A DNA stretch of 64,000 nucleotides from Phycisphaeraceae bacterium (GTDB lineage Bacteria; Planctomycetota; Phycisphaerae; Phycisphaerales; Phycisphaeraceae): assembly GCA_028277745.1 (NCBI GenBank), contig JANQFR010000025.1, positions 1-64,000 of the forward strand. Direction: 5' to 3'. This document shows, piece after piece, positions 1 through 64,000 of this stretch (position 1 is the stretch's first letter; each line of letters opens with the position of its first letter). Position numbers and translations under genes: made by a program. The notes under the pieces are model-generated. The model saw nothing but the letters and a program-made list of their open reading frames with translations. It ran no database searches and was not told where the DNA came from.

Positions 1-478
<478 letters not shown>

Positions 479-767
479 TCACTCCGACCCACGACCGACG
501 CAGCCACGGCTTGACCCGGATCGCTTCTTGTCGATCCCGCGTCAACCGTCGCGTCGCTCGCGGGTCCCGATCAAGCTTCTCAGAACTTTGATTTGCCTCC
601 GTAACACGTTTTTTATCCGCCGGATTCTCCATCCCCCGGGCGTCCCCCAACCCGCCGCCCGGTCGAATCCGGCCGATCTCCCCGCCGCCTCGGGGAGCCG
701 TCGCAACACCGCCGTCCACTTGCACAAAGCCTGTGGACAGCATCCCTTAACGGGGATCGCTGCCCAT

Positions 768-874
768 TCCGGTGACCATAGTGCAGGGGTCACACCCGTT
801 CCCATCCCGAACACGGCCGTTAAGCCCTGCATGCCGATGATACTGCCTCTGCGGGAAAGTAGGTCATCGCCGGA
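768..874 (+). rRNA. rrf: 5S ribosomal RNA
   Basis: The segment carries the invariant 5S core (CCCATCCCGAACACGGCCGTTAAG) split across 806-834 and the typical 3' portion with GCGGGAAAGTAGGTCATCGCC; the ends pair to form helix I (TTCCGGTGACC with GGTCATCGCCGGA). The length, about 107 bases, fits bacterial 5S. It lies 290 bases after 23S and just before a strong intrinsic terminator, so it closes this rrn operon. A small hairpin (ATCCC...GGGAT at 742-757) precedes it and may be a processing signal; that part is inference. Confidence 0.95.
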
Positions 875-880
875 TTGATG

Positions 881-916
881 GAGCCTCTCGAGGGAGACCT
901 CGGGAGGCTCTTTTTG
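881..916 (+). terminator. rho-independent terminator of the rrn operon
   Basis: A GC-rich inverted repeat (GAGCCTCTCGAGG paired with CCTCGGGAGGCTC) is followed directly by TTTTTG. It sits seven bases after 5S rRNA. Confidence 0.9.
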
Positions 917-1069
917 CGTTATAATGCGTAACGCCTGATCCGCATTGTTGCGGATCGCCCCATTCACCTGGCCCGGCCCAGCCGCGCCTGCCCCTGGTCA
1001 GTGACGCGACGTAGCCCCGATCTTGACTCGGCTCCGCAGCATCACTCGTTCCTCTCACGGAGCCTTGTC

Positions 1070-1384
1070 ATGAAAATTTACGTCGGCAACATGTCCTTCA
1101 ACACCACGCAGGACTCACTCGAAGCCCTCTTCTCCAACTACGGCCAGGTCGACGAAGTCGCCGTCATCACCGACCGCGAAACCGGTCGGCCCCGCGGCTT
1201 CGCGTTCGTCACCATGGCCAACGATGAAGAAGCCAAGTCAGCCATCGAGGCCCTCAACGGCCAGGAGTTCGAAGGCCGCACGCTCAACATCAACGAAGCC
1301 CGCCCCCGCGAACAGCGTGGCGGAGGCGGAGGCGGTTACGGCAACCGCGGCGGGGGCGGCGGCGGCCGCCGCGACCGCTGGTGA
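1070..1384 (+). CDS. glycine-rich RRM RNA-binding protein
   Basis: A 104-residue protein with one RNA recognition motif and a short Gly/Arg tail. RNP2 (KIYVGNMS) is at residues 2-9 and RNP1 (RGFAFVTM) at about 42-49, with the usual aromatic positions present. The tail is [10 protein letters not shown]-like and ends in arginines. This is the architecture of the cyanobacterial and planctomycete Rbp family, which bind single-stranded RNA and are often induced by cold. The ATG at 1070 was chosen because GGAG lies seven bases upstream; the longer frame from 1001 has no ribosome site. It follows the rrn terminator and has its own near-perfect terminator, so it is a monocistronic unit. The regulatory role is inferred from the family. 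Confidence 0.92.
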
Positions 1385-1420
1385 GCCTGCCGGCCAGGCC
1401 GTGACTTCACGAGAACCCCA

Positions 1421-1453
1421 GCACCCCGTCGACATCGGTCGACGGGGTGCTTT
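1421..1453 (+). terminator. intrinsic terminator after the RRM gene
   Basis: A perfect 13-base inverted repeat (GCACCCCGTCGAC / GTCGACGGGGTGC) with a four-base loop is followed by TTT. It lies 36 bases after the RRM stop codon. Confidence 0.9.
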
Positions 1454-1540
1454 GCTATCCGTCCTGACGCCGACCGTTGCAGTTGACCTTCAAACAGATC
1501 AACTTCACGCACGATCTTGATAGCTGATTAAGCCAACTGG

Positions 1541-1564
1541 AGCCCCGCATACGCATGCGGGGCT
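1541..1564. repeat. palindrome family B, copy 1 (AGCCCCGCATnCGCATGCGGGGCT)
   Basis: Ten-base arms AGCCCCGCAT / ATGCGGGGCT surround ACGC. Nearly identical palindromes occur at 13102-13125 and 51824-51853. This copy is between the convergent ends of the RRM gene and the LysR gene, 51 bases past the LysR stop, so it may end LysR transcription. The sequence identity between copies suggests a shared origin. Confidence 0.8.
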
Positions 1565-1615
1565 TCGGTCGCATGACACTCTCGAATTCAAACGGAGAAC
1601 GCAGGCGTTGTGGAG

Positions 1616-2518
1616 TTACGACGCCGCCACGGGGTCGAGGTCGTACACGTCGCGGCAGACGCTCAGGAAGGCCTGGATCGGCCCCTCGTCGAGACGGCGT
1701 CTCATAACGCAGAGATGCAGCGGCATCCGATAGACGAAGCCGGGCCAGAGCACGACCTCGCCCGCCTGGAGGGCGGGCTCAGCGTTGTAGCGGTCGACCA
1801 TGGAGAGCGCCAGGCCTTTGCGCACGAAGTCCAGCGCGGCGCCGTCGGCATCGATGCGGAACTGCTTCTGCAACTCCAGGCTGTGTTCGTTGCAGAGGCT
1901 TTCGAGCAGGCGGTGATATGAGCAGTCGGGCGAAGTGAAAACCCAGGGGTGGCGTTGCAGGACCCGCCAGTCGTCGCCGGGCAGGTCCGGGCCCCACGCG
2001 GCGGGGGCGACGATGTGGATCTCGTTGGCGCCGATCGGCAAGAACTGGACGCTCGGGTCGCTGAAGTCGCCTTCAACGAAGCCGATATCCAGGTCGTAAT
2101 TCTTGATGCCTTTGTAGATGACGCCGCTGGGGCCGTGCTCCAGATGCATCAGCAGTTCGGGGAAGTCTTCCATCAACGCGCGGCCGAGGTCGTCGAGGCG
2201 CAGCTGCTGGACCGGGTTGTTGACGCCGACCCGCAATACGCCCGCGACACCGTCGCGCAGTTGGCGGGCGAGGTCTTCAAGGCCCCGGGTGTGCTGGAGC
2301 AGGCTGCGGGTCCGGGCAAGCAGCCTCTCTCCCGCATCGGTGAGGCGCATGCCCGCGGGGGTGCGGGTGAACAGCTCGACGCCGAACTCCTGCTCCAGCG
2401 CCTTGATCTGGGCGCTGACCGCCGGCTGACTGCTGAACAACCGTGCGGCGGCGCGGGTGACATTACCTTCCTCCGCCACAGTGGCGAACGCTTTGAGTTG
2501 ATAAAGCTCCATGCTCAC
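1616..2518 (-). CDS. LysR-family transcriptional regulator
   Basis: A 300-residue protein of the standard LTTR length. Residues 3-62 form the winged helix-turn-helix (MELYQLKAFATVAEEGNVTR, then AAxxLxxSQPAVSxQIKxLE, a textbook LysR signature). The rest matches a periplasmic-binding-like effector domain with a DIGFVEGD strand near residue 150. LTTRs bind DNA as tetramers and respond to a small co-inducer; neither the ligand nor the target can be read from the sequence. The neighbouring upstream ORF overlaps by four bases (ATGA), so both are probably co-transcribed. No metabolic gene is divergently oriented next to it, so the usual guess of an adjacent target does not apply. Confidence 0.93.
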   Translation of the reverse strand: MSMELYQLKAFATVAEEGNVTRAAARLFSSQPAVSAQIKALEQEFGVELFTRTPAGMRLTDAGERLLARTRSLLQHTRGLEDLARQLRDGVAGVLRVGVNNPVQQLRLDDLGRALMEDFPELLMHLEHGPSGVIYKGIKNYDLDIGFVEGDFSDPSVQFLPIGANEIHIVAPAAWGPDLPGDDWRVLQRHPWVFTSPDCSYHRLLESLCNEHSLELQKQFRIDADGAALDFVRKGLALSMVDRYNAEPALQAGEVVLWPGFVYRMPLHLCVMRRRLDEGPIQAFLSVCRDVYDLDPVAAS

Positions 2519-2733
2519 GCATCCCGGGCAAGGGGCAGGATCAGCAGCTTGCCGTTCACCACCATTCTACGCTCACCGGTGGCGGGCGGGGGCAGTTTCG
2601 ACGGGTCATGGAGAGGAATCACCCGGACCGACAGGCCCCGGCCGAGGGCCCGCCGCAGCGTGCGAACGGCTGTTTTAATCCAGCGGGTGATCGGGGCGGA
2701 AGCGTGAGGTTTGATCGATAGGTTGGCATCCAT
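2515..2733 (-). CDS. small hypothetical protein upstream of the LysR gene
   Basis: A 72-residue basic protein, rich in Arg, Lys and Pro, with no recognised motif. Its TGA overlaps the ATG of the LysR gene (ATGA), a classic translational-coupling arrangement, which is the main reason to consider it real. It has no membrane segment or signal peptide; the C-terminal half (GERRMVVNGKLLILPLARDA) looks like a small beta-hairpin. It could instead be a leader peptide or a spurious frame in GC-rich DNA. Confidence 0.45.
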   Translation of the reverse strand: MDANLSIKPHASAPITRWIKTAVRTLRRALGRGLSVRVIPLHDPSKLPPPATGERRMVVNGKLLILPLARDA

Positions 2734-2843
2734 GACGCCAACTTAAGGACCGGGGCGGGCGGGGCCCAACAAATAGCGCGGATACCGTGATCGCATTTCC
2801 GGATGGCGTTGCCCCGCCGCCCCGGGCGCGGCGTGAAGGCGGC

Positions 2844-4304
2844 TCAGCCCGGCGGCCGACGCGGCCCGGCCAGCCAGGCGAGCAGGTCGGGGATCGTGCT
2901 GCCGTGGGGGCGGGGATGATCGAACAGCGGCTGGGTGTAGTGGGTGTAGACCGCCATGACCCGACCGCGGCCGATCCGGCCGGCGGCGACGGCGATCGGC
3001 GGACGCGGCGGCCGGTCGGGCGGGGGGTCGTCGTGGGGATAGTTCGGCCGGCGCGGCTCATCGAACCGCACGAGCACCTGCGCATCGGGTACGGGGTCGA
3101 CCAGGAGCGAGCAGCCGTCGACCCGCAGCCGGTCGCCGACGCGGAGCCCCGGCAAGGCGGGGTGGCGCCGCTCGACGGTCGCCGGCAAACGCACGTGGTG
3201 GTGCCCGTGCGTGGGCCAGGTGCAGAACCGCTCGGGCTTGCCGTCGGACAGCAACAGCGCCTGAACCGTCGGATTGCGGGCGCTGATCGGGCCCTTCTCT
3301 CCCTGGCTGAACAGGCCGACGCCCGAGCGGACCGCATCATGGATCGCCCGCGCGACCCGGGGCAGCATCACGAACTGCCAGCCGAGCCAGATGACGTCGA
3401 GGGTTTGCAACGCGTCATGGTCGCTCGCGTCCATGACGCCCGCGGTGAGGTCGAAGTCGCGGATCGTCCGTTCGATCGGTCCGTGACGATCGGTCCGCGG
3501 CTCGACCAGTCCAATGAACTCAAAGCGCGGGTCGAGCGCCAGGTCAAGCCCGATCAACTGGCAGGAGATCGGTTGGAACCAGCCGAAGTGGTCATAGGTG
3601 CTGGACCCGTAGCTCACCATGACGCCGACGCGGATGGGGCGGGACCAGCCGTCGGGCCCGCGCCGCGGCGACGGCGCAGGTCGGCAGGGTGGGGCCCAGT
3701 CCGAACGCAGCCCCAAGGCCAGGGGCCCGTCGTCGGTCAGCATGGCGTCCACCGAGGCGTCATCGATCCGATCGAATCCCATGCCGCGATAGACCTCGGT
3801 CAAGTCGACAATCGCCTGGGCGAGTTGGCGGTGCATGCCAGCCACGGAGGCCTCCCGCGCATCGGCCAGTTCGCGGAGCTTACGCCCTTCCATGAAGCGT
3901 TCGCGCACCAGCCGGCGCGTCGGCTCATCCAGTTCCGCCAGCGCGTCGTCGAGTTGCCGCAAGGCCGACTCCCACGTCAGCACCCCTTCGTAGGACGGCG
4001 CAGGGCGCTCGGCCAGCCGCCGGACCTTGCGCTGGTGGGCCTGCCTCTGGCGCAGCCGGTCCAGGCACGTCGTCCGCGCCGCCGCAGCGAGCCACGCGGC
4101 GACGTTGCCGTGGACCTGTTCCGCCCGCCGCGCCAGCTTCACCAGCGTCTCCTGCACCGCGTCCTCCACCTCGTCCGACGCTCCAAGGTGACGACGACAC
4201 ACCGACAGGATCAGCGGCCGCGCGGCGTGGGCCAGCGCCTCGAACGAGGCGTGATCCCCGTCCGTGCGGAAACGCTCCAATAACTCGTCCAGCGTCTCAT
4301 CCAT
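2844..4304 (-). CDS. ECF sigma factor fused to a GATase/ThuA-like C-terminal domain
   Basis: A 486-residue protein, more than twice the length of an ordinary ECF sigma factor. Residues ~8-85 are sigma region 2 (DEVEDAVQETLVKLARRAEQ, then AAWLAAAARTTCLDRLRQRQ). Residues ~115-170 are region 4 (LDEPTRRLVRERFMEGRKLR, then ELADAREASVAGMHRQL). A Pro/Arg-rich linker leads to a ~270-residue alpha/beta domain from about 220, beginning IRVGVMVSYGSSTYDHFGWF, with a DVIWLGWQF strand, a GVGLFSQGEKG turn, and a late GRVMAVYTHYTQPLFDHP. These features resemble class-I-glutamine-amidotransferase-like or ThuA folds, but I see no clear nucleophilic Cys in a G-x-C-x-G elbow, so it may be a sensor rather than an enzyme. 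No anti-sigma gene is adjacent. The C-terminal assignment is tentative; the sigma part is secure. Confidence 0.8.
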   Translation of the reverse strand: MDETLDELLERFRTDGDHASFEALAHAARPLILSVCRRHLGASDEVEDAVQETLVKLARRAEQVHGNVAAWLAAAARTTCLDRLRQRQAHQRKVRRLAERPAPSYEGVLTWESALRQLDDALAELDEPTRRLVRERFMEGRKLRELADAREASVAGMHRQLAQAIVDLTEVYRGMGFDRIDDASVDAMLTDDGPLALGLRSDWAPPCRPAPSPRRGPDGWSRPIRVGVMVSYGSSTYDHFGWFQPISCQLIGLDLALDPRFEFIGLVEPRTDRHGPIERTIRDFDLTAGVMDASDHDALQTLDVIWLGWQFVMLPRVARAIHDAVRSGVGLFSQGEKGPISARNPTVQALLLSDGKPERFCTWPTHGHHHVRLPATVERRHPALPGLRVGDRLRVDGCSLLVDPVPDAQVLVRFDEPRRPNYPHDDPPPDRPPRPPIAVAAGRIGRGRVMAVYTHYTQPLFDHPRPHGSTIPDLLAWLAGPRRPPG

Positions 4305-4445
4305 GGGCGACCCGTTGCCTAGCTTCTATAAGAAACGACGCAACGACAACCGTGATTTTTCATTTCCGTCTGAAAGAAACCGTGACAGGCCGCGTCTATC
4401 TGAGTGTGCAAAGGGCCTACTGACCGGGAAACCAGGAGTTTTGCC

Positions 4446-4844
4446 ATGTCGACCTTGACTCACCCACATACCAACAACCCCCTGACAGACCTGCCCTCTT
4501 CCGCTTCTTCCGGGAAGCGGACGACTCTGCCGCGGATCGCGATCCTGCGGGCGTTGCTGCTCGTTCTGGGGACGGGGCTGAGCCTCCTCGCGTGGGCGTG
4601 GCCCGTGATGATCCACGCGATGCAGGATCTGGGTCTGTATCAGGGCAAATCTCACTATGCCGGCGCATGGTTCAGCGGCTTCCACTTTGTCGGTTGGGTC
4701 GGCCTTCTGGTCGGCGGGGGGACAGCGCTGCTTGCCGCCTGGCTGCTCGATCCGCGCGGCCGGGGGAATGGGTGGGCGGCGGCATGGATCGTCATCGACC
4801 TAGTCGCCGGCGGGACCGCCGTACTCGCGGTGGTGATGTTGTGA
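4446..4844 (+). CDS. small integral membrane protein, unknown function
   Basis: A 132-residue protein with a polar N-terminus and three predicted membrane segments: residues ~30-53 (ALLLVLGTGLSLLAWAWPVM), ~74-96 (GFHFVGWVGLLVGGGTALLA) and ~108-130 (AAWIVIDLVAGGTAVLAVVM). The ATG at 4446 has AGGAG seven bases upstream; the frame open from 4404 has no ribosome site. It is divergent from the sigma-factor fusion, sharing a 141-base intergenic region, and is followed at once by the RAYT palindromes. I do not recognise the family. Confidence 0.72.
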   Translation: MSTLTHPHTNNPLTDLPSSASSGKRTTLPRIAILRALLLVLGTGLSLLAWAWPVMIHAMQDLGLYQGKSHYAGAWFSGFHFVGWVGLLVGGGTALLAAWLLDPRGRGNGWAAAWIVIDLVAGGTAVLAVVML

Positions 4845-4853
4845 GGTGGGTAT

Positions 4854-4917
4854 GCCGCCGATGGCATCAGCGGCTTTGTACGGCCGCGCTATAAAGCCGC
4901 GGATGTTATCCGCGGCT
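4854..4917. repeat. REP-type palindromes on the left side of the RAYT gene
   Basis: Two palindromic units: an imperfect GCCGCCGATGGCATCAGCGGC at 4854-4874, and AGCCGCGGAT-GTT-ATCCGCGGCT at 4895-4917, which overlaps the RAYT stop codon. Matching units lie on the other side of the gene. This is the usual layout of a REP element pair with its cognate transposase. Confidence 0.82.
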
Positions 4918-5400
4918 CCCGGGATGGCGCTGGATATAGCGCAACGTGTTGCGCCAGTGCGATTCGTCGAAAATGAAAGTAGCCCACTTGCCCTTGGCGA
5001 AAACGGGATCGGTATGTGTCGTCTGCGTATGGACGGCCTTGGTCATCTGCTGAGCGAGCCATTTGCAGGTGCGGTCGAGGTTCATCGGCGCATAGGTGAT
5101 CAACAGGTGCAGGTGCGTGGGTTCCACCGCGAAGGCGACCGCATCCCATGGTGATTCGGCAGCGCAGCGTTCGATCGTTAAAACCAGCGTTTCGCAGACG
5201 GCCTCAGACCAGGGGACCGGCGGATGCCGGAGGTGTTCGGCGGCCATGCGGCGGCGCACCGGGTCGCCCTCGTGGAGCATATGCGGTTGGACGTAACCAA
5301 CCTGTGGGTCCCAGGCCGTGGACCAGTGGCCGCGGTCGTCGCCGGGCAGCCAATGGCCGTACGCGGATTTAACGATATGGGCCCCCAGAGTTCCCGGCAT
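4906..5400 (-). CDS. REP-associated tyrosine transposase (RAYT, Y1 HUH family)
   Basis: A 164-residue protein with the HUH signature in the strand AVEPTHLHLLI (His96, His98) and a candidate catalytic Tyr155 in NTLRYIQRHP, the diagnostic order for Y1 single-strand transposases. RAYTs bind and cut REP hairpins and are thought to spread them; they usually do not move themselves. The ATG at 5400 is preferred because the longer frame to 5481 would translate a REP palindrome. The C-terminus (RHPGSRG) also runs into a palindrome. The N-terminal region (YGHWLPGDDRGHWS) is the typical start of the family. Palindromes of one family flank the gene on both sides, so the whole 4850-5490 block reads as one REP/RAYT unit inserted between a membrane protein gene and leuC. 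Confidence 0.88.
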   Translation of the reverse strand: MPGTLGAHIVKSAYGHWLPGDDRGHWSTAWDPQVGYVQPHMLHEGDPVRRRMAAEHLRHPPVPWSEAVCETLVLTIERCAAESPWDAVAFAVEPTHLHLLITYAPMNLDRTCKWLAQQMTKAVHTQTTHTDPVFAKGKWATFIFDESHWRNTLRYIQRHPGSRG

Positions 5401-5410
5401 GGCGACAGTA

Positions 5411-5489
5411 TAAAGCCGCGGATGACATCCGCGGCCGCCCGACGGAGAAAACCGCCGATGGTATAAAACCGCCGATGGCATCGGCGGCT
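5411..5489. repeat. REP-type palindromes on the right side of the RAYT gene
   Basis: GCCGCGGATGACATCCGCGGC is at 5415-5435 and ACCGCCGATGGCATCGGCGG is at 5468-5487, with an extra half unit (AAACCGCCGATGGTATA) at 5449-5465 giving a short direct repeat. The last palindrome ends 9 bases before the leuC stop codon and could act as the leuC terminator on the minus strand. Confidence 0.82.
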
Positions 5490-5497
5490 TTATACGG

Positions 5498-6913
5498 TCA
5501 GATGACGCCGGCCGACCCGGTCACGATCGGCTCGCTCACGAACTCGCGCGGGTCGGTGATACGGCCGGCCAAGGCGCTGGCGGCCACGGTCAGGGGCGAG
5601 GCGAGGTAGACGCCGGCGCTCTTGTGGCCCATCCGGCCGGGGAAGTTGCGGTTGGTCGTGCTGATGCAGTTGATCGGCTCATTCAGCCGGCCGAACGTGT
5701 CCTTCGGCCCGCCCAGGCACGCGGCGCAGGACGAAGCGCTGAGCATGCAGCCGGCCTTCTCGAAGATGTCCTGGATAGAGTCTTCGCCATCCGCCTTGGG
5801 CTCGCCCTTGACGTTAAGGCGCTGCATGTCGGCGTGCACCTCGGTCGAACCGGGGACAACGAAAGTGGGGATCTTCACCTGCTGGCCCTCGAACAGCGCC
5901 GCGGCGAAGATCATGTCGGTGATCTTCCCGCCGGTGCACGAGCCGATGTAAGCGCGGTCGAGCTGCACGTCGCCGCAGTTGCGGGCCAGGTCCTTGTTGT
6001 CGGGGCTGTGCGGCTTGGCGACCAGCGGCTCGAGGGTGTTGAGGTCCCACTCGTGCTCGACGAGATACTGCGCGCCCTCGTCTTCCACGACGACCTCCCA
6101 GTCGGGCCGGTTGGACCGGGCGCGGACGTAGTTGAGGGTCTTCTCGTCGACGTCGCAGATGCCGTTTTTTCCGCCGGCCTCGATGGCCATGTTGGTGAGG
6201 GTCATCCGGTCTTCGAGGGTGAGGCTGCGGACGCCTTCGCCGGTGAAGTACTTGGCGTTGTAGGTCGCGCCGGCGACGCCGATCTCGCCGATGACCGCGA
6301 GGATCAGGTCCTTGGCGGTGAGGTAAGGCGGGATCTCTCCGTGGAAGACAAACTTCATGGTCGGCGGGACCTTGAGCCAGGTCTTACCGGTGCCCATGAC
6401 AAACGCCGCGTCGGTGTTGCCCACGCCCGAAGCGAACTGCCCGAACGCGCCGGCGGTGCAGGTGTGGCTGTCGGTGCCCAACAGGATCTCACCCGGCCGG
6501 CAGTGCCCCTCCTCGGGCAGGGCCTTGTGGCACACGCCCTTGTACGAGGTCTTGGTGGGGTCGCGGTAGGGGTTGGGGAAGCCGCTGCCCTGCTCGGTGT
6601 CGAGGAAGTCGGGGTCGTAGTAATACTTGATGCCCTGCTCCTTGACGAAGTCGCGCAGGGTCTGGATGTTGCGGTGGCACTTGTCGTCGGCGGTGAAGAT
6701 GTAGTGGTCGGGGATGATGGGGATGCGGGTGTTGTCCCAGACTTTCGCGTCCGCGCCGAACTCCTTTTTGAAGATGCCGATGGTGCCGGGGCCGCAGACG
6801 TCGTGGGTCATGAGGATATCGACGTTGACCCAGACGTTGTCGCCAGGGGTGACATCGGCCTTGCCGGCGTGGCGGGCAATGATCTTCTCGGTCATCGTCA
6901 TCTTGCGGGGCAT
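5498..6913 (-). CDS. leuC: 3-isopropylmalate dehydratase large subunit / aconitase-family hydro-lyase
   Basis: A 471-residue aconitase-superfamily protein of LeuC length. The three [4Fe-4S] ligands are visible: Cys326 in IGSCTGGK and Cys396 and Cys399 in SSCAACLGG. Substrate-side motifs such as LLGTDSHTCTAGAFGQFASG (residues 144-163) are intact. LeuC with LeuD interconverts 2- and 3-isopropylmalate in leucine biosynthesis; close relatives act on homocitrate or methylated malates, and these cannot be separated by eye. The ATG at 6913 has GGAG seven bases upstream, while the longer frame to 7054 lacks one. No leuD or other leu gene is nearby, so the small subunit must be encoded elsewhere. Confidence 0.88.
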   Translation of the reverse strand: MPRKMTMTEKIIARHAGKADVTPGDNVWVNVDILMTHDVCGPGTIGIFKKEFGADAKVWDNTRIPIIPDHYIFTADDKCHRNIQTLRDFVKEQGIKYYYDPDFLDTEQGSGFPNPYRDPTKTSYKGVCHKALPEEGHCRPGEILLGTDSHTCTAGAFGQFASGVGNTDAAFVMGTGKTWLKVPPTMKFVFHGEIPPYLTAKDLILAVIGEIGVAGATYNAKYFTGEGVRSLTLEDRMTLTNMAIEAGGKNGICDVDEKTLNYVRARSNRPDWEVVVEDEGAQYLVEHEWDLNTLEPLVAKPHSPDNKDLARNCGDVQLDRAYIGSCTGGKITDMIFAAALFEGQQVKIPTFVVPGSTEVHADMQRLNVKGEPKADGEDSIQDIFEKAGCMLSASSCAACLGGPKDTFGRLNEPINCISTTNRNFPGRMGHKSAGVYLASPLTVAASALAGRITDPREFVSEPIVTGSAGVI

Positions 6914-7141
6914 CGTGGGGCTCCGGTTCGGGCGGCGGGTTCGAGCCCCGCATTTTAGCGGCCCGACCGGGCCGGGGCCATCCCGGCCCCAAACGCCGCT
7001 CGATCGGCCGATGTTGAGCGGCGGGGCCCGCCCCGCGCTCCGCCCCGACCGCATATTTGGGAAACCCCCGCCCCGGTTTCCACGACACCGACAACCGCGA
7101 GGTTGGTATCTTCAGGCTGCACCGCGTGCGGAGGACCCGAC

Positions 7142-8869
7142 ATGTCGCCGTTGCGAACGTTAAGCCGCTCCCGAACCGACAAGCCCGCCGGCGTCGTCGG
7201 CAAGGTGTTCATGTCCTTTTTCTTCCTTCTCTTTCTCGCCGCGGGCTGCTTTTTCTTTTACCTGATGTACCAGGGCGTCCGGCAGACCTACGCGACATAT
7301 TCCTGGACGGCCGTGCCCGCGACGGTGGTGGAGAGCGACGTGCTCGTCGAGCCGCCGGGGTTCGACGAGACCCGGCCCTACCTCTTTACCGTGACCTACG
7401 AGTACAAGGTCGGCGGCAAGCTCCACCGCTCCACGAACCACCAGGACGGCTACGAAGGCCACCGCGACTACGCCGACGCCGACGCCCTGCGCCGACGCTA
7501 CGCCGCCGGCGCCGCGGCCACCGCCTACGTCAACCCGGCCAACCCCGCCGACGCGGTGCTCGAACGCAAGAGCCCCTGGGGCGCGCTCGCGCTGGGCTTC
7601 CCCCTGATCTTCATATTCATCGGCGCCGGCGGGATCTACGGAACGTGGATGCTCGGCGGCAAAACCAAGGCCCAGGCCGGCAAGGCCCCCGGCGGCAAGA
7701 CCAAGAGATTCGGCCGCCTCGGCCTCACAGGCTTCTTCGCCATCTTCCTCGCCGCCGGCCTGGGGTTCCTCATCCCGTTCTTCATCCTCCCGGCCGTCGG
7801 CATCCTCTCCGCGCGCCAATGGGTCGCCACACCCTTCACCGTCGAGAACAGCGCCGTCCGCACCCACCACGACTCCGACGGCAACACCTACCACATCGAC
7901 ATCCTCTACCGCTACGAGTTCAACGGCCAGACCTACCGCTCCAGCCGGTACCAGTTCAAGGGCGGCTCCTCCTCAGGCCGGTCGGGCAAATCGCGCGTCG
8001 TCAACGCCCACCCCGTGGGGCACACCGGCGTGTGCTACGTCAACCCCAACGACCCGAGTCAGGCCGTCATCGAACGGGGCTGGACGAATGACCTGTGGTT
8101 CGGGCTCATCCCGCTGGTGTTCGTCGTGGTCGGCGGGGGCGGGATCATCGGGACCTTCGTGTACGGCAGCGACAAGAAGCGCCCCGGCCGTGAATGGCTG
8201 CCCAAGTCCAAGGCCGAGCCGGTCCGGATCGATACCGTCAGCCCTGACGACGAGCCGGTAACCCTCAAACCCACGACCGGCCGCATCGGCAAATTCATCG
8301 GCAGCATCGTCTTCGCGGTGTTCTGGAACGGCATCACGTCCGTCTTCGTCAGCATCGCCGTCAGTCGCCACCTCGGCGGCGACCCCGAATGGTTCCTCAC
8401 CTTCTTCATCATCCCGTTCGTGCTCATCGGCCTGGGGCTGATCGGCTACGTGTTCTACAGCTTCCTCGCCCTGTTCAACCCACGGGTCCAACTCACCATC
8501 AACCGCGCAGCCGTCCCCTTGGGCGAACCCCTTCTCCTCGACTGGACCCTCACCGGCGCCGCCGGCCGGCTGCGGTCGTTCAAGATCACCCTCGAAGGCC
8601 GCGAAGAAGCGACCTACCAACGCGGCACCAACACCGTGACCGACAAGCACACCTTCGCCACGCTCACCCTGACCGAACTGACCGACGCCGCCGACATCAT
8701 GGCCGGGCACGGCCGGGCCGAGCTGGTCGTCCCCGCCGACACCATGCACTCCTTCGTCGCCACTAACAACAAGATCGTGTGGACACTCAAAGCCCACGGC
8801 CAGATCGCCCGCTGGCCCGACGTGAAAGACGAGTTTCCGATCGTGATCGCCCCCCAACGCCATGGCTGA
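7142..8869 (+). CDS. membrane protein with two DUF3592-like domains and an arrestin-like C-terminus
   Basis: A 575-residue protein. After a short N-terminus there is a membrane segment (residues ~20-43), an extracytoplasmic beta-rich domain of the DUF3592 kind (VPATVVESDVLVE ... YLFTVTYEYKVGGKLHRSTN ... AYVNPANPADAVLERK) and another membrane segment. The same layout is then repeated (TYHIDILYRYEFNGQTYRSS ... CYVNPNDPSQAVIERG), followed by further membrane helices at ~365-440. The last ~130 residues form a soluble beta-sandwich beginning NPRVQLTINRAAVPLGEPLL that resembles the next gene's product. GGAGGA lies six bases before the ATG at 7142. It overlaps the next gene by eight bases, so the three genes form an operon. 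The function is unknown; an envelope role is inferred. Confidence 0.82.
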   Translation: MSPLRTLSRSRTDKPAGVVGKVFMSFFFLLFLAAGCFFFYLMYQGVRQTYATYSWTAVPATVVESDVLVEPPGFDETRPYLFTVTYEYKVGGKLHRSTNHQDGYEGHRDYADADALRRRYAAGAAATAYVNPANPADAVLERKSPWGALALGFPLIFIFIGAGGIYGTWMLGGKTKAQAGKAPGGKTKRFGRLGLTGFFAIFLAAGLGFLIPFFILPAVGILSARQWVATPFTVENSAVRTHHDSDGNTYHIDILYRYEFNGQTYRSSRYQFKGGSSSGRSGKSRVVNAHPVGHTGVCYVNPNDPSQAVIERGWTNDLWFGLIPLVFVVVGGGGIIGTFVYGSDKKRPGREWLPKSKAEPVRIDTVSPDDEPVTLKPTTGRIGKFIGSIVFAVFWNGITSVFVSIAVSRHLGGDPEWFLTFFIIPFVLIGLGLIGYVFYSFLALFNPRVQLTINRAAVPLGEPLLLDWTLTGAAGRLRSFKITLEGREEATYQRGTNTVTDKHTFATLTLTELTDAADIMAGHGRAELVVPADTMHSFVATNNKIVWTLKAHGQIARWPDVKDEFPIVIAPQRHG

Positions 8870-9221
8870 ACTCAAACTCGAAATCAACGATGGCCGCACC
8901 ACGTTCGCCCCTGGCGACCGCGTCGAGGGCGTCGCCGGCTGGCAGCTCGACAAGCCCGTCAAGTCGGCGAAGCTGCACCTGCTCTGGAGCACCTCCGGCA
9001 AGGGCACGGAAGACGTCGGCGTCGCCGAAACGGTCACGTTCGACGACCCGCCCCAGGTCGACGCCCGGATCTTCGCGTTCACGGTCCCCGACGGGCCTTA
9101 CAGCTTCTCGGGCCGGCTGATCTCGCTGACCTGGTCGCTGGAGCTGACGGTCGAGCCGGGCACGCACGTGCAGCGCATGGACCTCGTGGTGTCGCCCCAT
9201 CAGCAAGAGGTGAAGCTGTGA
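8862..9221 (+). CDS. arrestin-like beta-sandwich protein
   Basis: A 119-residue protein without signal peptide. The pattern FAPGDRVEGVAGWQLDKPVK, then SAKLHLLWSTSGKGTED, and PDGPYSFSGRLISLTWSLEL resembles one half of an arrestin/Vps26-type beta-sandwich, in particular the central 'YSFSG..I...W.LE' strand pair. The C-terminal domain of the preceding membrane protein has the same pattern (MHSFVATNNKIVWTLKAHG), so the two look like relatives. It overlaps genes on both sides (eight and four bases), implying coupled translation and probably a shared complex. Bacterial arrestin-like proteins are poorly studied, so the role is unknown. Confidence 0.72.
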   Translation: MAELKLEINDGRTTFAPGDRVEGVAGWQLDKPVKSAKLHLLWSTSGKGTEDVGVAETVTFDDPPQVDARIFAFTVPDGPYSFSGRLISLTWSLELTVEPGTHVQRMDLVVSPHQQEVKL

Positions 9222-9766
9222 CGGCGCCCCGCGACAACCCGTTCAACATGCAGCGTCTCGAACAGCTGGCGTTCGAGCCGCAAGGCGTCACATGGAGCGG
9301 CTTGCTCGATCGTCTCGACGCGTTGAACCATCGCGCCGCCATCGTCGGCCCCCACGGCTCGGGCAAGACCACGCTCCTGCTTCAGCTGCGCGACACGCTC
9401 GAGCAACGCGGCCGCCCCACCGCCCTGCTGTTTCGCAACACAGACGGCGGCCCCGCCCTCCCCGACAGCTGGCGGCCAACCCTCGAAAGCCTCGACCCCG
9501 AGGCCGTGCTCCTCATCGATGGCTACGACCACCTGTCCTGGCCGGCCCGAACTCATCTGCGAAAACACCGCCGGTTGATCGTTACCACCCACCGCCGGGC
9601 GATGCTGCCCACCCTGATCCGCACCCGCACCTCGCCGCGGCTGCTGCACCAACTCGCCAACCGGCTGCAGACCGGAGCCATCGATCCACACCATGCCGCC
9701 GCGCTGCACGCCACGCACGGCGGAAACGTACGCGATGCGCTGCGCGCTCTGTACGACCGCTATTAG
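9218..9766 (+). CDS. small P-loop ATPase of the DUF3592/arrestin-like operon
   Basis: A 182-residue protein with Walker A IVGPHGSGKTTLLLQLRDTL (near residues 42-61) and Walker B EAVLLIDGYDHL (near 96-107). A sensor-like strand RRLIVTTHRR follows, as in STAND/AAA-type NTPases. It ends with a helical region containing GGNVRDALRALYDRY. GTG at 9218 overlaps the preceding stop (GTGA). Being only an ATPase core, it likely works on a partner, and the overlap points to the two upstream products. A family-A palindrome 22 bases after the stop serves as terminator. The precise family is not recognised. Confidence 0.78.
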   Translation: MTAPRDNPFNMQRLEQLAFEPQGVTWSGLLDRLDALNHRAAIVGPHGSGKTTLLLQLRDTLEQRGRPTALLFRNTDGGPALPDSWRPTLESLDPEAVLLIDGYDHLSWPARTHLRKHRRLIVTTHRRAMLPTLIRTRTSPRLLHQLANRLQTGAIDPHHAAALHATHGGNVRDALRALYDRY

Positions 9767-9788
9767 CCATCAAAAGCGCAAAGAACAG

Positions 9789-9818
9789 GAAGCCCGGGGA
9801 TTGCAATCCCCGGGCTTC
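9789..9818. terminator. palindrome family A, copy 1 (GAAGCCCGGGGATTGCAATC...)
   Basis: Perfect 15-base arms centred on ATTGCAAT, 22 bases after the ATPase stop and followed by TTAGC. The same sequence recurs at 18491, 26470, 62249 and 62615, with a variant at 43643. It acts plausibly as an intrinsic terminator although the T-run is short. Confidence 0.75.
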
Positions 9819-9889
9819 TTAGCTCAACAATACTTTTTTGCCTCTTTTCGCGGCCAATCTGTTTTTCCGATCTTGCTACACTTTCGGTC

Positions 9890-11008
9890 GTGAGAAACAC
9901 CCAACGCGATGCGCTGCTCACGTTGATGCTCACACCGGGGCTTGGTCATACGTTGATCCGCCGGTGCCTGGAGGCGTTCGGCTCGGCCGAGGCGACGCTG
10001 GGGGCCGGCGCCGCGGCGCTGGCGCGGATCGATCGCATCAGCCCGCGCAAAGCCGGCGAATGCGCCGCGGCGTTTGACCGTATCCAAAACGACGGCTCAC
10101 TGCAGCGCGAGCTGGACGCGATCTGCGCGGCCGACGCCAGGCTCATCACATGGGGAGAGGCGGATTACCCGCCCCTGCTCAAGCACATCCCCGACCCGCC
10201 CGTGCTGCTGTGGGTGCGGGGCGAGCTGCAGCCGGACGACGCGGTGGCGGCGGCGATCGTCGGGTCGCGCCGCTGCACGCACTACGGCCGGGAGCAGGCC
10301 GACCGGTTCGCGGCGGAGCTGGCGACCAACGGCGTCACGATCGTCAGCGGCGGCGCGTACGGCGTCGACGCCGCGGCCCATCGCGGCGCCCTGCGGATGC
10401 GCGGCCGCACGCTCGCCGTCATCGGCTCGGGGCTGGGACACCCCTACCCCCGTGAGCACGCCCCGCTGTTCGACCAAATCGCCGCGGGCATGGGCGCCGT
10501 CCTCAGCGAATACCCGATGCTCACCGCGCCGCAGGCGGAAAACTTCCCCCGCCGCAACCGCATCATCTCCGGCCTGTCGCTGGGCACGCTCGTGATCGAG
10601 GCCGCCGCCCGCAGCGGAGCGCTGATCACTGCACGCCAGTGCGTCGAGGAACACGGCCGCGAACTCATGGCCCTGCCCGGGCGGGTCGATGCGCCGGCGT
10701 CGGCGGGCTGCCACAAGATGATCCGCGAAGGCTGGGCCACGCTCGTCACGTCCGCCAGCGACGTGCTCGACCAACTCGGCGAGGCCGGCCAGTTGCTCCG
10801 CGCCGACGAGCCCGACGCCCCGCCGGCCGACCCCGGGCTCAACGACGTGCAGACCCGGATCGTCGACCTCCTCCACGACGAACGCACACTCGACCAGATC
10901 GTCGCCCACACCGGCCTCCCGGTCCACCAGGTGCAGTCCGAGCTGACGATGCTCGAGGTCCGCGGCTCGGTCGCCCGCCACGGCGGGCTCTTCGTCAAAC
11001 GGCGGTAA
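9890..11008 (+). CDS. dprA: DNA processing protein DprA
   Basis: A 372-residue DprA/Smf protein. The N-terminal ~70 residues form a SAM-like helical region. The Rossmann DNA-binding core has VGSRRCTHYGREQA (residues 124-137) and the family hallmark SGGAYGVDAAAHRGAL (153-168), followed by PRRNRIISGLS. The C-terminal ~60 residues form the winged-helix found in many DprAs (LDQIVAHTGLPVHQVQSELT). DprA loads RecA on incoming single-stranded DNA during natural transformation. The start is a GTG at 9890; no ATG precedes the conserved region. No other competence gene is in the window. Confidence 0.95.
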   Translation: MRNTQRDALLTLMLTPGLGHTLIRRCLEAFGSAEATLGAGAAALARIDRISPRKAGECAAAFDRIQNDGSLQRELDAICAADARLITWGEADYPPLLKHIPDPPVLLWVRGELQPDDAVAAAIVGSRRCTHYGREQADRFAAELATNGVTIVSGGAYGVDAAAHRGALRMRGRTLAVIGSGLGHPYPREHAPLFDQIAAGMGAVLSEYPMLTAPQAENFPRRNRIISGLSLGTLVIEAAARSGALITARQCVEEHGRELMALPGRVDAPASAGCHKMIREGWATLVTSASDVLDQLGEAGQLLRADEPDAPPADPGLNDVQTRIVDLLHDERTLDQIVAHTGLPVHQVQSELTMLEVRGSVARHGGLFVKRR

Positions 11009-11039
11009 CCGAGTCAGACGCACGCCCGGTTCCAGACAT

Positions 11040-11543
11040 TCAAAAAAAGAGCCGCGAACGGCCCGCTGCGCGGCGGGCGTCGGCGAGTTGACCACGGTGC
11101 GACATCTCGTGCATCGCGGTAAACAGAAACAACTGACCCTTGGTCTGGAAGTCCGGATCGTCGGTCAACTCCGGCCAGACCATGGCGGGGGCCTGGTCAA
11201 GGCCGGCCTCACCTGTTTCGTCCAACAGATCGAGCGCCTGCTGGTGGAGACGGTCACAGGCGGACAGGACCTCATCGTAGGTGGGATAGACGTCCGCCTC
11301 GGCCTTGGGCTCGCTGCCGCCCTCGAACCATTCTTTCCAATGCTCGACCGGGTTCGGCGTGCCGCTGATCATCATGAGCAAAGCGCCTTTGGAATAAGCG
11401 GCGTGCCCCATGACCCACATCGGGTGATTGCCGCCGCGAGGCGTCGGAGCCGTCATCGCCGCGTCACGCATATCCTCCGCGAGCCCGTGGGTCCACGTGT
11501 GACTGATCCGCAGTGCGGATCGGATGGTTTCGATCGTGGTCAT
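11040..11543 (-). CDS. DinB-family protein
   Basis: A 167-residue four-helix-bundle protein. His residues at the expected metal-binding positions are present (HAAYSKGAL in helix 2 and MHEMSHRGQLADARR near residues 142-156), the classic DinB/YfiT pattern, where three His bind a divalent metal. Members act as thiol transferases or have unknown roles. The ATG overlaps the stop of the upstream SRPBCC gene (ATGA), and together with the ArsR gene this forms a three-gene operon seen in many phyla. It is convergent with dprA, with only ~30 bases between the stops. Confidence 0.88.
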   Translation of the reverse strand: MTTIETIRSALRISHTWTHGLAEDMRDAAMTAPTPRGGNHPMWVMGHAAYSKGALLMMISGTPNPVEHWKEWFEGGSEPKAEADVYPTYDEVLSACDRLHQQALDLLDETGEAGLDQAPAMVWPELTDDPDFQTKGQLFLFTAMHEMSHRGQLADARRAAGRSRLFF

Positions 11544-12025
11544 GTCGTTTTTTCCAAGGCGCGGGAAAGGTGTTGCACCAGATGGTCGAAGGCTTCGCTC
11601 CAGCCGCCGCGGTGCGAATCGCGCGACGCGGGCGTGGGGAGGCCGGCCTGCTCAAACGTCATCTCGGTCTTGCCGTCACGCTCCTCGAAGATCACGGTCA
11701 CCCGCGTGGCGAGGCCCGGCGGCTCCAGGTCGTTCTGCTCCCAGGCGAACGTGAACACAAGCCGGCGGGGCTCGTCGATCTGTTCATAAACCCCGTGCGA
11801 GACGTACTCGCGCCCGTCGGGCGACCGCATCCCCGACCGCCACGCGCCGCCGGGCCTCAGGTCGCTTTCGACGAACACCATCTGGAAATCTTTGCAGCAG
11901 TGCCATTGCATCAGGTGATCCGTCTCGGTCCACGCCCGCCAGACCAATGCGCGTGGGGCGTCGAGGACCCGTTTGATCACCAAGACGTTTTCCGTGGATG
12001 TCGTGGGGTTTTGTGAGTCGTTCAT
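11540..12025 (-). CDS. SRPBCC / AHSA1-like ligand-binding protein
   Basis: A 161-residue START-like protein. The typical opening IKRVLDAPRALVWRAWTETD HLMQW starts near residue 17, and a GGAWRSGMRSPDGREYVSHG strand pair and the final helix (GWSEAFDHLVQHLSRALE) follow. AHSA1-domain proteins bind hydrophobic ligands or act as Hsp90-ATPase-activator homologues; in bacteria next to ArsR genes the role is largely unknown. It overlaps the DinB gene by four bases and follows the ArsR gene by 48 bases. The gene order ArsR-SRPBCC-DinB argues for co-regulation by the upstream repressor. Confidence 0.9.
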   Translation of the reverse strand: MNDSQNPTTSTENVLVIKRVLDAPRALVWRAWTETDHLMQWHCCKDFQMVFVESDLRPGGAWRSGMRSPDGREYVSHGVYEQIDEPRRLVFTFAWEQNDLEPPGLATRVTVIFEERDGKTEMTFEQAGLPTPASRDSHRGGWSEAFDHLVQHLSRALEKTT

Positions 12026-12073
12026 CTGCCGTTCTCCAGAGTCAGAGGGACCGCGTTCGAGTTGCGGCGGTTA

Positions 12074-12433
12074 TCAGGGGGTTTCACGGGTGGGGTCGGT
12101 TGATTGCTCCTGGGATTGGAGCTGCTTGAGGTAATCCTCCAGTTGATCGAAGCGTTGCTCCCAGAGCTGGCGGTAGCGTTCGACCCACTCGGACACCTCC
12201 CGCAGGGGCTGTGGCCGGAGGCGGCAGGGACGCCACTGGGCGCGTCGGCTCCGCTCGACCAGGCCGGCGCGTTCGAGCACCTTGAGGTGCTTGGTGATGC
12301 CCGGCGGGCTGAGGTCAAAGGGCTCGGCGAGCTGGGCGACGGTCATCTCGCCCGCGGTCAACCGGCCAAGCATCGCCCGGCGGGTGGGGTCGGCCAAAGC
12401 ATTGAGGGTGAGGCTGAGTGGGTCGGGGGCCAT
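12074..12433 (-). CDS. ArsR-family winged-helix transcriptional regulator
   Basis: A 119-residue protein with an ArsR-type winged helix: LNALADPTRRAMLGRLTAGE, then MTVAQLAEPFDLSPPGITKH LKVLERAGLVERSR. The C-terminal tail is helical and acidic. The metal-binding Cys motif (ELCVCDL) of metal-sensing ArsRs is absent, as expected for the subfamily paired with SRPBCC proteins. It is the first gene of the operon and the upstream region (12434-12480) is AT-rich with TTAATTAGCTAATTGG, a near-palindromic sequence that could hold both promoter and operator. Confidence 0.92.
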   Translation of the reverse strand: MAPDPLSLTLNALADPTRRAMLGRLTAGEMTVAQLAEPFDLSPPGITKHLKVLERAGLVERSRRAQWRPCRLRPQPLREVSEWVERYRQLWEQRFDQLEDYLKQLQSQEQSTDPTRETP

Positions 12434-12439
12434 TTATTT

Positions 12440-12475
12440 CGCCATTCAGTTAATTAGCTAATTGGTAAATTACAA
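12440..12475 (-). promoter_or_regulatory. AT-rich candidate promoter/operator of the ArsR operon
   Basis: Immediately upstream of the ArsR start codon the GC content drops sharply and the sequence TTAATTAGCTAATTGGTAAATTA contains a dyad (TTAATTAGCTAATT, near-symmetric around AGCT). ArsR proteins normally bind such dyads over their own promoter. The assignment rests on position and composition only. Confidence 0.4.
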
Positions 12476-12707
12476 TGCCGCGGGTGAGTTGTCAAGCCTC
12501 CCAGCCATTTTTCTCGCGGGTCGGCGTCGGATTCTCCCCGTGGGCTGCGCTGGCTCGCCGGCCTCTAACCTTCAAGACCGAGGCGCTGCCCCCATTCAAG
12601 AATCATTCTTCGCCCCGGCTTGCTTCCATGAGTTGATCGCCATGTCGCGGACGGCCCGCATGAGCTCACCAAGCCCGACTGCGATGGCACCCATCGTCAA
12701 CACAGCA

Positions 12708-13055
12708 TTATTGAAACCACCGCGGGACCGGGGCACCGCATTCGGGGCACGTCCCGGATATGCAACCTCTCAGGTCGTAGCGACACCGGGGGCACTTGCC
12801 CTTAACCAAGGCTTCCCGGCGACGGGCATAAGCGCGGATCCCGCGCCACAGGACGAAGCTCAACACGAGCAGCGCCGGAGCGGTGTTGAGTAAGAAGGCC
12901 GGCAGTCGATGGAGAGTGGGATCGTGCAGATAAGACCATGTAACGATCGCACCCCAAACGACCAACATGGAACACAACACGACCGTTGCAAAAACACGGT
13001 ACGGCCTTGGGTATGGCTGGAAAACCATTGGAGACCTGAATGAATATGACCGCAT
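12708..13055 (-). CDS. membrane protein with C-terminal zinc ribbon
   Basis: A 115-residue protein with two membrane segments (residues ~20-43 and ~53-70) and a C-terminal CPRCRYDLRGCISGTCPECG zinc ribbon (near 88-107). This 'CPxCxYDLRG...CPECG' tail is frequent in planctomycete membrane proteins, where its role is unknown. The start choice is uncertain, since M10 is another possible start. It is oriented as the DUF481 gene but separated from the next operon by ~270 bases with no evident feature. Confidence 0.7.
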   Translation of the reverse strand: MRSYSFRSPMVFQPYPRPYRVFATVVLCSMLVVWGAIVTWSYLHDPTLHRLPAFLLNTAPALLVLSFVLWRGIRAYARRREALVKGKCPRCRYDLRGCISGTCPECGAPVPRWFQ

Positions 13056-13101
13056 TCAAGCATACGCATCACAAGAAAAACGCAGGCGTCGAGAGCGCCG
13101 G

Positions 13102-13125
13102 AGCCCCGCATGCGCATGCGGGGCT
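13102..13125. repeat. palindrome family B, copy 2
   Basis: AGCCCCGCAT-GCGC-ATGCGGGGCT, 12 bases downstream of the DUF481 stop on the minus strand. It matches the copies at 1541 and 51824 and probably ends DUF481 transcription. Confidence 0.78.
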
Positions 13126-13137
13126 TAGTTAGGGCCG

Positions 13138-14154
13138 TCAGAAGTCGAGCATCAGCGCCCCGTAGTACGTCAGGTCGTTGCGTTCGCGGCCGCTGTCGAC
13201 GACGTTCTGGTACATGTGTTCGAGGCCGAACTTGAGGTTCAGGCCGTACTGCTTGTCGATGGCGATGATGTATTCGAGGGTGGAGATGGTGCGGAACTGG
13301 TCGGTCTCGAGCAGACCCTTATAGGCCTCGGACGAGGCGACGAGCTTCATGTTGTCGGTGATGTTCCACGAGCCCGACAGGCCGGCGACGGCGTCGGGGA
13401 CGATCTCGTTGACCGCCGAGCCGAACTCCTTGGTGGCGCCCAGGCCGGCCTTGCCGCGCAGCTCCCACGTGTCGTTCTGGACGAACTGGTAGCCCACGCC
13501 CCCGGCGCCGGCGAGGCGGTGCTCCCAGGACTGGAACTGGTCGTAGTCGTATCGTCCCTGGCTGAAGATGAACCATTTGCTGTCGGGGAAGAGCCAGTCT
13601 TTCTGGAGCTGGGCGTAGAAGTTGTTGGCGGTGTTCTGGCCGCGGTCGGTGGTGAGGTTGTAGCGGGTGGCGAAGTCCCACCGGTCGCGGTCGTCCTCGA
13701 AGAAGAGGTTGGCGCCGAGGTTGATGTTGAGCGTGCGGGTGTTGCCCTCGTTGCCGGAGAACCCGGCCTGGACGGTCTTGGTCCAGCCTTTGAGGAAGTT
13801 GGTTCCGAAGAGGCCGGGCTTGACCTCCTCGATCTCCTGCTCGGCCTCGGTGGCGGGGGCGGCGGTCGCGGGCTCGCCGGCGGCGACGGCGGTCGCGGCG
13901 GCGGAGGCGGCCCTGGCGACCGCCTCGGGGTCCACGTCCGCGGGGATGGCGGTGACCGAGCTGACGCTGGCCGTCGGCACGGTCACCGGGCCCAGCACCG
14001 GGTGCTGGAGGGTGAGGCTGTCGTCGGTGCGGCCGATGATTCGGCCGGTGAGCACGTCGCCGTTGGTCAGGACCACGGTGTCAACGGACGGATCGGCCGC
14101 GAGCAGGGACGGGGTCGAGGCGCAAAGAACGGTCAGAACAAGGATCCAACGCAC
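13138..14154 (-). CDS. DUF481 outer-membrane beta-barrel protein (YdiY-like)
   Basis: A 338-residue exported protein. A signal peptide (MRWILVLTVLCASTPSLLAA) is followed by an Sm-like strand region (TVVLTNGDVLTGRIIGRTDD). An Ala/Thr-rich linker follows and, from about residue 115, a DUF481 barrel with alternating aromatic strands (GWTKTVQAGFSGNEGNTRTL, RWDFATRYNL, KWFIFSQGRYDYDQFQSWEH). It ends in Phe (LMLDF), the usual C-terminal signal for outer-membrane insertion. DUF481 proteins are salt- or pH-inducible porin-like barrels of unclear function. The gene is monocistronic, transcribed from the 96-base gap after pyrG. Confidence 0.9.
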   Translation of the reverse strand: MRWILVLTVLCASTPSLLAADPSVDTVVLTNGDVLTGRIIGRTDDSLTLQHPVLGPVTVPTASVSSVTAIPADVDPEAVARAASAAATAVAAGEPATAAPATEAEQEIEEVKPGLFGTNFLKGWTKTVQAGFSGNEGNTRTLNINLGANLFFEDDRDRWDFATRYNLTTDRGQNTANNFYAQLQKDWLFPDSKWFIFSQGRYDYDQFQSWEHRLAGAGGVGYQFVQNDTWELRGKAGLGATKEFGSAVNEIVPDAVAGLSGSWNITDNMKLVASSEAYKGLLETDQFRTISTLEYIIAIDKQYGLNLKFGLEHMYQNVVDSGRERNDLTYYGALMLDF

Positions 14155-14250
14155 AACAGCACTCCAATCAGGGAATGTAAGGGGGTCATCCAGGATGCAG
14201 GTTTACCCTATATCCGCCACAACGACAAGAAATCATACAGGGCTTCAAGA

Positions 14251-16041
14251 TCAGGCGGTGACCGCGTCTTTGGCGTGGTGGAGCCACCGCATCGCGGGGA
14301 CGTCGGCGGCGAGGCCGGGCTGGGCGTGACGGATGGCGGCGGAGACCAGGCCCATGAACAGCGGAGAGGGCCGCAGCGGGCGGCTGGTCAGTTCGGGGTG
14401 GAACTGGCTCCCGATGAAGTACGGGTGGACCGACGTGGGCAGCTCGAGGACCTGCATGATGGGCTGTTTGGGGTGTCGGCCGGAGAAGATCAGGCCGTGG
14501 GCGGTGAGGGTGTCGATGTAGCTGGGGTCGACCTCGAAGCGGTGGCGGAAGCGTTGCCGGACGAGGGTTTGGTTGCCGTACAGAAACGCCGCGAGCGAGC
14601 CGGGCTCGAGGGCGACGTCCTGTCCGCCGAGGCGCATGTTCCCGCCGAGGCCCTCGATCTTTTTCTGCTCGGGCAGGATGCTGATGACCGGCTGATCGGT
14701 GTCCTTGTCAAACTCGGTGGAGGCGGCGTGTTCGAGGCCGCAGACGTGGCGGGCGAACTCGATGACCGCCATCTGGAACCCGAGGCAGATGCCCAGGTAC
14801 GGCGTGCCCCGCTCGCGGCAATAACGGACGGTGGCGATCTTGGACTCGGTGCCGCGGTGGCCGAACCCGCCGGGCACGATGATCGCGTCGAACCCCTTGA
14901 CCGCGTCGGGCACGTCCTCGGGTTCGAGCTTGGTCGTGTCGATCCAGTCGGTGTTGATCTGCGCGCCCAGGTGAGCCGCGCAGTGCTCCAGGGCCTTGTC
15001 GATCGAGGCGTAGGCGTCGCGCAGGGACGCGTATTTGCCGGTGATGCCGATCTTCACCTCGTGCGTGGGTTTGGCCTTGAGTTTCTTGACGTAGCCCTGC
15101 CACTGGGCGCGGGCGTCGTCTTCGTGCGACTGGTCGACCCGCGAGTGCAGGTTGAGCATGGTCAGGATCTCGCGGTCGAGCCCGGCCCGGCGCATCGCGT
15201 CGGGGATGGTGTAGATCGACTCGCGGTCGTGCATCGAAAACACCCGCCGCATCGGCACGTTGGAGAACATCGCGATCTTCTCGCACGCCGAGAGGGTCAC
15301 CGGGTTCTGGCAACGCACCGCGATCATGTGCGGCTGGATCCCCGCCTCCATCAGCTTCTTGAGGCCCAGCTGGGCGGCCTTGGACTTCTGCTCGCCCAGC
15401 GCCGGGGGCTCGATCACGTAGGTCAACGCCACGAACGCGACCGAGTTCTCGCCCTCCTCGAACGCCAGCTGGCGCAGCGCCTCGATGTAGAAGCCGTTCT
15501 CGTAGTCTCCGACGGTCCCGCCGACCTCGATGAACACGACGTCGGCGTTCTGCTTCATCGCCAGCTCGCGGAGTTGGCGCTTCACCTCGCCGGTGACGTG
15601 GGGGATCATCTGCACGTCCCGGCCGAGATACCCGCCGTGGCGCTCCTTATCGAGAACGCGTTGGAAGACCTGGCCGGAGGTGGTGTAGTTGTCGCGGGTG
15701 AGGTCCTGGTCGAGCAGGCGCTCGTAGGTGCCCAGGTCCATGTCGGTTTCGAGCCCGTCGTCGAGGACGAAGACCTCGCCGTGGCGGTAGGGGTTGAGGG
15801 TGCCCGAGTCGATGTTGAGATAGCCCTCCATCTTGATGGGGGCGATGGCGAGGGCTTTGTCTTTGAGGAGCTTGGCGAGGGAGGAGGAGAAGATGCCCTT
15901 ACCCAGGCCGGACATGACGGTGCCGAGGACGGCGACGTACTTGTGTTTGCCGCGTTGATAGCCGGGGGGCACCGTGTTGAAAAACTCGGAGTCCTGCGTC
16001 TTGTGGCCGGCTTCTTCGAGGAGGGTTTGCGTGGTGGGCAT
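14251..16041 (-). CDS. pyrG: CTP synthase, divergent N-terminally extended form
   Basis: A 596-residue protein against ~540 for typical PyrG. It makes CTP from UTP, ATP and glutamine. The synthetase domain has the P-loop-like SGLGKGIFSSSLAKLL (residues 44-59), the Mg-binding ETDMDLGTYE and EVGGTVGDYE. The glutamine-amidotransferase domain has the nucleophile Cys419 in LGICLGFQ and His548/Glu550 in SQFHPEL. Two features are odd: a ~33-residue N-terminal extension, and changes in signature positions (GTVMSGLGKG for GGVVSSLGKG; KMEGYLNIDSG for KxDPYxNVDPG). The fold and active sites still look complete. It is a single gene between a DUF481 gene and a long inverted-repeat terminator. Confidence 0.93.
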   Translation of the reverse strand: MPTTQTLLEEAGHKTQDSEFFNTVPPGYQRGKHKYVAVLGTVMSGLGKGIFSSSLAKLLKDKALAIAPIKMEGYLNIDSGTLNPYRHGEVFVLDDGLETDMDLGTYERLLDQDLTRDNYTTSGQVFQRVLDKERHGGYLGRDVQMIPHVTGEVKRQLRELAMKQNADVVFIEVGGTVGDYENGFYIEALRQLAFEEGENSVAFVALTYVIEPPALGEQKSKAAQLGLKKLMEAGIQPHMIAVRCQNPVTLSACEKIAMFSNVPMRRVFSMHDRESIYTIPDAMRRAGLDREILTMLNLHSRVDQSHEDDARAQWQGYVKKLKAKPTHEVKIGITGKYASLRDAYASIDKALEHCAAHLGAQINTDWIDTTKLEPEDVPDAVKGFDAIIVPGGFGHRGTESKIATVRYCRERGTPYLGICLGFQMAVIEFARHVCGLEHAASTEFDKDTDQPVISILPEQKKIEGLGGNMRLGGQDVALEPGSLAAFLYGNQTLVRQRFRHRFEVDPSYIDTLTAHGLIFSGRHPKQPIMQVLELPTSVHPYFIGSQFHPELTSRPLRPSPLFMGLVSAAIRHAQPGLAADVPAMRWLHHAKDAVTA

Positions 16042-16083
16042 GTCCTACCGTACCGCGCAGAGGATGGGGGTTCAAGGTGGAAA

Positions 16084-16190
16084 AAAGGCAGGAAATGGTA
16101 AAAGCAGGAAAACAGGAAATTCAGAAGTTCCTGGTCGGTCCGCCCACCTCTTCATTTCCTGTTTTCCTGCTTTTCTGCTTTCCTGCCTTT
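16084..16190 (-). terminator. long inverted repeat built of CAGGAAA units, after the kinase-like gene
   Basis: Arms of 37 bases (16084-16120 and 16154-16190) match at 33 positions, with a 33-base loop. On the minus strand the hairpin begins four bases after the stop codon of the kinase-like gene and ends in TTTTTTCC, so it can serve as a terminator. The arms are purine-rich repeats of GCAGGAAA. Confidence 0.78.
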
Positions 16191-16193
16191 TCT

Positions 16194-17663
16194 TCACGCC
16201 GAAGCGCGGGCGACGGCCTGGCGGCGGTCGGCGAAGGGAATGGCGGCAGAGGCGATGCGGCGCTCGGCGGTGTGGCCGTTGAGGCGCATCTCGATCCGGC
16301 GGATGCCCCGGAGGATGTCGATCGCGGACTTGAACTCGTTCTTCTCCGGGTGCTTGGGCCGGAGGATCGCGGCGGTGAGGGCCGACAGCGCCCGGGCCTC
16401 ATCGCTGCTCTTGTCATACCGGACCAGGTGCTCGAACTCCGGATTGTGGTGCGGTTTATTGATCTGCACCGCGAGGTAGAACGAATCTACCGCCTTGTCC
16501 ACCCGGTGGTGAGCCGCGGTGATCTCTTCGTTCTGGACGTCGCCCCGGCGGATCATCCGGCCGAGCATCCGCTGGATCTGACTCGTGCGCATCATCTCGC
16601 CGAACAGGCTGGTGAGCATGGGCGACTGCTTGAGGTTCTCACCGATCCGCACCGCCGAGCCGAAATCGACGAAGCCCACGCCGTCCTCGGTGATCACAAA
16701 ATTGTCCAGGCGCAGGTCCAGGTGCATCACCTTGGCCCGGTCGTGCACGACCGCGAGCAGTTCGGCGGCCTGCTTGGCGAAGGTGAACTGCGTCATCGGC
16801 TCGCCGCCGGTGCGCAGCCAGTTCATGGTGAGTTTGTGGACGTATCCGCGCTCGTCCTTGCGGGCTTCGATCAGGCGGGGCACGCGTCGGTTGTACGGTT
16901 CGGGCAGGTCGCGCTGCAGGATTTTCAGGAACGCCGCCTCGCGGGTCAGGAACGTGGGGAAGACGACGTCGACGAATTTGCGCGCGCGGTGCTCGATATC
17001 CTCCTGCGAGGCGTCGGGGAACCGCTGGCGGAGCCGGTAGACCAGGTTGTCGTAGCCGGGGATCGACTTGGTCACCGCGTACCCCTCGGGCTCGTCCGGG
17101 GCGGGGGTGAGCTCGACCTGATACGTGAACCGGTCGGTCACGTCACCGGGCTGGATCAGTTGGGTCTTGCGAGCGGCGAAGTACTGGCCGTGCGGCGTGA
17201 AGCCGGGGATCCGCATCCCCCAGGTGTTGGCCCAGACCGCCGTGGGCGGGGTCTCGAGGAGGAACCCGTTCTGCCCGTCGAACGCCTCGGCCAGCCGGGC
17301 GACCTTGGCGTCGCCGGTGCCGACGTAGACAAACAGCCCGCCCCACCGCAGCCGGCCGAAGGCGTCTTCCGGCAGGCGGGGCTCGCCGGGGGTGGCGAAC
17401 AGCACGTCATACAGCCCCTCGTCCGGCAAGGCGGCCAGACGCCCGGTCGCCCGCCCGTCCATCGCCTTGCGGAACGCCTGGTCCATCGTCGCTTTCACCA
17501 GCCGCTCACGCTCCGCCGGCGACACGATCCGCCCGCGCGGAGGGGCCGGCGCCACGCCGCCTGCGGTCGACGGGCCGATTCTTGGGTCTTTCCGGAACAT
17601 CAGCTTTAACAGCCCTCGCAACCACAGCACCGGTCGAGGTCTGTATCGGCCGTCAATGATCAT
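16194..17663 (-). CDS. kinase-fold protein of an unnamed family (paralogue 1)
   Basis: A 489-residue protein. The C-terminal half carries protein-kinase-like motifs: a beta-3-like TREAAFLKI with Lys247, the catalytic loop VMHLDLRLDN (His314, Asp316, Asn321; HxDxxxxN) and VDFGSAV (Asp333), as in RIO/aminoglycoside/ABC1-like kinases. The N-terminal half (residues ~75-200) is an alpha/beta region with RLRWGGLFVYVGT that I cannot name. A paralogue lies at 44722-46011 with the same architecture. The start was set at the ATG at 17663; an ATG at 17681 is also possible. No glycine-rich loop is evident. Substrate unknown; planctomycete-type small-molecule or lipid phosphorylation is possible but speculative. 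Confidence 0.75.
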   Translation of the reverse strand: MIIDGRYRPRPVLWLRGLLKLMFRKDPRIGPSTAGGVAPAPPRGRIVSPAERERLVKATMDQAFRKAMDGRATGRLAALPDEGLYDVLFATPGEPRLPEDAFGRLRWGGLFVYVGTGDAKVARLAEAFDGQNGFLLETPPTAVWANTWGMRIPGFTPHGQYFAARKTQLIQPGDVTDRFTYQVELTPAPDEPEGYAVTKSIPGYDNLVYRLRQRFPDASQEDIEHRARKFVDVVFPTFLTREAAFLKILQRDLPEPYNRRVPRLIEARKDERGYVHKLTMNWLRTGGEPMTQFTFAKQAAELLAVVHDRAKVMHLDLRLDNFVITEDGVGFVDFGSAVRIGENLKQSPMLTSLFGEMMRTSQIQRMLGRMIRRGDVQNEEITAAHHRVDKAVDSFYLAVQINKPHHNPEFEHLVRYDKSSDEARALSALTAAILRPKHPEKNEFKSAIDILRGIRRIEMRLNGHTAERRIASAAIPFADRRQAVARASA

Positions 17664-17825
17664 CGTTGAACCACTAATCATTCCGTTGGGTGCACACTCA
17701 CAGATACGCGCCGGGCTAATCCGCACAACCGCTCAACACCCCCGAAACCGCCCCGTCAAAGACACCCCCTATCCCTCTCGTCTCAATCCGCCCCCGATCG
17801 CCATTTTTTCGGACGCGGGCCGCGC

Positions 17826-17912
17826 AGCGGAACCGCAGAAACCGCAGGAAATACAGGAACCGCAGGAACCGCAGGAACCGGCGCAGATGTAGCCGGTCCC
17901 TGCGGCTCCTGC
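17826..17912 (-). repeat. CAGGAACCG tandem repeat with inverted partner
   Basis: About six imperfect copies of a nine-base unit (GCAGGAACC) run from 17834 to 17880. The stretch 17862-17881 pairs with 17893-17912 at 18 of 20 positions, giving a hairpin just after the stop of the membrane protein gene at 17918 (minus strand). The unit resembles the arms of the inverted repeat at 16084-16190. Confidence 0.7.
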
Positions 17913-17917
17913 TTTTC

Positions 17918-18478
17918 TCATCTCCTGTTTTTATCCAGCCCCAGCCCCTTCGCCGCCACCGCCGCCGCCCATTGCAGGTCCGCCTCCGGCCGGCCGGTCA
18001 ACATGGCGTAGGTCTTGCCCGAACGGGTCGTCAGTTCGAGACGATGCACCGGCCGGTTCCCCGCTGTGAACCAGGTTTCCCCCACCCGGACCGCCGCGGC
18101 GTCTTCCCGCTCGATCCGCCGGCTCGACCCCCGCAGCACGCTCCGCCGCTTGATCGTGACGCCCCGGTCATCGATCTCCACGCGCACCGCCGCCGTGCCC
18201 AGGTCCACCGCCAGCAGCGTCAGCGCCAGGCCCGCCGCGGCGATCAGCGACACCCACACCGCCACCCCCGGGTGCATCGCCCCGTACCCGCCCAGCCGGA
18301 AGTGCATCCACGCCGCGACCGCAAAGATCAACGGCCCGACCGCCGCCGTATAAAACGACCCCCGCCACAACCCCTGCGGCGGCCCGACCACCGCCGCTTC
18401 TCGCCCGAACGTCTCCAGTTCCAGCCCGCACCCCCCCGGCCGGGCCGGCCAATCCGTCGTCTCAGCCATACCGGGCAT
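17918..18478 (-). CDS. two-helix membrane protein with PH-like domain
   Basis: A 186-residue protein with a soluble N-terminus, two membrane helices (residues ~44-60 and ~72-92) and a C-terminal beta-rich region. The latter (VRVEIDDRGVTIKRRSVLRG, then HRLELTTRSGKTYAMLTGRP, ending in a helix WAAAVAAKGLGL) reads like the bacterial PH domain found after membrane hairpins. The function is unknown. It follows the WD40 kinase gene by 45 bases in the same direction, but a family-A palindrome sits between them, so it may be transcribed separately. Confidence 0.72.
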   Translation of the reverse strand: MPGMAETTDWPARPGGCGLELETFGREAAVVGPPQGLWRGSFYTAAVGPLIFAVAAWMHFRLGGYGAMHPGVAVWVSLIAAAGLALTLLAVDLGTAAVRVEIDDRGVTIKRRSVLRGSSRRIEREDAAAVRVGETWFTAGNRPVHRLELTTRSGKTYAMLTGRPEADLQWAAAVAAKGLGLDKNRR

Positions 18479-18490
18479 CTTAACCGGTTA

Positions 18491-18520
18491 GAAGCCCAAG
18501 GATTGCAATCCCTAAGCTTC
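18491..18520 (-). terminator. palindrome family A, copy 2 (imperfect)
   Basis: GAAGCCCAAGGATTGCAATC followed by CCTAAGCTTC. It has the conserved ATTGCAAT core with one or two arm mismatches, and starts four bases after the stop codon of the WD40 kinase gene on the minus strand. Confidence 0.7.
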
Positions 18521-18523
18521 GCG

Positions 18524-21424
18524 TCACGGCGTTGCCCCGGCCTCATCGCGGCGGGCGCGGGTGTCCCAGATGATCAGTTCGCCGACGCGGGCGGCCGCGA
18601 GTCTGGCGCCGTCGGGCGACCAGGCGACCGCGGTGTAGACGTCGCGGGGAGACAACTGTAATTGGAGCAGTTCATCGCCGGTCGCGACGTCGATCACGCG
18701 GACGCTGCGTCCGCCCATGGCGAGGCGGGACCCGTCGGCGTTCAGCCCGATGATGGGGCTGGCGACTTTCTGGGGCGCGGCGATGTCGAGGAGGGGCGCC
18801 GAGCGGCCGCGTTCGTAGACATGAAGCCGGTGGTCCGTCGTCACCAGCGCGAGCCGGCGGCCGCAGCCGGAGAGGGTGACCGGCTGGCGGCCGGTAATGG
18901 CGGGCACGATCCGGCCGTCAAGCTGCCAGTCATCCGACCGGTAAAGCTCGACTTCGTGGTCAGGCCCCGCCCACAAGCCGACCCATCGGCCGTCGGCGCT
19001 GACGCCCGCCACCGGCTTGCCGTTGAGCTCGGTCGGCCACGCCACACTGGCGGGATCGGCCGCCTCGAGGACCGACCAGGCGCCGGGGTCGCGTCGCCAG
19101 ACCATCGGACGGCCGCTGGACGCGTCGCTGAGCACCAGCGTCGCGCCTTGGGCCGGCGTGCTGAGCAACACGCTCAAGCCGCCCGCCGCCACATCACAGA
19201 CCCAGACCTGAGAGGTCGCGGTCAACGCCAGCAGCCGATCTGAATCACGGCTCCAAGCCAGGGAGGCGCCGATGTCGCCGGGCGCCATCGGCAGCTTGGC
19301 GGGGGCCGTGGTCATCGGGTCGACGGCCCAGAGCTTGACATCGCGCCCGGAGCAGGTGAGCAGCCGCGAACCGGTCCGGTCAAAAACCGCCCCGCTCGGA
19401 GCGTCGGTGTGGCCGTGGAGCAGCCCCGCCGGTTCGTTCTTTGTGTTCCAAAGGCGGATGGCCGGGCGGTTGCTCCACGTCGCGGCCATGCCCGCGGCCG
19501 ACAGGGCCGGGGGGCGCGACATCGAATCGGGGAGAGTCAAGAGCGGTTCATGGGTGTTGCGGCGTGGGTCCCAGAGCCACAACCGCTGACTGTCGTCCAG
19601 CCAGGTCACCCGGCCCGTGCCCGTCTGCACGCCGATGTTAATGGGGGCGGGTTGCGAATCATCGATGGGGTGCGTCACCATCGATCCGTCTTCCCGGGCG
19701 AAGTAAAGCGTGCGCCCGGCGACAAACGCGAGGCCGTGCGGCGTGAGGGCCATGGCGCCGGGCGTCGCCGGCGGCGTGATCGTGACGGTTTCCGCGTCGC
19801 CGTCAGTGATCCGCGCTAACGTGACGGCCTCGGACGGACCGCGCCAGGCCATCAACGACCCGGTTTCATCGATCAACACCTCGCGGACCGGCGCGGATGT
19901 CTCGTGCGTCCATCGCGGCTGACGGTCCGACAGGCTCCACAAAGCGACGGCGTCCTCCCGACCGACCGCCGCGAACGCGGCGTCGGGCGTCATGGCGGAC
20001 CGTGTCTTGCCCGGCTCGCCCAGGCGCCACCGCTGCGGCGCGTCCGGCTGCGACGGGTCCCAGACGTACACGCCGCCCGTGTCGTCGATCGCCGTCACCT
20101 GGCCCCGGCCCGCGTCGTAGCCGACCGACCGGACCACGTCTTCGGCGACGCCGGTGAACAGGCTGGAGTCGGCCTGCTGATCGAGGTGCGCCCATTCCCA
20201 TCCGCGCAGCTCCACCGCACAATCGTTGAGGATCGAACGGGCCTCAACGGCCCGGCCGTTTTCCAGGGCGAGCCGGGCGCTGCGGATCTGGTTGTTGTAC
20301 AGGGCGATGCTGCGTTCGTGGGCGAGCTGCGCAGCGCGGTCGCGCTCGTGGGTGATCGCGATGTACGAAGCCGTGATGCCGGAGATCGCCAGGGCCGTCA
20401 GCACGATGGACAACGCGGCGGCGAACCGGTGCTTGGCGATCCGGTTGGCCACGAGATACGTCACGGTCAGCCGGCGGGCCCGGATCGGGTCGCCGCGGAG
20501 CAACGCCTGCAGGTCGTCGGCCAGTTCGCCGGCCGACCCGTAGCGGTGATCAAGCGACGGGGCGAGGGCTTTGAGGATGATCGCCTCGAGGTCGCGCGAG
20601 ATCGAAGCGGCGACGCTCCGGGGGCGTTTGAAGTCGCCGTGGATGACGCGTTGCTGCACCTCGTAAAACCCGCCGGACTGGTCAAACGGCAGCACGCCCG
20701 TCAACAACTGGTACAGGAGCACCCCGAGGCTGAACACGTCGGTCCGTGCGTCGATCGCCTCGGCGCGGCCCGCGGCCTGCTCGGGCGACATGTACGCCAG
20801 CGTCCCGGCGAACTCGCCCTCGATCGTCAACTCCGATTCACGCCCCTCGTTACGCTCCTCCTCGCTGATCGCCTTCGCGAGGCCGAAGTCGAGGACGTGC
20901 GGTTCGCCCTCACGGTCAACCAGGATGTTGTGCGGCTTGAGGTCGCGGTGGATCACCCCCCGGCTGTGGGCGAAATGGACCGCGCGACAGATCTTTTCCA
21001 TGAGGTCCAGGACCTGCGGGGGCGTGAGTTTCTGGTCGGCGACGTAAGCGTCCAGCGGCCGGCCGTCGATCAGCTCCATCGCGTAATAGGCGGTGTGCTG
21101 GTCGGCGGCCGCCTGGTAAAGCCGGGCGATATGGGGGTGCTCGATCCGTGCGAGGAGTTCAACCTCGCGCTCGAAGCGCAGCTTCATGCGCGGCGAGCCG
21201 AACGCGCTGCCGCGCATCAGCTTCAGCGCGACCACCCGGCCCGACGACAACTGGATCGCCCGCCAGACAGCGCCCATCCCCCCCTGCCCCAGGGCGTCGA
21301 GGACCCGGTAGCCGTCGATGCGAGGGACCGGCTCGTCCGACGGCCCAACCGGTCCATCACCGACGATGCTGACCGGCGGCGACGCGTCCCCGGGCGGCTT
21401 GTCGGGCGGTTCGGATGGGGGCAA
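18524..21424 (-). CDS. Ser/Thr protein kinase with membrane helix and beta-propeller repeats
   Basis: A 966-residue Hanks-type kinase. The kinase domain (residues ~38-310) has the glycine loop GQGGMGAVW, Lys68, the catalytic loop VIHRDLKPHNILVD (Asp161) and DFGLAK (179-184). A membrane helix (~334-356, FAAALSIVLTALAISGITAS) separates it from ~600 residues of WD40-like repeats (repeated GxRLAxGGxxVRVID, GGVYVWDPS, AIRLWNTKNE, DVKLWAVDP). These probably face outside and sense or scaffold. It is preceded by a hypothetical gene and an ECF sigma gene in the same direction, a pairing typical of planctomycetes, suggesting that the kinase modifies the sigma factor or its partners. Confidence 0.92.
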   Translation of the reverse strand: MPPSEPPDKPPGDASPPVSIVGDGPVGPSDEPVPRIDGYRVLDALGQGGMGAVWRAIQLSSGRVVALKLMRGSAFGSPRMKLRFEREVELLARIEHPHIARLYQAAADQHTAYYAMELIDGRPLDAYVADQKLTPPQVLDLMEKICRAVHFAHSRGVIHRDLKPHNILVDREGEPHVLDFGLAKAISEEERNEGRESELTIEGEFAGTLAYMSPEQAAGRAEAIDARTDVFSLGVLLYQLLTGVLPFDQSGGFYEVQQRVIHGDFKRPRSVAASISRDLEAIILKALAPSLDHRYGSAGELADDLQALLRGDPIRARRLTVTYLVANRIAKHRFAAALSIVLTALAISGITASYIAITHERDRAAQLAHERSIALYNNQIRSARLALENGRAVEARSILNDCAVELRGWEWAHLDQQADSSLFTGVAEDVVRSVGYDAGRGQVTAIDDTGGVYVWDPSQPDAPQRWRLGEPGKTRSAMTPDAAFAAVGREDAVALWSLSDRQPRWTHETSAPVREVLIDETGSLMAWRGPSEAVTLARITDGDAETVTITPPATPGAMALTPHGLAFVAGRTLYFAREDGSMVTHPIDDSQPAPINIGVQTGTGRVTWLDDSQRLWLWDPRRNTHEPLLTLPDSMSRPPALSAAGMAATWSNRPAIRLWNTKNEPAGLLHGHTDAPSGAVFDRTGSRLLTCSGRDVKLWAVDPMTTAPAKLPMAPGDIGASLAWSRDSDRLLALTATSQVWVCDVAAGGLSVLLSTPAQGATLVLSDASSGRPMVWRRDPGAWSVLEAADPASVAWPTELNGKPVAGVSADGRWVGLWAGPDHEVELYRSDDWQLDGRIVPAITGRQPVTLSGCGRRLALVTTDHRLHVYERGRSAPLLDIAAPQKVASPIIGLNADGSRLAMGGRSVRVIDVATGDELLQLQLSPRDVYTAVAWSPDGARLAAARVGELIIWDTRARRDEAGATP

Positions 21425-21531
21425 GATCGCTCTCGGGACGACAGAAAACCCGGCCGGCCAGAGGCCTGACCGACGCCGCTATTCTAACCGCAGAGTCTCG
21501 AGATTCCCCCCTCCGGCCCTGAAACGCGGCG

Positions 21532-22050
21532 TCATCGGGCCCGCGCTTCCCGGTCCAGGCTCCGCCGCCCGTTTTCCAGAAGCGCGTGGGCCGGCTTCGA
21601 CGCCCAGGACTGATCGCTCGCCCACGTCAGGCCCTCGGCCAGTTCCTTATCGCTGAGCTGGGTGATCTTCACGCCGTGCTGCACCAAAGCCGCGGCAATG
21701 GCGAGGTAATACAACATCAGTCCGATCGATTCCGGAAGCGCCTCATCGGCTTTCCCGATCATGCTGCCTTTGGCGTAGTCCTTGATCAGCCGCAGGACCT
21801 CGACCGACCCCTGGTCGAAGAACACGTCCGCGAATCGCAGCGTCCGGAATGACGGATCGTCGCAGGCGCCGGCGGATGAGGCGCCCTCCATCCGCGGGAC
21901 GCCGGACAGGTCCATAAACAACGGCGCGTCGAGCTGATGATTCAGCATCAGGCCCAGTTCGGAGTCCGTCCACATCTGAGACGGCTTGGAGCCGACGTCG
22001 AGTATTTGAGCGAGCTGTCCCGGTTCGGCGTCAATGAGGTTAATGCTCAC
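21532..22050 (-). CDS. hypothetical protein between ECF sigma factor and Ser/Thr kinase genes
   Basis: A 172-residue acidic soluble protein with no signal peptide and no membrane segment. Its N-terminus begins MSINLIDAEPGQLAQILDVG, and a LIKDYAKGSMIGKADEALPE segment recalls linking regions of kinase-associated proteins. Related proteins are commonly encoded next to the planctomycete ECF/kinase pair. Position in the cluster implies that it acts in the same signalling route, but no function can be stated. Confidence 0.7.
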   Translation of the reverse strand: MSINLIDAEPGQLAQILDVGSKPSQMWTDSELGLMLNHQLDAPLFMDLSGVPRMEGASSAGACDDPSFRTLRFADVFFDQGSVEVLRLIKDYAKGSMIGKADEALPESIGLMLYYLAIAAALVQHGVKITQLSDKELAEGLTWASDQSWASKPAHALLENGRRSLDREARAR

Positions 22051-22143
22051 GGTAATGCCCTGATCGTTGTTGTGTGTTCCGCGTCCGGAGCGGCGACCCC
22101 AGTATGCCGCCGTCTGTGGATAGTTACGCAGCGCGTCGGCCGA

Positions 22144-22878
22144 TCATGCGCTGGGGGTCGAGAGAATCTTACGCAGCAGCAGGATCTCCTCCTCGATCTC
22201 CTCATCGTCGCGGGCGTATTCTCCAACCACGCAACGCAATAGACGGGCGAACATCCGCTTGCTGGTCACCAGCGCGTTGGACGCCGTCGAAGGGGTGGGG
22301 TAGCCGAACTCGGCCACGAGCTGATCGTAGGGGATCGGTTCACGACCGTTGAGGATAGGATCCACCACGCGGGCTACGAAGACCCCCCACAGGTCCGGCC
22401 GGTCCGAGGACGCGCACTCGGCCTCCATCAGGTCCAACGCCCGGTCGATCACCGCTCGGCCCCACTCCACATCAAAAGATGATCGCCCCTCCGGCGCGGA
22501 CGAAGCCGCGTCATATTCGGTTTGCGACAGAGACACCAGGGGCCGGCTGGGCGCGCGGCGCTGGGCGTGCTGACGCCTGAGATGGCTGACGTAAAAATTA
22601 TCCAGCACCGTCAACAGAAACGTCCGGAAACGCCCGCGCCGACGGTCGGCGTGCGTCATCAGATTATCACGGACCGCTTTCTGCAGGATAAATTCCTGCA
22701 ACAGGTCATCCGCTTCGTCCGGCTGGAGGCGATGGGAGCGCACCAGGTACGCGCGGAGCGCCGGGGCGTATCGGGTCAGCAATTCCCCCAACGCGTCGCG
22801 TCCCCCGCGCGTCGCCGCCGCCCGATCGACCAGCGACCAATGGGTAGTCGGGAAATCGACGGGTTGCATCCGAGCCAT
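22144..22878 (-). CDS. ECF sigma factor of the TTHWSLV type
   Basis: A 244-residue sigma factor starting MARMQPVDFPTTHWSLVDRA, the opening shared by a large planctomycete/acidobacterial ECF group. Region 2 is LRAYLVRSHRLQPDEADDLL QEFI, then GRFRTFLLTVLDNFYVSHLR. Region 4 is diverged (YDQLVAEFGYPTPSTASNAL VTSKRMFARLL). ATG 22878 was preferred over GTG 22893; ATG 22869 is possible too. This group is usually controlled by a linked Ser/Thr kinase rather than an anti-sigma factor, consistent with the kinase gene 700 bases downstream. Confidence 0.9.
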   Translation of the reverse strand: MARMQPVDFPTTHWSLVDRAAATRGGRDALGELLTRYAPALRAYLVRSHRLQPDEADDLLQEFILQKAVRDNLMTHADRRRGRFRTFLLTVLDNFYVSHLRRQHAQRRAPSRPLVSLSQTEYDAASSAPEGRSSFDVEWGRAVIDRALDLMEAECASSDRPDLWGVFVARVVDPILNGREPIPYDQLVAEFGYPTPSTASNALVTSKRMFARLLRCVVGEYARDDEEIEEEILLLRKILSTPSA

Positions 22879-23088
22879 CACACGGCCTCTCACCCGGCCA
22901 AAAACATCGAATCTCGAATCTAGCGGTATCCCCGGGTCGGAACAACCCTTAATCGCCCCGAAAAATTACCCGCGGCGCGCAAGATCGGCTCGGGATCCAC
23001 GTACCGCTATTGGCGAATCCCGATTCCGGTGTGTCCGCCCGGACCTCGAGGCGCGGCCACCATCGACAAACCATGCCCGGACACCCTC

Positions 23089-23120
23089 CACCCAAGCTGT
23101 CTTCCGGGGCAGCTTGGGTT
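23089..23120 (-). terminator. hairpin after the isomerase-like gene
   Basis: CCCAAGCTG ... CAGCTTGGG (nine-base arms, ten-base loop) lies ~65 bases beyond the stop codon of the minus-strand gene at 23185. It lacks a T-run. The rest of the 22894-23184 gap shows nothing else I can name. Confidence 0.5.
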
Positions 23121-23184
23121 GTGTCCCGCCGGGGTTCGGCCTCAAAAAGGCGGTCGGGCCGCCGCCGATGCGTCGTCGTGCTGG

Positions 23185-24105
23185 TCAAAACCCTTTCGGG
23201 TCGGGCGTGTACGCGCCGCCGCGGCACCGCTTGAGGTAGTTCAGCGCATGCACCTGGCCCGTCATTTCCAGGTCGCCGCGATACACCGGGTCGTGCCAGC
23301 CCTCGATGTCGATGCACCCGCGGTAGCCGTGCTGCCGGAGGATCGAGATCACATCGGTCCAGTTGGTGTCGCCGAAGCCCGGCGTGCGGTGGTGGACCAC
23401 CGGCTCGCCGCCGCGGATCCCCTTGGTGCGGATCACGTCCCAGTGGACGGTGGCGTCCTTGCCATGGATGTGGAAGACCTTGTCGATGTATTGCTTCAGG
23501 TTCGGGATCGGGTCGATCAGCGAGTTCATCTGATGGCACGGCTCCCACTCGAGGCCGATGTTGTCGGCGGGGAGGATGTCGAACATCATGTCCCACGCGG
23601 CGGGGGCGTGAGCGATGTTGAACCGCGGCCGTTTCCAGTCGCCGCCCATGTCGCAGTTCTCGAACGCGATCCGCACGCCCCGGTCGGCGGCGCGCCGGGC
23701 CAGCGGGGCCCAGGTCTTTTTGTACGCCTTCATCGACTCGGGCACCGGCCGGTCCTCCAGCGCCCCCGGCCAGCCGCACACCAAATCGCAGCCGAACGCC
23801 TCGCACGCGTCGATGCACTTGCGCCACATCGCCACCTGCCCCTTATTCTCCAGCGGGTTGCCGAACATGCCCAGCGAGCTCACGACCGCGCGCTCGCCGG
23901 TGAGTTCGTAGTGATTGTCCAACACCGCGCTCACCTCAGCGGCGATGGTTTTGAGGCTTTTGCCGGGCAACTCCTGCCAGAAGTTGATCTGAAAGCACTC
24001 GAACCCGTGGGGCAGGATCGCGGCGATGTACTCGGCGGTGCGGTCGCCCTTGCCCGCCATCGTGCCGATACGGAGGTCCTGATGATCTCGGCGTGTCTTG
24101 GCCAT
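23185..24105 (-). CDS. sugar phosphate isomerase/epimerase-family TIM barrel
   Basis: A 306-residue xylose-isomerase-like TIM-barrel protein. Metal-site residues typical of the family appear in FENCDMGGDW (Glu), LEWEPCHQM, HIHGKDATVHW (His) and IDIEGWHDPVY (Glu) in the expected order along the barrel. Members isomerise or epimerise sugars or inositols; the substrate cannot be told. ATG 24105 has GGAG eight bases upstream, and the longer frame to 24237 overlaps the divergent phosphatase. A second, shorter member of the same superfamily is at 51873-52631. Confidence 0.88.
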   Translation of the reverse strand: MAKTRRDHQDLRIGTMAGKGDRTAEYIAAILPHGFECFQINFWQELPGKSLKTIAAEVSAVLDNHYELTGERAVVSSLGMFGNPLENKGQVAMWRKCIDACEAFGCDLVCGWPGALEDRPVPESMKAYKKTWAPLARRAADRGVRIAFENCDMGGDWKRPRFNIAHAPAAWDMMFDILPADNIGLEWEPCHQMNSLIDPIPNLKQYIDKVFHIHGKDATVHWDVIRTKGIRGGEPVVHHRTPGFGDTNWTDVISILRQHGYRGCIDIEGWHDPVYRGDLEMTGQVHALNYLKRCRGGAYTPDPKGF

Positions 24106-24165
24106 GCGGTGGTCTCCGGAGATATAAAGGCCCATAGCATAGCGGTCGCGCGTTATCCTCTCCGC

Positions 24166-24768
24166 ATGACCGCCCCGCGGCACAACCTCTGGCTGGTCCG
24201 ACACGGGCAGACCGAGTGGAGCAAATCGGGTCAGCACACCGGCCGGACCGACCTGCCGCTGACCCCCGATGGCGAGACCAAGGCCTCACGCCTCGCCCCG
24301 ATCCTCGCCCGACGCCGGTTCGCCCTCGTGCTCACCAGCCCCCTCCAACGCGCCCGACGCACCTGTGAGCTGGCCGGCCTGGGGGATCAGGCCCAGCCCG
24401 ACGACGACCTGATGGAATGGGACTACGGCGAATACGAGGGCGTCACCACCCCGCAGATCCAGCAGACCGTCCCCGGCTGGTCCGTCTTCACCCACCCCTG
24501 CCCGGGCGGCGAGACCGCCGACGACGTCGGCCGGCGAGCCGACCGCGTCCTCGAACGCGTGCGCGCCGCGTCCGGCGAAGCCATCCTCTTCGCCCACGGC
24601 CACTACCTGCGCGTCCTCGCCGCCCGCTTCCTCCGCTTCCCCCCCACCGCCGGCCAGCACTTCACCCTCGACACCGCCACCCTCAACATCCTGGGCCACG
24701 ACCACGACGCCCCCGCCATCCACCGCTGGAACGCCCCGCTGGTCAGCCCCGCCGAGAAGGGCGTCTGA
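24166..24768 (+). CDS. histidine phosphatase family protein (phosphoglycerate-mutase-like)
   Basis: A 200-residue protein with the RHG motif LVRHGQTEW (near residues 10-18), the partner Arg in TSPLQRARRT, the acid Glu in DYGEYEG and the second His in LFAHGHYLRVL. It is therefore a complete two-His phosphatase of the cofactor-dependent PGM/CobC kind. The substrate is unknown; small size and lack of a linked pathway prevent a finer call. It is divergent from the isomerase-like gene with only 60 bases between starts, so the pair may share regulatory DNA. Confidence 0.9.
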   Translation: MTAPRHNLWLVRHGQTEWSKSGQHTGRTDLPLTPDGETKASRLAPILARRRFALVLTSPLQRARRTCELAGLGDQAQPDDDLMEWDYGEYEGVTTPQIQQTVPGWSVFTHPCPGGETADDVGRRADRVLERVRAASGEAILFAHGHYLRVLAARFLRFPPTAGQHFTLDTATLNILGHDHDAPAIHRWNAPLVSPAEKGV

Positions 24769-24782
24769 TATCAAATCATCGC

Positions 24783-24837
24783 CTTAGCCGGCGGGCTACG
24801 CCCGCCTGGTCCAGGGCCGCGTAGCGGCCCGGCTAAG
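24783..24837 (+). terminator. cloverleaf-like double palindrome after the phosphatase gene
   Basis: An outer stem CTTAGCCG (24783-24790) / CGGCTAAG (24830-24837) encloses two perfect hairpins, GCGGGC-TAC-GCCCGC (24791-24805) and GGGCCGC-GTA-GCGGCCC (24814-24830). It begins 14 bases after the stop. It may be a terminator or a REP-type element. Confidence 0.72.
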
Positions 24838-25053
24838 CTAACCTCCATCCGCATCACACGCGTTTTTCACGCACCTTTCTGACGCCAATCCCACGAAGCT
24901 CGGTTAAATTCTCTGTGCGGGCCGCGCGTTTTCCTATATCTTGTCGGACACACAAGGAGACGGGCCATCGGGGTTTACCGTCTGATCACGAAATGGATCG
25001 GTTGGGCGTGGCGTCCACGCCTCCGGTTGAACCATCAAGACAAGGGGGTCGTT

Positions 25054-25377
25054 ATGGCCAGTGAAGCATCCGAAGCGTTGGTCGCCAAGCCGTTGCCGCA
25101 GCTGCTGGAAGGCCTGGGCATGGCGGTGGCGAACGCGAATAAGGCGTTGATCGCCAACCAGGGCGACGAGTCGCGGATGGTCATCAACTCGGCCGAGATC
25201 GAGTTGGCGATCGCGGTGAACCTCGCTAAGGGCTCGGAGTTCCAGGCCAGCGCGGGCGGGGGGATCTACGGCTTCAGCGTCAACGCGTCCTACGCGCGCA
25301 CCTACAACTTCAGCGAGGAAGCCTCGTCGCGGATCAAACTCCAGGTGGCGGTCACCCCGCCCCAGCCCACCGAGTAA
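25054..25377 (+). CDS. first of three related small proteins, unknown family
   Basis: A 107-residue protein: an N-terminal amphipathic helix (LPQLLEGLGMAVANANKALI, residues ~14-33), a loop, a strand VINSAEIELAIAVNLAKG, a Gly/Ala/Ser-rich segment (SAGGGIYGFSVNASYARTY) and a closing strand SRIKLQVAVTP. The next two genes encode proteins of the same plan. ATG 25054 is preceded by AAGGGGG seven bases upstream. No signal peptide or membrane helix. It recalls the DUF2589 or trypco2-like small beta-sandwich families, but I am not sure of either. Confidence 0.72.
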   Translation: MASEASEALVAKPLPQLLEGLGMAVANANKALIANQGDESRMVINSAEIELAIAVNLAKGSEFQASAGGGIYGFSVNASYARTYNFSEEASSRIKLQVAVTPPQPTE

Positions 25378-25418
25378 CGTTGCCGACAGGTCCGCGGTGA
25401 GTCCGCGCGGGGTACGCC

Positions 25419-26162
25419 ATGGGAAAGAAGATCCGTCGGAAACAAGTGACGCGCAGGCGCGTGCGGCAGGTCGACACCGCCGAGCGGCCGGTCACGCTCG
25501 ACGAGGTGCTCGTGGCGTTTCAGAAGACCCTCGCCCGGGCCACGCGCAGCGCCCGGGAGGTCAGCCGGTCCGACGCCGCGTTCGCCACCGGCGAGAAGAC
25601 GCTCTACCTGGTCGACGGCCTCGACCTGGAGCTGAACGCCGGGTTCCGCCCCGCCACGACCGACGACACGCAGGCGGATTACGTCGAGGTCGACTTCAAC
25701 GCCCCGCCCGAGGACCGCTCCACGGTCCGGTTCCGCGTCGAGGCCAAGCCGCTGGAGCCGGTGGCGGAGACGACGCTGACCCTGTCGGATCGCGACCCGC
25801 TGAACCAGGAGCCGGGCCTGCTGTTGCTGCGGGCCATGCTCATCGGGCCGACCGGGCGCGGCGAGCAGGCGGCCATCGCGCCGTTGGGACGCAAGACCAT
25901 CCAGGTCCACGTCATCGCCGACGGGCAGGCCGCCGACCCGGTGGAGCTGACCACCGTCGGGTCCGGCGACAACGCCGGGCTGGCGGACTTCGTGATCGAC
26001 CCCGCCCTGTCGCAGCTCGTCGCCGGCAACGACGCGTTCGAGCTGGGCATCGACACCTCCGCCGCCGAGTCGCTGAGCATTTTCGCGTCCAGCGTCGACC
26101 CGCCCGCGAGCTCGACCGCCCTCACCCTGCCCGTGATCCTTGAAGCTGTCGAAGAGGAGTAG
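25419..26162 (+). CDS. second of three related proteins, longer, unknown family
   Basis: A 247-residue protein. A basic start (MGKKIRRKQVTRRRVRQ) is followed by a helix (LDEVLVAFQKTLARATRSAR) and the strand pattern TLYLVDGLDLELNAGF, then VRFRVEAKPLEP, matching the other two family members. From residue ~125 a second beta-rich domain follows (KTIQVHVIADGQAADPVELT, then FELGIDTSAAESLSIFASSV). It starts 41 bases after the first gene and ends two bases before the third. Cytosolic by appearance. The function is not known; the repeated architecture implies that the three proteins assemble together. Confidence 0.72.
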   Translation: MGKKIRRKQVTRRRVRQVDTAERPVTLDEVLVAFQKTLARATRSAREVSRSDAAFATGEKTLYLVDGLDLELNAGFRPATTDDTQADYVEVDFNAPPEDRSTVRFRVEAKPLEPVAETTLTLSDRDPLNQEPGLLLLRAMLIGPTGRGEQAAIAPLGRKTIQVHVIADGQAADPVELTTVGSGDNAGLADFVIDPALSQLVAGNDAFELGIDTSAAESLSIFASSVDPPASSTALTLPVILEAVEEE

Positions 26163-26164
26163 CC

Positions 26165-26461
26165 GTGGCCGTCACCGAAAACGAGATGCGCGTCGATCAG
26201 CTGCTCACCCGGATGACCGAGGCCTGCGCCAAATCCGCGGTCCAGCTTCAGCAACAGATGACGACCACCGCCAACGCCCTGCCCCACCACTACACGATCC
26301 CCAAGATGAGCATCGAGCTGAAGCTGTCGATGTCCTACTCCCAAGGCGTGGTCAAGGGCTTCTTCACCAAGCGCAGCAGCGAAACCGAAGCAAGCTCGCT
26401 GAGCACCATCTCGCTCGACATCGTCGCGGTGCCCAAGCAGCCCGCCGTTGACGCAACGTGA
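26165..26461 (+). CDS. third of three related small proteins, unknown family
   Basis: A 98-residue protein with an N-terminal helix (VDQLLTRMTEACAKSAVQLQ), the segment ALPHHYTIPKMSIELKLSMS, a variable middle and the closing strand STISLDIVAVPKQP. The 'P..xIP.MxIELKL' stretch is the part most like DUF2589-type proteins. Starts with GTG or the following frame at 26165, two bases after the preceding stop, so it is translationally coupled. A family-A palindrome eight bases after the stop ends the operon. Confidence 0.7.
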   Translation: MAVTENEMRVDQLLTRMTEACAKSAVQLQQQMTTTANALPHHYTIPKMSIELKLSMSYSQGVVKGFFTKRSSETEASSLSTISLDIVAVPKQPAVDAT

Positions 26462-26469
26462 CCGAAGCC

Positions 26470-26499
26470 GAAGCCCAGGGATTGCAATCCCTGGGCTTC
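26470..26499. terminator. palindrome family A, copy 3 (bidirectional position)
   Basis: GAAGCCCAGGGATTGCAATC followed by CCTGGGCTTC, perfect 15-base arms. It lies between convergent stop codons (26461 on plus, 26509 on minus), so it can terminate both. Confidence 0.78.
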
Positions 26500-26508
26500 C
26501 CCAAACAG

Positions 26509-27801
26509 TTAATCCACATCCGCCGACGGGAACAGCTCCGTGGTCTGCAACGAAGCCGCCTCCTCACGCAGCCGAAGGTAAGGCTCACGGTTATCCGCCA
26601 GATCAACCGGCCGGCCGGTCCGGGCGCCCCACCACGTCTCGATCGCATCGAGGTATTCAAACCCGTGCTCCAGGCTCGGCTCGACCACGGTGCCCTCGGC
26701 CCAATCGTTCCACGTCACGATCTGGATCAGCGGCGCCTCGACCGTCTGGGCCTGCGCCATGGTCTGTTCGAGGAACGCCAGGCCGTTGCGCTCCAGCTTC
26801 CGCGGCCCGCCGCCCCAGCCCCACACGCCGGTGTCGTCAAAGCCGGGCGACACAAACGGCATGAAGAAATCAAGCCGCTGCTGGGCGCCCAACTCACCCG
26901 CGATCCCGCGGAAGTGCGCGAAGTCCTGAACCCAGACCGGATCGGGCTTGACCCACATGAACGCGGCGTCGAGCGGAGGGTGCAGCTCGGGGCGGTCGAG
27001 GTTCTGCCGGCAGAGATAAGGCGCCCGCGGCAGCGCGTCGAGGATCGCCCGCCAGTCGTCCGCGGTCAGCGTGCGCGGGCCCAGTTCATCCTCGCCCCAA
27101 TAGTTGAACTGAAACACCGCCGGCCGATCGCCGTGCCGCAGGTAAGCCGGGTGCGAGCCGTACTCGGAGAGCAGGTAGCCCAGGTCCTGCGTCGCGGACC
27201 GCACGATGTCGTCCCGCGACGCGGGCGATCGGTACGGCGGCCAGTTGATCTTCTCCTCGTAGCAGACCGCGATCTTCACGCCCGCGCGCTCGGCCTCGTC
27301 GAGCAACGCCGGCATCAGGCGGTCCGAGTCGTCGGCGCCCGGGCCGTACCAGATCACCACCATCACGCTGATCCCGGCGTTGCGCGCGGTCTCCAGGTGA
27401 TACCGGATCACACGCGGGTCGCGGCTGTTGTACGGCCCGATCAACGGGTAAAACACCGACGAAATGTCCCGCCGGCCGAGCGTGGTCTGCGTCTCCGGGT
27501 CGCGCCGCGGGCCCGGGCCGTCCCACTTCCAGTGACGCCAGCTCCGCCGGCCCGGCTCGCCATCGGGAAACACCTCGAACCACGGCATGTAATGCGCCGC
27601 GAGATACGGCGGCTCGCCGCCGAGGTTCCAGGGATGCGAAGCGCTCGCATCCGCCTCCACGGAAACGCGGTCATCGGGACGCGGGGCGTCGGCTTCCATC
27701 GGGTCGTTCTCCGCCCGCGGCCCTTCGGGGCCCGCGGCCCGGCACGCCGGGGGGACGGCCAACAGCATCACGCAGAGAAGGATGCGGTTCAAGCGCGTCA
27801 T
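26509..27801 (-). CDS. secreted GH99-like / WbsX-type hydrolase-fold protein
   Basis: A 430-residue exported protein. The signal peptide is [20 protein letters not shown] followed by RAA. The TIM-barrel features of the GH71/GH99-like group are visible: [52 protein letters not shown], and the hallmark [16 protein letters not shown] near the C-terminus. GH99 enzymes cleave alpha-mannosidic bonds endo-wise; related planctomycete proteins are uncharacterised. ATG 27801 overlaps the pseudopilin stop (ATGA). Linked sulfatase, LacI and PEP-CTERM genes suggest action on a (sulfated) polysaccharide. The substrate is inference. Confidence 0.8.
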
Positions 27802-28547
27802 GGGCCGAGCCACTTCCAGCGGTCGTTGATGTTGTCGCCGTAAAACGTGTCCGCCTGGAACGCGTCGACCACATCGAAACCCAGGAACTCGACATGACCG
27901 TCGGAGAAGCCGTAATTGCCGCCCTGGCCCTGGTGCAGATTCGCGGCGGTAAAGAACAAAGATTCCATCTCCGGCACTGTCACGTACGCTCGATTCGTCG
28001 GATCAGCCTGAATACCGGGGTAACCGTAGTTTTCGCCAATGACAAAAACATGGACGGGGATGTCTTCGATCCGCGCCACAAAATCATCCGGATGTGGCGT
28101 ATTCAGATTCGTATATTCAGGCCATGGGAAACGATAACCGTCGGTGCGAAGAGAGCCCTCGTTAAACCTCATATCATTGACGCCATAACTACGCGGCGTG
28201 AATTCATCGAACGGAGTTACGGTGCTGCGCTGGATGTCGTCTTCGGGGCAGGTATACACGTCGAGGCTGCCGACGTAACCCAGCTCGGCGAGGATGCCCG
28301 ACCAGTCGTTGAACCCGTACCGGGAAGGCGGTCCGCTGGTCTTGGGGACCAGCTCGCCGTTGTCATCCACGGTGTACGCGACGTGGGCCAGTATGATCTG
28401 CCGCACGTTCGAGCCGCACTGGATCTGGCGGGCCGAGGCGCGGGCCGCGCCGAGCGCGGGCAGCAGCACGCTGATCAGAAGCGCGATGATCGAAATGACC
28501 ACCAGCAATTCGATTAACGTAAAACCTTGGCGATTCCGGGCAGGCAT
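27798..28547 (-). CDS. type II-secretion-like pseudopilin (prepilin-type N-terminus, H-x9-DG)
   Basis: A 249-residue protein. The prepilin peptidase site and hydrophobic helix are [20 protein letters not shown] (residues ~6-25). The C-terminal region has the planctomycete H-x9-DG motif ([20 protein letters not shown]). Such proteins are very numerous in planctomycetes and are thought to build secretion or surface pseudopili, possibly with substrate-binding heads. GGAG lies six bases before the ATG. It overlaps the GH99-like gene by four bases, so both products are made together. Confidence 0.92.
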
Positions 28548-28617
28548 GGGAACTCCGATGCAAGGCGGTGACGAATCATAGGACGCAACCGGTCGACGAC
28601 GCCGGACTCGACGGCAT

Positions 28618-29181
28618 CTATCGGCCCGACCGGTACAGCACGCACAGGGCGCCGATCCCGGTCAGCATCAGCGACGCCGGCTCGGGGATGGGGGCGGCGG
28701 CGATCTGGTCGAACGTGAACGACGCGTCCGCCTCCGCGAACGGCAGGACGCGGACCTGCAGCACGTACGACACCGCCCCGTCGGGCGCGCCGGCGGCGGC
28801 ATCGAAGACGATCGGCGTCTCCTGGTTCGTGTCCGTCAGGACCAGGGACTGGCCGACAAACGCGTCGGCCGCGTTGAAATAAATGGCGGTCACGTTGATG
28901 AAGTCGTTGTCCGCCGGCGCGTAGGGCGTGATCGTGACCTGGCTGTCGGTCAGGGCGATCTTCCCGCCCGCCTCGCCGGTCCAGACGGCGCCCGAGTCCT
29001 GCTCGAAGCCGTTGGTCTTGGTCAGGGTGACCGTGCCGTCGGCGTTGTCGACGACCGACGCGGCGCCGAACACTTCGCTGAAGCGATCGGTGTTGTCCAT
29101 GTCGTCGATGACCGCCGCGTGCAGGGCCCCCGTCAGCAGCAGGGCCGGGCCGGTCATGAGTAAGCCTGTCATCTTGATCAT
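28618..29181 (-). CDS. PEP-CTERM-anchored exported protein
   Basis: A 187-residue protein with an N-terminal signal peptide ([22 protein letters not shown]), a ~140-residue beta-rich body that starts [17 protein letters not shown], and a C-terminal PEP-CTERM sorting signal ([20 protein letters not shown] followed by SGR). PEP-CTERM proteins are cleaved and anchored by exosortase and are usually part of a surface matrix. GGAGGA lies six bases before the ATG. The body could be a carbohydrate-binding sandwich, which would fit the neighbouring hydrolase and sulfatase, but that is inference. Confidence 0.88.
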
Positions 29182-29235
29182 CTTGAATCCTCCGAGGCCA
29201 AAAAGCGGTGAAACGAAGCCGCCGAGACGGCGGGA

Positions 29236-30234
29236 TCAGGGGCGAGAACCAACTCCATCGGGAACGTCCAGCGTCGCCACCGAGTCGCGCTCGACCAACT
29301 CGGTCGGCAGGCAGCGGTCGACGGTCTCCGCGGGCGATCCGTTCTCGATGAACGACGTCACGTGTTCGACCGCCAACTCGGCCAGCGACTCCAGCGGCTG
29401 ACGCACGACGGTCTGGGGCGGGGTGAAGTATTGATAGATCGGCAGGTCTTCGAGGGTCACGGTCGAGATGTCCCGGCCGATGACCTTGCCCAGCACGTTG
29501 CTGAGGATGTGCAACACCTCGAGGCTGGAGTCTTCGCTGAAGTTCAGCAGCGCCGTCACGCCGCGCTGGAGCCAGCGCGCCAGCACGTCGTAGGCGGGGG
29601 TTTCAAGGGTGTAGCGGATGAGCGACCCGTCGACCGGCAGGCCGGCGCGGCGCAGCGCATCTTCGTAGCCCTGTCTGCGCTGCCGGCTGCCCCATTCGTC
29701 GGGCTCGATGGCGAGGAACGCGATCTTGCGGTGGCCGTGCCGGATCAGGTGCTCGGCCGCGAGCACGCCCTGCTGGTAATGGTCGGCGTACACGCTGTGG
29801 ATGCCCCGGTCGTGCAGCGGCTTGTTGATGGTCACCAGCGGGAGGTTGGGGATCGACCGCAGCCGGGCCAGCCGGTCGTCAAACACCACGCCGACCGCGC
29901 CGTCGAGGTGCGTCTCGTAGGCGAGTTCGAGGTTCTCCACGTCGATCAGCTCGACCAGGTACCGCCTGGCCGACAGCATCCGGGCGACCATCGACGTCAC
30001 GGCGCTGACATAGCCCACCGGCAAAGCGGGGCTGTTGCGGCCCGTCACCACGGCGACGCAGCGGTGAGCGACCTTTGGGATAAACCCCAGCGTCCGGCTG
30101 CTGTGCATCACCCGCCGACGCAGGTCCGCCGTCACCGAGGGGTGACGGTTCATCACCCGCGACACCGTCCCGATCGACACCTCGGCGTGACGGGCCACAT
30201 CAGAAATCGAGATCGACGTCGGCCGGCTTGACAT
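29236..30234 (-). CDS. LacI/GalR-family transcriptional regulator
   Basis: A 332-residue LacI-type regulator. The helix-turn-helix is SISISDVARHAEVSIGTVSR VMNRHPSVTADLRRRVM (residues ~6-42), followed by a periplasmic-binding-like domain with HLIRHGHRKIAFLAIEPDEW. ATG 30234 replaces the longer frame to 30285. The hinge helix and effector-pocket residues are diverged, so the ligand is not predictable. It stands between the sulfatase gene and the PEP-CTERM/pseudopilin/hydrolase genes, all in one direction, and is the likely local repressor, with sugar released from the polysaccharide as inducer. Confidence 0.93.
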   Translation of the reverse strand: MSSRPTSISISDVARHAEVSIGTVSRVMNRHPSVTADLRRRVMHSSRTLGFIPKVAHRCVAVVTGRNSPALPVGYVSAVTSMVARMLSARRYLVELIDVENLELAYETHLDGAVGVVFDDRLARLRSIPNLPLVTINKPLHDRGIHSVYADHYQQGVLAAEHLIRHGHRKIAFLAIEPDEWGSRQRRQGYEDALRRAGLPVDGSLIRYTLETPAYDVLARWLQRGVTALLNFSEDSSLEVLHILSNVLGKVIGRDISTVTLEDLPIYQYFTPPQTVVRQPLESLAELAVEHVTSFIENGSPAETVDRCLPTELVERDSVATLDVPDGVGSRP

Positions 30235-30290
30235 GAGAGACTCACCTATCCGGGCGGGAGACACCCCCGCCCATGTAGAATCCAATTAAT

Positions 30291-30346
30291 AAAATAACAA
30301 ACCCGTGAAAATAATCAATAGAAAGATGAAAAATTTCATTTCACGG
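30291..30346 (-). promoter_or_regulatory. AT-rich candidate promoter and operators of the lacI-type gene
   Basis: In a GC-rich genome this short stretch is strikingly AT-rich. On the minus strand TTGATT (30313-30318) and TATTTT (30291-30296) are 16 bases apart. Two dyads overlap it: CCGTGAAA (30303-30310) with TTTCACGG (30339-30346), and ATGAAA-AA-TTTCAT (30326-30339). LacI proteins often bind such dyads. The calls are from sequence only. Confidence 0.4.
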
Positions 30347-30389
30347 CACAAATGCCCTTATTCCATTGTCTCAACAGTGGATAAAACGA

Positions 30390-31832
30390 TCAGGATGGGT
30401 CAGCGAACCCCAGCTTGACGCCGGGCTGGTCGAGCTGCGGGCGGGTGAACGGGTTGAGCAGCGGGTCGTCGATCGACTCGCACCACTCGATCATGCGATG
30501 GCGCAGGCGCGCCAGCTCGCCCCCGGCCGCGGGGTCGTCGATGCGGTTGGTCAGCTCGGCGGGGTCGGCGTCGAGGTCATACAGCTCGTCCTGCGCCGCG
30601 GCGTTCCAGACGTACTTCCAACAGCGGTCCCGCACCATCCGCGTGCTGTAGAGGCCGAACTGGCAGCCGAAGTACTGGCTGTAGATGTCCTGACGCGGCC
30701 CGGGCCGGTCCCCGCGGGCGATCGGCAGCAGGTCCGCCCCCTCGAACCCATCGGGCGCAGCGACGCCGGCGGCGCGGCAGATCGTCGACGCCAGGTCCAG
30801 CTCGTGGCTGACAAACGCGTCGCACACCCCGCCCGCCGGCAGGACGCCCGGCCAGCGCATCACCAACGGCACGCGCAACACCTCGTCGTACATCATGAAG
30901 TGCTTGTCCATCATGCCGTGGCCCCCGCACAGGTCGCCGTGGTCCGTGCTGTAGATCACCAAGGTGTTCTCGGCCAGCCCCAGGCGGTCGAGCGCCTCCA
31001 GGAGCGTCGCGATGGACTGGTCCATCAACGTGATTTCCGCGAGGTATCGGCTAACCACGGGCGCCCATTGCTCCCACGTCCAGCCCTCCACGCCCCAGGT
31101 CCGCCGCTGCTGCCGCTGGATGAACGGCTTGTCCTTCAGCGGATCGGGGAAGCTCGGCCAGGGCTCGATCGTTTCCGGCGGGTACCAGCCCGCGATCTGG
31201 TCCGGGATCACGTTCGGCAGGTGCGGCTCCGAGGGGTCCCAGCGGACGAAAAACGGCTTGCCCTCGGCCGAGAAGTCCGTCATCGCGTCGACGGCGAGCC
31301 GGGCGCCCCAGGCGAGGCGGCTCTGCGGGGGCGAGGTGGTGGGGTCGGCCTCGCCGAACCAGCCGTTATGACGCGGGCGCGGGGGCATCCCCTGCGATCG
31401 GCGCCAGGCCGCGTAATCCTGCTCCTCCCGGGCGTACCGATCGACGCCGTAGTCGGTCGGCGGGCCGGGCGTTTCGCCATGGAACTTGCCGATGTGGGCC
31501 TGCCGGTAGCCCGCTTCGTGCAGCAGGGTCCAGAGGATCGGGCCGTCCGCGTCGGCAGGACGATAGGCGTCGACCGAAGGGATCGTGAGGCAGCCGTGCT
31601 GGGTGGGCCAGCGCCCGGTCAGCAGGCTGGCCCGCGCCGGGCTGCAGATGGGCGTGGGGGTGAACGCGTGGGTGAAGTCCACCCCCTCAGCGGCCAGGCG
31701 GGTCAGGTGCGGCGTCCGCAGTTGCCCATGGCCGTGATGGGCCAGGCAATCGTAACGGTGCTGATCGGAATGGATCAGCAGGATGTTGGGACGTTCATGC
31801 GGCACGGCGTCAGGGGTGAAACGCGACTCCAT
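30390..31832 (-). CDS. sulfatase (formylglycine-dependent, arylsulfatase-like)
   Basis: A 480-residue type I sulfatase. The formylglycine site is Cys63 in PICSPARASLLTG, matching C-x-P-x-R. Metal-site residues are seen in LLIHSDQHRYD near the start and STDHGDLCGGHG around residue 315. No signal peptide is evident, so it acts in the cytoplasm or is exported by another route. ATG 31832 was used; TTG 31850 is an alternative start. A formylglycine-generating enzyme is not in the window. It precedes the LacI gene in the same direction. Removing sulfate from an algal-type polysaccharide would fit with the GH99-like gene. Confidence 0.93.
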   Translation of the reverse strand: MESRFTPDAVPHERPNILLIHSDQHRYDCLAHHGHGQLRTPHLTRLAAEGVDFTHAFTPTPICSPARASLLTGRWPTQHGCLTIPSVDAYRPADADGPILWTLLHEAGYRQAHIGKFHGETPGPPTDYGVDRYAREEQDYAAWRRSQGMPPRPRHNGWFGEADPTTSPPQSRLAWGARLAVDAMTDFSAEGKPFFVRWDPSEPHLPNVIPDQIAGWYPPETIEPWPSFPDPLKDKPFIQRQQRRTWGVEGWTWEQWAPVVSRYLAEITLMDQSIATLLEALDRLGLAENTLVIYSTDHGDLCGGHGMMDKHFMMYDEVLRVPLVMRWPGVLPAGGVCDAFVSHELDLASTICRAAGVAAPDGFEGADLLPIARGDRPGPRQDIYSQYFGCQFGLYSTRMVRDRCWKYVWNAAAQDELYDLDADPAELTNRIDDPAAGGELARLRHRMIEWCESIDDPLLNPFTRPQLDQPGVKLGFADPS

Positions 31833-32056
31833 CCAACGGACAGAAATCAAGTGTAGCGTTCCAACGGTATACCGTTTAGCGCCGGCCCGCCGGGCCGGGC
31901 TGTCGCTGAGCGTGCAGAACCGCTCCCAAAGCCCGCCATAAGATAGACTAGGTTTGTCAGATCAGACGATCAGACGCACGGTTCCCGGATCACGAGATCG
32001 CCGCACCCGCCGGATTGTTCCATCGCGTTGTCCGCCGCATCGGGAGGGCCCCACCC

Positions 32057-33172
32057 ATGACCACTCAGGCGTTGTCGCACCCGGCCCATCGGCTCCTGGC
32101 CGAGTCGGCGGAGTTCCCCGCCGACGCCGGCGTCCAGGTGCTCGAGGGCGGCGCGGGCCAACTGGCCGAGGCGGTCGCCGCGCGGGTCCCCGCGGGCTGG
32201 GTCGTCTCTTTGACGCGCGACTGGCGCGAGCTGACCGCCGCGCAGGCCCTGCTGGAAGACACCCCCAACGCCGAGGCGAGCGGCGCGGCGTTCGCCCTGC
32301 CGGACCGGCCGACCGACCTCGTGCTGATGTCCATCCCCAAAGGGCGCTACCTGTCCCGTGCGCTGCTGGCGTCGGCGTGGACCGCGCTGCGCGACGGCGG
32401 GGCCTTGTACCTGGCGGGGCCCTCGAAAATGGGCGCCAAGTCGGTCATCAACGACGCGCGATCGCTGTTCGGCAACGCGGAGGTGATGGGCTACAAGTCG
32501 CACCAGCGCGTGGCGCGGTGCGTCAAGGACAACGCCGCGACCGACGCGCCGGCCTGGGCCGGCGAGCCCGGGGTGGCGAACGGGACGTTCGGCGAGTTCA
32601 CGATCGACTCGCCCGCCGGCCTCCTGACGTTCCGCACACGTCCGGGCGTGTTCTCCTGGGACGGGCTGGACGAGGGGACCGCCCTGCTGCTGGAGCATTT
32701 GGAGATCGCCGACGGTGAGAGCGTGTGGGACGTGGGCTGCGGCTGCGGGGTCATCGGCCTGTGGGCGGCCCAGGCGGGGGCGCGGGTGCTGATGAGCGAT
32801 ATCGACCTGATCGCGCTGGCGTGCGCGCGTGGCAACGTCGCGTTCAACCGGCTGGACGACCGCGTGGAGGTCGCCGCGTGCGACGGTCTGCGGCGAGAGG
32901 ACGGGCGGGCGTACGACCTGATCGTGACCAACCCGGCGTTCCATCAGGGCCGGGACCGCGACACCGCGATGGCCGAAAACCTGATCCGCGACGCGTCAGG
33001 CCGGCTGGCGCCGGGCGGACGGCTGGTGATCGTCGCCAATCGGTTCCTCGGCTACGCCAAGGCCTTGAAGCGGGCCGGTTTCGAGGTCGGCGTGGTGACC
33101 GAAACCAGCCGATACCGGGTGTTTGAGGGGGTCGCGGGCGGCCCGGAGGACGCCGATTTTCCGCTGTCATGA
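32057..33172 (+). CDS. RsmC/RlmG-type rRNA (guanine-N2) methyltransferase
   Basis: A 371-residue two-domain methyltransferase. The N-terminal ~190 residues form a degenerate Rossmann domain without a SAM motif. The C-terminal domain has VWDVGCGCGVIGLWAAQAGA, then DRVEVAACDG, and the N-P-P-F-H-like motif IVTNPAFHQGRDRD, typical of the RsmC/RlmG group that methylates guanine N2 in rRNA. Which rRNA (16S G1207 or 23S G1835) cannot be told. It is divergent from the sulfatase, with ~220 bases between starts, and lies 30 bases upstream of the PhoH gene, probably one transcript. Confidence 0.85.
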   Translation: MTTQALSHPAHRLLAESAEFPADAGVQVLEGGAGQLAEAVAARVPAGWVVSLTRDWRELTAAQALLEDTPNAEASGAAFALPDRPTDLVLMSIPKGRYLSRALLASAWTALRDGGALYLAGPSKMGAKSVINDARSLFGNAEVMGYKSHQRVARCVKDNAATDAPAWAGEPGVANGTFGEFTIDSPAGLLTFRTRPGVFSWDGLDEGTALLLEHLEIADGESVWDVGCGCGVIGLWAAQAGARVLMSDIDLIALACARGNVAFNRLDDRVEVAACDGLRREDGRAYDLIVTNPAFHQGRDRDTAMAENLIRDASGRLAPGGRLVIVANRFLGYAKALKRAGFEVGVVTETSRYRVFEGVAGGPEDADFPLS

Positions 33173-33202
33173 TTTGATGAGCAGTGCAGGCGGACGCCCC
33201 GG

Positions 33203-34693
33203 ATGGACGATAAAATAAAGGTGATGAACAGCATGACCGAGGCCCTTGGGCCCAGCGTTTCGGACCTTTCCTCCGAGTCTCAACCCGCCGTGCCGCCGCG
33301 TGAAAAAGTCAGCGGGGCCAGCAAGGTCAAATACTTCGTGCTCGACACCAACGTGCTGCTGCACAACGCGGCGTCGCTGTTCATGTTCGACGACAACGAG
33401 GTGGTGATCCCCTTCGCGGTGCTCGAGGAGCTCGACCGGTTCAAGAAGGAGAATGACGACGTGGGCCGCAACGCCCGCGAGGTCAGCCGGCAGCTCGACC
33501 GGCTCCGCGAAAAAGGCGCGCTCAAGGACGGCGTCAAGTGGAACGGCCACGGCGGGACCATCCGCGTCGAGTTCTCCAACGAGCAGCGGCCCGTCTGGCT
33601 TGCCGCCGACACCGCCGACAACCGCATCATCGGCGTCGCCTGGCACCTCCAGCAGAGCGGCAAGCACGCCGTGCTCATCACCAAGGACATCAACGTCCGC
33701 CTCAAGTCCGACGCCCTGGGCATCCCCGCCGAGGACTTCGAGGCCCAGAAGGTCGACTCCGACCGGCTCTACACCGGCCACGTCACCGTCGAGACCCCCG
33801 GCGAGATCATCGATTCGCTCTACGAAGAGAAACAACTCGAGGTCGCCGAGCTGGCGCCCTACCTCGTCCAGACCACGCCCGATGGCGAAGAGCAGGCCAT
33901 CGAGCTCCACGCCAACCAGTTCGTCCAGCTCCGCGACAACATGGACGACTCGCACACCGGCCTCGGCCGCCGGCTGGCGGACACCGATCACGTCATCCCC
34001 ATCCACGGCCCACGCAAGCCCACCTTCGGCATCATGGCCCGTAATGTCCTGCAGACCATGGCCCTCGACCTGCTGCTCGACGACGAGATCAAGCTCGCCT
34101 CCCTGCTCGGCTCGGCGGGCACCGGCAAGACCCTCCTCGCCATCGCCGCCGGCATGACCAAGGTCTTCACCGAACAACGCTACGACAAGCTCCTGGTCGC
34201 CCGGCCCATCATGCCCATGGGCCGCGACATCGGCTACCTGCCCGGCGACAAGGACGAAAAGCTCTCCGCATGGATGCAGCCGATCTTCGACAACCTCACC
34301 TACCTGCTCTCCACCCGCGGCGCCGGCACCCAGCACGCCGACTCCAAGCCCGTCGAGCAGCGCATCAACTCCATGATGAGCTCCGGCCAGCTCGTCCTCG
34401 AGCCGCTCACCTACATCCGCGGCCGGTCCATCCCCCACCAGTTCATGATCGTCGACGAGGCCCAGAACCTCACCCCCCACGAGGTCAAGACCATCGTCTC
34501 CCGCGTCGGCGAGGGCACCAAGATCGTCCTCACCGGCGACATCGGCCAGATCGATAACCCCTACCTCGACGCGTCCTCCAACGGCATGAGCTACATGATC
34601 GAACGCCTCAAGGGCCAAGCCCCCATCGGCCACATCACCCTGGCCAAGAGCGAACGCAGCGAGCTGGCGTCCATCGCCGCCGATCGGCTCTGA
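33203..34693 (+). CDS. PIN-PhoH ATPase/ribonuclease (PhoH2-like)
   Basis: A 496-residue fusion of an N-terminal PIN nuclease domain and a C-terminal PhoH ATPase. PIN: FVLDTNVLL with Asp48, VIPFAVLEELDRFK with Glu75/76, and LAADTADN and ITKDIN with Asp136/139 and Asp162. PhoH: Walker A GSAGTGKT (303-310), Walker B MIVDEAQNL and the sensor ILTGDIGQIDNPYLD. PhoH2 proteins unwind and cleave RNA, often in response to stress. Here the PIN acidic set looks complete. A family-typical antitoxin PhoAT is not seen upstream; instead the gene follows the methyltransferase. It ends at the start of a long inverted repeat. Confidence 0.92.
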   Translation: MDDKIKVMNSMTEALGPSVSDLSSESQPAVPPREKVSGASKVKYFVLDTNVLLHNAASLFMFDDNEVVIPFAVLEELDRFKKENDDVGRNAREVSRQLDRLREKGALKDGVKWNGHGGTIRVEFSNEQRPVWLAADTADNRIIGVAWHLQQSGKHAVLITKDINVRLKSDALGIPAEDFEAQKVDSDRLYTGHVTVETPGEIIDSLYEEKQLEVAELAPYLVQTTPDGEEQAIELHANQFVQLRDNMDDSHTGLGRRLADTDHVIPIHGPRKPTFGIMARNVLQTMALDLLLDDEIKLASLLGSAGTGKTLLAIAAGMTKVFTEQRYDKLLVARPIMPMGRDIGYLPGDKDEKLSAWMQPIFDNLTYLLSTRGAGTQHADSKPVEQRINSMMSSGQLVLEPLTYIRGRSIPHQFMIVDEAQNLTPHEVKTIVSRVGEGTKIVLTGDIGQIDNPYLDASSNGMSYMIERLKGQAPIGHITLAKSERSELASIAADRL

Positions 34694-35228
34694 ATGACGC
34701 AATAACGGAGGGTCGATGGCCGCGCAGCGCCCCGGGCGGGGTCGCGTGGACATCTGCGACACACGGTTCCTGCGTCATTCATATGTTTTCAGCCGCGACG
34801 CGGACCGGATCATGTGGTTTCCCTGATGTGGATGCCGCGCGTATCTGAGCAGGGTTCACATCGTCGGCCGAGGCGCAAAGAGAAATAAAAAATACCAGCC
34901 GCCGGCCAGCTAAAAGCTTGGACCGACGGCTGGAGGGGGGGGAGGGTGGTGGCGTACTTTTTCGGTCTATCTACTACGTCATCTATCTACTGCATCTTTT
35001 TACGACTATCTATCTACTAAACACGACATTCAGACAGAAACTTGGACACGCAATGTAAAAAAAGTCTAAGAAATGGGTGTAAACCAGGTCACGATGGCCG
35101 ATTCGCCGCTGAAATCACAGTTATTGACGATCGGATCGATAGCGGGGCGGTCGTCGCTGTCATGCAGAAACCACGCCCAACACGGAAATCACAACACCAT
35201 CAACACGCCGTTCAGCGCTGACTGGACA
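34694..35228. other. convergent intergenic region (535 bases) with repeats, no gene
   Basis: The region separates PIN-PhoH from pnkp, which read toward each other. It holds an 11-base inverted repeat (TGAATGACGCA at 34691-34701, TGCGTCATTCA at 34771-34781), starting at the PhoH stop codon. A hairpin at 34895-34933 (CCAGCCGCCGG / CCGACGGCTGG) is followed on the minus strand by an A/T tract and could terminate pnkp. Three copies of TCTATCTACT lie at 34966-35018. No convincing ORF is present; the 35073 frame overlaps pnkp. Confidence 0.6.
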
Positions 35229-37802
35229 CTAAAGCCGGGGGTCGACCGGCTCACTTTCCAGGGCCAGCACCGCAAACACGCACTCGTGAACCCGGCGCAG
35301 CGGCTCTCGACGAACGAACCGCTCCAGCGATTCAACGCCGAGGGCGAACTCACGCAGGGCGAGTGAACGCTTGCGGCCGAGGCCCCGGCTCCGCAGCCGC
35401 TCCAGATGCTCCGGACGGGCGTACTGCGGTCCATAGATGATCCGCAGGTATTCGCGCCCCCGGCACTTGACCGCCGGCTGGATCAACCCACGGCCGCCGC
35501 GGGCCACGAATTCGAGAGGCTTCACGACCATCCCCTCGCCGCCCTGCCCGGTGTAAGCCTCCCACCAGCGCACGCCCTCGGCCATGCTCCGCTCATCGGT
35601 GAGGTCAACCGTGAGGCAATCGGTGGCGATGATCGTTGCGTCGCAACCGCCCGCGAGGCGATGGCACTGTTGCATGTGCCAAGCGTGGTCCTGGCGGGTA
35701 TGCGCCTGCTTTTCGCTGGCGAGGAGATGGAACGGCGCCAGCCGCAGGTCATCAATCGAACCGACCGGCCAGCAGTACCGTTGATAGGCGGAGATGTAAT
35801 GGTCCACGTCGGCCGCCCGGCCCGTGTAGTCCTGAAGCAGGCCCGCCGCCTCGGGCGTCCGTTCGGCGGCCTTCTGCAACACCGCGGCCGCCTCGGCCAG
35901 GGCGTTTTTCCCCGCCGACCCCACGGCCGCATATTGCGTACGGAGCAGCTCCTGGGCCTTGGCCGACCATGGCATCAGCTCACAGTCCAGGCACAGCCAG
36001 TCCGTCTCCAGCTCGTCCCAGAGCCCGGCGTCCGTCGCCGCGGTCTGCAGCCGCTCCAGCAGGCGCTGTTCCCGTTCGCGGTCGTCGAAGAACCTCCGGC
36101 CGGTGCGGGTGTAGATGACGCCGACGCCGTCCTCGTCCACGCCGAAACGGGTGCGCGGGACGTCTGGATCGCGGCAGACGATAGCCACCGCGCGCGAGCC
36201 CATGTGTTTCTGCTGACAGACGACCCGGGCGACGCCCTGGTTGCGGTAATACGCGAAGGCCTCGCTCGGATGCTCCAGCAGCCCGTCCAACCGGCTGGTT
36301 TCGCAGGGCGACATGGTGGGCGGCAGATAGATGAGCCACTTGGGATTGGCGGCGAACCGGCTCATCACCTCGAGGGCGGCGGCCGCGTGGTGCTCCCGGA
36401 TGACGATCGACCGCTGGAGGCGGGTCTCGATGACCCGCTTGCCAAACACGTCCTCAAGGTCGAGCACGTCATCCAGCCGCTGCTGCGTGCTGAGCCGTCC
36501 ATCCTGCTCACGCTCTTGCAGGAACGGGCGCGCCGGCTCGGCGTAGACGTCGCTGGCTTGAACCGAGACCAGCTCACGCTCGGGGTAGCGCAGGGCGGTC
36601 AGCTTGCCGCCGAACACGCAGCCGGTGTCGATGTTGATGGTGTGGTTGACCCACTCCGCTTCGGGCACGGGCGTGTGCCCGTACACCACCGCGGCCCGGC
36701 CCCGGTAGGCGGCGGCCCAGTCGCAGCGGATCGGCAGCCCGAACTCGTCGGTCTCGCCGGTCGTCTCTCCGTAGAGGCAGAACTCGCGGACCTTCCCCGA
36801 CCCGCGGCCCTGCATCGACTCCTTCAGGCCCGCGTGGGCGACGACCAGGTTGCCGTCATCAAAGACATAGTGGCTCACCAGGCCGTCGATGAAATCGCGG
36901 ACCTGTTCGCGGAACGCGTCCGTCTCCGGCTCGAGCTGCTCCAGCGTCGCGTCCAGGCCGTGGGTGATCTGAACGTTGCGGCCGTTGAGCTTCCGCAGCA
37001 GCTTCACGTCGTGGTTGCCCGGCACGCACAGGCCCACGCCGTCCGCCGCCATGCTCATCGCCAGGCGCAGCACCCGGACGACGCCCGGTCCGCGATCGAC
37101 CAGGTCACCCACGAACACCGCCCGGCGGCCGGCGGGCGGGGTGACCGTGATCCCCAGCCCGTCCTCACGCTGATCATCCTCATTGAGCCGATAGCCGAGT
37201 TGCTTGAGAAGCGCGGCGCATTCGTCGTAGCAGCCGTGCACGTCGCCGATGATGTCGAACGGCCCGTGTTCGTCCTTGCGGTTGTTCCATAACGGCGCCC
37301 GCTCCACGACCGCGGCGTCCACGTCCTCCACGGACTTGAAGGTGTAGACGTACCGGAAGCCTTCACGCTTGAGCCCGCGCAGGCCCTGCTTCATCGCCTT
37401 GCGTTGGCCGCGGACGACGTGCGGCCCGAAGTCGCGGTCCGGCCGGGTCTGGTTGCGGTCGTGGCACACCTGCTCGGGGAGATCGAACACGAGGGCGACC
37501 GGCAGGACGTGGTGTTCGCGCGCGAGCAGGACCAGGCGCTTGCGGTCTTCCGGCCGGACATTCGTGGCGTCGATCGCCGTGAGCCGCCCAAGCGTCAGGC
37601 GCTTGCCCACGATCTCATACAACAGGTCGAACGCGGGGGCGGACGCGGCCTGATCGTTCTCATCGTCCGCGACCAGGCCGCGGCAGAAGTCCGACGACAC
37701 CACCTCGAACCGCCCGAAGTGTTTCCGGCCGAACGACGACTTGCCGGAGCCGGAGGCGCCGATGAACACCACCAATGAAAGCTCGGGGATCGTGACGGTC
37801 AT
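35229..37802 (-). CDS. pnkp: polynucleotide kinase-phosphatase-ligase Pnkp (RNA repair)
   Basis: An 857-residue three-domain RNA-repair enzyme. Kinase: P-loop GASGSGKS (15-22). Phosphatase: calcineurin-like, with GDVHG (186-190), GDLVDRGP (232-239), GNHD (262-265) and HAGL near 323. Ligase: nucleotidyl-transferase module with candidate Lys532 in CQQKHMGSRA. The protein heals 5' and 3' ends at RNA breaks and, with Hen1, seals them after 2'-O-methylation so the same toxin cannot cut again. It overlaps hen1 by four bases, as in known operons. The full length and all catalytic motifs are present, so it should be functional. Confidence 0.94.
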   Translation of the reverse strand: MTVTIPELSLVVFIGASGSGKSSFGRKHFGRFEVVSSDFCRGLVADDENDQAASAPAFDLLYEIVGKRLTLGRLTAIDATNVRPEDRKRLVLLAREHHVLPVALVFDLPEQVCHDRNQTRPDRDFGPHVVRGQRKAMKQGLRGLKREGFRYVYTFKSVEDVDAAVVERAPLWNNRKDEHGPFDIIGDVHGCYDECAALLKQLGYRLNEDDQREDGLGITVTPPAGRRAVFVGDLVDRGPGVVRVLRLAMSMAADGVGLCVPGNHDVKLLRKLNGRNVQITHGLDATLEQLEPETDAFREQVRDFIDGLVSHYVFDDGNLVVAHAGLKESMQGRGSGKVREFCLYGETTGETDEFGLPIRCDWAAAYRGRAAVVYGHTPVPEAEWVNHTINIDTGCVFGGKLTALRYPERELVSVQASDVYAEPARPFLQEREQDGRLSTQQRLDDVLDLEDVFGKRVIETRLQRSIVIREHHAAAALEVMSRFAANPKWLIYLPPTMSPCETSRLDGLLEHPSEAFAYYRNQGVARVVCQQKHMGSRAVAIVCRDPDVPRTRFGVDEDGVGVIYTRTGRRFFDDREREQRLLERLQTAATDAGLWDELETDWLCLDCELMPWSAKAQELLRTQYAAVGSAGKNALAEAAAVLQKAAERTPEAAGLLQDYTGRAADVDHYISAYQRYCWPVGSIDDLRLAPFHLLASEKQAHTRQDHAWHMQQCHRLAGGCDATIIATDCLTVDLTDERSMAEGVRWWEAYTGQGGEGMVVKPLEFVARGGRGLIQPAVKCRGREYLRIIYGPQYARPEHLERLRSRGLGRKRSLALREFALGVESLERFVRREPLRRVHECVFAVLALESEPVDPRL

Positions 37803-39238
37803 GGGGCTTCTCGCACGCCGGGGCGGTCCGCGTCAGGCCGGACCTCGAACACCGCCATCTGCGTGGGGCCGCCCACCTCGGGGTCTTCCGGCCCCACGGT
37901 CAGGAAGCGCACGCCGTAGCCGAACCGCTCACACACTTGGCCGGCCCACGCCTTGAACTGCTCGCGGGTCCACTCGAAGCGGTGGTCCCGGTGACGGTAT
38001 CGCCCGGCGGGCAGGGTCTCGAAGCGGACGTTGTATTCCACGTTGGGCGTGGTCAGCACCACGGCGCCGGGGCGGGCGAACTCGAACACGACGCGTTCCA
38101 GGGCCGCCAGGCGCGGCGGGTCGAGGTGCTCGATCACCTCGACCACGGCCGCGGCGTCGTAGCCCTGGATGCGGCGGTCCCGGTACATGAGCGAGCCGTG
38201 CATCAGCGTGATGCGCTCGCGCTGGGCGGCCGGGAGCCGGTCGAGCCGCAACCGGTCTTCCGCGGCGTCGAGCGACCGCAGCGACACGTCCAGGCCGACG
38301 ATAGCCTCGAACTGCTTTTCCTGCATCAGCCGACGCAACAACGCTCCCTGCGCGCAGCCCAGGTCAAGCACACGCCTGGCGCCGGAGGCTTTCAACGCCG
38401 CGATGACGGCCGCATGGCGTTGCTCGTGGAGGCTGATGCGCTCTTCGACCGTCTCTTCTTCCTTGTCATGCGCTTCGGCCTCGGCGTCCGGGTCGGACTC
38501 CTCATCAACCAGCCGCGACAGGGCTTCACGCGTGAGCCTGCTGGTGTAACGGAGATACCGATTCGTGATGAGCTGCTTCTCCGGGTGGCCCTTAAGCCAA
38601 CGCTCGCCCTTGCTGAGCAGCTTCTCCAGCTCGTCGCGGCCGACCCAGTAGTGTTTGTCGTTGTCGAGCACCGGGAGCAGCACATAAAGATGGCTCAGCG
38701 CATCCCGCAGCGTAACTTCGCCGCTGAGTTTCAAGTCGAAGTACGGGCTTTCGCCCCAGTCGGGACGGGTGTCGTCGAGCCCGTGCCGGGCCGCCTCGAT
38801 GCGGTAGCCCAGCGGCTCAAACAAACGCCGCAGCAGGTCCTCACCGCCGCGCCGGGCGGGGACGCAGGCGAGCCGGACCTCAAGCCGCAGAGGCCGGTCG
38901 ACGAGGCCCGGCTTGTCTCGGCACCGCCCGCCGAGGGCCGAGTTGAAGACACGGGCCAGCGCAACGCTCATGAACGATGAGGCCACGTAGGGGCGGTCAT
39001 TGACATACTGATCGAGCGAGAACCCCTCACCCTTGGGGCCGCGCCGATTCCTGACCAGCCCGATGGGGTCGACGTCGAGCAGGAGGGCGGCCGTGAATCG
39101 CGTGGAGCCGGCCTCGGGATAGAAGACGTGAGCCGCCCCGAAGGACAGATTGAAGGTCTGCACCTTGTCGGGGTGTTTGTGGAGGAGGTATCCGAGATCG
39201 GACGCCTCGGGCGTCGTGTTGGTGATCGTCAACAGCAT
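37799..39238 (-). CDS. hen1: Hen1 3'-terminal RNA 2'-O-methyltransferase (bacterial type)
   Basis: A 479-residue bacterial Hen1. The N-terminal half (residues ~1-245) is the domain that contacts Pnkp. The C-terminal methyltransferase domain has SAM motif LDLGCAQG (291-298) and metal-site residues in EVIEHLD (Glu367, Glu370, His371) plus His419 in RHRDHRFEW. It methylates the terminal ribose at the damaged 3' end before ligation, so the repaired site resists the toxin. The operon order is hen1-pnkp with a four-base overlap. The start at 39238 follows the conserved MLLTITNTTPEASDLGYLLH opening seen in this family. Confidence 0.94.
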   Translation of the reverse strand: MLLTITNTTPEASDLGYLLHKHPDKVQTFNLSFGAAHVFYPEAGSTRFTAALLLDVDPIGLVRNRRGPKGEGFSLDQYVNDRPYVASSFMSVALARVFNSALGGRCRDKPGLVDRPLRLEVRLACVPARRGGEDLLRRLFEPLGYRIEAARHGLDDTRPDWGESPYFDLKLSGEVTLRDALSHLYVLLPVLDNDKHYWVGRDELEKLLSKGERWLKGHPEKQLITNRYLRYTSRLTREALSRLVDEESDPDAEAEAHDKEEETVEERISLHEQRHAAVIAALKASGARRVLDLGCAQGALLRRLMQEKQFEAIVGLDVSLRSLDAAEDRLRLDRLPAAQRERITLMHGSLMYRDRRIQGYDAAAVVEVIEHLDPPRLAALERVVFEFARPGAVVLTTPNVEYNVRFETLPAGRYRHRDHRFEWTREQFKAWAGQVCERFGYGVRFLTVGPEDPEVGGPTQMAVFEVRPDADRPGVREAP

Positions 39239-39685
39239 GCCGGCCGGACCCGTTCATCGAAGCCGTGCATGGTCTTTGAAACGGGCCTGATCGGCAAACC
39301 GCAGAGAATAAAAAAGGAATGGCGCCAGTGATCTGGCGCCATCCCTGTCCTTCACCCTCACCCCAGCGCCCCCCTCGGACGCATCATTCCCCCCGAGCTT
39401 TCTCCCTCCATTTCCCGCACCCTCACCACACACGGCACGTCCGCGAGCCGCGTGTGCTGGCTGTCCGCCGCCGTCGGATCCACTCGACCACGGCAGACTC
39501 AAGAACTTTTAACAAGCGAGGCGCCAAACACCTCAACTTTTCGTCCCGACCCCCAGATTCCCGCAACCGAGCCGGTCCAGGCCGAGAATCCATCCTCCGG
39601 GCCATTCGGGCTAACCCGACGCGATGCGCACAACCTGGGCGCCTCAGGCGACCCTGTTTGCGGGTTTGCTGAAATCCTGCGCAGA
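39239..39685. other. 447-base gap between hen1 and the alpha-toroid gene
   Basis: No credible ORF. The region contains the hen1 upstream sequence (39239-39310) and the terminator-like hairpin at 39319-39342. The middle part (39343-39420) is pyrimidine-rich on the plus strand. An inverted repeat CACACGGC...GCCGCGTGTG lies around 39429-39456. A 5' leader or small RNA cannot be excluded. Confidence 0.5.
39319..39342 (-). terminator. hairpin with T-run on the minus strand
   Basis: ATGGCGCCAG-TGAT-CTGGCGCCAT, ten-base perfect arms. On the minus strand it continues as TCCTTTTTTATT, a clear intrinsic-terminator shape. It probably ends the transcript of the 39686-41698 gene. Confidence 0.75.
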
Positions 39686-41698
39686 TCACCCGCCATCGGC
39701 GGGGACATCCGCGGGCGTCGCCTCGGGCGCGGCGGGATCGGGAGGAGCGGGCGCGGGGGGCGCCTCGGCTTCATTCAGCCTCAACGTCGATTCCTGCAGT
39801 TCGACCAGCGCCAGCAACGCCATCGACGCCGCCGACACCGACAGCGCGTTGTCGAACAGCGCCAGACGCACGCCGTCCAACGCCTCGTCCAGGCTCCGCA
39901 CGTAGTAACAACTGGGCGGCGTCATCATGAGCTGGCTCACAAACCGGGCGGCGAGCGAGCAACTGAGCAGCCAGCCAAACGGCTGGCGGTCCCGGGCGAT
40001 CCCCGAATCACGCACCGCGACCGCGATGAACGCGAGCACCGACGCGGTGCGCCAGTCGGGGTTGGGCGCCGCGCCCGGCTCGCCGGCCTGCAGCACATAG
40101 CCGCCCAGCACGTCATCCGGCCCGAAGGCGGGCCGCTCCACCACCTGCTGCTCCAGCAACCGGTCCGCGATCGCCGCCATCCCCGCCTCGCGCTCGACCA
40201 CCCGCCGCATCGTCGGCTCGTCCATCGTCCCCGCCATCCAGCCCACCACCCGGCTGTGGGCCAGGGCCTGCCAGTACAGCGAGCCGATGTTGGGCCGCCG
40301 GGCGGTGGCGCTCCACACCCGGTCCAGCAACGCCAAGGCCGCGGCGCCCACCGCCGGGTCGCGCTCCAGTTCATAAGCGGACGCCAACGCGGCCGCGATC
40401 AGCGCGTGCGTGGTCAGGTTGGCGGCCGGGGCGTCGGGCGATTCGTCACGCCGGTACGCCCCATCCGCCTGACGCAGCGCCAGGAGCCGGCGGGTCAACG
40501 CGGCGCGCACCCCCGCGACGCGGCCGCCCTCGGCTTCCTGGGGCGCATCGACCAGCGTCAGCAGGATCAACGCCCCCGCCGCCGCGGACAACCCGCCCTC
40601 CGGCTGAGCGTCGGCCAGCGCCAGCGCGGTCGAGCGCGCCAACGTCCCGGGCACGCCGACGCCAACCTCCGCGCGGGCGGTCAGCATCTCGATCCGGGCG
40701 TGGCGCGCCATGGCGTAGCACGCGAGGGCGGCCTGCTCGGGCGGAGCGATCATCGGGGCGTACCGATTGGGCGAGGGCAGGAACGTGCCGCGCACCGCGC
40801 CGTCGCCCACAAAACGGCCGCGCAGGTGGGCCGCCAGGCGATCGGCCGTGGTCCGGACATCGGCGTCATCGGCGCCGTGAGGAGGGAGCAGGACGTTGCC
40901 GCGGATCAACCGGCGCGGCGGTTCGAGTGATGTCGAACGCACCACGTGGAACACTTGGAAACGCTGCAGCGCCACCCCTCCTGGCCGGCCGGCGTGGTTG
41001 AACGCCTCCGGGCCGTGCCCCGCGCCCGCCAGCGCGGCCGACACCTGGCTCGAAGGCGGCACGTTCCCCGCCAACGCCGTCGCCGGCCACACCACCCCGC
41101 CCAGGCGCGACCGGTCCGCCGCGGGCGCCCGCAAGCCGTGGTATCCCGGGGCGAACATGCCCAGCACCGCGCCGGGAGGAGCGTCGCGCCGCAGACGCAC
41201 CGGCTCCAGCCCGTAGCCCAGTTGGACCCCCACCCGTAACTGGTGGGCCACATCCGTCAACGTCGGCGGGCCGGCGTCCGGATCCAGCCGCCCCTCCAGA
41301 ACCGATTTGAACGCGGCTTCGCCCAGCGCCTGACGCACCTGATCGATCGCCGCGGCCGTCGCTTCGCGCAGCAACCCGGTGAGGTCCGTTGCCGGGCCGC
41401 CATCCGGGGCCATCACCGCCTCGACCTGTTCGCGATAAGCCTCGCCGGAGCCGACCGTCTTGCCGTTCATCCGCAGCGTCACCCGCACCCCGAAGAGCCC
41501 GGTCACCGGCATCGCCGGGGGAGGGACCTCGGCCGCATCGACCCCGCCGGCGTCCAGCCAGCCCCGCACCACGGCGTAGGCCCGCAGCCCGTCCGTCCAG
41601 TCCGCCCGCGGCGCCTCCTGGGCCGCCGCCCGGGGCGCCCCCACCGTGGCGGCCAGACACCACATCAGCCCCGCCAGGGCGTTGCCCCTACGCCACAT
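39686..41698 (-). CDS. exported protein with alpha/alpha-toroid-like repeats
   Basis: About 670 residues after choosing ATG 41698 (MWRRGNALAGLMWCLAATVG, APRAAA signal peptide). The first third is a beta-containing region with RVTLRMNGKTVGSGEAYREQ. From residue ~330 there are helical repeats typical of prenyltransferase/squalene-cyclase-like toroids (ALTRRLLALRQADGAYRRDE, then NLTTHALIAAALASAYELER). The C-terminus is a Pro/Ala-rich tail. The catalytic DxDD motif of cyclases is not seen, so it may be a structural or binding protein. Upstream DNA (41731-41778) is AT-rich, likely promoter. An ATG at 41749 is an alternative start. Function unknown. Confidence 0.68.
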   Translation of the reverse strand: MWRRGNALAGLMWCLAATVGAPRAAAQEAPRADWTDGLRAYAVVRGWLDAGGVDAAEVPPPAMPVTGLFGVRVTLRMNGKTVGSGEAYREQVEAVMAPDGGPATDLTGLLREATAAAIDQVRQALGEAAFKSVLEGRLDPDAGPPTLTDVAHQLRVGVQLGYGLEPVRLRRDAPPGAVLGMFAPGYHGLRAPAADRSRLGGVVWPATALAGNVPPSSQVSAALAGAGHGPEAFNHAGRPGGVALQRFQVFHVVRSTSLEPPRRLIRGNVLLPPHGADDADVRTTADRLAAHLRGRFVGDGAVRGTFLPSPNRYAPMIAPPEQAALACYAMARHARIEMLTARAEVGVGVPGTLARSTALALADAQPEGGLSAAAGALILLTLVDAPQEAEGGRVAGVRAALTRRLLALRQADGAYRRDESPDAPAANLTTHALIAAALASAYELERDPAVGAAALALLDRVWSATARRPNIGSLYWQALAHSRVVGWMAGTMDEPTMRRVVEREAGMAAIADRLLEQQVVERPAFGPDDVLGGYVLQAGEPGAAPNPDWRTASVLAFIAVAVRDSGIARDRQPFGWLLSCSLAARFVSQLMMTPPSCYYVRSLDEALDGVRLALFDNALSVSAASMALLALVELQESTLRLNEAEAPPAPAPPDPAAPEATPADVPADGG

Positions 41699-42206
41699 CC
41701 CGCGCCGCCGACCGCCCGCCGATCGAGATAGATTTGAACATAAATGCATATAAATAATAATTTTAGAGAAAATCAACCCGTTTCTGGACCAACGGCATGG
41801 CGGTTGTGTGACCTTGTGCGGAGGCGATGGGAGAGGGCCATGTTCACGACGATCTTCAATTTCGCCGCTCCGATTCACGCCCGCAAGCGCAAGGTGTTCA
41901 TTCTTGCGATCCTGACGTTTATCGCGTTGTGCTAGAAGCCGGATCATAGCAGACCCCGGCCTGCGGACGCTCTCAACCTCTACGATCGGTTTTGCCCCCG
42001 GACGCTTGGCTTTTTCAGTTCGGCCACGCCGCCCGGACGGGCGGCGGCGAAACGGCTTGGGCTTGCGTTTCGCGCCTTCCACCCGCGCTGAGCGCTTAAG
42101 CCGGGCGTGTCCATGTAAACGATCTTCTCACTATTTGCTAGCGCTTTGCTCATCCGACGGGCTTAGGTTCCTCCGACCCATTCCTCCCTTACATGGAGCC
42201 TTCGCC
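41699..42206. other. 508-base divergent intergenic region
   Basis: It lies between the divergent toroid-like gene and the lipoprotein gene. 41731-41778 is AT-rich and probably holds the minus-strand promoter. A short ORF at 41840-41935 is listed separately. CCATGTAA (42111-42118) and TTACATGG (42189-42196) form an inverted repeat reaching the lipoprotein ribosome site. Nothing else is recognised. Confidence 0.5.
41840..41935 (+). CDS. possible 31-residue membrane peptide
   Basis: ATG 41840 opens MFTTIFNFAAPIHARKRKVF and ends with a hydrophobic helix ILAILTFIALC. GGGAGAGGG lies five bases upstream. The charge pattern (basic loop then hydrophobic helix) is that of a small membrane peptide. There is no homology evidence, and it could be fortuitous. 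Confidence 0.3.
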   Translation: MFTTIFNFAAPIHARKRKVFILAILTFIALC

Positions 42207-42503
42207 ATGCGTCACCTGATCCTCTCGCTCATCGCCGTCGCCGCCCTGACCCTGACGGCTTGCGAAACCACTTCGAAGACCGACGACCACGCCGGCCATC
42301 ACGCGGCCGTCGACAAAGCCGGCTATGTGACCGCGGAGCACAAGGGCCAGCTCTACGTCGCGAAGAAGGGCACCGATGCCGCCGAGCAGCTTAAGAAGGA
42401 TGGCCACTTCGCCAAGCCGATCACCGCCATCGGCGCGCGGGTGAATGGGATGAAAGTCATGGCGCCGGATGAGGCTACCCTGCACGCTTACCTTGGCTGG
42501 TAA
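42207..42503 (+). CDS. small lipoprotein
   Basis: A 98-residue lipoprotein: signal peptide MRHLILSLIAVAALTLTAC with lipobox LTAC (Cys19), then a His-rich segment (DDHAGHHAAVDK) and a small domain GYVTAEHKGQLYVAKKGTDA that looks like a DUF-type alpha/beta fold with a later KPITAIGARVNGMKVMAPDE. GGAG sits eight bases before the ATG. The His-rich stretch could bind metal. The family is not recognised. Confidence 0.75.
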   Translation: MRHLILSLIAVAALTLTACETTSKTDDHAGHHAAVDKAGYVTAEHKGQLYVAKKGTDAAEQLKKDGHFAKPITAIGARVNGMKVMAPDEATLHAYLGW

Positions 42504-42672
42504 GCAAACCCACGGTTGGCGAACGTCAACACTGCGCATATGGATTGAACCGCATCCGCATGAGGCATAGTCCTCATCGTTACGCTGTTGCTACGGCTTC
42601 CCGGGTCCGTTAAGGTAAGAGGGCCGCGGGGGGAGCGGCATGTTTGTTTAACCGCTTCAGGGTTCAATTCCA

Positions 42673-43611
42673 ATGCGACAACCGATATGGGTTCGGGGGC
42701 GTGTGCCAAACGGCTACTGGTCGACGCGGGCCAACCGCGCGCGCTACATGGTGTGGCTTGGCAAGCGGCTGGGCTTCGCCAAGCGCACTGACTGGTACCG
42801 GCTGACCCGCCAGGACTTTCTCGATCATTACGGCGGAGGCCTGCTCGCCACCGTGTACGGCCACTCGCCGCTGGCCGCGCTGCGCGATTATGCGCCGCGC
42901 TACGACTGGAAGCCGTGGCTGCTCACCAAGACGCCTCAGGGCTTCTGGGCCGACCCCGCCAACCGGCGCCTGTACATGCGCTGGCTCGGCCAACAACTGG
43001 GCTTCAAAAAGCCCCGCGACTGGTACGCGCTGCGCAAACATCACTTCGTCAAGCACCGCGGCGAAGGCATGCTCGCCAACTACTGCCGCAACTCGCCGAT
43101 CGACGCGGTCAAGGAGCACCTGCCCCGCACGAAGTGGAAGGAATGGCTCTTCCATGAAGCGCCGCAAGGCTTCTGGCGCGATGCGGAGAACCGCCACCGT
43201 TACATGACCTGGCTCAAAGGCCGGCTGCGGGTCCGCGATCCCGAAGACTGGTACCGCGTCACCCGCGCCCACTTCACCCGATACCGCGGCGCCACGCTGC
43301 TGCAGAACGGCTACTCGCCGCTCACGCTGCTGCGCGAGCACCTGCCGGATCACGACTGGCAGCCCTGGCGGTTCGGGCGGGCGCCCAACGGCTACTGGCG
43401 CAACCGGCATAACCGCCACCGGTTCATGGCCTGGCTGGGCGACACGTTCGACTTCAACCACCGCGACGACTGGCGCAACCTGTCGCGTGAAGACATCCGC
43501 GACGCCGGGGGCGGCACGCTGCTGACCCACCATTACGGCAACTCGTTGAGCCGGTTCATCCGCGACGCCCACCGCGTGCACGAACCCCCGCCCACCCGCC
43601 GCGCGGCGTAA
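42673..43611 (+). CDS. protein of four tandem ~75-residue W/Y-rich repeats
   Basis: A 312-residue protein made almost wholly of four repeats (residues ~12-83, 88-159, 164-233, 238-300). Each follows P-x-G-[YF]-W-x5-NR-x-R-[YF]-M-x-WL, then LGF-x4-DWY-x-L, a G-x-x-L-L turn and SP-x-x-A-L-x6-P-x3-W-x-x-W. The same type of repeat, with conserved DWY and GG..LL, is known to me from green-algal and giant-virus proteins; that link is recollection, not a search. The protein is basic and soluble, suggesting nucleic-acid or protein binding. It is monocistronic, ending in a family-A-like palindrome. Confidence 0.8.
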   Translation: MRQPIWVRGRVPNGYWSTRANRARYMVWLGKRLGFAKRTDWYRLTRQDFLDHYGGGLLATVYGHSPLAALRDYAPRYDWKPWLLTKTPQGFWADPANRRLYMRWLGQQLGFKKPRDWYALRKHHFVKHRGEGMLANYCRNSPIDAVKEHLPRTKWKEWLFHEAPQGFWRDAENRHRYMTWLKGRLRVRDPEDWYRVTRAHFTRYRGATLLQNGYSPLTLLREHLPDHDWQPWRFGRAPNGYWRNRHNRHRFMAWLGDTFDFNHRDDWRNLSREDIRDAGGGTLLTHHYGNSLSRFIRDAHRVHEPPPTRRAA

Positions 43612-43642
43612 TGCGGGTCTGCTCGATCGGCCTCGCTTTTGC

Positions 43643-43672
43643 GAAGCCCGGGGACCCCAGTCCCCGGGCTTC
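43643..43672 (+). terminator. palindrome family A variant, after the repeat protein
   Basis: GAAGCCCGGGGAC-CCCA-GTCCCCGGGCTTC: the arms are those of family A but the core is CCCA instead of ATTGCAAT. It lies 31 bases past the stop codon. Confidence 0.7.
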
Positions 43673-43789
43673 AGTGATGTGACGCAATCGAGTTCTCGAC
43701 TCAATCATGTATTGCGTGCCGCCGGGGTTGTTGCTATTCTTATTAGTCCAGAATTGTGTATGTATCTGCCTTGAAATTCCGAGGACCAT

Positions 43790-44608
43790 ATGAAAGCGAT
43801 TTCCAGAGATATCCCAGCCACGGCGGCTATCACTCTGTCACTCACGGTTGGAAGCGTGCTCACTCCAGTGGCGTCCGCAAAAATCCTACTCGATGATTTC
43901 ACGCAGACCAGCGCCTCTAATCCGTTTCCAGTGACCGAACAGGCCCAATCCCCGGCACAGTTGGGTGGCGTCGAGAATCCGTTTGGCGCCGTGGTTCGTT
44001 TCGCGAACTTCGGCCCGATCCTGTCGACCGAGCAGGTCCTCAGCGGCAATTTTTCGGGGAGCCAGACCCTCTCTCTCGATACGACCGCCGGACGCTTCAC
44101 CAGCACTTCCATTGGCGACGGCGCGCCGTTTCTCCTGCTCGGGTGGGTTGCGTTGGGCAACAGCAACAACACGCGACTCAACCTCGATGTGACAGGCGAG
44201 CAAGGCGTGCTCATCCGTTACAGCACGAACGCCGACGTGAACGCAAGTCTCGTCCTTAGTAATATCAATGACAACGATCACACCGACATCGTCGCAGGCA
44301 ACGAAACGGAGATCGTATTCGATGATGCGGCCAACAGCATCTTTATCCCGTTCACTGATTTCAATATTGAACTCACCGAACTGGACCTGAGTTCCCCGGT
44401 GTTCCCCCTGCCACGCATCACGCTGCCGGGCGTCGATCTGACCAGCGTCGACACGTTTGCATTGCTGATCAACCCCATCCAAGACGCCACCGTTCCTGAA
44501 GGCCTTGTTTTCTCGGTCGATGAAGTAGCTTTTGTCCCTGAACCGGGATCGATGGCGCTCCTCGCACTGCTCAGCGGCGGCCTGCTGCGGCGGGGCCGGC
44601 GTCTCTAA
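43790..44608 (+). CDS. PEP-CTERM-anchored exported protein
   Basis: A 272-residue protein. N-terminal signal peptide (AITLSLTVGSVLTPVASA), a beta-rich Asn/Asp-rich body (LSGNFSGSQTLSLDTTAGRF, then VLSNINDNDHTDIVAGNETE) and C-terminal PEP-CTERM signal VPEPGSMALLALLSGGLLRR followed by GRRL. AGGA precedes the ATG by five to six bases. Base composition is less GC-rich than neighbours, common for surface proteins of this class. No exosortase is in the window. Binding partners are not indicated. Confidence 0.88.
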   Translation: MKAISRDIPATAAITLSLTVGSVLTPVASAKILLDDFTQTSASNPFPVTEQAQSPAQLGGVENPFGAVVRFANFGPILSTEQVLSGNFSGSQTLSLDTTAGRFTSTSIGDGAPFLLLGWVALGNSNNTRLNLDVTGEQGVLIRYSTNADVNASLVLSNINDNDHTDIVAGNETEIVFDDAANSIFIPFTDFNIELTELDLSSPVFPLPRITLPGVDLTSVDTFALLINPIQDATVPEGLVFSVDEVAFVPEPGSMALLALLSGGLLRRGRRL

Positions 44609-44721
44609 AAACGATCCATTTTGAGTTCATCGCTTCGACTATTTCACCTCGGAACTTGCAGCGGATGAACGTGGGGCAGGCCCCGTTGCGAAATCGGTCG
44701 AAAACCGACACGTTCCACCGC

Positions 44722-46011
44722 TTACGGCAACGCGGCCTCGGCCGGGCGAACTTGACGCGGCGCGACCGGCGTCTTGTCCTGCGACAGGCGCTGCAGCGCG
44801 TACAGCAGGTCGCCGGCGGTATGGAACAACGTCCCCCCCTCGGGCCGCAGCACGTCGCGCCGCAGGCGCAGCATGAGCGACTCCTGCTCGTCGCTGTCGA
44901 ACCCGCGCACCAGCCCGCGGAACTCGTCGTGGCGGTGCGGCCGGGTCATCTGCAACGCGAGGTAAAACAGGTCCACCGCCGGTTCCAGACGCTCATAACA
45001 CTGATCGAAGACCGGCGAGGTCACGCGGCCGAGGCCTTGGAGCTTCTTGAGGTCGCGTCGGATCTGCGACGCCGAGAGCATCTCATGAAACAGCGTCTCG
45101 AGCATCTTGCTCCGCGCAATGTCCTCGTCGATCCGCACGGCCGAGCCGAAGTCGACCAGCCCCACGCCCGTGGGCGTCACCACGAAATTGTCCAGCCGCA
45201 GGTCGAGGTGGACCACGCGCGCCGACTCGTGCACGGCCTGAAGCAGCGCCGCGGCCTGCCGGCCGAACTCGACGGGCCCGATCGGCTCGCCGCCCTGGCG
45301 CATCCAGTTGAGCCGCATGGCCCGGACCAGCCCGCGGTCATCGCGGTGCAGCGACAACACCCGCGGCACGCGGTCGCGCATCGCGGCGGGCAGGTCCCGA
45401 TGCACGATCTTCAGGAACGCCGCCTCGCGGGTCAGGAAGATCGGGAACACGTGATCCACCAGCTTCCGGGCCATCTGTCGGGCCGACGTTTCGCCGCGCT
45501 CGGGCGCCATCCGGAGCAGGCGCCGGGCGGTTTCCTCCAGCTCCGGCACGCGCTTGAGCACCACGTACCCGCCGCCCTCGACGCGCGACAGCCGCACGTC
45601 GAACGAGTGACGCGTGGTCAGTTGCTCCGGCCGGTCCAGCAGCACCTTGCGGGCGACGAACCACGATGCGCCGCGGCGGACCCAACGCCGGGCGCCGGCG
45701 ACCGGGCCGAGTTCGAGGTCGAACTCCGGCCGCTGGGCGTATGCCTGCGCCAGTTGCGCCAGCTCGCCGCGCTGGCGTGAGACGTAAACCAGTTGTCCGC
45801 CCCACCGCAGCCGATCGAACACCGGGTCGGGCGCAGCGTTCGCGGGCGTCGACGCGAGGAGGATGTCCGCGACCCCGTCGCGTTCAAAAGCGTCGAGCGA
45901 GCGCTGCAGACGCTGGAGGGCGTCGTCGCTGGCGGCCACGGTTTCAACGATCCGCCGCACGTCACGCGGCAGTTTTTTGAGATCAGGCGGGCTGAGCGGT
46001 CGGGATCGCAT
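44722..46011 (-). CDS. kinase-fold protein of an unnamed family (paralogue 2)
   Basis: A 429-residue protein, paralogue of the 16194-17663 product. Shared features include RLRWGGxxVYV near residues 67-77, FLTREAAFLKI (Lys201), RDLP....RVPR, MxLNWxRxGGEP, the catalytic loop VVHLDLRLDN (His268, Asp270, Asn275) and VDFGSAVRI (Asp287). The N-terminal extension is shorter. Start: ATG 46011 (TTG 46014 precedes it). The kinase-like active site is complete, but the glycine-rich loop is not recognisable. It stands alone between a PEP-CTERM gene and the Wzc-like gene. The two-copy presence in 64 kb suggests a family with a defined role in this lineage. Confidence 0.75.
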   Translation of the reverse strand: MRSRPLSPPDLKKLPRDVRRIVETVAASDDALQRLQRSLDAFERDGVADILLASTPANAAPDPVFDRLRWGGQLVYVSRQRGELAQLAQAYAQRPEFDLELGPVAGARRWVRRGASWFVARKVLLDRPEQLTTRHSFDVRLSRVEGGGYVVLKRVPELEETARRLLRMAPERGETSARQMARKLVDHVFPIFLTREAAFLKIVHRDLPAAMRDRVPRVLSLHRDDRGLVRAMRLNWMRQGGEPIGPVEFGRQAAALLQAVHESARVVHLDLRLDNFVVTPTGVGLVDFGSAVRIDEDIARSKMLETLFHEMLSASQIRRDLKKLQGLGRVTSPVFDQCYERLEPAVDLFYLALQMTRPHRHDEFRGLVRGFDSDEQESLMLRLRRDVLRPEGGTLFHTAGDLLYALQRLSQDKTPVAPRQVRPAEAALP

Positions 46012-46167
46012 CAAGACTCTACTGTAACGATACGCCTGCCCAGCCCCAAAGGTCGAGTCAGGCGGGGGGGACGGGGTCGTGAAGCGAGTAAAGAGTCGGT
46101 TATCCGGACCTTCGGCCGCCTGCGGCGTCCTCAGGACGGGCTTCGTGGCGCCAGAGGGGCTCTTGGA

Positions 46168-48786
46168 TCAGCCGGAGGCGGCGGGCGGGCGGGCGTCCGG
46201 GTCGTCTGACGAACCCGCCTTGGCGGCGGCCTGGTCGAGGAACGCGTCGAGCGCCTCGTCCATGAGCCGGGCCCCGTCGTCGGCCGCGGGCGACGGCTCC
46301 TGGCCGGTGTCCGGTTCGTTGCGGCGGGCCAGCAGGATGGTTTCGTCGATCAGCTGATCCAGCGTGTCCTGCAGCACCTCGTGCGACCTTACGTCCGGCT
46401 GCGGGACCGATTCGGAAGGGGCGGCGGACGGCGGGGGAGGGGGAGGAGCCGGCTCATCGGGCGGATCGGGCGAGGAGGACGGGGGGTCCATCGCCAGCAT
46501 GGCCTCGGGCTCGTCCGCCGCGGGGGGCTGCTCGGCGGGGGCGGGCGGATCGACGTTGGCCAACGGCGAGGGCGGGCGTTTGATGCGCAGCATCGGCTCG
46601 GGGCGCGCCCCGGGCCCGACGCCGGACTGGGCCTCGATCGCGGCGGCGAAGATGCCCGAGCCCGTGCCCACCAGCCCCGGTCGGTCGACCTTCCCGCCGT
46701 GCACCGGCGCGCTCACGGTCAGGCCGCGCTGGTCGGCGCGGTTGAACACGGCGCCGACGACCTTGGCGCCGACGGCGCGCAACCGGCCGATCGCCTGATC
46801 GAAGACGCTCTGCTTCTCGCCCTGGGGCAGGACCATGACCACGCCGTCGGCGGCGCCGGCGGCGATCATGGCCTCGACGCTGCCCAGGGCCGGGCCGGTG
46901 TCGAGCAGGACCACGCCGAACGCCTCGGCCGACGCGTCGATCAGGCGGCGCAGCAGGGGGCTGGACAGGCGGCCGATGTCGTCGGGCCGGGCGCCGATCG
47001 CCGGCAGGACGCTCAGGCCTTTGAGGCGGGTGGGGACGACGCAGGTCGCCAGGTCGGCGCCGTCCATGAGCGCGATCAGGCCGCCGACCTCGCGTCCGCC
47101 GGTGAGCAACGGGTCGGTGTCGTCCTCATCGAGGTAGTGCAGTTCGAGCAAGGCGGCGTCGAGGGATCGCGCGCCGCGGCCGCCGTCGCGTTGCCGGCCG
47201 GAGAGGTCGCAATCGACGACGAGAGTGGGCGTCCCCGAGAGGGCCAACGACGAGGCGAGGCCGACGGTGACGCTGGTGCGTCCGGCGCCGCGCTGGGCGC
47301 TGGTGACGGCGAAGGCGCGCAGGCCGTCGCGCTGCGCGCTCAACTGCAGCAGCGCGCGCGCCTCATGGACCGACAGCGCGGTCAACGCGGCGTCGGAGGT
47401 GCGCTCGTCGACCTCCGGCACGGCGCCGAGCAAAGGCGAGCCGACATCTTCGAGCAGCCGGCGGTCGGGGCGGCGCAGCTTGCGGTCCGCGGCGGCCAGG
47501 AGCATCGCCAGGGCGCACGCCCCCGCCAGCCCGATCGCCCCGCCGATGCCGGCGCGCATCGGGCGCGGGTCGATAAACGGCGGCGCCTCGGCGCGCCCGG
47601 CGTCCATCACCACCGCACGCCCGGGCGCGGGCGACGTGCTGAGCACGTGCCGCAGCCGCAGCGTGACCATCTCGATCTCCCGCCGGACCATGTCGGCTTC
47701 CAGCAGCACGTCGCCGCGGCGGCGCTGCTCCTCGGCCAGCCGGGAAAGCGATCGGCGGGTCTGGCCGCGTTGCGACTCGAGGGTCTTGATCAACTGGTCC
47801 AGCTGTCCGCGCGTCAACGCCACGCTCGCCCGACCGGCCAGGCCTTCCAGTTCGAGCGACACCACCGGCTCGCGCTGGGCCTGGGCCAGTTGCCAGTCGA
47901 CCAGTTGCTGCTCGAGCATCAGCGCGGCGAGGGTCGACGAGGGCAGCTTGCCGGCCGCGTTGGCGAAGGATGATTCCAAGGCCAGCAGGCTCCGGCGCTG
48001 CTCGAGATCCTCGCGCGTGGGGCGCACGGACAGGAACGGCGGAGGCTCGGCGTCGGGCGGGGGGAAGCTGGCGGCGGCGGTCTGGGCCTGCTGGACCTGG
48101 GCCTCGAGGGTGCGGAGGCGCTCGGCCTCATCGGTGTAAGCGCGTTGGAGCGTGCGGCCGGCGGAGGCCCGGTCCATGCCGGCGGCTTTCTGTTCGAGCC
48201 GGGCCAGCCGGGCCTCGAGCGTGGCCCGCTGGTCGAGCATGACCGCGGCCCGCTGGGTGCGGGCGTCCTGCTCGCGGAACAGGGGCGTGGTGAGGTACGC
48301 CGCGATCACGCGCGCCGCGGACTCGGCGGCGGCGTCGGGGTCGGGGGCCAGGGCCGCGACCTCGATCCGGGTGCGCGACGCGGCCGCGCGGTCGGCGCGG
48401 GCGCCTTCCGCCTCCGCCAGCGCCGCGAGAACGCCCGTATGCCGCTCGACCAGCGCCTCGAACAGCGGCAAACGCCAAGACCCGTCCTCGATTGGCTCGG
48501 ACGGAACGGCATCGGGGTCGGCGTCGGGGAGGTCGTTCAGGGCCGGCGCGAGGGGCTCGACCTCGACCACGGCCACGCCGCGGTAGATCGGCTGGCCGGT
48601 GAACCAGCCCGCCGCGCCCCCGCCCGCGAGCCCCGCCAACCCCGCAAGCACGATCCAGCGATACCGGCCGCGCCAACGGCGGTGGAGCCGACGGCGCAGG
48701 CCGACCCGTTTCTCCGGCGGCCCGCCCCGTGGCCGGTCCGTCGGTGCTGTCTTCTCCTCCTGATCTGGCCGATCCGTTCGCAACAC
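46168..48786 (-). CDS. Wzc-like polysaccharide co-polymerase/BY-kinase-like protein with degenerate Walker A
   Basis: An 872-residue protein with two membrane helices (~43-62 and ~412-432) enclosing a long coiled-coil/Wzz-type region (~170-400), followed by a ParA/MinD-type ATPase domain. In that domain Walker A is AQRGAGRTSVT (497-507), with Arg503 where BY-kinases have Lys; Walker A' is LVVDCDLSG. The C-terminal ~170 residues are Pro/Ala/Asp-rich without a clear tyrosine cluster. It probably regulates export or chain length of a surface polysaccharide; the Arg suggests weak or absent kinase activity. GTG 48786 (or TTG 48783) is the start. No glycosyltransferase cluster is adjacent. Confidence 0.8.
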   Translation of the reverse strand: MLRTDRPDQEEKTAPTDRPRGGPPEKRVGLRRRLHRRWRGRYRWIVLAGLAGLAGGGAAGWFTGQPIYRGVAVVEVEPLAPALNDLPDADPDAVPSEPIEDGSWRLPLFEALVERHTGVLAALAEAEGARADRAAASRTRIEVAALAPDPDAAAESAARVIAAYLTTPLFREQDARTQRAAVMLDQRATLEARLARLEQKAAGMDRASAGRTLQRAYTDEAERLRTLEAQVQQAQTAAASFPPPDAEPPPFLSVRPTREDLEQRRSLLALESSFANAAGKLPSSTLAALMLEQQLVDWQLAQAQREPVVSLELEGLAGRASVALTRGQLDQLIKTLESQRGQTRRSLSRLAEEQRRRGDVLLEADMVRREIEMVTLRLRHVLSTSPAPGRAVVMDAGRAEAPPFIDPRPMRAGIGGAIGLAGACALAMLLAAADRKLRRPDRRLLEDVGSPLLGAVPEVDERTSDAALTALSVHEARALLQLSAQRDGLRAFAVTSAQRGAGRTSVTVGLASSLALSGTPTLVVDCDLSGRQRDGGRGARSLDAALLELHYLDEDDTDPLLTGGREVGGLIALMDGADLATCVVPTRLKGLSVLPAIGARPDDIGRLSSPLLRRLIDASAEAFGVVLLDTGPALGSVEAMIAAGAADGVVMVLPQGEKQSVFDQAIGRLRAVGAKVVGAVFNRADQRGLTVSAPVHGGKVDRPGLVGTGSGIFAAAIEAQSGVGPGARPEPMLRIKRPPSPLANVDPPAPAEQPPAADEPEAMLAMDPPSSSPDPPDEPAPPPPPPSAAPSESVPQPDVRSHEVLQDTLDQLIDETILLARRNEPDTGQEPSPAADDGARLMDEALDAFLDQAAAKAGSSDDPDARPPAASG

Positions 48787-49045
48787 ACGGCTCCGGCCCC
48801 CAGTTTCAGACGACCCTCTTGCGCGCCTCGCCGACTCGACGATTCCCCAAGACTCTTCAAACTCTAACGCCCCGGCGGCGATGCGCCAACGGGCAATCGG
48901 GGCGGATACAGACGCGACCGCGCGCGGCTGACCTCCCGCTCAATCTAATTAAACGGGAGAAGGGGTCTCGATCGTTCTAGGTAGATTAACCTGTTGGCGT
49001 TATGCTGTGAGGATCGATTCCGGTCAGCTTTCCGAGGATGCCAAT

Positions 49046-50623
49046 ATGACTGAGCGACAGGGCTGGGTGATACTGCTCTCGCTGCTGGGGGCGACGATCG
49101 TCGGGGCGGTCGCGTTCATGATCTATCTCGTCCAGACCCAGGGCGTCGAGCAGCTGATGCCGACCGCGGTCCGGCAGATGGCTCAGCCGGCTTACCGGGG
49201 CATGAACGTCGGCGTGAACCCGACCACGCTGGTGATGCGCGAAGCGCCCGACCCGGCCGACCCGCACGACGTGCGCGACATCGCCCAGGCGATGAACGGC
49301 CCGGCGGCGCCCGCGTTCAACACCCAGTTCCACCCGGGCCAGGCCTCCCCCGGCGCCGCGCGACCGGCAGTCACGACCCGCGCCGACGGCGTGATCGCCG
49401 TCCAGATGCCCAGCCGCAGCCCGCTGGCCACGCCCGTGGTTGATGACGGGCGGGTCTTTGTTTCCGCCGGGTTCAGCAGCACCGCCTTCCACGCCCTCGA
49501 CGCCGCCACCGGCCAGCCGCTCTGGTCCGCCGGGCTCAGCGACAACGGCCCGTCCGCCGCCGCGGTCGACGACGGGGTCTGCGTCCTCAACACCGAGTCC
49601 TGCACCGTCTTCGCCCTCGACGCCCGGTCCGGCAAGGCCCGGTGGGCCCACTACCTGGGCGACCCGCAGATGTCGCGCCCGGCCATCGGCGGCGGGCTGG
49701 CGTTCACCAGCTACCCCGCGCCCGGCGGGCTGGCGGTCAACTTTTCGCACGACATCGCCCAGGACGACCAGCGCATGGTCGGCACCCACGTCGTCGCGGC
49801 CTTCGACCTCCACAGCGGGGCGCTGCGGTGGCAACGCTGGATCGACGGCGACATCATGACCGAGCCGGTTTACCACGACGGCGCCCTGCACCTGGCCACG
49901 TTCTCCGGGACGCTCTACCGGTTCGACGCGCAGAGCGGCGACATCCTCGCCGCCCGCGCCAACCGCGCGACGTCCGCCCCCACGATCCACCAGGGCCAGA
50001 TTGTGTACACCGTGCGCGCCGACGACGCGGCCGACGGCGACGCGGTCGCCGAGGCGGTCGTGGCCGACGACCTGGCGACCGGCCGGCGGGTCCAGCGGTT
50101 CGCCGCCGCCGCCGCGCCGCAGATCGACGCCGACGTGCAGCGCCACACGGGCTATTTCAAGACCGGCCGCCAGCTCGACGCGGGCAACGGCTTCGGCGAC
50201 GGGGCCCCGCCCGCCTCCAACGCCGAGCTGGCCCTGGCCAACATCGGGCTCAACTCGGTCTCGGCGCTGCAGGCCTTCGAGGGCTCGCGCCCCGCCGCCG
50301 CGGGCGACCGGCTCTACGCCACGCGCGGCGACCGGGTCGAGTGCCTCGACACGCAGAGCGGCCAGACCCTCTGGACGTTCCCGCTCGAAGGCGACCTCGA
50401 ATCCGCCGGCGGGTCCCTCGGCACGCCGCCCCTGCTGGTCAACGGCCAAGTCCTGGTCGCGACCCTCAGCGGCAAGCTGCTGCTGCTCGACGCCGACACC
50501 GGCCGGCTCGATACGTCCTACGACCTCCACGCCCCGGTCCGCTCCAGGCCCGCCGCCACCGCCACCCACGCCTACGTCCCGACCGAGACGGGACAGCTGC
50601 TGATCGTCGCGATGGAACGCTAA
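49046..50623 (+). CDS. membrane-anchored PQQ-like beta-propeller protein (BamB-like)
   Basis: A 525-residue protein with an N-terminal membrane helix (VILLSLLGATIVGAVAFMIY, residues ~7-27). The propeller has repeated AxDAxTGxxLW motifs: FHALDAATGQPLW, VFALDARSGKARW, VAAFDLHSGALRW, LYRFDAQSGDIL, VECLDTQSGQTLW and LLLLDADTGRL. Such PQQ-like repeat proteins without enzyme residues act as scaffolds or binding proteins; BamB is one example. GAGG lies eight bases before the ATG. The neighbouring DNA contains no bam genes, so an outer-membrane assembly role is only one option. Confidence 0.85.
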   Translation: MTERQGWVILLSLLGATIVGAVAFMIYLVQTQGVEQLMPTAVRQMAQPAYRGMNVGVNPTTLVMREAPDPADPHDVRDIAQAMNGPAAPAFNTQFHPGQASPGAARPAVTTRADGVIAVQMPSRSPLATPVVDDGRVFVSAGFSSTAFHALDAATGQPLWSAGLSDNGPSAAAVDDGVCVLNTESCTVFALDARSGKARWAHYLGDPQMSRPAIGGGLAFTSYPAPGGLAVNFSHDIAQDDQRMVGTHVVAAFDLHSGALRWQRWIDGDIMTEPVYHDGALHLATFSGTLYRFDAQSGDILAARANRATSAPTIHQGQIVYTVRADDAADGDAVAEAVVADDLATGRRVQRFAAAAAPQIDADVQRHTGYFKTGRQLDAGNGFGDGAPPASNAELALANIGLNSVSALQAFEGSRPAAAGDRLYATRGDRVECLDTQSGQTLWTFPLEGDLESAGGSLGTPPLLVNGQVLVATLSGKLLLLDADTGRLDTSYDLHAPVRSRPAATATHAYVPTETGQLLIVAMER

Positions 50624-50671
50624 GGCGACCTAGCTTAAGAAAAGACCCCAAAGGGGGGATGAGAAGCCGGC

Positions 50672-50735
50672 CCTGAGCGAAGCGAAGGTCCGGATGGGTT
50701 TCGCCGACTTGAGCCGGACCTTCGCTTCGCTCAGG
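50672..50735 (+). terminator. 22-base perfect inverted repeat after the PQQ-like gene
   Basis: The arms 50672-50693 and 50714-50735 begin CCTGAGCGAAGCGAAGGTCC and are perfectly complementary over 22 bases, with a 20-base loop. It lies 48 bases after the stop codon. There is no T-run, so it may be a dispersed repeat rather than a simple terminator. Confidence 0.7.
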
Positions 50736-50825
50736 ACCGACTTGGCCGTGAGAGTCGCGAGTCTCTATACTCTCCGATCCGGACGGATTTGACCTCCCCC
50801 CTGCTCCTCGAAAGGACACGTCGCC

Positions 50826-51809
50826 ATGAAGTCTCCGATCCGTGTTGCCGTCACCGGCGCCGCCGGCCAGATCGGTTATTCCCTGCTCTTCCGCATCGCC
50901 TCGGGCCAGATGTTCGGCGATGACCAGCCGGTCATCCTCCAGCTGATCGAGATCCCGGTCGACAAAGCGATGAAGGCGCTCGAGGGCGTCGCGATGGAGC
51001 TGGACGACTGCGCGTTTCCGCTGCTGCAGTCCATGGTGCTCACGTCCGACCCGGCGGTGGGCTTCAAGGACGTCAACTGGGCGCTGCTGGTCGGGTCCAA
51101 GCCCCGGGGCCCGGGCATGGAGCGGGCCGAGCTGCTCAAGGACAACGGCAAGATCTTTGTCGGCCAGGGCCAGGCCATCGACCGCAACGCCGCGGAGGAC
51201 TGCCGGGTGGTCGTCGTGGGCAACCCGGCCAACACCAACTGCATGATCGGCGCCAACCAGTGCAAGCGCCTGGACCCGACGCGGTGGACCGCGATGGTCC
51301 GCCTCGACCAGAACCGCGCCGCCGCCCAGCTCGCCAAGAAGGCGTCGGTCCAGGTCAAAGAGGTCGACAACATCTTCATCTTCGGCAACCACAGCCCGAC
51401 CATGTTCCCCGCCTTCGCCCACGCCACGATCAACAACCGCCCGGTCCCCGAGGTCATCGGCCACCACGACTGGCTCAAGGGCGAGTTCTGCGAAACCGTC
51501 GGCAAGCGGGGCGCGGCGATCATCGCGGCCCGCGGCCTCTCCTCCGCCGCCTCCGCCGCCAACGCCCTGGTCGACCACGTGCAGGACCTGCGCACCCCGG
51601 GCAAGATCCACTCCGTCGCGGTCCGGTCCGACGGGGCCTACGGCTTCGATGAAAACGTCTGGGCCGGCCTGCCGGTCAAGACCGCCGCGCCCGGCGATTA
51701 CGAGGTTGTCACCGGCATGGACATGGACGACTTCGCCCAGCAGAAGATCGCCACGACCAACGCCGAACTGGTCGGCGAACGCGACACGGTCAAAGAGATG
51801 CTCACGTAA
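50826..51809 (+). CDS. mdh: malate dehydrogenase (NAD-dependent)
   Basis: A 327-residue MDH of the type-2 (long) class, converting malate and oxaloacetate in the TCA cycle. NAD-binding [17 protein letters not shown] (near residues 9-25), the substrate arginines in [20 protein letters not shown] with catalytic Asp nearby, and FGNHSPTM with the catalytic His are in the expected order. AAAGGA precedes the ATG by nine bases. It is a single gene with a family-B palindrome 15 bases past the stop. Confidence 0.96.
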
Positions 51810-51823
51810 TCGGCGCGGACGGC

Positions 51824-51853
51824 CGAAGCCCCGCATCCGCATGCGGGGCTTCG
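51824..51853. repeat. palindrome family B, copy 3
   Basis: CGAAGCCCCGCAT-CCGC-ATGCGGGGCTTCG, with thirteen-base arms, longer than the other copies. It lies between the convergent ends of mdh and the isomerase-like gene and can serve both as terminator. Confidence 0.8.
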
Positions 51854-51872
51854 GGGGCATCGCTTTCAATAT

Positions 51873-52631
51873 TCAGCCCATGCCGCGGAGGTTGTCGAGG
51901 CAGCGTCTGGCGGCGTCCATGGGGGCGAGCGTCGGGTGTCCCTCCTGCTCGACGATGTACCACCGTGTGCCGCCGACGTCGGTCGCGGCGTCGAAGACCT
52001 CGGCCCAGGGGACATCGCCCTCGCCGATGACCGAGTGGCCGTGGCCGTGCTCGCGCGAGTATTCCTTGAGGTGCAGCGTGACCGCGCGGCCGGGGTGGTC
52101 GCGGATCGGGGCGACCGGGTCGGCGCCGCCGTCCATCCCGTTGGCGGTGTCGTACTGCAGGATGAAGGACTCGGGCGTGTTGGCGGCGAGGATGTCCCAC
52201 GGCGAGCGGCCGTCGTCAAAGGGCCTCACGTCGATGTGGTGGGCGTGGAACCCGGTCCGTAGGTCGTGCGGCGCCAGGCGCTCGGCGAGCTGGGCGAACC
52301 ACTGGGCCGTCTCAAGCGTCGACTCGGGCGAGTCCCGCCGTTCCTCGGGGAGGTAGGGCACGATGAGGTACGGGCTGCCCAGCGCCAGGTAGTCTTCGAT
52401 GGTCTGGTCGATCTGGTCATCGTCGAGCAGGTGGACGGGCACGTGGGCGCCGGCGCAGCGTAGGCCGAGATCATGGAGCTGACGCTGGAGCTGGTCGGGC
52501 GCGTGACCGTGCAGCCCGGCGAACTCGACACCGTCGTAGCCCCAGGCGGCGACCTGGTTCAGCACGCCGGGCAGATCATCGGCGGCGTCGTTCTTGACCG
52601 AATAAAGCTGAAGAGCGATGGGGAGCGTCAT
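51873..52631 (-). CDS. sugar phosphate isomerase/epimerase-family TIM barrel
   Basis: A 252-residue barrel protein. The opening (IALQLYSVKNDAADDLPGVL) and the metal-site stretches GYDGVEFAGLHG, HAHHIDV, LQYDTANGMDGG and IVEQEG match the xylose-isomerase-like (AP endonuclease 2) superfamily. The substrate is unknown. It is shorter than the homologue at 23185 and diverged from it. It is followed closely by the 52683 gene in the same direction, but with ~50 bases and a different role, so co-transcription is uncertain. Confidence 0.88.
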   Translation of the reverse strand: MTLPIALQLYSVKNDAADDLPGVLNQVAAWGYDGVEFAGLHGHAPDQLQRQLHDLGLRCAGAHVPVHLLDDDQIDQTIEDYLALGSPYLIVPYLPEERRDSPESTLETAQWFAQLAERLAPHDLRTGFHAHHIDVRPFDDGRSPWDILAANTPESFILQYDTANGMDGGADPVAPIRDHPGRAVTLHLKEYSREHGHGHSVIGEGDVPWAEVFDAATDVGGTRWYIVEQEGHPTLAPMDAARRCLDNLRGMG

Positions 52632-52682
52632 GGCGAAATTTCCGGGGTCCGTTGTGGGACATGGGGGGAGGGGTAAGGCGCG

Positions 52683-53591
52683 TCAGTCCTGAAGGGCGAG
52701 TTCGGGCACGCCGATGTCGAACTGGTTTTTGGCCTCCTCAAGATCGATACGGCCGTTGAACAGGTCGCCCGCGGCGAGCAGGTAGTCGATCGCGCGGGCC
52801 AGCGACCGGGCGTAACGGCTCGACGAGCGGTCGGTCTGGTCGATCGCCTGCTCGACGGCGCCCGGCGGCGGGGTCGAGCCGCGCTGGATGTCGCGCGCCA
52901 GCCGGATCAGCACGTCGTCGCGGCTGTAGAAATGCTTGTCGATCAGGTACCGTTTCACCTTGGCCGGATCCCACTCGGCGGCGAGCCGGGCGTAAAGGTT
53001 GAGAGACTTGGGGAAGGTCTGCAGGCCGCCGAAGAAGGCGTTGAGCCAGTCGTCGATGTGCTGCTTGTCGGGGTTGAGCGTGTGCATGGCGATCAGGGCC
53101 CGGCGGAGCATGACACGGTAGGCCATCTCGACGCTCGCCTCGCCCTCATCGTCGAAAGCGCGGAGCACGCGGCGGCTGAGACCCGGCGGGTCGTCGTCGC
53201 GCCCGCTGTCGTAGACCTCTTTGAACACAAAGATGTCCTGCATGATCTTGGACTCGTTGGCGTCGCCGTGGGCGTCATCGTCGCCGTCCCAGCAGCGGGT
53301 GATGGGCTTGGTGTGTCGGTCGGCGGAGCGGTGGGTGAGGGCGCCGAGCACGAACGCGAGCTTGGACGCCGCCAGCGGGTCGCGTTCGGCGTCGGGGCGG
53401 TCGAACTGCTCGCGGAGCTGGACGATCATCTCGGCGCTCCAGTAATCGGCCGACCGGGTGACCGCCCCCATGTGGGCGTCGTCCCGCCGTTGGTCCATGA
53501 TCTGCTTGAACGTGGGGTCGATGGCGGCGTGGCAGCCGGCGAGGCGGAACGTGTCGTCGCAGATACCGAGGTGGGCGATGTGGTCAGACAT
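52683..53591 (-). CDS. hypothetical helical protein, possibly phospholipase C-like
   Basis: A 302-residue helical protein. The segment LAFVLGALTHRSADRHTKPI (near residues 80-99) recalls the His/Asp pattern of zinc-dependent phospholipase C/P1 nuclease folds, and other His and Asp residues (MSDHIAHLGI at the start, DDDAHGDANES) could complete a metal site. I cannot confirm the fold. There is no signal peptide. ATG 53591 was chosen over TTG 53600. It sits in a minus-strand run with DinB and esterase genes, without clear functional tie. Confidence 0.6.
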   Translation of the reverse strand: MSDHIAHLGICDDTFRLAGCHAAIDPTFKQIMDQRRDDAHMGAVTRSADYWSAEMIVQLREQFDRPDAERDPLAASKLAFVLGALTHRSADRHTKPITRCWDGDDDAHGDANESKIMQDIFVFKEVYDSGRDDDPPGLSRRVLRAFDDEGEASVEMAYRVMLRRALIAMHTLNPDKQHIDDWLNAFFGGLQTFPKSLNLYARLAAEWDPAKVKRYLIDKHFYSRDDVLIRLARDIQRGSTPPPGAVEQAIDQTDRSSSRYARSLARAIDYLLAAGDLFNGRIDLEEAKNQFDIGVPELALQD

Positions 53592-53614
53592 AGGGGGCAA
53601 GGTCCTTTCCCGGT

Positions 53615-54127
53615 TCAGGGGTGGCCGTCGGGGTGTCGGCTCATGGTAATCAACTGACAGTCGGGCAGCGGCTCAACGCCGAGGCGTTTAAGCATATGGA
53701 CGCATTGGGCGGTGGTGTACTGGGCGTGCGTGCAAACATGCAACAACACGTCGGCCACGGGGGTGGCGTGGGTCCGGCCGGTGAGGGTGGAGCGTTTGTG
53801 GATCGTCGTCGTCAGCCGGGCGTCGGTGAGGTCGTCGAGGTATCGGCTCCACCGCCGGTCGAGCGCCGCCCAGGCGATGACAAGCTGTTCGAACGATTCG
53901 AAGCTGTCGGCGTCCGCCAGCGGCGCGTCGGCCCGGCCGCGCAGGGCCTCGAGCCAGACCAGCTCCGCGGCGTACAGGTGAACGAGGGTGGCCCAGACGC
54001 TGCCCATCCCGATCTCGAACGCCCGGCGCAGCTGAGACTCGGCCAGCGGGGCCGCGGCATCCCTCAGCCGGGCGTTGCTCCACATCCGGTGCTCGTGCAG
54101 CCGATGGATGCATTGCGCAGCGTTCAT
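53615..54127 (-). CDS. DinB-family protein
   Basis: A 170-residue DinB-like four-helix protein. His at WATLVHLYAAELVW (helix 2) and the HVCTHAQYTTAQCVHML motif (near residues 130-146) form the metal-binding triad of the family. It is distinct from the copy at 11040 and not linked to an ArsR or SRPBCC gene. Ten bases separate its start from the esterase stop, so they are likely co-transcribed. Function unknown; thiol-dependent chemistry is typical for some members. Confidence 0.85.
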   Translation of the reverse strand: MNAAQCIHRLHEHRMWSNARLRDAAAPLAESQLRRAFEIGMGSVWATLVHLYAAELVWLEALRGRADAPLADADSFESFEQLVIAWAALDRRWSRYLDDLTDARLTTTIHKRSTLTGRTHATPVADVLLHVCTHAQYTTAQCVHMLKRLGVEPLPDCQLITMSRHPDGHP

Positions 54128-54136
54128 CGCCCGCGA

Positions 54137-54949
54137 TCATAGCCGATCGTCTGCGGGGCGCCGCTCCAGCGGGAGCCAGTCGAGCACGCGTTGGATGGTC
54201 AGGTCCCAGTAGTCCCAGGTGTGTTCGTAGCCGGGGTCTTCTTCGTAGACCAGGTCGAGCCCGAGCCGACGGGCGTGCTCGTGAAAGCGGCGGTTGTGGT
54301 CGATGAGGAAATCCCCGCTGCCGCAACATTGGTAGAGGCTCGGCCGGGGCCGATCGCTCACGGCCAGCTGCTGGGCCAGCGCCATCGTGTCGTGGATGGA
54401 CCCGGTGAGCTGGTCGAGCGGGCCGAAAACATGGGTCAGCTCGCGATGCCAGTCGTCGTCCTGGCTGGCTTGCTCCAGGCGGTAGATCATGTCGAGCGCT
54501 CCGGACAGCGAGGCGGCGGCTGCGAAAGACTCGGGCTTGGTCAGCGCCAGCTTGAAGGCGCCGTACCCGCCCATCGACAGGCCCGCGACAAACGTGTCTT
54601 CACGCCGATGCGACAGCGGGAAGAACCCTCGACACACCTCGGGCAGCTCTTCGCTGATGAATGTCCAGTACTTCAACCCGCAGGCCATGTCGGCGTACCA
54701 GCTCCGGCCGACGTTGGGCATGATCACCGCCAGGCCCAGCGGCGCAGCGTAACGCTCGATGGAGGTCCGCCGTTGCCAGATGGTGTGGTCGTCCGACAGG
54801 CCGTGGAGCAGGTACAGCACGGGGCAGGCGTTGGCCGCCGCGGCGCCGTCCATGCCGATCTGCCGCGTGGTTTCTTGGGGGAGGATCACGTTCATCGACG
54901 TGGACAGACCGAGCGTGTCGGAAAAGAAGTCGCATTGGATAAAAGCCAT
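54137..54949 (-). CDS. esterase D/EstA-type alpha/beta hydrolase
   Basis: A 270-residue esterase. The oxyanion region is [20 protein letters not shown], the nucleophile elbow [11 protein letters not shown] (Ser), and the later [10 protein letters not shown] carries the His. An Asp is expected between them. The family includes S-formylglutathione hydrolase and tributyrin esterases; no linked formaldehyde pathway is present. The ATG at 54949 has AGGAG five bases upstream, while the longer frame to 55042 lacks one. It shares a ~120-base divergent region with recX. Confidence 0.88.
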
Positions 54950-55068
54950 GGGCTCTCCTGGAGCGGGGGCAGGGAGAAGGGATTGCCGCGGGGCGGCGGT
55001 GTCGATGGACAGGCCGTGCTCGGGCCTTTCCAGCCCAACCATCGCATCGGCTCGCTTACCATAACCCC

Positions 55069-55716
55069 ATGGCCGCCATCACCGCCATCACCCCCACGTC
55101 CCGCGACCCGAACCGGGCGTCCATCCGCGTTGGGGGCAAGCACATCGCCACCCTCGCGTTCAAGCTCATCGACGACCTGGGGCTCGCGGTCGGCCAGCCG
55201 TGGGACGAGGCCCTGGCCGACCGGGTCCGCTCCGCCGTCGCCTACGACAAGGCGTTCCGCGACGCGTCCCGCCGCCTGGCCCGGCGGGCGATGTCCGCCA
55301 AACAGCTGAGCGACAAGCTCCGCGAGCTCGGCCACGACCCGGCGACCCGGCAACGCGTGCTCGACCGCCTCGACGAACTCGGGCTGATCGACGACCGTGC
55401 CTTCGGCCAGGCCCTGATCCGCGACACCCTCGGCCGCAAGCCCGCCGGGCCGATGCTGCTGCGGCAGAAGCTCATGCAAAAAGGGATCGACTCGGGCCTG
55501 ATCGATGAACTGGTCCACCAGGCGACCCAGGACGACGACCAGCAGGAGCAGGACGCCATTGCGTTCGCCCGACGCAAACTCGGCTCGATGCAACGCCTCG
55601 AGCCCGCCGTGCGCAAACGCCGCCTCTACGGCCAACTCGCCCGGCGCGGCTTCACGCCCGACACCATCAACGCGGCGTTCAACACGCTGGGCGACGAACT
55701 GCTGGGCGACGCGTGA
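55069..55716 (+). CDS. recX: regulatory protein RecX
   Basis: A 215-residue RecX-like protein. Three helical repeats are visible: [20 protein letters not shown], then [20 protein letters not shown], and [20 protein letters not shown] with INAAF. RecX caps RecA filaments and inhibits recombination. It is longer than the E. coli protein because of an N-terminal ~60-residue beta-containing segment ([20 protein letters not shown]). recA is not nearby. It ends nine bases before a long palindrome. Confidence 0.9.
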
Positions 55717-55724
55717 CGCCATGT

Positions 55725-55799
55725 CCCGTTAGCCCCGGGCTCTGCTCGGGGTGGATGGGCTGTCACGTATTTCCCCGGGCGGAGCCCGGGGCTAACGGG
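55725..55799. terminator. palindrome with TTAGCCCCGGGC arms, between convergent genes
   Basis: Eighteen-base arms (CCCGTTAGCCCCGGGCTC at 55725-55742, its complement at 55782-55799), inner complementary segments shorten the loop. It lies between recX and the DUF389 gene, 8 and 10 bases from their stops. A related half-site (CTTAGCCCCGGGC) is at 59410-59422. Confidence 0.72.
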
Positions 55800-55809
55800 G
55801 CGGCCCCCT

Positions 55810-57747
55810 TCAATCCGCCGTCCCGGTCACCACCAGCCGCGCGGCGACGTTCACCCGGCACGGCCGCTGGTAGTGCTGCTCCAACAGCTTCGCCAACTGC
55901 TCGGCGAGCGCCGCGGTCGGCGGCGACGGCGCGGCGACGACGACGTCAAAACGCATATAGCCGTCTTCATCCGGCAGACGATCGACTTGCATAAACGAGA
56001 CGCCGGGGTGCGCCTCCGCCCGGGCCTCGACAAGCTCGACCAACGCAGACGGCACATCCTTGACGGGCAGTTGACGATAGAGGATGTAGCCCAGCGGGAC
56101 ACAGAGGATCGCGGTGATGACGATCAGCGCCATCGAAGTGCGGTGCATCCATCGGTGCTCACGCCCGTGATGATCGTGGCTGACGTGCATCCCCACGACC
56201 GCGAGGGAGGCGGCGGCGCCGATGACGATGGCGATGATGTTGGTCACAAACAGCAGCAGGGCGCCGGCGCACAGGACGTAGCGTTGCCCGGCGAAGGCGA
56301 TGCCCGCGGTGGCGATCGGCGGCACCAGCGCCGCGGCGATCGCCACGCCCGGCAGCGCGGCGCTGAGGTTCGGCCGTGCTGATGCGTACGCCGCCGCCAC
56401 GCCCCCCACCAGCGCCACCGCCAGGTCCAGCACGTTCGGGCTGCCCCGCGACTGCATCTCCGGCGTCAGCTCCAACCCCGGATGAAGCCATCCCACCGCC
56501 GCGCCGATCACGAACGCCAGGCAGAACCCCCCCACCACCGCCTTCGCCGCCGTCCGCATCAGCACCCGGTTGCCCTGCACCAGCGCCAGCCCCGCGCCCA
56601 CCAGCGGCGTCATGAGCGGCGCCACCAGCATCGCCCCGATCACCACCGCCGCCGAATTGCGGATCAGCCCCAACGCCGCCAGCGACGTTGACAGGCAGAT
56701 CAGCGAGATAAAGTCGAAGTCCCACCGGCTGCTGCCCTGGACCCGCTCAACCAGGGAGACCCGGTCGGCCCGGTCGAGCTGGGGCACGGCCGCCTCGACC
56801 ACCCGCCGCGTCAGCCGGCCCAGCCGCGTCGACCAGGGCAGGCCCCGCCGCATCACCCCGATGGTCAGCGGCTCACGCGGCGGCTCGCCCGTCTCGCCGG
56901 GGCCGAGCATCTTCTCCGGCACCGCCGCGAATAGCATCCAACGCATGAAAAACTGGTTCGACGCCCCCACCAGCACCAGGTCGTACCGACCCTGCTCCAC
57001 CATCCGCGTCAGCCCCGCCTTGAACGAATCGTCCACCGTCGCGATCGGCCGCACCCGCTCATCGTGGTGCCCCAGCGCCCGGCGCACGTGCCGCTCGATG
57101 ATCTGCTGCCCCACCGCCTTGGCGTCCCCGCCGACCCGCGGCTCAACAAACAACGCATCGACCTGCCCGTCGCTCTCTTCCGCCAGGTCGTGGGCCCACA
57201 GCAGCGCGGTCGACGCGTGAGGCCCGCCCGAGGTGGGCGCCAGGATCCGCCGGCACTTCTCGCCGTCGCACTTGCCCAGCCGCAGCAACAACGTGTCGCA
57301 ACGCGCCGTCTTGAACAGCCGCCGCTCCATGGCGTGCTCCCACGCCTCGCCGGTGAGCCGGGACTGGTGCGCCACGATCAGCAGCTCGCACTGGGCGTCC
57401 AGCTCCGCCAGGACGGCGTGGGCCGCGTCGCGGGAGGTCAGCTTTTTCACCACAAACGACGGGCAGGGGCGGGCTGGCCGGCTCTCGCCCCGCGCGCGGT
57501 CACGCTCGAAGTGCCACAGGATGGCCCGGTGCACCGCCCGGCTGACATGGTCCACCACCGGGCAGTCTTCGTTGAACCCGCTGACCAGCGTCATCTGCTC
57601 AACGCGGGGCTTGCCGTCGGGCTGGGCGTCCCCGTCGGCGGGGTGGAGCACCAGCACGTCGGTCTCCCGGGCCCGGGCGAAGTGCCACGCCCAGTTGACC
57701 AGCGCAGCCGCCTCGTCCTCCCCGACGATGACCACGACGATCGCCAT
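55810..57747 (-). CDS. DUF389 membrane protein with N-terminal universal-stress-like domains
   Basis: A 645-residue protein. The N-terminal ~300 residues are two UspA-like alpha/beta domains (LVNWAWHFARARETDVLVLH; then ILAPTSGGPHASTALLWAHD and YDLVLVGASNQFF). Residues ~335-560 form the DUF389 membrane core with repeated helices (LIRNSAAVVIGAMLVAPLMT PLVGAGLALVQGN; AAALVPPIATAGIAFAG). A soluble C-terminus follows. DUF389 proteins are suspected transporters; TIGR00341 covers the core. The fusion to Usp domains suggests regulation by a nucleotide. It is single and convergent with recX. Confidence 0.88.
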   Translation of the reverse strand: MAIVVVIVGEDEAAALVNWAWHFARARETDVLVLHPADGDAQPDGKPRVEQMTLVSGFNEDCPVVDHVSRAVHRAILWHFERDRARGESRPARPCPSFVVKKLTSRDAAHAVLAELDAQCELLIVAHQSRLTGEAWEHAMERRLFKTARCDTLLLRLGKCDGEKCRRILAPTSGGPHASTALLWAHDLAEESDGQVDALFVEPRVGGDAKAVGQQIIERHVRRALGHHDERVRPIATVDDSFKAGLTRMVEQGRYDLVLVGASNQFFMRWMLFAAVPEKMLGPGETGEPPREPLTIGVMRRGLPWSTRLGRLTRRVVEAAVPQLDRADRVSLVERVQGSSRWDFDFISLICLSTSLAALGLIRNSAAVVIGAMLVAPLMTPLVGAGLALVQGNRVLMRTAAKAVVGGFCLAFVIGAAVGWLHPGLELTPEMQSRGSPNVLDLAVALVGGVAAAYASARPNLSAALPGVAIAAALVPPIATAGIAFAGQRYVLCAGALLLFVTNIIAIVIGAAASLAVVGMHVSHDHHGREHRWMHRTSMALIVITAILCVPLGYILYRQLPVKDVPSALVELVEARAEAHPGVSFMQVDRLPDEDGYMRFDVVVAAPSPPTAALAEQLAKLLEQHYQRPCRVNVAARLVVTGTAD

Positions 57748-57821
57748 GCCCGCAAGTGTACCGGACGGCCTGTCTCAACCCTGGGCGCCGGGGGCCGGGC
57801 GGGCGCAGGTCTGCGAGCCGG

Positions 57822-58598
57822 TCAGGGGCCGCGGACGTAGAGCGGGTGGATGGTGTCGCTGGGCATGTCGTCCACCCAGACCTCCTGGAGCTGGGGCATC
57901 TCGCGTTGGAGGGCCGCGGCGCCGGCGTGGGTGACCTGGGTCTGGCGGACATCGAGCGTCTCGAGCTGCTCCATCTCGAGCAGGTGCAGCAGGCCGCGAT
58001 CGGTGACGGCGGTGTCGGGCAGGTCCAGCCAGCGGAGGCGGGTCAGGTCGTTGAGCCGGGCGAGCCCGGCGTCGGTGAGCTGGGTCTGGCCGAGGTTGAG
58101 CCAGCGCAGCTGCTTCATGCCGCGGAGCTGGCCGATCGCCTCGTCATCGAGGCTGGGATTGCCCGCATCCAGGGCCCGAAGCGAGGTGAGTCGGGGGATC
58201 AGCCGCATGGTCCGGGCGTCGAGGCGTGGGGCCTCGGACAGGTCCACGCGCGTCGCCCGCATCGCGTAGCGGCTCATGTCCCCCGGCATGATCCGGGTCA
58301 GCCACCGCGGCACGACCGGCTCCTCGACCAGGACCTGCCCCCCGCTCTCCCGGATCGCGTCGATCGCCGGCTGCTGCTGCCACCACGCCACCGCGATCGT
58401 CAGCGGCACGCCCCCGCCCAGCCACAACGCCAGCCCGACCCAGATCACCGGCCAGCGGCTCTTGAACCCCATCCGCAGCAGCTTCGGCGCGTTCGGCCGG
58501 CGCGTCGCCAGCAGCCCCCAGATCAGCAACAACGACCCGGAGATGAACATCACCGAAAACAGCAGCCAGATCGCAGTAGAGGCGAGCGTGCTCAACAT
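57822..58598 (-). CDS. membrane protein with leucine-rich repeats
   Basis: A 258-residue protein with two N-terminal membrane helices (residues ~8-30 and ~48-68). Then come LRR units of the ribonuclease-inhibitor/GALA-like type: LTSLRALDAGNPSLDDEAIG, then MKQLRWLNLGQTQLTDAGLA, LTRLRWLDLPDTAVTDRGLL and MEQLETLDVRQTQVTHAGAA. Such proteins bind partners; membrane-tethered forms are common in planctomycetes with no known role. It is a single gene divergent from adk. Confidence 0.85.
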   Translation of the reverse strand: MLSTLASTAIWLLFSVMFISGSLLLIWGLLATRRPNAPKLLRMGFKSRWPVIWVGLALWLGGGVPLTIAVAWWQQQPAIDAIRESGGQVLVEEPVVPRWLTRIMPGDMSRYAMRATRVDLSEAPRLDARTMRLIPRLTSLRALDAGNPSLDDEAIGQLRGMKQLRWLNLGQTQLTDAGLARLNDLTRLRWLDLPDTAVTDRGLLHLLEMEQLETLDVRQTQVTHAGAAALQREMPQLQEVWVDDMPSDTIHPLYVRGP

Positions 58599-58765
58599 GA
58601 CGAGGCTCGAGACCTACCAAAATTTACCCGGATCCCGTCGAACGGTAAATCGCGACAAGATTAGCGAATAGATCGGCGTAATCGAACCAAAAAATCTTTT
58701 TATTGCGCCCGAACGGCCCGAATTAGGGTTTTTACTTACCCGTAATCTGCTATAACACCAGCGTT

Positions 58766-59401
58766 ATGCACAAGTACGTCATTATGGGTCCCCAAGGTTC
58801 GGGAAAAGGCACGCAGGCCAAAATGCTCTGCGAAGGCTTCGATCTGGTCCACATCAGCGTGGGGGACATTTTCCGGTGGAACATCCAGTCCCACACCAAA
58901 CTTGCTGCACGGGTCAAGCGGATCGTGGATGAGGGGCTGCTGGTCCCGGACGATATCGTCGAATCCATCGTGGGCGACCGTCTGGCGGATCACGACTGGA
59001 ACTACGGGTTCCTCCTCGACGGGTTCCCCCGCAACGCGGAGCAGGCCGTCTTTTTCCTCGAGTCCTACGACATCGACGCGGTGATCTACATCGATGTCCC
59101 CGACGAGGTGACGATCCAGCGCGCCCTGGCCCGCCGCGTGTGCTCCAACTGCGGCCTCGACTACAACCTGATCTTCCACCGGCCCGAAAGCGAAGGCATC
59201 TGCGATGTCTGCGGCGGCAAGCTCGTCGCCCGGACCGATGACACCGAGGACGGCCTCAAGCAGCGCCTCCACGACTTCCACACCAAGACCAAGCCCACCC
59301 TCGAACTCTTTGAACGCAAGGAGCTGGTCATCCACATCGACGGGACTCGGGACCGCGAGGAGGTCCAGGACGACATCCGCGGCCAATTGAAGCTGGCGTA
59401 A
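58766..59401 (+). CDS. adk: adenylate kinase, zinc-lid form
   Basis: A 211-residue adenylate kinase: AMP + ATP to 2 ADP. P-loop MGPQGSGKGTQAKML (residues 7-21), NMP-binding segment, LLDGFPRNAEQA (83-94) and a lid with a structural zinc ribbon: Cys126-x2-Cys129 and Cys146-x2-Cys149. The zinc form is typical of Gram-positives and many deep lineages. TATAAC at 58751 upstream could be a -10 element with a very short leader; the preceding bases are AT-rich. No sec or rpl genes are adjacent, unlike the usual context. Confidence 0.94.
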   Translation: MHKYVIMGPQGSGKGTQAKMLCEGFDLVHISVGDIFRWNIQSHTKLAARVKRIVDEGLLVPDDIVESIVGDRLADHDWNYGFLLDGFPRNAEQAVFFLESYDIDAVIYIDVPDEVTIQRALARRVCSNCGLDYNLIFHRPESEGICDVCGGKLVARTDDTEDGLKQRLHDFHTKTKPTLELFERKELVIHIDGTRDREEVQDDIRGQLKLA

Positions 59402-59581
59402 AATTCGCCCTTAGCCCCGGGCGCCGTCCGGGGTTATGATCGAGACGGGACGGCCCGCCATCCGTCCCGGGCCGGGCCGGGGGGCTCGCGGCCGCCGCCC
59501 CGAGTTGCCGTATGCCCGCCTCCTGCCCTAAAAAACAAGCCCGACCGGGATGAAAAACCCTGACACAGGGGTTGCACCACC

Positions 59582-61054
59582 ATGCGGCTGAGCACCAAGC
59601 TGGTCATCATCTCCGAGCTTGTGCTCGTCCTGCTCGTGTTTGTGCTGCTGGTCCCCGTCCGCCAGCAGATGCGGCAGCAGGTCATCGAGGACATGCAGAA
59701 CGAGCTCCGCGCCATCGCGGTCACCGCCGCCCTCCAGATCGACGGCGACCTCCACGAGCAGATGGTCGCCGAGATGAACCCCAACGGCGACGCGTTCCAG
59801 GAGCTGCGCAACACCATCGGCCGCGTCATGGTCGCCAACGGGCTGGTCCCCGACAACATCTACACCTTCTACATGGGTGATGACGACGTCCTTCACTTCG
59901 GCGTCATGACCCAGGACCCGTTCCTGGGCGACCCCTACGACCTCAAGCCGCACCAGGCCATGTCCCTCACCTCCGGCGAACCCTACACCTCCGAGCTGTA
60001 CTACGACGACTACGGCCAGTGGATCTCCGCCGTCGCCCCGATCCGCAACCGCGCGGGCGAGGTCGTCGGCCTGATCGAGGTGAACCGCCGCGCCGACGCC
60101 TACTTCGTCCGCTACGACTATGTCATCCTCCTGGTCACCGTGATCGGCCTCGTCGGGCTGGCCATGTCCTCCCTGCTGGGGTACTTCGTGCTCCGCCACC
60201 TGATCATCAAGCCGGTCGACGCCATCCACCAGGGCATGGTCGCCCTCGGCAACGGCGACTTCAACCACACCGTCAACGTCAAGACCCGAGACGAGTTCGA
60301 AGAGCTGGCCCAGACCCTCAACAGCCTCTTCAAGCAGCTCAACGTCGCCCGCTCCATCCAGGCGAACTTCTTCCCCAAGCAGCTGCCCGACCGGCCCGGG
60401 TTCCGCTTCGCCGCCCGCACCGACCCGTGCGACGCCACCGGCGGCGACTACATCGACGCGTTCAACATCGACGACGAGACCATCGCCATCCTCGTCGCCG
60501 ACGTCACCGGCCACGGCCTGGGCCCCTCCCTGCTCATGGCCTCCTGCCGCTCGGCGCTGCACGCCCTGGCCCGCAACGGGCTCGAGCCCGCCGAGCTGGT
60601 GCGCCAGGTCGAGGTCCAGCTCGAGTCCGACCTGACCAACGGCCGCTTCATCACCATGATCTTCGGCCTGCTCAAGCCCGACGGGACCTTCACCTACGCC
60701 AACGCCGGGCACGCCCCCGCCATGGTCGTCAAGCAAGGCAGGGCGGTCCGCCTCGATTCACACCGCCCGCCGCTGGGCGTCTTCATCGACATGGCCGAGC
60801 CTCAGCAGGACACCATCAAACTCGAACCCGGCGACCGCGTCGTCTTCACCTCCGACGGCGTCAACGAAGCGCAGAACGACCGCAACGAACAGTTCGGCCA
60901 GGACCGCATCGAACAGATCATCGTCAACGCGCACGTCGACGCCGTCGGCGTCGTCCGCAACCTCCAGTCCGCGCTCGACCAACACATCGGCGCCGCGCCC
61001 GTTCACGACGACATCACGATGCTTTGCGTCGATCGCATCGCGGTCGCGTCGTAA
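59582..61054 (+). CDS. membrane sensor with HAMP and SpoIIE/RsbU-type PP2C phosphatase
   Basis: A 490-residue signalling protein. Membrane helix 1 at residues ~7-25 and helix 2 at ~180-205 bracket a periplasmic sensor domain (PDNIYTFYMGDDDVLHFGVM). A HAMP linker follows (~206-258) and the phosphatase domain (~265-488) carries GGDY (287-290), ADVTGHGLG (306-314), NAGHAPA and FTSDGVNEA. RsbU-type phosphatases dephosphorylate anti-anti-sigma factors to release sigma factors. No such partner is in the window. GC-rich leader sequence precedes it; it reads away from adk with 180 bases between. Confidence 0.93.
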   Translation: MRLSTKLVIISELVLVLLVFVLLVPVRQQMRQQVIEDMQNELRAIAVTAALQIDGDLHEQMVAEMNPNGDAFQELRNTIGRVMVANGLVPDNIYTFYMGDDDVLHFGVMTQDPFLGDPYDLKPHQAMSLTSGEPYTSELYYDDYGQWISAVAPIRNRAGEVVGLIEVNRRADAYFVRYDYVILLVTVIGLVGLAMSSLLGYFVLRHLIIKPVDAIHQGMVALGNGDFNHTVNVKTRDEFEELAQTLNSLFKQLNVARSIQANFFPKQLPDRPGFRFAARTDPCDATGGDYIDAFNIDDETIAILVADVTGHGLGPSLLMASCRSALHALARNGLEPAELVRQVEVQLESDLTNGRFITMIFGLLKPDGTFTYANAGHAPAMVVKQGRAVRLDSHRPPLGVFIDMAEPQQDTIKLEPGDRVVFTSDGVNEAQNDRNEQFGQDRIEQIIVNAHVDAVGVVRNLQSALDQHIGAAPVHDDITMLCVDRIAVAS

Positions 61055-61467
61055 AACAACACGTCATCGCGTCATCCTTGACCCACCGGCGATCCGCATC
61101 ACGAGCGTTGTTCGCCTTGGTGCATTTTCTTATTCACATCTGCGCGATCACCGATACAATGAATGAGGTATCGACATCTTTTGCGAAAGGGTGGCCATCA
61201 TTATCTATGCCGGGGCGAATGGTTCGCCCCTGAATCCGAGTCCCGAGGGCGTGACGCGATCCGGCGCCGACCCGGCGCAGACATCTCCATAGCCATTATT
61301 CATCCCTACCATCTGTCACACCGCAGCACCCCCGCGTTCATCGGCTGAAAAGCCGAAGCGCGGCCGCTCGGTCCGGCTGCACACGTCTGACGCTCTCCAT
61401 CGGCCTCACTCGACGCCACGCGCGCTTCGGGACGCTGTTTGTTCCTCCTTCCACTAAGGGGCTTGTT
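61055..61467 (+). other. 413-base leader region upstream of a pseudopilin gene
   Basis: No convincing ORF. TTCACA (61133-61138) and TACAAT (61155-61160), 16 bases apart, form a candidate sigma-70 promoter. This would give a ~300-base untranslated leader before the pseudopilin ATG at 61468. A ribosome site is not obvious except AAGGGG (61455-61460), eight bases before the ATG. The leader could contain regulatory structure, but I could not define one. Confidence 0.45.
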
Positions 61468-62238
61468 ATGCGATCGTCTGAATCCTCACATTCCGGTTTC
61501 ACACTCATTGAACTGCTCGTTGTCATTTCGATCATTGCGTTGTTGATCGGCATCCTCCTGCCGGCTCTTCAGGCCGCCCGGACCGCCGCGTTGCGCATGG
61601 AAAACGGCACGCAGGTGCGGGGCATCCACCAGGCCATGATCGGTTTCGCCCAAGGCAACCGGGGCTATTTCCCGGGTCTCAACGGCAAGGGCGAGCTGGC
61701 CGCGTCGGTCCCCGGCTCCGCCGACAACGGCGCCGCGCCCGGGGCCCGGGTGGTCATCATGCTCGACGGCAGCTTCTTCACCGGCAAATACGCCATCAGC
61801 CCGTTGGAGACCAAGATCGAGTGGACCAGCATCAGCGTGGTCATCACCACGGATTACTATTCCTACGCGATGCTCGGGCTCGACCTGGACGACGACAACA
61901 GCGTCGACCCGGCCGGCCGGGTCCGCGGCTGGGCCGACAGCCTCGGGACCGACACGCCCGTGATCGGCGACCGCAACACCGGCTCCGACGCGGCCGGCGG
62001 GGGCAACGTCAGCTCCATCCACACCGAGCTCAACGGCGGCGACTGGCGCGGCTCGCTCGCCTACGGCGACAACCACGTCAACTTCGAAACCACCCACCAA
62101 CTCGACGCCCGCTTCCCCGGCGGGGCGCGCGTGACCGGTGACAACCTGTTCGCCCTCGACACGGACGACAACGGCAACTCCGGCAACGACGCGGCGTTCG
62201 TCTATCACGACGCGTCGTCGCTGGTCGATCACAACTGA
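61468..62238 (+). CDS. type II-secretion-like pseudopilin
   Basis: A 256-residue protein. Prepilin site and helix [20 protein letters not shown] (near residues 9-28). The body is Gly/Asn/Asp-rich (ENGTQVRGIHQAMIGFAQGN RGYFPGLNGKG) and ends with GDNHVNFETTHQLDAR and an Asp/Asn-rich tail, a degenerate form of the H-x9-DG region. It is not adjacent to secretion genes. A long leader and AAGGGG site precede it; a family-A palindrome ten bases after the stop ends it. Role is presumably in a surface pseudopilus or envelope. Confidence 0.92.
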   Translation: MRSSESSHSGFTLIELLVVISIIALLIGILLPALQAARTAALRMENGTQVRGIHQAMIGFAQGNRGYFPGLNGKGELAASVPGSADNGAAPGARVVIMLDGSFFTGKYAISPLETKIEWTSISVVITTDYYSYAMLGLDLDDDNSVDPAGRVRGWADSLGTDTPVIGDRNTGSDAAGGGNVSSIHTELNGGDWRGSLAYGDNHVNFETTHQLDARFPGGARVTGDNLFALDTDDNGNSGNDAAFVYHDASSLVDHN

Positions 62239-62248
62239 CCCTCTCTCG

Positions 62249-62276
62249 AAGCCCGGGGATTGCAATCCCCGGGCTT
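62249..62276 (+). terminator. palindrome family A, copy 5, with T-run
   Basis: AAGCCCGGGGATTGCAATCC closed by CCGGGCTT and then TTTCC. It is a full intrinsic-terminator shape, ten bases after the pseudopilin stop. Confidence 0.85.
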
Positions 62277-62304
62277 TTTCCCCGCGCGGTAAAATAGCTC
62301 CATC

Positions 62305-62577
62305 ATGAAACAGATAAGCGTCGTCAACGTGTTCACGACCGTGACCGCCGGGGCCCTGCTCGGCATGCTGTTGGGCGGCGGGTTCGGCTATGGCTCGGGG
62401 TCGATCGCGCCGGACCTGTTCAAACACCTGTTCCCCTGGCAGGACTTCGAGCCGGTGGGGACCGCGACGGTGATCGGCGCGGCCGGGGGCGTGTTCTGCG
62501 GCGCCGGGCTCGCGGCGTTCGCGGTCGTTGTCCAGGTCCTCACCGGCGTGCTGGCCCGCCGCGCAACGAAGGGGTAA
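62305..62577 (+). CDS. small glycine-rich membrane protein
   Basis: A 90-residue protein with two membrane segments (residues ~7-28, FTTVTAGALLGMLLGGGFGY; and ~52-82, ATVIGAAGGVFCGAGLAAFA). GxxxG-type glycine patterns suggest tight helix packing. Family-A palindromes flank it on both sides (62249-62276 and 62615-62644). It starts with ATG preceded by a weak ribosome site. Function unknown. Confidence 0.7.
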   Translation: MKQISVVNVFTTVTAGALLGMLLGGGFGYGSGSIAPDLFKHLFPWQDFEPVGTATVIGAAGGVFCGAGLAAFAVVVQVLTGVLARRATKG

Positions 62578-62614
62578 GCCGCGTCTGCCGGCGCCGTGAA
62601 TTCTTAACGTGATC

Positions 62615-62644
62615 GAAGCCCAGGGATTGCAATCCCTGGGCTTC
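62615..62644. terminator. palindrome family A, copy 6 (bidirectional position)
   Basis: GAAGCCCAGGGATTGCAATC closed by CCTGGGCTTC, identical to copy 3. It lies between the convergent stops of the small membrane gene (62577) and the zinc-ribbon gene (62646), two bases from the latter. Confidence 0.78.
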
Positions 62645-62645
62645 T

Positions 62646-63368
62646 TTAATCGAGATGTTCGATGCGCAGGGCGTCGCCCTTGAGTTTTTCCTCAAGTCGT
62701 TTGGCGTGCCGTTCGAGGAGGTGGACCATCTGGTCGCGTTCGCCGCCGTGGGCGAGGACGAGGTGGACCTCGGGGCCGGCGGGTTTGCAGAGGATGGTGT
62801 AGGTCGGGTCGTTGCGTTCGACCTGGCCGCGGTGGTGGTAACGGCAGTAGATCAGGCGCTGGTCGGTGAGGATGATGCCGGCGTTGCCGGTGTCTTCGCG
62901 GGAGAGGTCCGCGTCGGGCAGGTAGAGGTCGAAAAGCTCATCGACACGGACCTGGCACCACTGGGCGAGGCGTTTGCGCAGGGCGGAAGGAAGCTTGTCC
63001 CAGGCCTGGCCGTGGCGTTTGGACTTCTTGCTCGACTTGCGGCGGGTGGGCCAGAGCCGGCGGCGGGGCCGGTCGTCTTCGGCCGGCTCGATCTCGACCG
63101 TCTCCGAAGGCGGGGGCGCCGGCTCCTCCTGGATCGTCGGCAGGGTCACGCTGGATTCGAGCAGCTCTTCGTTGTGGTGGTGGCGGTCCTCGATGAAGTG
63201 CTCGACGTCCTCCTCGATCCAGGCGGAGAAGGTGTCTTCCATCAGGTCCTTGGGGGACGGGACGGTGAACACGTGGCGGCACTTGGGGCAGCGGGCGCGT
63301 CGACCGGCGGCCTCTTGAGGCACGAATATCTGGGCGTCGCAGGATGGGCAATGCACATTCACGTCCAT
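62646..63368 (-). CDS. zinc-ribbon protein with soluble C-terminal domain
   Basis: A 240-residue protein. The first 35 residues are an MJ0042-type zinc finger (VHCPSCDAQIFVPQEAAGRR, then ARCPKCRHVFTVP). A His/Glu-rich segment (EDVEHFIEDRHHHNEELLES) and a basic linker follow. The last ~110 residues form an alpha/beta region with GIILTDQRLIYCRYHHRGQV, reminiscent of a PH-like or 'short C-terminal domain'. It is cytosolic. ATG 63368 is preferred over the frame reaching 63518, which lacks conserved sequence. Function unknown; MJ0042 domains are frequent in planctomycete proteins. Confidence 0.78.
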   Translation of the reverse strand: MDVNVHCPSCDAQIFVPQEAAGRRARCPKCRHVFTVPSPKDLMEDTFSAWIEEDVEHFIEDRHHHNEELLESSVTLPTIQEEPAPPPSETVEIEPAEDDRPRRRLWPTRRKSSKKSKRHGQAWDKLPSALRKRLAQWCQVRVDELFDLYLPDADLSREDTGNAGIILTDQRLIYCRYHHRGQVERNDPTYTILCKPAGPEVHLVLAHGGERDQMVHLLERHAKRLEEKLKGDALRIEHLD

Positions 63369-63480
63369 GGTCAACCCCGTCGAGAGCGATATGGACAAGT
63401 CGGGTACAGATGTGCCGGCGTCGGGGCCGGTGTCGGCTACCTTGAGTTTAATATCGGCCGGGCGTGGGGGGAAGCATGAT

Positions 63481-64000
63481 TTAGAGATCGGTGAGCCGGC
63501 TGACCAGCCATTGAGCAAAGCCCGGTTTAGAGAGGCTCTGAGGGGTTTGGGGGGCGTTTGTGCCGGCGGGGCCGGGGCCTGCCGGTGGGGCCAGGCGCCG
63601 GCCGTCGGCGGTCAGGAGCAAGGGGGCGATGTCGTCGGCTTCCATCGTGCCCAGCGGGTTGGCGACGATGGCGTCGACCCCTTTGCGCCGCATCTTGGCC
63701 GCGGCGCGGGCCTCCAACTGGGCGGGGTCTTCGAGAGCGAAGGCGACGACCCGCTGGTCGGCGCGTTTGCCGGCGGCGACGTGGGCGACCAGGTCGGGCG
63801 TGGGTTCGAGCCGCAGGGTCAGGTCGGCGGCGTCGCCCCGCGCCAGCTTCCCCGGCGCCCGCTGGGTCGGCCGGTAGTCGGCGACCGCGGCGGCCATGAC
63901 CAGCACGTCACACGCCGGGAAGTGGGCGTCGAGCAGGGCCTCGAGGTCAGCGCAGGTCTCGAAGCGGATCAGGCGGACCCGCTGGGCGAGGGAGCTGTGG
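63481..64000 (-). CDS. coaBC: phosphopantothenate-cysteine ligase domain of CoaBC (5' part outside window)
   Basis: The frame is open to the window edge and ends at 63481. The visible 172 residues belong to the CoaB part: VRLIRFETCADLEALLDAHF leads into VLVMAAAVADYRP, the signature of the ligase active site, followed by KLARGDAADLTLRLEPTPDL (the K...L.L.PTPDIL stretch) and VVAFALEDPAQLEARAAAKM, then RRKGVDAIVANPLGTMEADD. CoaB couples phosphopantothenate to cysteine using CTP in coenzyme A synthesis. The decarboxylase half, if fused as usual, is beyond the edge. A divergent C-terminal tail (APPAGPGPAGTNAPQTPQSL) is a local addition. Confidence 0.9.
   Translation of the reverse strand, partial: HSSLAQRVRLIRFETCADLEALLDAHFPACDVLVMAAAVADYRPTQRAPGKLARGDAADLTLRLEPTPDLVAHVAAGKRADQRVVAFALEDPAQLEARAAAKMRRKGVDAIVANPLGTMEADDIAPLLLTADGRRLAPPAGPGPAGTNAPQTPQSLSKPGFAQWLVSRLTDL

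Follow-up and report, generated by a model that had tools for sequence, protein, structure and literature searches.

The window, by which we mean the whole 64,000-nucleotide stretch of Phycisphaeraceae DNA analyzed here, contains three small genes in a row on the forward strand: P1 (25054-25377, 107 amino acids), P2 (25419-26162, 247 amino acids), and P3 (26165-26461, 98 amino acids, with a GTG start codon). The three open reading frames (ORFs) lie at the positions and have the lengths assigned to them in an earlier sequence-only reading of this DNA (25054-26461), with 41 bases between P1 and P2 and 2 bases between P2 and P3, and they form a compact operon of 1.4 kb. The GC content at their third codon positions is 0.88-0.95, as compared with a window gene average of 0.87 +/- 0.07. 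This similarity to the other genes of the window indicates that P1, P2, and P3 are probably real ORFs and that their composition is not recently foreign. The P1 start codon is preceded by a Shine-Dalgarno-like sequence (AAGGGGG), which favours the short form of this protein. An open stretch in the P1 frame (24900-25053) precedes this ATG and reads ...GVYRLITKWIGWAWRPRLRLNHQDKGVV, and in-frame stretches containing Arg or Trp are likewise found ahead of the P1 ATG in the two proteobacterial loci described below (L032 and L044); a leader or an alternative start within 24900-25053 is possible.

Upstream of P1 lies a histidine phosphatase gene on the same strand that ends at 24768, and downstream of P3 a GH99-type gene (26509-27813) is oriented facing the triplet. 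A perfect 30-bp palindrome (GAAGCCC-GGGATTGCAATCCC-GGGCTTC; 26470-26499, no strand assigned) follows P3, as had been described, but it is not specific to the triplet: the window holds five copies with 0-3 mismatches (9789-9818, 18491-18520, 26470-26499, 62248-62277, and 62615-62644), against 0 expected. Being an intergenic repeat that is dispersed in this genome, the palindrome was rejected as a shared terminator of the three genes and probably lies outside the system. Elsewhere in the window, two adjacent genes on the reverse strand (35229-39238) look like the Pnkp-Hen1 RNA repair pair, and in the ORF list the proteins encoded at 16194-17726 and 44722-46014 (reverse strand) have similar stretches (F-RLRWGG-LVYV), making them possible paralogues.

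The P1 protein consists of a helix, the strand AEIELAIAV, a variable Gly-rich middle, an NASYART motif, and the closing strand KLQVAVTPP. P3 has a similar but shorter arrangement of a helix, the YTIPKMSIELKLSM strand, a short middle, and the closing strand DIVAVP. P2 has a basic N-terminus and a helix, followed by P1-like strands at residues ~60-112 and by a further ~135 residues predicted to be all-beta, which by inference would be Ig-like. All the strand motifs by which the three products had been likened to one another are present, except that the closing strand of P2 lies in the middle of the protein, ~135 residues before its end, and not at the end itself. None of the three proteins contains a segment with the hydrophobicity required of a signal peptide or a membrane helix, in agreement with the earlier reading. 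In the AlphaFold2 model of P1, built from 13 sequences and of low confidence (pLDDT 54), residues 3-11 and 14-36 are helical, residues 41-56 form a strand, the middle is disordered, and residues 87-101 form the closing strand. The P2 model, built from 3 sequences and of very low confidence (pLDDT 40), has a helix at residues 27-48, strands at residues 68-80, 86-92, and 100-107, and an all-beta remainder; its helix and first strands resemble the beginning of the P1 model. Structure prediction supports the scheme of secondary structure but is too uncertain for a fold to be named. A Foldseek search with the P1 model, which is too weak to trust, gave nothing at E<=0.001. Searches of Pfam, NCBIfam, PHROGs, and PADLOC with P1, P2, and P3 returned no meaningful match, no PADLOC model of a known anti-phage system was matched, and PDB sequence profiles likewise gave no meaningful match. 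A phage-tail assignment (PF10934, sheath initiator) was also considered for the triplet, and this search came back empty.

Sequence identity among the three proteins is negligible, and one alternative to a family of paralogues is that they are three unrelated small proteins, alike only in a generic helix-plus-strand composition and with nothing but their synteny being real. We compared their profiles and judged each profile-profile score against 100 column shuffles. P1 (residues 14-105) and P3 (residues 10-93) aligned in register over nearly their full length with a score of 27.6, which none of the 100 shuffles reached (maximum 16.7). Moreover, the P3 profile also picks up P1-type proteins of other gene arrays (E=9e-4), and the P1 profile picks up a P3-type gene of the array shared by L047 and a Sphaerotilus plasmid (paired profile E=5e-6). 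From these profile comparisons, P3 is a homologue of P1. The first 100 residues of P2 also aligned in register with P1, with a score of 21.0 that exceeded all 100 shuffles by a small margin (maximum 17.5). The comparison of P2 with P3 was no better than chance (22 of the 100 shuffles were as good), a result in favour of unrelated proteins. On profile evidence P2 is probably homologous to P1 and P3, and given the P1-P3 result we regard the absence of any common origin as very improbable. The proposal that the three are diverged copies of one family is thus well supported for P1 and P3 and has weak support for P2.

A collection-wide scan detected one close homologue of P1, in a Burkholderiaceae metagenome-assembled genome (L032, 48% identity, E=3e-26). 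The next two genes of this locus, on the same strand as its P1, are homologues of P2 and P3 that follow one another as in the window, with identities to the window proteins of 33% and 35%, respectively. Among 400 relatives of this genome, a profile search revealed a second full triplet (L044, in genome G494). The P2 orthologues of the two loci are 32-34% identical to the window P2, which is the least typical member of the triplet, and the block VTL-EVLV-FQ--LARATR is invariant in all three. The P1-P2 and P2-P3 gaps are 13 and -4 bases in L032, -1 and -4 in L044, and 41 and 2 in the window. The three-gene order is therefore retained in two proteobacterial genomes, and the absence of a conserved order, which would have refuted the triplet, was not observed. 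However, among the sampled genomes of the family, order, and phylum of the window, only the window genome yielded the triplet. P1, P2, and P3 were all undetected in 60 relatives of the window's family and order, and among 392 sampled genomes of the phylum full-length P2 was found in the window genome only, with three further weak and partial P2 matches (E 0.005-0.01). The same sample contained two distant P1 relatives that we judged to be real (L004/L025 and L007/L026); most of the other translated weak matches to P1 were unrelated ORFs and were discarded.

The first of these relatives (L025, genome G224) comes from another family of the same phylum. After its P1 homologue (blastp E=2e-5) comes a longer protein, C, in which a P3 domain is present (IPK...DIVA-P; blastp E=3e-4); this protein is itself one of the rows of the P3 profile that it matches. 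A 138-aa protein that by eye has a similar layout precedes the P1 homologue, and a 444-aa protein of unassigned type comes after the P3-domain protein. The genes that flank the copies are unrelated in each case. Sporadic occurrence in unrelated phyla with differing flanks is consistent with a self-contained module that is transferred horizontally, and the triplet looks like such a mobile module. Among viral contigs and phages no relatives were detected, and on plasmids the only relative was one Sphaerotilus array; phage and plasmid origins were both rejected. Altogether, the claim of an undescribed system is borne out in that the three genes are a real, conserved, and undescribed module.

P1 also matches a large family that is found in the Burkholderiales (profile match E=1.9e-17; profile-profile score 109.5). 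With a single HMM, tandem arrays of paralogues were detected in L045, L046, L047, and L059. The L045 array (6529-14524, reverse strand) comprises about nine genes with P1-type domains. Five are P1-type by HMM, including one for a 713-aa protein that carries an OmpA domain and another whose product has a PASTA domain at the C-terminus; in addition, there are one weak P3-like gene and one PASTA-containing neighbour. By eye, the proteins of this array have no obvious signal peptide, so that peptidoglycan-binding domains occur in apparently cytosolic proteins. L046 has three P1-type genes, and both L047 and the Sphaerotilus sulfidivorans plasmid (NZ_CP035710.1) combine two P1-type genes with one P3-type gene and one coiled-coil gene, those of the plasmid all being annotated as hypothetical. 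The arrays in L045, L046, L047, and the plasmid resemble the triplet in that P1 aligns over its full length and in that several paralogues stand in a row. They differ from it in usually having more than three genes, longer middles, and OmpA, PASTA, or coiled-coil parts, and no P2 orthologue was recognised in them.

The triplet had been guessed to be DUF2589-like. With the HMM of this family (PF11655), none of the three proteins reached the curated cut-off or gave a match even at E<=10. At the profile level the resemblance stands: P1's wider family aligned with DUF2589 over its full length with a score of 33.3 (shuffle maximum 17.2, reached by 0 of 100 shuffles), and the P1 subgroup scored 27.4 (0 of 100). 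P3 by itself was not significant (9 of 100 shuffles as good). A profile-profile match that does not reach the Pfam cut-off makes the triplet a distant relative, and not a member, of DUF2589. The two share an N-terminal helix, a Pro-rich approach to a strand of alternating E/D residues, a variable middle, and a closing strand, and DUF2589 genes also occur in small arrays with other uncharacterised genes. However, the DUF2589 proteins that we fetched carry a C-terminal P-x-G-[LM] segment, whereas P1 and P3 are shorter and end no more than ~10 residues past the closing strand with no such segment. One DUF2589 array (L066, 2771-11124) adjoins genes for a GH19 chitinase-like protein and for a protein of 1756 aa that matches eCIS_core, Fic, and C2H2 zinc-finger models.

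The neighbours and fused domains of these relatives suggest two functional readings. In the first, the subunits would polymerise into a structural assembly connected with the cell wall, and domains fused to them or present in partner proteins would attach it to peptidoglycan. This is consistent with L045, where family members carry OmpA and PASTA domains or have them in neighbouring proteins, and also with the GH108/PG_binding_3 gene next to the L044 triplet and the GH19 gene next to the DUF2589 array of L066. However, P1, P2, and P3 have no signal peptide, the window triplet has no OmpA, PASTA, GH108/PG_binding_3, or GH19 domain, and the neighbours of the L032 and window copies include no gene with an evident cell-wall role. 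We consider such a wall-connected assembly quite unlikely.

The second reading starts from peptidases. Trypco domains take their name from appearing together with trypsin-type peptidases in what were predicted to be conflict systems (PMC7159879) and were termed adaptors in a later paper (PMC10907252). In this light, the triplet could be a non-enzymatic, Trypco2-type defence adaptor. It would sense invasion, or assemble when this occurs, and switch on a trypsin-like peptidase as the executor. The L044 triplet lies directly downstream of a gene with GH108, PG_binding_3, TPR-S, and Trypsin_2 domains, and the L007/L026 relative of P1 lies directly upstream of a Sel1-Trypsin_2 ORF, the start of which it overlaps. 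This relative also matches Trypco2 (PF19631) with E=0.0013 and 19.4 bits, below the cut-off of 24.2, and the sporadic, transfer-like distribution would suit a conflict system as well. In contrast, P1, P2, and P3 do not match Trypco2 or a PADLOC model; the window genome has no Trypco2 match and only sub-threshold TPR-S matches, none of them clear; and neither in the window nor in L032 could a trypsin gene be identified next to the triplet. For most of the family arrays seen, no neighbour was recognised as a peptidase, and no MoxR, vWA, or VMAP gene was noticed nearby on inspection of the ORFs. The earlier suggestion of a trypco2-like family is hence supported indirectly, through the weak match of L007/L026 beside its trypsin gene, and not by the triplet itself, which is like Trypco2 in consisting of small non-enzymatic proteins but differs from it in lacking both the Trypco2 match and an identified peptidase alongside in the window. 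Because the window and L032 have no such neighbour and the window genome has neither Trypco2 nor a clear TPR-S, coupling to a peptidase is a hypothesis, and we rate a defence adaptor of this kind as rather unlikely.

We tentatively prefer, with a little less than even confidence, a reading in which P1-P2-P3 is a self-contained, horizontally moving operon for co-assembling cytosolic paralogues of one small alpha/beta domain with a distant relation to DUF2589, serving as an adaptor or scaffold for partners encoded outside it. The three products would remain in the cytosol and assemble together, as sets of diverged paralogues that stay linked usually code for different subunits of a single hetero-oligomer. 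Packing of the long N-terminal helices against one another, together with pairing of the two long strands from one subunit to the next, would produce a hetero-oligomer with a defined composition. The helix and the paired strands would be the assembly part, and the extra beta domain of P2 a variable outer part that may serve in binding or recognition on the scaffold, as the PASTA, OmpA, and coiled-coil parts may in the relatives. Such an assembly would most likely recruit partners encoded elsewhere, the best candidates being trypsin-like peptidases because these are adjacent at two relatives (L044 and L026). The P1-P2-P3 order in L032 and L044 and the adjacency of the P1 and P3 homologues in L025 support this reading, as do the P1-P3 and DUF2589 profile alignments, the tandem arrays with their fused and coiled-coil parts, the Trypsin_2 neighbours in L044 and L026, and the absence of a signal peptide; the low confidence of the P1 and P2 models, the empty Foldseek search, the marginal relation of P2 to P1, the non-significant P2-P3 comparison, and the lack of an identified trypsin gene beside the triplet in the window and in L032 count against it. 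A multi-subunit complex of the three products, as proposed earlier, is plausible. The recurrence of this gene order in unrelated bacteria, together with the lack of a named family, suggests that the three genes probably encode a multi-part protein assembly that has yet to be described. A broader possibility, speculative and in our estimate unlikely, is that the triplet and the DUF2589-like arrays make up one undescribed superfamily of cytosolic hetero-oligomeric machines with interchangeable recognition parts, which would couple to trypsin-like peptidases or cell-wall enzymes and represent a kind of bacterial conflict system that is new.

No function is known for DUF2589, a named family that a single paper among 5.39 million open ones mentions. 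The arrays presented above suggest that DUF2589 sits in a larger superfamily whose members are often sets of diverged paralogues, and its function thereby becomes testable. The triplet is a small unit of 1.4 kb with no obvious partners and is amenable to expression and structure solution, and the peptidase and cell-wall neighbours of its relatives provide concrete hypotheses on function.
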